DNA of 27,096 bases, taken from contig CAIYYW010000401.1 in assembly GCA_903930515.1 (NCBI GenBank), positions 1-27,096 on the forward strand, given 5' to 3'. The stretch comes from an uncultured delta proteobacterium. Lineage in GTDB: Bacteria > RBG-13-61-14 > DRUE01. The notes beneath the pieces are model-generated. The model saw nothing but the letters and a program-made list of their open reading frames with translations. It did no database searches and was not told the DNA's origin. The position numbers and the translations under genes were made by a program. Position 1 is the stretch's first letter; each line of letters opens with the position of its first letter. This document shows, one piece after another, positions 1 through 27,096 of this stretch.

Positions 1-10
1 TCTCCCGCCT

Positions 11-1291
11 TTATCCTTTCAAATGTTGGAGCGCTTTTTTGCCGATGTCGGTCCGATAGTGCGCGCCCGAGAATTTTATTAGGGAAACCGCCTGATATGC
101 CGCCTGGATCGCGGAGGGGATATCCTTGCCCCGGCTGGTCACCCCCAGCACCCTTCCGCCGGAGGTCACAACCTTTCCGTCCTTTTTGGCCGTGCCGGAA
201 TGGAACACATAAGTGCGATCCAGTTGGTTTGCTTTTTCAATCCCGCTGATCTCCAATCCTTTTTGATAGGAGCCGGGATATCCCCCGCTCGCCATCACCA
301 CGCACACGGCCGGCTCCGGATGCCACTCAAAATTCATCCCCTTGAGACTGCCTTGGGCGGACGCGGCCAGGAACGGGAGCAGGTCGCTCTTGAGCCGGAA
401 CAAAAGCGGCTGGGTCTCCGGGTCCCCGAACCGGCAGTTATATTCCAATACCTTGGGGCCTTCGCGGGTGATCATCAGCCCGGCATAAAGGGCGCCGCGA
501 TACTCCCGTCCTTCCTGCTTCATCCCCTGGATGGTCGGCAGCATCACCGCCGCGATCGCCTCCTGGAACATCTGCGCGTCAATCACCGGCGCCGGGGAAT
601 ACGCCCCCATCCCGCCGGTGTTCGGTCCCAGATCATTGTCAAACACGCGCTTGTGGTCCTGGCTGGAGGCCATTGCCAGAAAATTTTGCCCGTCCGAAAT
701 CCCGATAAAACTAGCTTCCTCCCCGACCAGACATTCCTCAATCACCACCCGGCATCCCGCGGGGCCGAAACATTTTTGCACCATCATCTCCTCAACCGCC
801 TGCTCCGCCTCCTCCACCCTGCCCGCCACCACCACGCCCTTGCCGGCCGCGAGTCCGTCCGCCTTGACCACGATCGGCGCGCCCTTCTCGCGGATGAATT
901 TCCTGGCCTGGTCCGCATCGGTGAAGACTTCAAACCAGGCGGTGGGTATTTTATATTTCCATAAAAATTCCTTGCTCCAGGCCTTGCTCCCTTCCAGTTC
1001 CGCGGCTTTTTGGCCCGGGCCGAAAACCAGAATCCCTTCCCGCTCCATCCGCTCCTTGATCCCGGCCACCAAGGGCGCCTCCGGCCCGACCACCGCCAGG
1101 TCAACCTTCTTCTCCTTCGCAGCCCTGACCAGCCCGTCAACATCTTCCGCGGAAACCGCCAGGCATTCCGCCTGTTCCGAAATCCCCGCGTTGCCCGGCG
1201 CGCAATAAAGTTTTTCCAAATCCTTGCTCTGCGCCAGCTTCCAGCACAGGCTATGTTCCCGGCCGCCGCCGCCTATGACCAGAACCTTCAT
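11..1291 (-). CDS. purD: Phosphoribosylamine-glycine ligase (GAR synthetase)
   Basis: Cytoplasmic ATP-grasp enzyme of de novo purine synthesis. It joins glycine to 5-phosphoribosylamine using ATP to give glycinamide ribonucleotide. The 426-residue product has the family's normal length. It opens with MKVLVIGGGGREH, the PurD N-terminal signature, carries the ATP-grasp loop VKADGLAAGKGVVVA, the segment GEEASFIGISDGQ, and the metal/ATP-binding CRFGDPETQ near residue 290. A TTG codon lies directly before the ATG, but the GGAGG ribosome site sits 5 nt from the ATG and only 2 nt from the TTG, so I chose the ATG at 1291. A sigma70-type promoter lies just upstream at 1329-1356, so the gene is probably transcribed separately from the fucosidase. 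Ten bases after its stop the window ends, with a GGCGGGAG stretch that may be the ribosome site of a following minus-strand gene. Identity is very secure. Confidence 0.97.
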   Translation of the reverse strand: MKVLVIGGGGREHSLCWKLAQSKDLEKLYCAPGNAGISEQAECLAVSAEDVDGLVRAAKEKKVDLAVVGPEAPLVAGIKERMEREGILVFGPGQKAAELEGSKAWSKEFLWKYKIPTAWFEVFTDADQARKFIREKGAPIVVKADGLAAGKGVVVAGRVEEAEQAVEEMMVQKCFGPAGCRVVIEECLVGEEASFIGISDGQNFLAMASSQDHKRVFDNDLGPNTGGMGAYSPAPVIDAQMFQEAIAAVMLPTIQGMKQEGREYRGALYAGLMITREGPKVLEYNCRFGDPETQPLLFRLKSDLLPFLAASAQGSLKGMNFEWHPEPAVCVVMASGGYPGSYQKGLEISGIEKANQLDRTYVFHSGTAKKDGKVVTSGGRVLGVTSRGKDIPSAIQAAYQAVSLIKFSGAHYRTDIGKKALQHLKG

Positions 1292-1328
1292 CAAATCCTC
1301 CCCGGATCGGTTTTTTTAAACCACAGAT

Positions 1329-1356
1329 ATTTTAGAGCCTTCATCATTCCGGTCAA
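1329..1356 (-). promoter_or_regulatory. Sigma70-type promoter of purD
   Basis: On the minus strand, TTGACC (1356-1351) and TAAAAT (1334-1329) are separated by 16 bp, close to the bacterial housekeeping consensus. It lies in the gap between the fucosidase stop and the purD start. The predicted leader of about 30 nt contains a small GGTTT/AAACC hairpin and then the purD ribosome site. Pattern match only. Confidence 0.55.
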
Positions 1357-1391
1357 GCAAGGGACGGGCTTGCCTTGCCTCGGTTTATTGA

Positions 1392-2828
1392 TTATGGCGC
1401 CATCTTCTCCTGCGGACTCAGGTAGAGTTCAAAATTGGAAAGAGTCGGACAGTCGCGGGATTGGGTGACGCGGACCCGAACTTTCGGGGTCGTGACCGGG
1501 TTGAAGCGGAGGATGCGTTTGTATCCGATGGCGGCTCCTTTTGCGATCGGGTTCCAGTCTTTCCCGTCCCAGGCGTCCAGGAAAAATTCCTCTACCCGCT
1601 GCCCCAGTTTGATCTGTTCCTGGATCAGGGCGATGTTGAAAGTCATGGGCCGGCCGAGGTCATACTCAATGCGGGAGTCGCCGCCAGGCTGGGACGAGGA
1701 ATTTATTTTGGCGTCCCGGGCAAGGTTTTGCGCAAAGGTTTCGTCCAGATATTTCCTCAGCTCAATTAGGCGCGTGGCGTCATTCTCGTTGATCAAGCCG
1801 CGCCGGTCGGGCGGTATGTTGAGGAGCAGGACTGCGTTTCCGCCCACGGCGTTGAAATAAATATCAACCAGGCGAGAAAGCGATTTCACCATCCGGTCCT
1901 CCTGTTTGTGGTAAAACCAACCGGGCCGGATTGAGGTGTCAACCTCGGCCGGAAGCCAGCGGATGATCAGGCCTTGTTTCGCGGCCTCAATCAGTTTCAG
2001 CCGCGAGCCGATGTCCGGATCGGTTGCCGAATATTTTTCCGGCGCCACGCTCCACTCGCTCGGTCGTCCCTTGCCGGCCTCGTTCCCTACCCAGCGCACA
2101 TCCCCGCGCTCGTTGAAAACCACCGCCTGAGGCTGCAACTCATGCGCCAAATTGAAATACCCCTGCCAGTCATAAAGCCCCTGCATCTGTTTCCACTTTT
2201 TACCCGTTCCCGCTCCGTCAAACCACACCTCGCTTACCTCGCCGTAATTGGTCAGCAGTTCGCGGAGCTGGTTCTTGTAATAGTCGTTATATGCCGGGGC
2301 GCCGTAGGTTTTTTCGTGGCGGTCCCACGGAGAAAGATACACGCCGAATTTTAGCCCGGCCTCATGGCATGCCTCTGCCAATTCTTTCACCACATCCCCC
2401 TGACCGTTTTTCCAGGGGCTGTTCTTGACCGAGTGCTCGGTGTATTTGCTGGGCCAGAGACAAAAGCCATCGTGATGTTTGGCCGTGATGATCAGTTCCT
2501 TGAAGCCCGCCGCTTGCAACACCCCGACCCACTGCCGCGCGTCTAACGCGGTCGGGTTAAAAAGTTTCGGGTCCTCTTTGCCGTTCCCCCATTCCTTGTT
2601 GGTGAAGGTGTTCATGCCGAAATGAGCGAACGCGATATATTCCATTTCCTGCCAGGCAAGCTGGTTCGCGGTCGGGACAATCCGGCCGGCCTTCAAGATG
2701 ATCTCCTGCTCGGTGTCGGCCGGACTCAGTTGGATGGAATTGAGATAAACCCCTTTTTCATCCGCGCGGAGCAAAAGGGAAAGCAAGACCGTGAGAGCGA
2801 TGGTCGGAATTGCCAATTTCAGTTTCAT
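1392..2828 (-). CDS. Secreted GH29 alpha-L-fucosidase
   Basis: Predicted retaining exo-alpha-L-fucosidase of glycoside hydrolase family 29, removing terminal fucose from glycans. The 478-residue product starts with a Sec signal peptide (MKLKLAIPTIALTVLLSLLL), so it acts in the periplasm or outside. The catalytic barrel spans about residues 45-350. It has the GH29 segments AFAHFGMNTFTNKEWG (67-82), TAKHHDGFCLWPSKYT (115-130) and VSEVWFDGAGTG; D204 in WFDG is the expected nucleophile. The C-terminal 110 residues (from about 370) look like an F5/8-type beta-sandwich, possibly carbohydrate-binding. The layout resembles the alpha-1,3/1,4 subfamily (GH29-B), which is inference; I cannot place the acid/base residue. 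A GGGAGGAAG ribosome site precedes the ATG. It is divergent from the GH27 gene 86 bp away, suggesting a small glycan-use locus. Confidence 0.93.
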   Translation of the reverse strand: MKLKLAIPTIALTVLLSLLLRADEKGVYLNSIQLSPADTEQEIILKAGRIVPTANQLAWQEMEYIAFAHFGMNTFTNKEWGNGKEDPKLFNPTALDARQWVGVLQAAGFKELIITAKHHDGFCLWPSKYTEHSVKNSPWKNGQGDVVKELAEACHEAGLKFGVYLSPWDRHEKTYGAPAYNDYYKNQLRELLTNYGEVSEVWFDGAGTGKKWKQMQGLYDWQGYFNLAHELQPQAVVFNERGDVRWVGNEAGKGRPSEWSVAPEKYSATDPDIGSRLKLIEAAKQGLIIRWLPAEVDTSIRPGWFYHKQEDRMVKSLSRLVDIYFNAVGGNAVLLLNIPPDRRGLINENDATRLIELRKYLDETFAQNLARDAKINSSSQPGGDSRIEYDLGRPMTFNIALIQEQIKLGQRVEEFFLDAWDGKDWNPIAKGAAIGYKRILRFNPVTTPKVRVRVTQSRDCPTLSNFELYLSPQEKMAP

Positions 2829-2851
2829 TTCTTCCTCCCGATGATCCCATT

Positions 2852-2880
2852 TTGCCAGACTTTTGCTTATATGCTAAATT
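2852..2880 (+). promoter_or_regulatory. Possible promoter of the GH27 galactosidase gene
   Basis: TTGCCA (2852-2857) and TAAATT (2875-2880) are spaced by 17 bp; an extended TGCTTATAT motif overlaps the same stretch. The region lies in the 86-bp divergent gap between the two glycosidase genes. The match is moderate, and no clear promoter was seen for the fucosidase on the other strand. Confidence 0.35.
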
Positions 2881-2914
2881 CCCATGCAAGTTGATCAAAA
2901 GCAGGAGGGAAAAG

Positions 2915-4480
2915 ATGAAGGGGAAAAAATATCAAAGAGGAATTTTCATTGCTTCAATTCTGGCATTATTTTTGGCTTCATCCGCGCTTGCGGCCGAAGA
3001 AGAGTTTCCCAATATCGTCCATCCGGCTTCTTTGGTCCCGGCCATTCACGGTCCGCGCGTGACCGGCGCCACCCCGGGCAAGCCGTTCCTGTTTTTGATC
3101 CCGGCCACCGGTGAAAAGCCGATCACCTTCAGCGCCGGCAACCTTCCGAAAAAACTTTCTCTGGACCCCAAGACCGGGATCATCACGGGCACAGTTGAGA
3201 AGGAAGGGGAATATGCGGTTGATCTTTCGGTGACAAATGCCCGGGGCAAGACCGGCCGGAAGCTGACCATTGTCGCGGGCAAGGGCAAGCTGGCTCTGAC
3301 GCCGCCGATGGGCTGGAATTCCTGGAATGTCTGGGGACTTTCCGTAAGCACGGACAAGGTCAAGGCCGCGGCTGACGCGATGGTGGCGAGCGGCCTGGCA
3401 TCTTATGGATTCCAATACCTCAATATTGACGACGGCTGGGAAAAAGGACGGGACCCGAATTCAGCGCAGTGCAAGGGCAAGACCAGGGAAAGCGACCAAT
3501 GCGGCCAGGTCGGACGGGATAAGGACGGCAAGATTATTACCAACGAAAAATTCCCGGACCTGAAGGCGCTCGGGGACTATGTCCACTCCCGGGGGTTGAA
3601 GCTGGGCATCTATTCCTCGCCCGGCCCCTGGACCTGCGGCCGATACACCGGCAGCTACGGCCACGAGCGACAGGACGCGGAAAGTTACGCTGAGTGGGGG
3701 ATTGACTATCTGAAATATGACTGGTGCAGTTACTCGGAAGTTAAATGGGGATGGTCGCTGAATTATTTCCAAAAACCATATCAGGTAATGAGGAAAGAAT
3801 TGGACGCGGTTGACCGGGACATTGTTTTCAGCCTGTGCCAGTACGGGATGAAAAAGGTCTGGACCTGGGGAGAGGGCGTGGGCGGAAACCTCTGGCGAAC
3901 CACCGGGGACATCAGCGACAATTGGATCAGCCTGTCCGGGATCGGGTCCAAGCAAGACCAGTTGGCTCCCTATTCCGGGCCCGGACATTGGAACGATCCG
4001 GATATGCTGGTGGTGGGCCAGGTCGGCTGGGGACCCACCCTTCACCAGACCAGGCTGAACAAGAACGAGCAGATCACCCACATCACCCTCTGGGCGATGC
4101 TGGCCGCGCCTCTCCTGATCGGATGCGAGATGACCAAGCTGGACCAGTTCACGCTCGCCCTGCTCACCAACGACGCGGTGATAGATGTGGACCAGGACCC
4201 GCTCGGGAAACAGGCCGCCCGGATCGCGCAAAAGGGCGAAACCGAAATCTGGGCCAGGCCGCTTTATGACGGGACCATTGCGGTGGCCCTGTTCAACAAG
4301 TCCGCTCAAAAGACCGAGGTGAGCGCGACCTGGGCCGAGCTTAAACTCAGCGGCCCCCAGCCGGTCCGCGACCTCTGGCTGCAAAAAGATCTGGGAATTC
4401 TTGACGGAGCCGTCAGTCTGCCGGTGTTTCCGCACGGAGCGCTCCTGCTCAAGGTTGGAAAGCCGAAAGTTCAGGATTAG
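2915..4480 (+). CDS. Secreted GH27 alpha-galactosidase
   Basis: Predicted retaining alpha-galactosidase (family 27), releasing terminal alpha-galactose from oligosaccharides or glycoconjugates. The 521-residue product has a signal peptide (basic start, then IFIASILALFLASSALA). A putative Ig-like domain follows (about residues 70-122, of the kind often placed before secreted hydrolases). The barrel opens with PPMGWNSWN (from 130) and contains YLNIDDGW and the disulfide-type segment around PGPWTCG. The expected nucleophile is D269 in YLKYDWC and the expected acid/base is D332 in WRTTGDISDNW, by comparison with human GLA. A C-terminal beta domain closes the protein. The open frame extends upstream to 2810 into the divergent gene, but the ATG at 2915 follows GGAGGG and directly begins the signal peptide, so I used it. 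It is a partner of the GH29 gene. Confidence 0.94.
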   Translation: MKGKKYQRGIFIASILALFLASSALAAEEEFPNIVHPASLVPAIHGPRVTGATPGKPFLFLIPATGEKPITFSAGNLPKKLSLDPKTGIITGTVEKEGEYAVDLSVTNARGKTGRKLTIVAGKGKLALTPPMGWNSWNVWGLSVSTDKVKAAADAMVASGLASYGFQYLNIDDGWEKGRDPNSAQCKGKTRESDQCGQVGRDKDGKIITNEKFPDLKALGDYVHSRGLKLGIYSSPGPWTCGRYTGSYGHERQDAESYAEWGIDYLKYDWCSYSEVKWGWSLNYFQKPYQVMRKELDAVDRDIVFSLCQYGMKKVWTWGEGVGGNLWRTTGDISDNWISLSGIGSKQDQLAPYSGPGHWNDPDMLVVGQVGWGPTLHQTRLNKNEQITHITLWAMLAAPLLIGCEMTKLDQFTLALLTNDAVIDVDQDPLGKQAARIAQKGETEIWARPLYDGTIAVALFNKSAQKTEVSATWAELKLSGPQPVRDLWLQKDLGILDGAVSLPVFPHGALLLKVGKPKVQD

Positions 4481-4513
4481 CTTGCTTGCGCGGAGCCGGA
4501 TAGAAATTCTTGA

Positions 4514-5845
4514 TCACTGATCGCTGAATTTGTTCCGGACGAGGGAGGAAATCAATTTGATCATTTCCCGTTTGAGTTGATTCTCTTCCTTGCTTTGGAC
4601 AAATTCCAGGTTGCGCTCGGGCTTTTGGTTTTGCTTCCAATATTGATAAAGCTTTAGCAGGCCGGCCTGGATTTGGCCGAGATCGTTCCCGGGTATGATC
4701 AGGGTTCCTCCGGCGGCTCTCAAAATTTCCGCGGTCTCTCCCTCCGGGATCATCGCCAGGATCCAGCCCGGGGATCGGATGTATTCAAAAACCTTGCCGG
4801 GAATGACCATAGATTCCTGGAGTTCGCTGCCGAGGAACAAGAGCAGGGCGTCCGCTCCCATCATCCAGGAGGCGACTTCCCGATGAGGAATGAAATCCTT
4901 GAGCAGGATCGTTTCCTCCAATTGTTTGCTCCGGACCATTTCCCGGTGCTCGGGATTGAACTGGCCGATCAGGCTGACCTTGATTTCGGGTTTTATTTCC
5001 GGATGCTTTTCCAGGAGCGATTTCAAGGCCGTGAAGAAATATTCCGGGGTCTGGGTCCCGTAAAAGGCCCCCAGGTAAAGGAGGTTGAAGCCGGGATGAG
5101 CCACGGTCTGAGCCCCTTGAAAGTCTTTTTCATTGAAACCATTGTGCAGGGAATAAAATTTTTCCTTCCATTCCGGATACGCCCGCTCCGCGTTTTTCAG
5201 GCCGTAAGCGAAAGTCGCCGCATCCGCATTTTTCATCACCGCTTGTTCCATCCGCCGGTTCAGCCAACGATGCCAGCCGGTGGGATAAAAATAATAGGGA
5301 TGCCGGGACCAGGCATCGCGGAAATCCGCGAGCCAGGGGAGTCGGAAGATTTTTTTCAGGCAAAGCCCGATCAATTGGACGCTGTGGGGGGACGAGGAGG
5401 TGATGATCAGGGCGGGTTTTTCCCTCCGAATGATCTGAATCGCCCGGGCCAGGGCAAAGGGGGCCCATCCGATCATTTCATCCGGAACCAGGAGCCATCC
5501 CCGGAGGGCTTGAAAGATTCTCCAGAAAAAACCAGCGGGAGGGGCCGGGCTGGGGATGGAATTTTTACCGGGTTCCGCCGGGGCGGTCCGGAGAACATTC
5601 CGAATCAGGAAAAAAAATCTTTTGGGATCCAGGGAGGCGGTCCGCTCGATCCGGGCCAGGTTTTTAACCTGATCCAGCAGGCTTTGGTCTTGGCCCCGGC
5701 TGAAGATGGGTTTGACCGTGATCACGATCGGGTCAAATCCGGCCTCGGCCAAAGCGGCCGTCCACCTCACCAGCCTGGGGCTGCCCCCGCCGGGCGCCGG
5801 GGGATAGATGTAAGAGATGAGCAGGACTTTGGGCCGATCCGGCAT
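4514..5845 (-). CDS. GT4-like glycosyltransferase
   Basis: Cytoplasmic glycosyltransferase of the GT-B fold, probably moving a nucleotide-activated sugar onto a lipid or polysaccharide acceptor; donor and acceptor cannot be told. The 443-residue product begins with the GT4-type loop SYIYPPAPGGGSPRLVRW (residues 11-28). Its C-terminal half has the sugar-nucleotide binding pattern, including IPHREVASWMMGADALLLFL and an E-rich element, ESMVIPGKVFEYI, that resembles the family's EX7E motif. No Shine-Dalgarno sequence precedes the ATG. Instead a strong promoter ends 9 nt before it, so the transcript may be leaderless. It converges on the GH27 gene with only 33 bp between the stops and no visible terminator there. 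No other polysaccharide genes are adjacent, so the pathway is unknown. Confidence 0.82.
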   Translation of the reverse strand: MPDRPKVLLISYIYPPAPGGGSPRLVRWTAALAEAGFDPIVITVKPIFSRGQDQSLLDQVKNLARIERTASLDPKRFFFLIRNVLRTAPAEPGKNSIPSPAPPAGFFWRIFQALRGWLLVPDEMIGWAPFALARAIQIIRREKPALIITSSSPHSVQLIGLCLKKIFRLPWLADFRDAWSRHPYYFYPTGWHRWLNRRMEQAVMKNADAATFAYGLKNAERAYPEWKEKFYSLHNGFNEKDFQGAQTVAHPGFNLLYLGAFYGTQTPEYFFTALKSLLEKHPEIKPEIKVSLIGQFNPEHREMVRSKQLEETILLKDFIPHREVASWMMGADALLLFLGSELQESMVIPGKVFEYIRSPGWILAMIPEGETAEILRAAGGTLIIPGNDLGQIQAGLLKLYQYWKQNQKPERNLEFVQSKEENQLKREMIKLISSLVRNKFSDQ

Positions 5846-5854
5846 TTGCCGGGG

Positions 5855-5883
5855 AATATATCTTTATTCAGGGGCAGGGTCAA
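5855..5883 (-). promoter_or_regulatory. Sigma70-type promoter abutting the glycosyltransferase ATG
   Basis: Minus strand: TTGACC (5883-5878), 17-bp spacer, TATATT (5860-5855). Only nine bases (CCCCGGCAA) separate the -10 box from the ATG at 5845, so transcription would start 0-5 nt before the start codon. There is no ribosome site. This predicts a leaderless or nearly leaderless mRNA. Confidence 0.55.
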
Positions 5884-5956
5884 CTGGAGCGAACCTTCGG
5901 GCAAGCGCCGAATTTTCCCGGGCGGCGCGGATGGGCGGGCGAAATCAGGGCCGCAC

Positions 5957-5984
5957 TTGACATTTTGCTTTTCGCTTATATACT
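5957..5984 (+). promoter_or_regulatory. Sigma70-type promoter of the 6008 lipoprotein-like gene
   Basis: TTGACA (5957-5962), 16-bp spacer, TATACT (5979-5984): a perfect -35 and a near-perfect -10. The predicted start is about 5991, giving a short leader before the ATG at 6008. The -10 neighbourhood (GCTTATAT) resembles the one before the GH27 gene. Confidence 0.7.
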
Positions 5985-6007
5985 ATTCAGCCAATCAGGG
6001 AAGTTGA

Positions 6008-6610
6008 ATGAAAAAGATTACGGTCTTGATCGCGGCTTTGATAATGCTGGGGTCTTTCGGATGCAAGAAGGAAAAGGCGGAAGCCCAAGCGGAGCCGGCA
6101 AAGCCGCCGGCAATTAGAGCGCAGCCAATATCCGGCTCGACCGCGGCGTCTGTTGCGGGGCGGACTCTGGAGCCGGAACTTTTTTTCAAATTTGAACTGG
6201 AGCGGCTTAAGGTCAACCAGGAATACCAGGTGCGATATTTACAACTGCTGAAAAGCGCCAAGGGTTACTCGCAGGAATTTGAAACCAAGCGGAATGAGTT
6301 GATCCAGGAAATGGGCGGGAAGATGAAGGATGCCACTGACAAGTTTAAAATCACCCGCGAGGACTTGCAGGCGACCTATGAAAATTCCGAGACCCGGCAG
6401 GCCCTTAAGACCTACCAGGATAGCCATCCCGAGTTAAAGAAGCAGATGGAAAATTTATATCAGGAACTGCACAAGATGTCGGAGGAAATTCAAACCGAGA
6501 AAAATCGGATCTCTCCCGCGCCGCCTCCCGGCCCGGGCGCCCCGCAGGGCGGAGGCCGTCCGGTTGCGCCCGGAGGCGGCGGCAATCCCGCCAGCCCGCC
6601 CAGCCGCTGA
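6008..6610 (+). CDS. Small lipoprotein-like protein of unknown function
   Basis: I do not recognise a family. The 200-residue product starts with a basic, hydrophobic export signal ending in MLGSFGCKK; C19 would be the lipidated cysteine, although the lipobox is imperfect (a Phe at -2). After a short Ala/Pro linker, residues 55-165 are strongly helical and charged, with many Lys, Glu and Gln, consistent with a helical bundle or coiled coil in the periplasm. The last 30 residues are a low-complexity Pro/Gly-rich tail. GGGAAG lies about 8 nt before the ATG. The gene has its own strong promoter. A second small lipoprotein-like gene with the same style of signal (GFSCKKK) follows 107 bp downstream behind its own promoter. 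Expression as an exported protein is well supported; the role is unknown. Confidence 0.75.
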   Translation: MKKITVLIAALIMLGSFGCKKEKAEAQAEPAKPPAIRAQPISGSTAASVAGRTLEPELFFKFELERLKVNQEYQVRYLQLLKSAKGYSQEFETKRNELIQEMGGKMKDATDKFKITREDLQATYENSETRQALKTYQDSHPELKKQMENLYQELHKMSEEIQTEKNRISPAPPPGPGAPQGGGRPVAPGGGGNPASPPSR

Positions 6611-6640
6611 TCGGCGAAAAGCGGGGGAAACGGATCACGC

Positions 6641-6668
6641 TTGACAAACGAAAAATTCGGTTTAAAAT
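6641..6668 (+). promoter_or_regulatory. Sigma70-type promoter of the 6718 lipoprotein-like gene
   Basis: TTGACA (6641-6646), 16-bp spacer, TAAAAT (6663-6668). It sits about 50 bp upstream of the start codon and shows that the second small gene is transcribed independently of the first. The leader is very A/T-rich and ends in AGGAGG. Confidence 0.65.
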
Positions 6669-6717
6669 TTGGTTTAATTTTTAGAATCTAAAATAGAAAT
6701 AGGAGGTGGAAAAAGGG

Positions 6718-6969
6718 ATGTCTAAATGGATGAATGGATTGATGGTCTTGACACTGGCCTTGGCTTTGGGCTTGGGCTTTTCGTGCAAGAAGAAGGCCGA
6801 AGAAATGCCGCCGGAAGAACCGCCGATGGAACAGCCGGCTCCTCCGGTTGAACAACCGGCTCCGGTGATGGGCACGACCGCGGCCCCGGCTCCCGGCACG
6901 ACTGCCACGGCTCCAGCGCCGATTCCCGGCACGACTGCCACGGCTCCGGCTCCTGAACCGGGCAAGTAA
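6718..6969 (+). CDS. Small Pro/Ala-rich lipoprotein-like protein with tandem repeats
   Basis: Unrecognised 83-residue exported protein. The signal is hydrophobic (LMVLTLALALGLG) and ends in FSCKKK; C23 is the likely lipidation site, with a non-standard lipobox. The rest is low complexity: an acidic PPEEPP stretch, then Pro-rich repeats of the type GTTATAPAP(I/E)P, two full 11-residue copies preceded by a shorter one. This looks like an extended wall- or envelope-spanning tail. An in-frame GTG at 6706 lies inside the AGGAGG ribosome site, so I prefer the ATG at 6718. The gene has its own promoter and a strong terminator about 100 nt after the stop, so it is probably a short, abundant single-gene transcript. 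Function unknown. Confidence 0.65.
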   Translation: MSKWMNGLMVLTLALALGLGFSCKKKAEEMPPEEPPMEQPAPPVEQPAPVMGTTAAPAPGTTATAPAPIPGTTATAPAPEPGK

Positions 6970-7007
6970 TTGGCGGTTTAGGTTTTTTTTCTGCTAACTG
7001 CAGGACA

Positions 7008-7066
7008 CCTGAAGCTAATGATGGCTTCAGGCGAAAATTATAGTGTTGCCTCTAAAATATAGAGAC
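7008..7066 (+). ncRNA. Structured 3' untranslated region (two hairpins), possible small RNA
   Basis: The 6970-7233 gap holds an ordered set of stems before the terminator. CCTGAAGC (7008-7015) pairs perfectly with GCTTCAGG (7024-7031), with loop TAATGATG. CTCTA (7050-7054) then pairs with TAGAG (7060-7064). A weaker ACA/TGT outer pairing may enclose the first hairpin. I could not match it to a known RNA family. It may stabilise the lipoprotein mRNA or yield a 3'-derived small RNA. Confidence 0.35.
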
Positions 7067-7071
7067 AAGAA

Positions 7072-7111
7072 GCGGTGAGTTCCTGAAATGGGAACTCACC
7101 GCATTTTTTTT
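7072..7111 (+). terminator. Rho-independent terminator
   Basis: A perfect 12-bp stem (7072-7083 with 7091-7102), a 7-nt loop and then eight T residues (7104-7111). It ends the transcript of the 6718 gene. On the other strand the hairpin lacks a T-run, so it does not clearly serve the converging PAP2 operon, for which I see no terminator. Confidence 0.9.
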
Positions 7112-7233
7112 GTTGTTTCAGGGGGAATCAGGCCAGGCTTGGTCTTTTAGCCCGGCAAAACCTGATTTAGATTCCCGCGCGGGCAAATCCAGGAATGGGA
7201 TTGATCTCCGGGACCAGGCGGTTCGGCCCGGGA

Positions 7234-8064
7234 TTATTCAAGCGGTATATAAATCCCGATCCCGGCGCCGCCCTTTTTATTTTCGGGCAGGATCGGAATC
7301 AGGACGGCATTTCCCGGCATTTTTTTATCCGTTAGATGCCACCGCTTCTGATAGGGCCAGTCGTCGTGGTTTTTGGAAACAGAATAGCCGATGATGGTCC
7401 CCAGCCCCGCTCCCATCGCCACATCGCTCAGCCAATGCTTATCGGATTCCATCCGGCTGAGTCCGGTGAAGAGCGCCAGGCCGTATGCGGGAATTCCCCA
7501 GCCGTGCCCCAGGCGGTGGTCAATGACCGCGGCAAAACAGAAGGAATCGCTGGTATGCCCGGAGGGGAAGGAGTCGTTCCCGGACTGATCCGGCCGTTCC
7601 CTTCCCACGATTTGTTTCATCGCCGTGGTGACCAGGCCGTTGATGATTTCCGATTCCATCAGAACTTCTCCGGTGGCGGCGAGCTTCTGGTCCCCGGCCA
7701 GCCATCCTCCTCCCCAAAAGCCGAGTGCGATTCCGGCCTGGGTGTATCCCTCTCCCCAGGAGTTCCCGATCACCTTCCAATCCCCGATCGGATCGTGATC
7801 TTCAAAATACTCCCGGAACCCTTGGTCCTGGGTAAAGGCCAAGCCCGCGGCAATTCCGGTCAGGGCCCAATAAGGAACGGTTTCCGCGGAAAAGGACGCT
7901 TTGGTTCCCTCCCAGAGGTGAGGGAGCAGGACATCAACAAAATATTCCTTGGGCTTGGGATGGATTTCCTCACGAGGAGTCAGGTCAGCCTCTCCCGCTT
8001 CCTGACTGAGCGCGGGGGCGGAAAGGAGAATCGTCAGCGCCCCAAGGAGGACTATTTTTTTCAT
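7234..8064 (-). CDS. Periplasmic PAP2-family phosphatase
   Basis: Acid phosphatase of the type-2 phosphatidic acid phosphatase superfamily, acting on phospho-lipids, isoprenoid pyrophosphates or lipid A-type substrates; the substrate is not evident. The 276-residue product has a signal peptide (MKKIVLLGALTILLSAPALS), so the active site is periplasmic. All three signature motifs are intact: KQIVGRERP (150-158), PSGH (167-170) and SRMESDKHWLSD (203-214), with H170 and H210 the expected catalytic histidines. Some hydrophobic stretches could insert in the membrane, but it lacks a clear six-helix pattern and resembles secreted class-A or outer-membrane-linked PAP2 enzymes. AAGG precedes the ATG. 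It lies 24 bp after the Hsp70 gene and is probably the last gene of the PilZ-Hsp70-PAP2 operon. Confidence 0.88.
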   Translation of the reverse strand: MKKIVLLGALTILLSAPALSQEAGEADLTPREEIHPKPKEYFVDVLLPHLWEGTKASFSAETVPYWALTGIAAGLAFTQDQGFREYFEDHDPIGDWKVIGNSWGEGYTQAGIALGFWGGGWLAGDQKLAATGEVLMESEIINGLVTTAMKQIVGRERPDQSGNDSFPSGHTSDSFCFAAVIDHRLGHGWGIPAYGLALFTGLSRMESDKHWLSDVAMGAGLGTIIGYSVSKNHDDWPYQKRWHLTDKKMPGNAVLIPILPENKKGGAGIGIYIPLE

Positions 8065-8088
8065 GGATCCTTGCTTGGAACCAGCGGA

Positions 8089-9591
8089 TTATTCCGCCCG
8101 GGCCGAGACCTGGGTGGTGACCTCTTTTCCGGTGGCTTTATCAAGAGCGGAAACGGTGAGGATCCCCTCGGTATCCACCGCGAAAGTGACTTCCACCTTG
8201 ACCTCCCCCTTGGGCTTGGCCGGGAGGCCGGTGAACGCGATCTTGCTCAGCAGTTCATTCTCCTTGGCCCAGGCGCTGTCTCCCTGCAACACCACAAGTT
8301 GGACCGAGGATTGATCGTCTTTATGGGTGGTGAAGATCATTGATTTTTTAACCGGCACCGTGGTATTCTTCGGGATCAACTCCTTGAACCGTCCGTCCGG
8401 CAGGCCCAGCCCGATCGAGAGCGGAACCACATCCAGCAACAACACCCCGGTCTCGCCCCGGGTGATAATATCCGCCATAATCGCGGCGCCGATCGCGACC
8501 GCTTCGTCCGGATGCACGCCCTTGGAGGGGCTTTTTCCGAAATAGTTCTTGATCTTCTCCCAGACCAGGGGCATCCGGGTCTGGCCTCCGACCAGGATGA
8601 TGTCGTCTATTTTATCCGGGGTCAGCCCGGCGATGTCCAGGGCCGAGCGGCAGGTGTCCAGGGTCTTTTCCACCAACTTCTCCGTGAGCAACTCCAATTC
8701 CGTCCGCTTGAGCAGGTATTCCAGGCTCAGCGGCCCCTGAGGACCCGAGCTGATGAAAGGCAATTTGATCTCCGCCTCTTTCCGAAGGCTCAATTCCTTT
8801 TTCGCTTCCTCCGCGGCGATCCGGAGCCGCTGCAGCGCCACCCGGTCCTCGGCCAGGGAAATTTTGGTTTCGCGTTCGAATTTTTCCGCGAGGTATTCCA
8901 CGATCCGGTTGTCAAAATCTATTCCGCCCAGGAAAGTGTCTCCCACCGTGCTCAACACCTGATAAACCTTGTTCTCAATGTTCATCGCCGTGACATCAAA
9001 GGTTCCTCCGCCCAAGTCATAGATCACCAGGTTCTTGTTCACCTCTTTTCTATATCCGTAGGCGAGCGCGGCCGCGGTCGGCTCGTTGATGATCCGGGCC
9101 ACTTCCATCCCGGCCATTTTTCCCGCGCGGCGAACATCAGTCCTTTGGCGGTCGTTGAAATGCGCCGGCACCGTGATCACGGCCCGGATCTCCGGGTCCT
9201 TGAGATAGTCCTCGGCCACCTGCCGGATATAACGAAGGATCAGGGCGAAAATTTCGACGACCGCGAACGGCCGATTATTTCCGATCACCTCCACTTCCCC
9301 GAATTTTCCTTCCGCGATCTCGTAGTAAAAACTCTGCTTGACTTTCTGCACCACCCAGGATTTATACTGCCTCCCCAGCAGGCGCTTGGCGCCCTGGATG
9401 GTGTTTTCCGGATTGGTCAGGCTCTGGCGCATCGCGTCGTATCCGACCAGGAGCTTGTCCTCGGGGGTGAAGGCGACCACGCTGGGGATGGTGAGATAGC
9501 CCTGGCTGGAAGGGATAACCCGGGGCTGGCCCTTCTCCACGATTGAGGCGCAGGAATTGGTTGTTCCCAGGTCAATTCCGATTATTTTCAT
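8089..9591 (-). CDS. Lidless Hsp70 (DnaK-like) chaperone
   Basis: ATP-dependent Hsp70-family protein in the cytoplasm. The nucleotide-binding domain is complete: IGIDLGTTNS phosphate-1 loop at 4-13, YDLGGGTFDV phosphate-2 loop at 191-200, and VGGQTRMP at 334-341. The linker VLLLDVVPLS (383-391) leads to a beta substrate-binding domain that finishes at residue 500. Ordinary DnaK has about 610-640 residues; the whole C-terminal helical lid is absent here and the protein ends cleanly after the beta domain. It is therefore more likely a specialised Hsp70 than the housekeeping DnaK, and no grpE or dnaJ is nearby. It begins 2 bp after the stop of the PilZ gene, implying coupled translation and a shared function. 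Confidence 0.9.
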   Translation of the reverse strand: MKIIGIDLGTTNSCASIVEKGQPRVIPSSQGYLTIPSVVAFTPEDKLLVGYDAMRQSLTNPENTIQGAKRLLGRQYKSWVVQKVKQSFYYEIAEGKFGEVEVIGNNRPFAVVEIFALILRYIRQVAEDYLKDPEIRAVITVPAHFNDRQRTDVRRAGKMAGMEVARIINEPTAAALAYGYRKEVNKNLVIYDLGGGTFDVTAMNIENKVYQVLSTVGDTFLGGIDFDNRIVEYLAEKFERETKISLAEDRVALQRLRIAAEEAKKELSLRKEAEIKLPFISSGPQGPLSLEYLLKRTELELLTEKLVEKTLDTCRSALDIAGLTPDKIDDIILVGGQTRMPLVWEKIKNYFGKSPSKGVHPDEAVAIGAAIMADIITRGETGVLLLDVVPLSIGLGLPDGRFKELIPKNTTVPVKKSMIFTTHKDDQSSVQLVVLQGDSAWAKENELLSKIAFTGLPAKPKGEVKVEVTFAVDTEGILTVSALDKATGKEVTTQVSARAE

Positions 9592-9593
9592 GT

Positions 9594-10304
9594 TTATTTT
9601 TCAGGTTCCAGCGGGTATTCCACGACCAGGAATTTATCCAACGCGGACTGCTGTTCTTGGCTGACCTGGATGAACTTGACCCCCATTCCCGGGATGAGCC
9701 GCTGGTCTTTCTTCTCCCGCGCTTCCCCCTCGGTCACCACCCGGACCACTTCTCCCTGAAGTTCTACTTCCTCGCCGGTCTCCGGGTGAATCAGGGTCAG
9801 GGTGATTACAATGCCGATCGGCTTGGGGTCGTTGGTGGGAATAAATATCCCTCCATGGCTGATGTCCTTGGCGTAATTTTCCAGCAAGGTGGTCAGGTCC
9901 GGGAAGCGCACCTTCATCCGGATCACCGACCGGCGGTGCTGTCTCCGGTCCATAATCACCCGGGGATTCTCCTCGGCCCACCGGCCGATATATTTTTCCA
10001 GCCGCTTCTGCGTCTGCTGATCAAAATCAATCAGATGCACGCCCATCCCGGAATCCCAGCCCCTATCCTTGGCGAATTCCGGAGAGATCACATGGACCAC
10101 TTCCCCCAGCGCGGTGACCGGCTTTTCCTCCTCCGGCAAAAAGAGCTTGATCTCGATCACGGTCTGCGGGGGCATGGGGGCCAAGCTCTTGATAAACAGC
10201 CCTCCTTTGGAGATATTGGCCGTGTATTCCCTATAGAACTGGTCAAAGCTCCGGAAATGAATTTCGATTTCCGCCTGGATTCTTAATAGCTCCCTTTTGC
10301 CCAT
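9594..10304 (-). CDS. Tandem PilZ-domain protein, predicted c-di-GMP receptor
   Basis: A 236-residue cytoplasmic protein made of two PilZ domains. Each has the two-part binding signature known for c-di-GMP: RELLR (4-8) with NISKGG in domain 1, and RRQHR with DISHGG in domain 2. The domains resemble the PilZ type described as paralogous in Myxococcus. It should bind the second messenger and pass the signal to a partner; the tightly coupled Hsp70 gene (2 bp downstream) is the obvious candidate, by inference. AGGAAG lies about 7 nt before the ATG. A -10-like box is upstream. The gene starts just past the terminator of the long chemosensory operon and so heads its own transcription unit. Confidence 0.9.
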   Translation of the reverse strand: MGKRELLRIQAEIEIHFRSFDQFYREYTANISKGGLFIKSLAPMPPQTVIEIKLFLPEEEKPVTALGEVVHVISPEFAKDRGWDSGMGVHLIDFDQQTQKRLEKYIGRWAEENPRVIMDRRQHRRSVIRMKVRFPDLTTLLENYAKDISHGGIFIPTNDPKPIGIVITLTLIHPETGEEVELQGEVVRVVTEGEAREKKDQRLIPGMGVKFIQVSQEQQSALDKFLVVEYPLEPEK

Positions 10305-10329
10305 TCCTGATTCTTCCTGAATTTACTAT

Positions 10330-10335
10330 TTTATA
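10330..10335 (-). promoter_or_regulatory. Possible -10 element of the PilZ-Hsp70-PAP2 operon
   Basis: TATAAA (part of TTATAAAATAG) lies on the minus strand about 25 bp before the ATG at 10304. The matching -35 position falls in the T-tract of the preceding terminator (GATTTT at 17-bp spacing) and is weak, so an activator or alternative sigma factor is possible. Confidence 0.35.
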
Positions 10336-10347
10336 ACATTTCCCGCC

Positions 10348-10383
10348 AAAACAAAATCGCCGGCCGGCCCTTTACCCGGCCGG
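10348..10383 (-). terminator. Rho-independent terminator of the chemosensory operon
   Basis: On the minus strand CCGGCCGG (10383-10376), an 8-nt loop and CCGGCCGG (10367-10360) form an all-GC 8-bp stem, followed by CGATTTTGTTTT. It lies 8 nt after the kinase stop and marks the end of the long minus-strand array. Confidence 0.8.
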
Positions 10384-10391
10384 GTCGCTCT

Positions 10392-13300
10392 TTAAGCGGG
10401 ACCAGCTTCGGCCAGGGGGAAAGAGATGAAGAAAACAGTCCCTTCTCCGGGCTTGCTTTTCACCTTGATTTTCCCGCGATGCCGCTCCACGATGGATTGC
10501 ACGATATTTAATCCCAGGCCGCTTCCCTTTTCCCGGGGCTTGGTGGTGAAAAAGGGATCAAAGACCCGGCTCAAATCTTGCGGTTCTATGCCCACCCCGG
10601 TGTCTTCCACCCGGAGCTCCAGCCAGTTCCCGCGGGTCCGAGCCTTGATCCGGATTTTGCCTCCCCCTTTTTCCGCGCAGGCGTAAGAGGCGTTGGTGAG
10701 CAGGTTGATCAGAACCTGCTCAATTTGATCCTTGACCACTTTCAGACGGGGAAGGTTTTCCGGGACCAGGTTTTCAATTTTCACCCCCCCCCGGCGCAAC
10801 TCGTATCCGCTGAAGGAAAGCAGTTCGTCCACCAGTTTCTTCACCTCGATCTCCTGGGTGGTTTCCACGCCGGGACGCGCGTATCCCATCAGGTTCCTGG
10901 CCAGCCGCTGAATGCGCTCGCTGGCCTGGATCACGGTTTCCAACCGGCGCGCCAGGTCTTTTTCTTTGAGCTCCTCCAGCCGGCGCTGGACCATTTCCGA
11001 GGAAGTGATGATGGCCTGGAGCGGGTTGTTCAGCTCGTGCGCCACTCCCGCGGCCATCTGGCCGATCCCGGCCAGCCGCTCGGAATGGTGCAGCCGTTCC
11101 TCCAGTTGCTTGAGCGGGGCCAGGTCCTGGCCGATGGTGACAATCCCCCGCAGGTTGCCGTGTTGATCCATCAGGGGATCGGTGTTGGACAGCGCCTCCA
11201 CGATCTCGCCGGACGCCGACCTGAATTTGACCCGGCTATTAACCACCCGCTCTCCCTTCGAAACATTGTTCATAATCTCGGTAAATCCGATCCCCCGTCC
11301 TTGCGGATCTTCAATTTTCACCACATATTTTCCCATAAACTCCTGGATGTCCATTCCCATCAGCTCTTCCCTTTTCTTCCCCAGCCTCTCCGCCGTGGTC
11401 CGGTTGATCAGAGAAATTTTGCCGGCTTGGTCGTACATAACGATGAAGACGCTGGCGTTTTCAATCAGGATTTCCTGGAGCTTGCTGAACAGGGCTGCCT
11501 GCCGGATCCGGAGCAGGTTGGGAATGATGATCGCAAGATACCGGCTGAACAACTGTAATAAAAACTGCTCCTCCGACAAGAATGGCTCCCGGTGATGCGA
11601 TTCCACGCCCAGGAGTCCGATCAGGTTACGCTCCGAGACAATCGGCACCAGGAGCACGCTCCGGCTGTTCTCCAAAAACCCCAGCGAGGCCAGCCCCGGC
11701 TCAAACGCGAGCGGGTGGGCCGATTCCAGGAATTGCGCTTCCAGTCCCGGCTTCAAATCCAGCCGGGATCCGATCAGGCCGGAATCCAGGTTGCTCACCC
11801 CTTTGAGCAGGAGTTCTTTTTCCTCTCCCCTCCAGGCGATCCAGAGATGCGCGCGGGGGAAGATTTGCTGGAACAGGGTTAAAAATTGACCGAAAATCTT
11901 GGACTCATCCTGCTGCAGATCTATCTTCTGGCTTTGTTCAATAATCTGTTCCAGGAATATATTCCGCTGGAGCAAGGCCTGCTTTTGCTTTTCCAGCTTC
12001 AGGTACAGCCGGAAATGGGAAAGCGCGATCGCGATCTGGTCAATGAGCTGGCTGATCGGCTCCAGCTTTTCCGGCTTTAAATATCCCGGTTGACGATGTC
12101 CGAGAAAGAGTCTGCCGACCAATTCATCCTGGAACTTGAGGGGAATGGCTAAAAAGCTCTTAATCCCACGCTTGAGTAAATCCTCTTTTATTTCCTTGAA
12201 ATCCCCGGGGGCTTCTCCGCCGAAATCATACTGAGAAAAGTCCTCCAGATAGACAATTCCCGGAGCGCTCATCCAGTTGAGCACTTCCTCCATCTTTTCG
12301 TATATTTTTATTTCGCGAAATTGTCTGAGCTTGGTCTTGGGTTCAAAAGTTAAAAAATATAATCCGCGTTCTGTGGCCTCCATCGGGGTGATTCCCGCGA
12401 TATCAAAATCCAGCAGTTTTCCCAGTTGCATCAGCATGGAGGCCAGCGCTTCCTGCCAGTCGCTGGCCCGGATCAGGATCTCGGTGTTATTCTGGATCGC
12501 TTCCAGGAAATTGGTTTTCTCCTTGAGCGCCTGCTCCAACAGATGCCTTTCCGAGAGGTCCACCAGGAAGAACAGGAATCCGATCGCCTCTCCGGAGCGG
12601 TCGCGCATCACCCGGTTGAAATAATAGGCCAAAAAAGATTTCCCCTGCCGGTCCTTGACCCAGGCCTTGCCCTCCAGCTTCCCCTCGGCCCGGAGCGTCC
12701 GGAGCATCCGCAAGAACAGGTTGGGGTCAAAATCTTCCAGCAACACCCCGGGCAATTCCCCTTTCAATTCTTCGGTGGAGTATCCGAACATCCGCTCGGT
12801 CTCGCGGGTCAAATAGGTGATCTTGCCGTCCTGGTCAAGCAACAACAGGGGCACCGGCAGGTTCTGGAACAACTCTTCCCGGAACGCGCTCAGTTCCTGA
12901 TGCTCGGCCTCCATTTCCCGGCGCGCGCCGATGTCGGCGATACTCAGGATCAGATCTTTATCCCCTCCTCGCTCAATGGACAACTTTACCCGTTGATTCT
13001 TCCCTTGAGCCGAGCGCAAAATCAACTCCTCCCCGGCCCGTCCCTGGTTTTTGGCCCGCTCAACCAGCTCAACGGCCCGGGCGTAATTCACTCCCTCAAA
13101 ATACCGGCTCAGACTCCGGCCTTCCGGATTTTCTCCGAAAATTTTACGCGCCTGACCGAAGGCTTCCAGGATCAACAACTCCGAGTCCATTACCAGCGCC
13201 GCCTCTTCCATCATCGCCAGCATCTGCGAGAAATTCCGGTCCTTTGCGCCGGTCCGCTCCAAATCCAGGATTTTCTGCTTGCCCGCGTATTCCTTGGTTT

Positions 13301-15278
13301 CCACCTCGCTCAACTCGCCCAGCTTCTTGATGGTCTCGGCCATCCGCTCGGCCTGCTCGTCAATCATCTTGATCGCGTTGGCGCAGGTAGAAAGCATATT
13401 TTCCGGCAGTCCGGATTTCTCCTTGACCTGTTCCGCGAGCCGCTTGAGGATTTCGGTGTAGCCCATCACGGAAGTGAGCGGCTGGTTCAGCTCGTGCGCG
13501 GCCGCGCCCGCCAGCGCCATCACCGCCTCCCTCCGCTTGCTTTCCAGCAGCCGCTCCTGGGCCTGGCGCAGCCTTTTCTCAATTTCAATCCGCTCCCTAA
13601 GGTCCTGGTATAAACCGACGGTGGCGATTTCCTTTCCCCGGTCGTCATAGATGATCGCCGCGTTCATATTGATCGGGACTTCCTCGCCCTTGCTGTTCAG
13701 GATCACATTGTGGGTGGTTTCCAGACGGCCCACCCCTCCGTAGAACTGGCTCCTCAGTTTTTTCATTGTCGCCCGGGCCGACCCGGGCGCGTAGAGGTCC
13801 ACGATATTTCTCTTGCCCACCACTTCCGTGGCTTTGAGCCCGGTCAAATCCTCGGCCGCCCGGTTGAAGATGATAATATTCCCGTCCATATCCGCGACAA
13901 TGATCGCCTGGAGGGAATTCTGAACCAGGTTTTCCAGGAACTCCTTGGTCCGGCGCAACTCCAGGCTTAGTTTGCGTTCCTCGCTAACATCGTGGACCGA
14001 GATCAGTAATTCCTTGGCCGGCCCCGGCAGGGGCTCAATGTGAACCGTCACATATTTCCCGGCCCCCTCCCGGACCTTGAGCAAAAAATGACTGGTCCCG
14101 GAGCGGTGTTTCTTCCCAATCCATTCCCGGACCGGTTCCGCCCGGGGGTTTTCCAAAGCGAGGAATTTTTCCAGGGCCTCCCCCACCACCTGTGCCCGGT
14201 CGAACCCGGTGAGCCGGACAAAATTCTGGTTGACCCCGGTGATCTTCCCTTGTTTATTGGCCAGGATCAGGCCGTCCGAGGCGTATTCAAACAATTTTTC
14301 CAAACGGCGGGAAGCCAGTCCTTCCCGGCGCACGCTTTCCAAGGCCCGGGTTTTCTCCTTCTCGCCCGCTTGGGCCAGCCGGGAGAGCCGGATATTTTTC
14401 AGCGAGACCGCGAGGGCGTCCGCGATCATCCGGGCAAAGTAGATGTCGCTGGGCAGATACCCGAAATTTTGCGCCAACGAGCGCAGGATCATCGCCCCGA
14501 TCAATTCTTCCTGGTAAATCACCGGCACCACCAGGATGGAATGGATGAACTTGGCGGCCAAAATATTTTTCACTTCCTTCATCACCGGGTGGCGCTGGAC
14601 ATCCGCGATCACCAGGGGCTTTTTGGTCTTGATCACTTTCAGGATTTCCGGATATTTTTTCAGGTTGAGGGTTATGTTCAGCTCTCCCTTTTTCTCCGTC
14701 TCCACCACCACGATTCCCCGTTGGCGGGCTTGGTCAATCATCATAATGGAACAACTGGAGTAGGGGAACATCCGGTTCATCTCGCCCAAGGCGAGTTGCA
14801 GGATTTGAGCGTCGCTTTTTCCGGACTGGACCGAGGAGAGGATTTTTTTCAGGGCCTGATACCCCTGGCTCAGGGGGTATTCTTCAAGGTGGGTCCGGCT
14901 TCTCTCCAAAAGCCCCTGGAGCCTGAGCTTCAACTCCGAGGCCGTGATCGGCAAATGGATGAAATCATCCGCTCCCCGGAGAAGGTTGGCATCCCTTTCC
15001 CTGCCCGGCCGGGGATATACCAAAAGGATTGGGAGCTGCCTCAGCCCCCGCAACTCCCTGATTTTGGGAATCATCCCGGCCAAGCGGGAACTGATCAGGA
15101 GGGCGTTCCAGGAATGAGTGATTTTTTGTTTGAGATTTTTATCCCCGGGATGGGCCGTTTCCAGGTCCAGGCCGACTTTTTCCAGGACCGGGATCAGGGC
15201 TTTCAGCTCCGGTTCCCGGCCGCCCGCGATCAACAGGGCCGAGTTTGTTTTTTCGCCGTCTTTTTTCTTCTTGACCAT
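10392..15278 (-). CDS. Giant multi-PAS/GAF sensor histidine kinase with two H-boxes and a pseudo-receiver
   Basis: A 1628-residue cytoplasmic kinase with no membrane segment. Domains in order: degenerate receiver (about 13-128; the phospho-acceptor Asp is replaced by Ser63 and the conserved Lys by Leu109), GAF (137-295), PAS (322-435), PAS (443-562), first HisKA (583-660; H595 in AAAHELNQP), PAS (685-790), PAS (795-912), GAF (930-1090), GAF (1100-1260), PAS (1262-1392), second HisKA (1400-1465; H1414 in GVAHELNNP) and one HATPase (1512-1624; N-box near 1525-1529, DTGVGI at 1559, GSGLGL at 1585). No ATPase domain follows the first HisKA. No receiver follows the ATPase domain, so a separate response regulator is needed; the operon's CheY is one candidate. 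It overlaps larC by 49 bp and has AGGTGA/AGGGA upstream of its ATG. Domain borders are approximate. Confidence 0.93.
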   Translation of the reverse strand: MVKKKKDGEKTNSALLIAGGREPELKALIPVLEKVGLDLETAHPGDKNLKQKITHSWNALLISSRLAGMIPKIRELRGLRQLPILLVYPRPGRERDANLLRGADDFIHLPITASELKLRLQGLLERSRTHLEEYPLSQGYQALKKILSSVQSGKSDAQILQLALGEMNRMFPYSSCSIMMIDQARQRGIVVVETEKKGELNITLNLKKYPEILKVIKTKKPLVIADVQRHPVMKEVKNILAAKFIHSILVVPVIYQEELIGAMILRSLAQNFGYLPSDIYFARMIADALAVSLKNIRLSRLAQAGEKEKTRALESVRREGLASRRLEKLFEYASDGLILANKQGKITGVNQNFVRLTGFDRAQVVGEALEKFLALENPRAEPVREWIGKKHRSGTSHFLLKVREGAGKYVTVHIEPLPGPAKELLISVHDVSEERKLSLELRRTKEFLENLVQNSLQAIIVADMDGNIIIFNRAAEDLTGLKATEVVGKRNIVDLYAPGSARATMKKLRSQFYGGVGRLETTHNVILNSKGEEVPINMNAAIIYDDRGKEIATVGLYQDLRERIEIEKRLRQAQERLLESKRREAVMALAGAAAHELNQPLTSVMGYTEILKRLAEQVKEKSGLPENMLSTCANAIKMIDEQAERMAETIKKLGELSEVETKEYAGKQKILDLERTGAKDRNFSQMLAMMEEAALVMDSELLILEAFGQARKIFGENPEGRSLSRYFEGVNYARAVELVERAKNQGRAGEELILRSAQGKNQRVKLSIERGGDKDLILSIADIGARREMEAEHQELSAFREELFQNLPVPLLLLDQDGKITYLTRETERMFGYSTEELKGELPGVLLEDFDPNLFLRMLRTLRAEGKLEGKAWVKDRQGKSFLAYYFNRVMRDRSGEAIGFLFFLVDLSERHLLEQALKEKTNFLEAIQNNTEILIRASDWQEALASMLMQLGKLLDFDIAGITPMEATERGLYFLTFEPKTKLRQFREIKIYEKMEEVLNWMSAPGIVYLEDFSQYDFGGEAPGDFKEIKEDLLKRGIKSFLAIPLKFQDELVGRLFLGHRQPGYLKPEKLEPISQLIDQIAIALSHFRLYLKLEKQKQALLQRNIFLEQIIEQSQKIDLQQDESKIFGQFLTLFQQIFPRAHLWIAWRGEEKELLLKGVSNLDSGLIGSRLDLKPGLEAQFLESAHPLAFEPGLASLGFLENSRSVLLVPIVSERNLIGLLGVESHHREPFLSEEQFLLQLFSRYLAIIIPNLLRIRQAALFSKLQEILIENASVFIVMYDQAGKISLINRTTAERLGKKREELMGMDIQEFMGKYVVKIEDPQGRGIGFTEIMNNVSKGERVVNSRVKFRSASGEIVEALSNTDPLMDQHGNLRGIVTIGQDLAPLKQLEERLHHSERLAGIGQMAAGVAHELNNPLQAIITSSEMVQRRLEELKEKDLARRLETVIQASERIQRLARNLMGYARPGVETTQEIEVKKLVDELLSFSGYELRRGGVKIENLVPENLPRLKVVKDQIEQVLINLLTNASYACAEKGGGKIRIKARTRGNWLELRVEDTGVGIEPQDLSRVFDPFFTTKPREKGSGLGLNIVQSIVERHRGKIKVKSKPGEGTVFFISFPLAEAGPA

Positions 15279-16438
15279 TCCCTGATCACCTCTTGCTCCA
15301 GAACCGACAATGGGATTTGACGCCTTTCCGAGATCGCCTTCAAGTCCTCAAACTCCGGATGAATCCGCAATGATCCCCCGGGTAGTTCCATCCGTTTCAC
15401 CCGCACGGTTCCGTAAGCGGTTTTCAGCGGGACGATTTCCCTCGCCAGACTCACCCGGCTGACCGGATAATACCTGACGCCGATGGTGGTGGAGTGGATA
15501 AAAAGGGCTTGGGTCATCCCTTCCAGACGGACGGACGGCCCTAAGGCGCGCAGGATAATCCCCGGCCGGTTCTTTTTCATCTGGGCCGGGACCAGGGCGA
15601 CTTCCAAAGCCCCGGCCTCTAACATCGCCTGGCTCAGCCGGTCAAAATATTCCGGATTCATATCGTCAATCGCGGCTTCCATCTGGACCAATTCTTCAGC
15701 GCCCGCAGGGGCCGACCCGAGCACGATCCGGAGCAGGTTGGGCCTGGTTAAAAGCTTCCGCTCCCCCAATCCGTATCCGATTTTTTCAACTTCCATCTCC
15801 GGCATCGGCCCGAAATTTTTCCCGAGCGCGCGGGCGAGGGCGGCGCCGGTGGGGGTGGCCAGTTCTCCCTCGCTCTCTTCGCCGCCGATCACGGGCAGTC
15901 CCCGCAAGAGTTCCAGGGTGGCCGGGGCCGGCGCCGGGAGCAAGCCGTGGTCGCATCTGACTTCCCCGCCTCCGAGCCGGATCCGGCTGAAGCCGATCCC
16001 GCTGATTCCCAGTTCGTAAAATCCGAGCGCGGCTCCCACGATGTCCAGGATGGTGTCCACCGCGCCCAGTTCGTGGAAATGCACCTGGTCCGGGGGGACC
16101 GAGTGGATTTTCGCTTCGGCCCGGGCGAGCAGTTGGAACGCTTTCAGGCTTTTGTCTTTTACCGGCTCGGGCAGGCGGCCTCGGCTGATGATCTTGACAA
16201 TCTCTTTCAGCCTTCTCGCCGGTTGCGGCCCGGCCGGAATTATTCTCACCAGGATTCCGGCGATTTGGAGGCGGGAAGATTTTTTGATTTCAATTTTGAC
16301 CTTGCCCAGGCGGAGGATGCGGGCCAATTCCCGGAGCCTTTGGCCGGGCCAACCCAGGCTGATCAACCCGGCCAAAACCATACTTCCGGCAATGCCGCTG
16401 CCGCAATCCACCCAGGCTATTTTTTTATTATTGCTCAT
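15230..16438 (-). CDS. larC: LarC-type nickel insertion protein for the nickel-pincer nucleotide cofactor
   Basis: In the NPN pathway LarC uses CTP to insert nickel into pyridinium-3,5-bisthiocarboxylic acid mononucleotide. The 402-residue product is a single frame, unlike the split larC1/larC2 of some lactobacilli. Key features are the N-terminal DCGSGIAGSM segment, VHFHELGAVDTILDIVGA (from 119, with H120, H122, E123 and D128) and CDHGLLPAPAPATLELL. The usual N-terminal signature ends GDM; here the Asp is Ser19, a notable change. The gene begins 8 bp after larB and overlaps the kinase gene by 49 bp. No larA or larE is present in the window, so sulfur insertion and the client enzyme must be encoded elsewhere. 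Confidence 0.92.
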   Translation of the reverse strand: MSNNKKIAWVDCGSGIAGSMVLAGLISLGWPGQRLRELARILRLGKVKIEIKKSSRLQIAGILVRIIPAGPQPARRLKEIVKIISRGRLPEPVKDKSLKAFQLLARAEAKIHSVPPDQVHFHELGAVDTILDIVGAALGFYELGISGIGFSRIRLGGGEVRCDHGLLPAPAPATLELLRGLPVIGGEESEGELATPTGAALARALGKNFGPMPEMEVEKIGYGLGERKLLTRPNLLRIVLGSAPAGAEELVQMEAAIDDMNPEYFDRLSQAMLEAGALEVALVPAQMKKNRPGIILRALGPSVRLEGMTQALFIHSTTIGVRYYPVSRVSLAREIVPLKTAYGTVRVKRMELPGGSLRIHPEFEDLKAISERRQIPLSVLEQEVIREWSRRKKTAKKQTRPC

Positions 16439-16446
16439 CTTGTCCC

Positions 16447-17196
16447 TCAGAGACGGTTGATCAGGCTGGCGAAGCAGGCCGCGCCGTATCCATTATCAAT
16501 ATTGACCACGGCCAGCCCGTTGGCGCAGGTGTTGAGCATCCCCAGCAGGGCGCTCAAGCCCTTGAAGCTGGAGCCGTATCCGATGCTGGTGGGGACCCCG
16601 ATCACCGGCTTGTCCACCAGACCGGCGATCACGCTCGGGAGCGCGCCCTCCATCCCCGCGGCCACGATCACCACCCGGGCCTCGGCCAGATCCTCCTGAT
16701 ACGCGAACAGCCGGTGCAGGCCGGCCACCCCCAGGTCGTAAATATTTTTCACCCGGTTGCCGAGGAATTCCGCGGTCTCCCTCGCTTCCTCGGCCACGGC
16801 CAGGTCGCTGGTCCCGGCGGAGATCACCAGGATGGTTCCCTTGCCCTGGACCTTGATCGGGCGCTGGATGATTTTCAAGGTCCGGCCGCGGCTGTTGTAT
16901 TTACCGGCCGGGAATTTTTTCAGCAAGGCCCTTGCCTTGGCCGGGTCCAGGCGGGTGACCAGGATGTCGGTCTTTTCCGCTTTCATCTTGCCCAGGATCC
17001 GGATCAGCTCATTCAGCTCTTTCCCTTCTCCGAAAATCACTTCGGGGAATCCCTGCCGGAGCTGGCGATGGAAATCGAGCTTGGCGAATTCCAGGTCGGC
17101 GAACGGGAAATGGGCCATTTTTTTCAAGGCGGCTTCCGGGTCCATCCGGTGGTCCCGCACCTCGGTTAAAAGTTTTTTCAACCGCTCCCGATCCAT
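16447..17196 (-). CDS. larB: LarB-type pyridinium-3,5-biscarboxylate mononucleotide synthase
   Basis: First enzyme of NPN cofactor synthesis. It carboxylates and hydrolyses nicotinic acid adenine dinucleotide to give the biscarboxylated mononucleotide. The 249-residue protein has the expected length and layout: a helical N-terminal region (1-110) and a C-terminal PurE/NCAIR-mutase-like domain with ISAGTSDLAVAEEA (125-138), YDLGVAGLHRL, GMEGALPSVIAGLV and the C-terminal VVNIDNGYGAACFAS. Cys224 in LLGMLNTCANG is the likely match to the catalytic cysteine known in Lactiplantibacillus LarB. It starts 1 bp after the cheD stop (TAA-A-ATG), so its translation is coupled to a chemotaxis gene. It is not PurE itself, because the N-terminal domain and the larC neighbour fit only LarB. 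Confidence 0.93.
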   Translation of the reverse strand: MDRERLKKLLTEVRDHRMDPEAALKKMAHFPFADLEFAKLDFHRQLRQGFPEVIFGEGKELNELIRILGKMKAEKTDILVTRLDPAKARALLKKFPAGKYNSRGRTLKIIQRPIKVQGKGTILVISAGTSDLAVAEEARETAEFLGNRVKNIYDLGVAGLHRLFAYQEDLAEARVVIVAAGMEGALPSVIAGLVDKPVIGVPTSIGYGSSFKGLSALLGMLNTCANGLAVVNIDNGYGAACFASLINRL

Positions 17197-17197
17197 T

Positions 17198-17695
17198 TTA
17201 AATTTTTTTCACCTCTCCGGTGGATTGGTAAATTTTTAGCTCGCCGGTCCGGGGGTTGAACTCAATAGTCCTTCCCCGCTCCCCTCCCACATCCTCGCCC
17301 GCGATCGCGATTTTCTTTTTGGCCAAAGCCTTCCGGGTCGCCAGAATATTCCTCCGTCCGATGTTGAAGCCGGGACCGGCGTCAAACAAATTGAACCGGC
17401 GCGGGAACATATTGGCCCCGCCGGCGATTTTGGCGACCAGCCGTTCCGGGTGACATCCTGCCTTGATCAGCTCCTCCACCATCAGCGCGACCGCGGAGGC
17501 CGCGTATTTGGCCGAGTTAACGGCCGGGTCGGAATTATGCTGAGAGGGCAGGAGGATATGGGCCATGGCCCCGATTTTCTTTTTCGGATCCCAGATCACC
17601 AGTCCGACGCAGGAGCCGAGTCCGAAGGACTTGATGATTTCCAGGTTCCGGGCCAGGCAATACTGGCTGATTCTTATCCGAATAGATTTTTTCAT
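17198..17695 (-). CDS. cheD: Chemoreceptor glutamine deamidase CheD
   Basis: Converts specific glutamines of chemoreceptors to glutamate and, in Bacillus and Thermotoga, binds CheC and boosts its phosphatase activity. The 165-residue product has the catalytic pattern FGLGSCVGLVIWDP with C29, and AHILLPS with H46. The family's threonine six residues before the cysteine is a serine (S23), a conservative change that should retain function. The conserved NSAKYA and GGANMF segments are present. It starts 4 bp after the cheC stop and ends 1 bp before larB. The likely substrate is the receptor encoded in the same operon. Confidence 0.95.
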   Translation of the reverse strand: MKKSIRIRISQYCLARNLEIIKSFGLGSCVGLVIWDPKKKIGAMAHILLPSQHNSDPAVNSAKYAASAVALMVEELIKAGCHPERLVAKIAGGANMFPRRFNLFDAGPGFNIGRRNILATRKALAKKKIAIAGEDVGGERGRTIEFNPRTGELKIYQSTGEVKKI

Positions 17696-17699
17696 CCGG

Positions 17700-18320
17700 T
17701 CAGGCCCCTATCCCCATGGCCTTTAATAGAAGCCGGACCGAGGTTGGATCCGGGAGCAGATAGAATTTGCCGCGTAACTGGTCGCTCCCGCGCACGGAAA
17801 ATTCCGCCTCGATCACCACGATCTGATCGGCGTCTTCCCCCATCTGAATCAGGATCGGGTCAATGATGGCTCCGGCGAGATCAAAGGCGAACCAGGGCAC
17901 GGACTGAACCAGCCTCATCCCCAGCAGTTTTTCCATCACGCTCAGATAACTCCCGGCTAAAATGTTCCCGATCTCCTTGAGCATGGAAGTCTGATACTCG
18001 TCAAAGACCAGCTCCTCCGAATGGTCCCCGGTGATGATCTCCCGGAGCAGGAGCACGCTCTCGCGGGGGAAGATGAAGAGGATGTTGCCGGAGATCTGTC
18101 CGTGGAAGCGGAGGTAAATTCCAACCACGATTTCGCGCTCGTGTCCGATCAGGGCGGGCACCTTGCTCAGGTCGCATTTGGTTACGCGCGGGACCTCGAA
18201 GTAGATGGTTTTACCCACCATCTGCGCCATGGCGGTGGTGGCGTGCCCCAGTCCGATATTGCACAGTTCCTGAAGGGCGTCCACCTGCACCCGATCCAGC
18301 TCAAATTTTTCCGCGGTCAT
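17700..18320 (-). CDS. cheC: CheY-phosphate phosphatase CheC
   Basis: CheC/FliY/CheX-family phosphatase that removes phosphate from CheY-P. Both active-site copies keep the family pattern D/S-x3-E-x2-N: D14, E18, N21 in the first and S112, E116, N119 in the second, so it is a two-site CheC, not the one-site form. The 206-residue length is normal. It lies 10 bp after cheA and 4 bp before cheD, the usual functional pairing of CheC with CheD. There is no flagellar switch protein nearby and no SpoA-type C-terminal domain, so it is not FliY. Confidence 0.93.
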   Translation of the reverse strand: MTAEKFELDRVQVDALQELCNIGLGHATTAMAQMVGKTIYFEVPRVTKCDLSKVPALIGHEREIVVGIYLRFHGQISGNILFIFPRESVLLLREIITGDHSEELVFDEYQTSMLKEIGNILAGSYLSVMEKLLGMRLVQSVPWFAFDLAGAIIDPILIQMGEDADQIVVIEAEFSVRGSDQLRGKFYLLPDPTSVRLLLKAMGIGA

Positions 18321-18330
18321 CTCATCCCCC

Positions 18331-20265
18331 TTAAAATAGTCCGACCAGGTCCAGCACGAACACGATCCTGCCGTCCCCCAGCATGGTGACCCCGCCCAGG
18401 CCGGGGATTTTTTCCAGCGGCTTCCCCATCGGCCGGATAAAGGCGTCTTCCTGCCCGACCAGGTCGTCCACCACCAGGGCCAGCTTCTTCTTCTTGGCCT
18501 CCACGATCAGGCTGTTGAGCGGGAAATGGTGTTCCTCCGGAACCTTCAGGTCCAGCAGTTTATGGAAATACATCAGCGGGATCAGCTCCTGGCGCTCGAG
18601 GTAATACTCCTGGTTCTGGCTCTTGCGGATCTGGTAGGGCAGGATCTCAATGGTGCGCAGAATCCGGCTCAAAGGAAAGGCGAAAATTTCCTGGGCCAGC
18701 TTGATCAGGAGCACCTTGGTTATGGCCACGGTCCTGGGCAGTTGGAGCGAGATCATGGCGCCTTTGCCGGGGACGGAAGTCAGGATCACATTCCCGCCGA
18801 TGCCCTGCACGATATTTTTCACCACTTCCATGCCCACCCCGCGCCCGGAGACCATCCCGACCTTATCCGCGGTGGAGAACCCGGAGATAAAGATCAGGTT
18901 GATGCATTGCTCCATCGTCAGTTCCCGGGCCTGATCCTCGTTGATTAATCCTTTTTCCAGCGCCTTCTTGCGCACCTTGTCCGGATCTATCCCCCGGCCG
19001 TCGTCGGAAACGGACAAGTCCACCATATCGCGTTCGCGGCTGGCCAGGATCTTGATTTTACCCACGACGCTCTTGCCCTGCTTCTTGCGCTCGTCCGGGG
19101 TCTCAATCCCGTGATAGACCGCGTTGCGGATGATGTGCACGAGCGGGTCGGCCAGTTTTTCAATCAAGGTCCGGTCCAACTCGATTTCCTTGCCCTGGAT
19201 CTCCAGTTCGATTTCTTTCCCTTCTTCCCTGGCCAGGTCGCGGACCAGGCGGGGGAACCTTTGCACCGCCACTTCAATCGGAACCAGCCTCGCGCTCATC
19301 ACCTGGTCGTGGAACTCCGCGCTCAACCGGTCCAGCCGATCCAGCCCGGTCTTGAGACCCGCCAGCGGGTTGTTGCGGTGCAATTCTTCCAGGCCGCCCT
19401 TGATCAGGATCAACTCGCCCAGGGTGTTGATCAGGTCGTCCAAAATCTGGGTCCGGATCCGGACGGTTTGCAGAATTGTGGCCGTGGGAGGCTCGGATTC
19501 TTTGGGTCCCTTGACCGGTTCCGCGGCTTCCGGGGCGAAAGTATCTCCGGCCACGCTTTCCTTGAACTCGAATTTGACCAGCTCGCTCACGCCTTTGAGC
19601 GCCTCGCTGATCTGCTCGGAAGAGGCCTTGGACTGGAGCGTAAACCGGAGCGGATATCCCTGGGGAGAAGAGGGGATTTTACCCTGCTTGATCTCCTCCA
19701 GACTCGGATGGGCGGCTACGATCTTACCCAACTCCTCCAATCTTTTATAAAGGATCAGGGCGCGAACCGAGGGAGCATCCGCCTCGGAGGAGATATAAAC
19801 CTGGATTTCGTTTCCGGCTTTTTCCGGCGCCTTGGGCTCGGGCCGGGCGATTTTGGGTTTCTCCACCCCGGGTTCAGTCGGCTTTTTTTTTACCAGTTCC
19901 TGAATTTTTTCCTGGAGTTCCTTCCAGTCGGGATTAAACTCCCGGTTCTGTTCAATCTCCTTGAGCATCAGTTCAATCCGGTCCGCGGCCTGGAAGAGCA
20001 GTTCGGTCATTTCTTTCCCGACCGTCCTCTGCTTATGCCGCACCTGGTCAAACAGGTCTTCCATGGCATGGGCCAAATCCCGGATCGGCTCATAACCCAT
20101 TGAGGCGGCCATTCCCTTGATGGAATGGGCGTTTCTGAAAATAGAAGAGATGGTCTCCTCGTCCGGCTCTCCCTGCTCCATCTTGAGCAGGCAGTCGTTC
20201 ATAGACTGGAGGTGCTCTTGGGCCTCGCTTAAAAACAGGGCTTTATATTTGGATAGATCAATCAT
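18331..20265 (-). CDS. cheA: Chemotaxis histidine kinase CheA
   Basis: Central kinase of the chemosensory array, relaying receptor state to CheY. The 644-residue protein has all five regions: P1 histidine phosphotransfer (1-105, H47 in RNAHSIKGMA), a P2 CheY-binding domain (about 152-235, similar in pattern to the Thermotoga P2), P3 dimerisation (265-330), P4 ATPase (N-box HIIRNAVYHGIE at 377, DDGRGID at 421, GRGVGM at 474) and P5 CheW-like (515-642). The open frame continues upstream to 20394, but that part lies inside cheY. The ATG at 20265 lies 2 bp after the cheY stop and gives the expected P1 start. There is no ribosome site, so translation is probably coupled to cheY. Confidence 0.96.
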   Translation of the reverse strand: MIDLSKYKALFLSEAQEHLQSMNDCLLKMEQGEPDEETISSIFRNAHSIKGMAASMGYEPIRDLAHAMEDLFDQVRHKQRTVGKEMTELLFQAADRIELMLKEIEQNREFNPDWKELQEKIQELVKKKPTEPGVEKPKIARPEPKAPEKAGNEIQVYISSEADAPSVRALILYKRLEELGKIVAAHPSLEEIKQGKIPSSPQGYPLRFTLQSKASSEQISEALKGVSELVKFEFKESVAGDTFAPEAAEPVKGPKESEPPTATILQTVRIRTQILDDLINTLGELILIKGGLEELHRNNPLAGLKTGLDRLDRLSAEFHDQVMSARLVPIEVAVQRFPRLVRDLAREEGKEIELEIQGKEIELDRTLIEKLADPLVHIIRNAVYHGIETPDERKKQGKSVVGKIKILASRERDMVDLSVSDDGRGIDPDKVRKKALEKGLINEDQARELTMEQCINLIFISGFSTADKVGMVSGRGVGMEVVKNIVQGIGGNVILTSVPGKGAMISLQLPRTVAITKVLLIKLAQEIFAFPLSRILRTIEILPYQIRKSQNQEYYLERQELIPLMYFHKLLDLKVPEEHHFPLNSLIVEAKKKKLALVVDDLVGQEDAFIRPMGKPLEKIPGLGGVTMLGDGRIVFVLDLVGLF

Positions 20266-20267
20266 TA

Positions 20268-20633
20268 TCAGGAGGACGCCACCTTTTTCACCACTTCCAG
20301 AACCTTCTCCGGCTTGAAGGGTTTGACGATATAATCTCTGGCCCCGGCCTCGATCGCCTCCATCACCAGGGACTCCTGGCCTAATGCCGAGCACATCACG
20401 ATCCGGGCGAGCCGGTCGAACTTGATGATCTCCCGCACCGCCTCGATCCCGCTCTTGAGGGGCATCACGATATCCATGGTGGTGATGTCCGGCTTGAGTT
20501 GCTTGTATTTCTCGATCGCTTCCACGCCGTTGGCGGCCTCGCCGATGACCTGGAATTCCTGGCTGGCAAAAACCTCCTTGATCATATTCCTCATAAACAA
20601 GGCGTCATCCGCGATTAAAACCCGAATTGCCAT
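20268..20633 (-). CDS. cheY: CheY response regulator
   Basis: Single-domain receiver, 121 residues, the phosphorylated output of the chemosensory array. All key residues are intact: D9 and D10 of the acidic pocket, phospho-acceptor D54 in TMDIVMP, S82 in VMCSALG, and K104 in IVKPF. It has an ideal ribosome site (AAGGAGG, 8 nt before the ATG), unlike cheW and cheA, and is preceded by a 131-bp gap with strong inverted repeats and a possible promoter, so its expression may be set separately. It may be dephosphorylated by CheC and could also take phosphate from the giant kinase at the operon's end, which is inference. Confidence 0.96.
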
Positions 20634-20652
20634 CTTCCATCCTCCTTAAATG

Positions 20653-20761
20653 CTTCGGTTCGCAAATAATACAACCGATTTTCCATGCTCGCCAAAGCTC
20701 GTTTGCCCTCTCAGCATTAAGCCCTGAGTAAATAAGTTCGTACGCGAACTTTGAACCGAAG
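20653..20761 (-). promoter_or_regulatory. Structured leader before cheY, possible RNA switch
   Basis: In RNA sense (minus strand), CUUCGGUUC (20761-20753) is perfectly complementary to GAACCGAAG (20661-20653). The second strand lies just upstream of the cheY AAGGAGG site. Inside are a 7-bp hairpin AAGUUCG/CGAACUU with loop CGUA (20751-20734) and a CUCAG/CUGAG hairpin (20728-20710). A second UCGGUU copy (20678-20673) could replace the first in pairing with AACCGA, giving two mutually exclusive folds. I could not match it to a known riboswitch class. Confidence 0.4.
20666..20695 (-). promoter_or_regulatory. Possible internal promoter before cheY
   Basis: Minus strand: TTGGCG (20695-20690), 18-bp spacer, TATTAT (20671-20666). 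If used, transcription would begin near 20659, inside the inverted-repeat arm, and the larger leader fold would form only on read-through transcripts from the upstream promoter. The match is moderate. Confidence 0.35.
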
Positions 20762-20764
20762 GAC

Positions 20765-21241
20765 TTAACTGAAATATCCTTCAATCTCTTCCAAGAGTTT
20801 CTCCAGGTTGATCACATTGAAAATCCGACCGCCCAGGTTGACCACCCCGGAAATATAAGGCTTGTCCGCCTCCGGCTTTCCCACCGCCCTCAAGATCGGC
20901 ACGGTCTCGATCCGCTCCACCCGGTCCACCAGGAAGCCGAGGTGGAACTCGGCCCCGCATTGAGCGGGGTCCAAAATCAAGACCCGGGTTTCCGGGTCCA
21001 CCGGCTTGGCCGGCATCCCGAAAAATTGGGCCAGGTCCATTGCCGCGATCACCTTGCCCCGGTAATTAAGCACGCCCCGGATAAAAAAAGGGGCCCGGGG
21101 CACAAACGACAATTTGGTCGGCTCGATCACCTGGCTGATGTATTCAATCTCAAACCCGAACAATTCCTTGTCCAGGAAAAAGCTGATCATCCGCAAATGC
21201 TTTTCCGGGAGCGCGGTTATGCCTGTGTTTGGTTCCGACAT
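20765..21241 (-). CDS. cheW: Chemotaxis coupling protein CheW
   Basis: Adaptor that links the chemoreceptor to CheA. The 158-residue product has the whole CheW fold: ISFFLDKELFGFEIEYISQVI (19-39), the conserved PRAPFFIRGVLNYRGKVIAAMDL region (48-70), VDRVERIETVP, and YISGVVNLGGRIFNVINLEKLL at the C-terminus. Its start lies 5 bp after the receptor stop (tandem TAATAA) and has no ribosome site, so it is probably translated by coupling to the receptor gene. It is followed by the structured gap before cheY. Confidence 0.95.
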   Translation of the reverse strand: MSEPNTGITALPEKHLRMISFFLDKELFGFEIEYISQVIEPTKLSFVPRAPFFIRGVLNYRGKVIAAMDLAQFFGMPAKPVDPETRVLILDPAQCGAEFHLGFLVDRVERIETVPILRAVGKPEADKPYISGVVNLGGRIFNVINLEKLLEEIEGYFS

Positions 21242-21246
21242 TTTTA

Positions 21247-22662
21247 TTATTCGAAAGTATAATCAATCTCGTCTTTCACCCGGGGCTTGGAACGAGGCCG
21301 CTTTTTTTCTCCGGGTTTTTCCGAGGGCTTATTCAACAGTTCCAGTTCCGGCTTGGCCGCGGCCTCCATACTGATCACCCGCTCCTGGTCGAGCCGGAAC
21401 CTGCTCACCAACTGCTTTAAGCGGTCCGCGGTCTGGGAAAGCTCCTGGGCCGACCTGCTCATTTCTTCCATGGAGGAAGTCTGTTCCTGGGTAGCGGAAC
21501 TGAGTTGCTCAATGCTGGTGGCATTATCGTGGGCGACCTTGGCGATCTCGTCAATGCTCCGGACCAGTTCCTTGGCGCCCTCGGCCTGGATCTGGGCCAG
21601 GTCGGAAATGTTTTTGACTTTTTCCGCGGCGGTGGAAATCATCTGCACGATCTCTTCCAGCGAGAGGCTGATGGTGCTCAGGTCTTCCCGACCGCCGGTG
21701 ATGTCCTGGGCGGTTTCCTTCATCGTGCCCACCACCCGCTCGCTTTCGCTCTCAATCTCCCCGACCAGGTCGGTGATCTGCTCCGCGGCGGTGCTGGTGC
21801 TCTCCGCCAGTTTCCTGACTTCGTCCGCGACCACGGCGAAGCCCTTGCCGTATTCACCGGCGCGGGCGGCCTCAATGGTGGCGTTGAGGGCGAGCAGGTT
21901 GGTCTGGCGGGCGATGTTGGTGATCATCTCCACAATCTTTCCGATCTGCTTGGTCTTTTCCCCGAACCGGACCACATTCTCCTGGGAGTTGGCCATTTTC
22001 CCGAACACATGATGCATCTTCTCCATCGCCTTGTTCGCCAGCTCGCCCGACTGGGCGGCCTTGTGCGAGGCCTCGCCCACGCTGGTGGCGGTGACCATGA
22101 CATTGGAAGAGGTCAGCTCGATGCTCCCGGCCATTTCGCGCACGGTTTTGGCGGTGTTTTCCACCAGGGAGGCCTGCAGTTCCACGCCCTTGCCGATTTC
22201 GCCGATGGTGGACGCGACTTCGTCGGCGCTGGCGTTGACCTGCTGTGCCACCGCGGAAAGGTTCTGGGCGCTCTGGCTCATATTGATCGCGGTGCCCTGG
22301 GTCTGGGCGGACAGTTCGCGCAGGCTTTCCAGCATCAGGTTGATGGATGCGGTCAAATCGTCAATTTCGTCCGGGTATCTTTTTTGGGTCCGGAGCTTGA
22401 CCTCTTCGGTCAGGTCTCCGGCGCCGATCCGTTTGGCGGAGGAGCTCAGGAGTTGCAGGTCGCGGAACAGGCTGAAGGAGTAGAAGTATCCGACCAATCC
22501 GGTCCCGAGCAGGATCAGGCTGACGGTGATCAGGAGCGACACCCACTGGGTGAGGATGTCACTGCGCCTCAGGCTGTCAAAGACGATATAGACGACAATG
22601 GTGAACAGGGCGATGATCAGATAGCCCAGAAAGATTTTCAAGCCTAACCTAACCTTCATCAT
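21247..22662 (-). CDS. Methyl-accepting chemotaxis protein with no extracytoplasmic sensor domain
   Basis: Chemoreceptor of 471 residues. Two membrane helices (about 8-28 and 40-65) are joined by only about 11 residues (29-39), so there is no periplasmic ligand-binding domain. A HAMP domain (63-118) and a long methyl-accepting coiled coil follow. The signalling tip (about 247-286, with [20 protein letters not shown] and [13 protein letters not shown]) is canonical. The C-terminus is basic, then DEIDYTFE, with no NWETF-type tether. The start is one of two consecutive ATGs (22662 or 22659) that overlap the cheR stop; GGAGG lies 3 or 6 nt away. The open frame upstream of that is cheR sequence. 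It may sense membrane state, redox or internal signals, or receive input from a partner. Confidence 0.94.
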
Positions 22663-23558
22663 CTTCCTCCCGCTTGCTCGAGCGCGCCCGGCCGGAAGGG
22701 CTTTTGATAAATCCGCTCGCTGACCGAGACCGGCTGAAATGTCGACCGATAGGGCTCGAACAAGAATTCGGTTTTTCCCAATACCAGGTATCCGCCTTCC
22801 CGAAGGGAGCGCTCGAAATGGAACAGCAATTTCCCCTGCTCCTCTCGCTCCAGGTAGATCATCAGGTTGCGGCACATAATCAAGTCCATGCCCTCGAACC
22901 CGCTCCGGCCCGCCCCCAGGAGGTTCTCGCGCTTGAAGCCGATCATTTTTTGGATCTCGGGAAGGATCTGATATTTTGGGCCCTGTTTCTGGAAATATTT
23001 CCGGATCAGGCTCGGATGCAGATTGTCCAACCGATCTTTGGGATATAGTCCCTGGAGGGAATATTTGATCGCCTCCTGATCAATATCGGTGGCCCAGATT
23101 CTCAGACCGCCTTTGCGCAAAAGAGACGGGTCCGCTTCCAAAAACATCATCGCCAGGGAGTAGGCCTCTTCGCCGGTGCAACAGCCGGCGCTCCAGACCC
23201 GCAGTTCGGTCCTGCGCTCATCCCGGGATCTCAACAACTCCGGGACCGCTTTTTTGGCCAAGGCCCGGAAAGTCTCTTCGTCTCTGAAAAAACTGGTCAC
23301 CGAGATGGTGAGGGTGTCAATAAATTCTTCGCCTTCCTCCGGATGGTTTTCCAGAAAGGCCAGATAGGCGGTGAGCGATTCCAGCCTGAGCGAGCGGATC
23401 CGGGCATTGATCCGGCGATGAATATAACTCGGCCGATAGCTGGAGAGGGCCAGTTGGTGTTTCTGGTAAACCAGCTTTTCCAGCCTGGCTAAATTCCTCT
23501 CCCCCATCTCCAGCCCGCTCGCGCCGGATTGGGCCAGCTCTTTTTCCTGCGGCAGCAT
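22659..23558 (-). CDS. cheR: Chemoreceptor methyltransferase CheR
   Basis: SAM-dependent methyltransferase that methylates receptor glutamates for adaptation. The 299-residue protein has the N-terminal helical domain (about 20-80, with [15 protein letters not shown]), SVTSFFRD (86-93), the SAM site [16 protein letters not shown] (122-137), WATDID (155-160) and [13 protein letters not shown] (224-236). The stop overlaps the start of the receptor gene. The ATG at 23558 has no ribosome site and sits 10 nt after a promoter -10 box. A second in-frame ATG at 23507 (MGERNL) is possible but has GGAG directly abutting it. No cheB is found in the window. Confidence 0.94.
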
Positions 23559-23568
23559 ATATTTGATA

Positions 23569-23596
23569 AGTATCCCGATTTAGCGGTCAAAGTCAA
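23569..23596 (-). promoter_or_regulatory. Sigma70-type promoter of the chemosensory operon
   Basis: Minus strand: TTGACT (23596-23591), 16-bp spacer, GATACT (23574-23569). Only ten bases separate the -10 box from the cheR ATG at 23558, which predicts a leader of about 4-6 nt. It is the only good promoter seen upstream of the 13-kb array. Confidence 0.55.
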
Positions 23597-23786
23597 TTGA
23601 ACGATGCCCTTGCCCAGCCGCGGTTTTTCAGGCCGGTTTACCGGCCTTGCGTTCCTATAATAGCAGACCCGTCATTTCCGGTGTTTGCGATCAGGCGCGG
23701 GAAAATTGCCCGGTATTTCCGGGGGATGCCTTGGAATCTCCGGCAGGAGGGAATCGGTTTAACGCCGATTCTTCCGGAATGAAAGA
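23597..23786. other. Intergenic region with one perfect hairpin
   Basis: I see no gene here. AGGCCGG (23630-23636) and CCGGCCT (23641-23647) form a 7-bp stem with a TTTA loop. On the minus strand, downstream of the TPR gene, it is followed by A residues and not T, so it is at best a hairpin without a U-tract. A plus-strand TATAAT (23656-23661) has no good -35 partner and no gene after it. Confidence 0.4.
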
Positions 23787-24341
23787 TCACTGCTGAGGCT
23801 TTTGAGTCGGGGGCAATTGGCTTTGCAATTTTTTAGCCTCTTCCGAGCGGGCCGGGAACATCTTGATGATGGTATTGTAGGTTTTATTGGTGAGATCAAA
23901 ATCTCCTATTTTGCTGTAAATCCGGGCCATTAAAAACAGGGCGTCATCCAGCTGGGGCATATCCCGGCAATGGTTCAGGCCGTATTCCATGGCAGTCCTG
24001 GCCTTGGGGTAATCTCCGAGCTGGAAAAGACAATAGGCCTTTCGGTAATAGACGAATCCTTTGCGCGGGTCCTGTTCACCCAGGTTGGTCGTCAGGAGGT
24101 TATACCAGGTGAGCGCTTCTCCCCAGTCTCCCCGGCCCTCGGCCTCGCCGGCTTTTTTCAGGAGCCGCTTCGGGTCCGAAGTATAGGCCAGCTTCCGCTT
24201 GATCCCATTGAGATTGAACTTGGTCCCGGCCGGGTGATGGGGCCGGGAATAATAACGGGTTACTCCGAAATAAATCCCGGCCGCCAAAGCGGATCCGATC
24301 AAAATAACCAGCCCTATTTTTAAACCGGCCCTGCTTTTCAC
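23787..24341 (-). CDS. Membrane-anchored TPR-like protein
   Basis: A 184-residue protein with one N-terminal membrane helix (about 8-27, GLVILIGSALAAGIYFGV) and an outward helical repeat region. Residues 55-170 show TPR-type helix pairs, for example the A/G/Y spacing in GDWGEALTWYNLL and YRKAYCLFQLGDYPKARTAMEYGL, followed by a DDALFLMARIYSKIGDFDLTNKTYNTII repeat. Such modules hold protein partners in the periplasm. The start is GTG (24341) with AGGTAGG just upstream, 3 bp after the stop of the redox gene, so the two are co-translated and may work together. The exact role is unknown. Confidence 0.78.
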   Translation of the reverse strand: MKSRAGLKIGLVILIGSALAAGIYFGVTRYYSRPHHPAGTKFNLNGIKRKLAYTSDPKRLLKKAGEAEGRGDWGEALTWYNLLTTNLGEQDPRKGFVYYRKAYCLFQLGDYPKARTAMEYGLNHCRDMPQLDDALFLMARIYSKIGDFDLTNKTYNTIIKMFPARSEEAKKLQSQLPPTQKPQQ

Positions 24342-24344
24342 AAC

Positions 24345-24896
24345 CTACCTCTTGCCTCCCTTTAAGGCGGCCAGAACTTTGAAAAAATTGTCTTCGGTAA
24401 TAATATCTGCAATATTCTTGCCATACTCCAGGAAGCCCAGTTTCCCGGCCGGGTCAATGATGAAACAGGCCGGCTTTTGCAGCTCGTTCCCCTCGGGCAT
24501 TCCGTGGAGATGGCCCTTGAAGGTCGCCCGAATAGACGCGGTCATCACCTGGGGCGCGAAGAAGGCCCCCAGGCTTCCGATTTCAACCCCATATTGATGA
24601 TAAATCTTCCGCTCCAGGTCCCCGATCAGGCGCAACTGGATCTGCTTCTTGGCCGCATAATCCTTGACCCGCTTGGCCGAGCTTTGAACCACGATAAACG
24701 GCTCCACGCCCTCGGCCCGGTATTTCTGCTCATTCTTCTTGAGCTCGTCTATTTTCTGCATACAGATCGGGCAGGCCAGGGTCCTTAAAAAGAACAGCCC
24801 GAGCCATTTCCCTTTGAAGTCATCCGGGAAATTATTCTTTTTACCGCCGGTTTCTTCAAATTCAAATTTCGGCGCCTGATCTCCAATCTTTAACAT
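24345..24896 (-). CDS. Peroxiredoxin-like (AhpC/TSA family) redox protein
   Basis: A thioredoxin-fold protein of 183 residues, beginning with the family pattern KIGDQAPKFEFEETGG and having the active-site stretch FFLRTLACPICMQKIDEL. C42 and C45 form a CPxC-type pair, and T39 precedes C42 by three residues, as in peroxiredoxins (T-x-x-C). The C-terminal half has FIIDPAGKLGFLEYGKNIADII, as in AhpC/TSA proteins. It could reduce peroxides or act as a thiol oxidoreductase; without a clear resolving-cysteine region I leave this open. There is no signal peptide, so it is cytoplasmic. AAGGAGG lies 8 nt before the ATG. A promoter overlaps the end of the upstream PHP gene. Confidence 0.82.
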   Translation of the reverse strand: MLKIGDQAPKFEFEETGGKKNNFPDDFKGKWLGLFFLRTLACPICMQKIDELKKNEQKYRAEGVEPFIVVQSSAKRVKDYAAKKQIQLRLIGDLERKIYHQYGVEIGSLGAFFAPQVMTASIRATFKGHLHGMPEGNELQKPACFIIDPAGKLGFLEYGKNIADIITEDNFFKVLAALKGGKR

Positions 24897-24959
24897 TTGT
24901 CATTCCTCCTTATATAAAAACTTGCACTTTTTGCGTCCCAGCCCCGGCTCTTTGAGAAA

Positions 24960-24988
24960 ATTTTAGCCGATCTCGCTCCCCTCTTCAA
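24960..24988 (-). promoter_or_regulatory. Possible promoter of the redox-TPR gene pair
   Basis: Minus strand: TTGAAG (24988-24983), 17-bp spacer, TAAAAT (24965-24960). The -35 box overlaps the stop codon of the PHP gene. The leader would be about 55 nt, ending in AAGGAGG. Confidence 0.45.
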
Positions 24989-25893
24989 AAGGCCGCGGAC
25001 GGTTTCGGGAAAAAGAGATATATCCCGCGGCTGGAATCCATCGCTTGGGTCAGCCGCTCAATAATCTCTTGCTCCTCGGGGCAATCAATCCCGAACTTAA
25101 CTTTAGGCTTGATCGGCTTTCCGTGAAAGTCCGACCCGGCCGTGATCATCAGTCCCGCTTCCCGGGCTACCCCGAGCCAGTGTTTCGCCAGATCCGGCGA
25201 ATGATAACTGGTGTAAACTTCCAGGCCCTGCAGGCCGCGCCCTTTGAGTTCCCGCACATATTCTTCCGGAGCGTCCGAGGGGTGGGCCAGGACCGCGACC
25301 CCTTTTAACTTTCCAGCCTTCTCAATCACCTTGACACAGTCCATTTCTTCAAAGGGCACAAACCCCTTCTTGCCGGCCTTGAGCCAGTCCAAATAAAAAT
25401 TCAGGTAGGGAGAATCCGAGCGCGCCCCGTCAATATATTCCCGGACCCGAGGATCGTTCCTGCCCTCCGGGTCTATGCTTAAAGCCCTGACATAATCCCC
25501 GCCCGTGGGCATCTTGCCCTTGGTGATCCCGACCAGCTCCTGATACTCAATCCTGAAGCCCAGACCCTTCAGCTTTTCCACCCGCCTTTTGGTCTGATCC
25601 ATCTTGGCCTTCTCAATCCAATCCATCCAGTCCCGACATTCCTGATTCTGGAAATCAATTCCATAGACCAGCAGGTGCAGGTCCTGGTCCTGATATAGGG
25701 TGTCCAGCTCCACGGCCGGAAAAAAGTTAAGCCGATATTTTTCCGCGAGCGAGTAAGCCTCTTGCAGCGAACCGGTGGAATTATGGTCGGCGACTCCAAA
25801 GGCGAGCAGATGGTGAGACCTCGCCATTTCCACCACCTCGGAGGCTGGATGCGATCCGTCCGAGGCGGTGGTGTGAATATGCAGATCAATCAT
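24985..25893 (-). CDS. PHP-domain metal-dependent phosphoesterase (YciV/TrpH-like)
   Basis: A 302-residue member of the polymerase and histidinol phosphatase family, which uses a metal cluster to hydrolyse phosphoesters; close relatives act as 3',5'-nucleoside bisphosphate phosphatases or 5'-3' exoribonucleases. The metal ligands are visible: H5 and H7 plus D12 in DLHIHTTASDG, D36 and H37 in GVADHNS, E62, H73, H204 in VLAHPSD, and D255 and H257 in GSDFHGK. The insert around residues 95-180 is typical of this subgroup. It begins with a 1-nt overlap of the dehydrogenase stop (TAATG), so the two are coupled. The in vivo substrate is not evident. Confidence 0.88.
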   Translation of the reverse strand: MIDLHIHTTASDGSHPASEVVEMARSHHLLAFGVADHNSTGSLQEAYSLAEKYRLNFFPAVELDTLYQDQDLHLLVYGIDFQNQECRDWMDWIEKAKMDQTKRRVEKLKGLGFRIEYQELVGITKGKMPTGGDYVRALSIDPEGRNDPRVREYIDGARSDSPYLNFYLDWLKAGKKGFVPFEEMDCVKVIEKAGKLKGVAVLAHPSDAPEEYVRELKGRGLQGLEVYTSYHSPDLAKHWLGVAREAGLMITAGSDFHGKPIKPKVKFGIDCPEEQEIIERLTQAMDSSRGIYLFFPKPSAAF

Positions 25894-26723
25894 TATTTCA
25901 GGAATTTATCCTGGTCCGACCTTCCGTGCCAGGCGTTGGCCGCGTCATCCATTCCTAAAATGATTCCCACTTGGTCCATCATCCCGGAGCTGGCAACGCC
26001 CTTCAGCAACGGGATGGTCTTGACCATAAACGGCTCAAGCACAAAGGGCTTTTCCTTCAAACAGCCGTTATAAATCTTGCGCGCCATCGTCTCGGTGGTG
26101 AGCCAGGGGGTGAACTTGGGAGGCTTGACCCCCTCAAACATTCCGGTCTTGACAAAGCTCGGGCAGACGATCGTGATCTTGACCCCTAAAATCTTCTGAC
26201 GCTTCAGCTCCGCCCGGAGCGCGTCCCCGAGCCCCACCACCGCATGCTTGGTCGCGCAATAAACCGCAAGCCCGCCCACCCCGACCAGGCCGGCCGCGCT
26301 TGCCATCATAATAATGTGGCCCTGATTGCGCTTGATCATATCGGGAAGGAAGGCCTTGGTGCACCAGAGCACGCCGTTGAAATTCACATCTATGGTCTTG
26401 GCCAGCTTATCATCCGGAACCTCCAGCAACAGACCCGCGAAAACGACCCCGGCATTCGCGTCCAGGATGTCAATCTCGCCCACTTCCTTCCTCACCTTGG
26501 CCGCGGTCTCGTAAACCATCTCCCGCTTGGTCACATCGCAAACATAGGTGAATACCTCGGCGCCCAGAGCCTTCAGTTCCGCGGACGCCTTGTCCAAATC
26601 TTCCTTCCGGATATCCCACAGGACCAGCCGCGCCCCGTCCTTGGCGAACAGCTTCGCCACTGCCTTGCCCATCCCTAAAGCGCCCCCCGTGATCAACACT
26701 GCCTTTCCCTTTACACTTTTCAT
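25893..26723 (-). CDS. Short-chain dehydrogenase/reductase
   Basis: A classical SDR, 276 residues, with the Rossmann cofactor motif TGGALGMG (12-19), D64 in CDVT, NAG (90-92) and the catalytic S142, Y155 and K159 (YCATK). The acidic residue at the end of the second strand (D37 in LVLWDIR) suggests NAD rather than NADP. The C-terminal region with PSFVKTGMFEG and a long hydrophobic tail resembles lipid- or retinol-type SDRs, so a hydrophobic alcohol or ketone is a plausible but unproven substrate. AAGGGGG lies 5 nt before the ATG and a good promoter is present. It is co-transcribed with the PHP gene, for which it gives no obvious pathway link. Confidence 0.92.
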   Translation of the reverse strand: MKSVKGKAVLITGGALGMGKAVAKLFAKDGARLVLWDIRKEDLDKASAELKALGAEVFTYVCDVTKREMVYETAAKVRKEVGEIDILDANAGVVFAGLLLEVPDDKLAKTIDVNFNGVLWCTKAFLPDMIKRNQGHIIMMASAAGLVGVGGLAVYCATKHAVVGLGDALRAELKRQKILGVKITIVCPSFVKTGMFEGVKPPKFTPWLTTETMARKIYNGCLKEKPFVLEPFMVKTIPLLKGVASSGMMDQVGIILGMDDAANAWHGRSDQDKFLK

Positions 26724-26750
26724 GGAAACCCCCTTGAAATCTTTTTTACC

Positions 26751-26780
26751 ATTATCTTTTCATTACCCCCCTTTTGTCAA
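26751..26780 (-). promoter_or_regulatory. Sigma70-type promoter of the SDR-PHP operon
   Basis: Minus strand: TTGACA (26780-26775), 18-bp spacer, GATAAT (26756-26751). The -35 is perfect and the -10 is one base from consensus. The predicted leader is about 20 nt and contains the AAGGGGG ribosome site. The same bases on the plus strand read TTGTCA, a possible divergent -35. Confidence 0.6.
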
Positions 26781-26802
26781 CCGATAGTCCCGCAGGTTTA
26801 TA
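26774..26802 (+). promoter_or_regulatory. Possible divergent promoter toward the right-edge gene
   Basis: Plus strand: TTGTCA (26774-26779), 17-bp spacer, TTTATA (26797-26802); TATAAA two bases later is an alternative. It overlaps the -35 of the minus-strand SDR promoter. A 6-bp hairpin TCAACC/GGTTGA (26841-26858) lies in the predicted leader. Confidence 0.3.
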
Positions 26803-26894
26803 AAATGATCGGGAAAGATCCGAATTCAAGCGGCGCCTTCTCAACCGATCAAGGTTGAATTTCTGAGGGCCGGGAAGCCGAGGACCGGATCCGG

Positions 26895-27096
26895 ATGATG
26901 GCCCTGCAGGAACTGGGAAAAATTTTGCCGGATTCGGAAAAGGAACGAATCAAATGGCAGGCAAAACTCCTCGCCTTCCTCGCCGAGGGGGAATCTCTCG
27001 GGGATAAAATCAAACGCAAGTTCCTCGCCGGAGACGGGGATCAGAGCCAGCTTAAACTTTCCGCCCTCAGCCTGATCGGAAAAATCGGAGACCAAA
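26895..27096 (+). CDS. HEAT-repeat-like protein, N-terminal fragment cut by the window edge
   Basis: An open plus-strand frame that starts at two adjacent ATGs (26895, 26898) and runs to the window end without a stop, 67 codons. It encodes a helical protein: ALQELGKILPDSEKERIKW, then KLLAFLAEGESLGDKIKRK, then LKLSALSLIGKIGDQ. The last segment matches the common HEAT/PBS-lyase repeat helix pattern (xLRxxALxALGxIGD). The frame is closed upstream by TGA at 26856-26858. The ribosome site is weak (GAGG, 10 nt away). An overlapping minus-strand frame from a TTG is less protein-like. A longer sequence to the right would settle it. Confidence 0.5.
   Translation, partial: MMALQELGKILPDSEKERIKWQAKLLAFLAEGESLGDKIKRKFLAGDGDQSQLKLSALSLIGKIGDQ

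Follow-up and report, generated by a model that had tools for sequence, protein, structure and literature searches.

Why do larB and larC, two genes for the synthesis of the nickel-pincer cofactor (NPN), stand among chemotaxis genes in the genome of an uncultured deltaproteobacterium? The question is raised by a 27,096-nucleotide stretch of DNA, called the window here. An earlier note on it had proposed either a link between the cofactor and taxis towards hydroxy acids or a chance fusion of operons. We lean, with modest confidence, towards a different reading, in which a chemosensory operon has long and stably included larB and larC, and two steps of NPN synthesis would be co-produced with the sensory array. 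Its basis, established here from sequence, comprises the gene identities, the tight stop-start junctions, the recurrence of the arrangement in the window's phylum and in several deltaproteobacterial groups and, in three groups, the signalling homologue that follows larC.

Gene content and layout of the operon

The genes lie on the minus strand of the window in the order cheR-mcp-cheW-cheY-cheA-cheC-cheD-larB-larC-histidine kinase. The stretch cheA-cheC-cheD-larB-larC-kinase, which the earlier note had reported with gaps of 10, 4, 1 and 8 bp and a final overlap of 49 bp, is exact in every junction, and the operon exceeds the span described there: cheR, mcp, cheW and cheY also stand 5' of cheA. 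The first gene of the predicted operon, cheR (22659..23558; PF01739, 175 bits), encodes an MCP methyltransferase and is followed by the receptor gene mcp (21247..22662; PF00015, 150 bits, and HAMP), whose start, ATG at 22662, overlaps the cheR stop as ATGA. Next come cheW (20765..21241; PF01584, 96.6 bits), cheY (20268..20633; PF00072, 94.1 bits) and cheA (18331..20265), with Hpt, P2, dimer, ATPase and CheW domains. The product of cheC (17700..18320) belongs to the CheY-P phosphatase family (PF04509, 64.7 bits; 98 bits against CheC of 1xkr/2f9z) and that of cheD (17198..17695) to the receptor deamidase family (PF03975, 108.6 bits; 2f9z_C, 109 bits); CheD Cys29 and His46 align with the catalytic residues of Thermotoga maritima CheD (2f9z_C).

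The start codon of larB (16447..17196) is placed 1 base past the cheD stop (TAAAATG). Its product, the NaAD carboxylase/hydrolase of nickel-pincer synthesis, matches 7mj0 with 237.5 bits and NF033503 with 290.8 bits (cut-off 175) over positions 1-208 of the 209 in the model; Cys224 corresponds to the catalytic Cys221 of Lactiplantibacillus plantarum LarB (NTCANG and NSCASG aligned) and is invariant in our LarB alignment (A1). The nickel-insertion gene larC (15230..16438) scores above the cut-offs of TIGR00299 and NF052512, and its product is matched by the solved LarC 12bi over residues 4-378 (295 bits). LarC1 (209.5 bits, cut-off 90) and LarC2 (124 bits, cut-off 50) are encoded in a single reading frame, unlike in L. 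plantarum. Thus, the gene names given previously hold: both proteins are full-length, exceed the family cut-offs and keep their key residues. As in the L. plantarum lar operon, LarB and LarC are ordinary, with the catalytic cysteine and both LarC domains, and their chemistry is taken to be of the ordinary NPN type.

The last gene of the predicted unit (10392..15278) encodes a multi-PAS/GAF sensor histidine kinase, and a terminator-like hairpin of 8 G-C pairs with a T-rich tail follows at 10360..10383 on the same strand (a consensus match only). The unit would thus run from a promoter-like match 5' of cheR (23596-23569, likewise a consensus match only) to this GC-rich hairpin, and the gene spacing suggests that it is transcribed as one unit. 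A second promoter-like match (20695-20666; again by consensus only), in the 131-nt gap between cheW and cheY, could give rise to a shorter transcript. A search for RNA families found none within the window. Outside the predicted operon, a PilZ-domain protein (9594..10304, minus strand; PF07238, 84.6 bits), probably a c-di-GMP effector, and an Hsp70-type protein (8089-9591, minus strand) are encoded downstream of the kinase.

In the reading that we favour, the operon would consist of cheR-mcp-cheW-cheY-cheA-cheC-cheD-larB-larC and a REC/GAF output protein. One transcript would direct the synthesis of LarB, for carboxylation of nicotinic acid adenine dinucleotide, and of LarC, for nickel insertion, together with the array, and LarE, for the middle NPN step, and the client enzymes are encoded outside the operon. 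The array would more probably read a membrane or internal cue and act through a phosphorelay or c-di-GMP, with the NPN supply co-regulated.

Recurrence and history of the linkage

The order of the che-larBC genes is identical in all three genomes examined from the window's phylum; in the two relatives, identity to the window is 78% and 56% for LarB, 66% and 44% for LarC, and 70% and 45% for CheD. The arrangement was also found at 16 further deltaproteobacterial loci beyond this phylum. Recurrence in so many relatives indicates an old conserved operon rather than an accident, so that a chance fusion of operons, which a lack of recurrence would have favoured, is excluded for the source genome. 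Misassembly is ruled out as well, since the same order was obtained in independent assemblies of the phylum and outside it.

It counts against our reading that the linkage is confined to a minority of larB genes, most of which, including those of the deltaproteobacterial group, have no che genes beside them. From a scan of 84,980 species, the best 80 LarB loci were taken, to which the window and G002 were added; 14 of these 82 loci are che-linked (3 from the window's phylum, 3 of class A and 8 of class B, as defined below). Of 148 genomes sampled evenly from the phylum of G005, 126 had LarC, and che linkage was seen in 5 of the 107 previously unexamined genomes whose upstream region was read, a lower bound because some of the regions read were short. 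Two of the five (G101 and G130) belong to class B and three (G029, G065 and G098) to class C. LarB encoded on plasmids shows less than 60% identity and occurs largely in Pseudosulfitobacter/Sulfitobacter, Rhizobium and lactic acid bacteria.

The loci beyond the window's phylum fall into three classes. Class A (L025, L055 and L088) has the order (lon-)thiL-cheR-mcp-cheW-cheY-cheA-cheC-cheD-larB-larC-REC-GAF-GGDEF. Class B comprises 10 loci, including L037, L049, L059, L060, L061, L063, L073 and L085 among the 82, with the order (hsp20-)lon-thiL-mcp-cheW-(cheY)-cheA-larB-larC. Class C (L276-L278) reads dinG-type helicase-Roadblock-cheR-mcp-cheW-cheY-cheB-cheA-cheC'-larB-larC-REC-GAF-HD-GYP-pgpA-cinA. 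The gene immediately 5' of larB is cheD, cheC or cheA, usually at a distance of no more than about 30 nt; a 4-nt stop/start overlap joins larB to cheD in L088, to cheC' in L277 and to cheA in L037, L049 and L059, whereas in L025 and L055 the gap is larger than at most loci. Two neighbouring features were recorded in passing. Downstream of the che-larBC genes of L280, a QueC-family and then a TIR-domain protein are encoded (13587-15520), which could form a defence pair; near those of L063, one protein combines ankyrin repeats with a caspase-like (Peptidase_C14) domain (154-1488, plus strand).

On the other side of larBC, a homologous REC/GAF protein, with a kinase, GGDEF or HD-GYP domain at its end, follows larC in the window's phylum and in two other groups. 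For the window, the homology lies in the N-terminal 300 or so residues of the kinase, which match the counterpart in G002 (BLAST E 9e-52) and class A proteins (7e-22 to 6e-14) directly and the class C REC-GAF protein via L088; no receiver is recognised by Pfam in the window kinase. With such a homologue beyond larC in three groups, larBC lies within a signalling operon and not just at its edge.

A serious rival, though a less probable one, is that gene order has simply persisted: che genes and larBC would once have become neighbours in an ancestral lon-thiL-...-larB-larC region and would have stayed together, with no functional tie, since disruption of a translationally coupled operon carries a cost. 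Indeed, lon and thiL have no evident tie to sensing or to the cofactor, yet they are kept in classes A and B. Moreover, in 9 LarB loci larB follows thiL, usually as lon-thiL-larB, without che genes and without larC, and in several genomes (L231, L234, L250, L257, L259 and L260) lon directly adjoins larC with no che gene or larB there. Part of the linkage could thus be due to neighbourhood inertia, and an ancestral lon-thiL-larB/larC neighbourhood probably existed; che genes would either have entered it between thiL and larB or have been lost from it more than once. In both the LarB and the CheA trees, the window's phylum, class B and class C each form a single group, so that the two halves of the cluster have broadly travelled together. 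Placing the che label on the 82-locus LarB tree requires three changes; a single origin of the link, as persistence would predict, is compatible with the tree, but its deep branches are weak and several origins are likewise possible. Finally, the cluster lacks larE, which would be odd if co-expression of the pathway were the point of the arrangement.

However, the che-larBC unit outlives its outer neighbours, which are lon-thiL in some loci, dinG-Roadblock in others and TPR-redoxin in the window. Within the unit, cheC, cheD, cheB and cheR have been lost or gained, yet larB keeps its position at the junction, and in three groups larBC stays between the che genes and the homologous signalling protein. 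That this core outlasts changes both in its surroundings and in its che content speaks for selection on the unit.

Output of the array and supply of the cofactor

With the order cheA-cheC-cheD, and with CheC and CheD clearly homologous to those of T. maritima, the operon recalls the CheC/CheD systems of T. maritima and Bacillus subtilis. Unlike in those systems, the window's cluster has no CheB, no FliG was found in its genome, its receptor has no ligand-binding domain, and two cofactor genes stand downstream. As read from its sequence, the receptor consists of two transmembrane segments, a short linker, HAMP and the signalling domain, a plan shared by the receptors of five other loci (L088, L063, L276, L280 and L061). 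FliG had no match in the three genomes of the window's phylum (G000, G001 and G002; completeness 93, 87 and 95%). Among 18 che-larBC genomes, it was undetected in 12, including all of classes A and C, and present in 6, all of class B. With no ligand-binding domain, no FliG detected and output proteins of the kinase, GGDEF or HD-GYP kind, the array here probably does not serve flagellar taxis; 'chemotaxis operon' is a family label, and a phosphorelay or c-di-GMP response is the more likely output in the window's lineage.

These features resemble ACF clusters, in which che genes without a detected flagellar switch stand beside kinase, GGDEF, HD-GYP or PilZ proteins. No ACF cluster with larB or larC is described in the literature searched, the terms larB and larC are absent from a survey of Geobacter che clusters (PMC2577667), and the che-larBC arrangement is apparently undescribed in the open literature that we searched.

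As the earlier note had suggested, the remaining pathway proteins were sought elsewhere in the source genome (3.65 Mb, 401 contigs) and found, as in the L. plantarum pathway: LarE on contig C239 of G000 (321.8 bits, cut-off 150) and LarA-type proteins on C320 and C161. The genome thus has what it takes to make the cofactor, and it has clients for it. None of these genes is near the che operon, so that larBC is separated from larA and larE, in contrast to the L. plantarum lar operon. The C320 protein (L009:1825-3114, plus strand; 71.4 bits) is of the uronate isomerase/GntE type, its nearest solved structure being 4nar, a 'putative uronate isomerase' (220 bits); judged from translations, its gene is flanked by those for an FGGY-type sugar kinase and a 6-phosphogluconate dehydrogenase, and it is probably a sugar-acid epimerase. 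The C161 protein is a weak Lar_N/DUF362 match (26.3 bits). More widely, each of the three genomes of the window's phylum has a LarE above the cut-off. So do 9 of 10 further che-larBC genomes examined, the exception, G007, being possibly incomplete; canonical LarA was found in none of these ten (G003-G012). The flanks of the 80 LarB loci, read for up to 10 kb as far as the contigs reached, yielded neither a LarA nor a LarE gene. These observations, together with the plan of the receptor and the failure to find FliG in the window's phylum, tell against taxis towards hydroxy acids.

A functional link between cofactor and sensing may exist, and a dedicated one, in which an NPN-dependent racemase or epimerase alters the sensed 2-hydroxy acid or other metabolite, or the array reports nickel or NPN status, would suit the deep conservation, the tight translational coupling and a receptor fit for an internal cue. 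We nevertheless consider it improbable: the operons contain neither a client enzyme nor a ligand-binding domain, the clearest client in the source genome sits with sugar-acid genes, and several genomes with the operon have no canonical LarA. We would give similarly little weight to the operon being a metabolic-status sensor with the NPN supply as a working part, in which LarA or, in LarA-less genomes, a DUF362 protein of the Fe-S subfamily described below would set an internal cue read by the array, and the CheA/REC-GAF output would tune c-di-GMP and LarBC together. That LarB and LarC of the cluster make a product other than NPN, such as a modified nicotinate for signalling, is highly improbable: larE does lie outside the cluster and was not found in G007, but the catalytic cysteine, the complete LarC1 and LarC2 domains and the high family scores are retained, every other che-larBC genome tested has LarE, and its absence from G007 may only reflect an incomplete genome.

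A candidate client family

About 15% of the genomes analysed in a previous study make the nickel-pincer cofactor without a recognised LarA and likely have unidentified NPN proteins (PMC11796402). The conserved tie to a chemosensory/c-di-GMP operon provides a lead on the occasion and purpose of cofactor synthesis, and a client family open to testing emerges from the che-larBC genomes.

In the LarA-less che-larBC genomes, the weak Lar_N matches are DUF362 proteins with two [4Fe-4S] motifs. An H-x9-K-x15-H triad, within HExTGFGGxxK...QH, is invariant in nine of these sequences (alignment A4, L145:1360-2484, plus strand, and eight relatives), and its columns align with LarA in hhalign (E 1.8e-6). 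Its spacing is that of LarA His174, Lys184 (the cofactor tether) and His200 (a nickel ligand). The subfamily occurs in 85 of 126 genomes with LarC versus 10 of 22 without it (p=0.056; 148 genomes, confounded by drafts), a co-occurrence that is at most suggestive; that of LarA with LarC, the positive control, was weaker in the same, similarly confounded set. DUF362 and LarA belong to one Pfam clan (PMC11770544), but in the literature that we searched DUF362 is nowhere proposed as a client of the cofactor. For genomes that lack LarA, this Fe-S subfamily with the LarA anchor motif is a candidate client.

The second LarA-type protein of the source genome is of a divergent LarA-like kind, about 410 residues long (L010:5054-6280, minus strand; L118 and L119), that occurs throughout the three genomes of the window's phylum. 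Its matches to Lar_N and to DUF362 are about equally weak, and the GSH, Lys and His positions are conserved in it.
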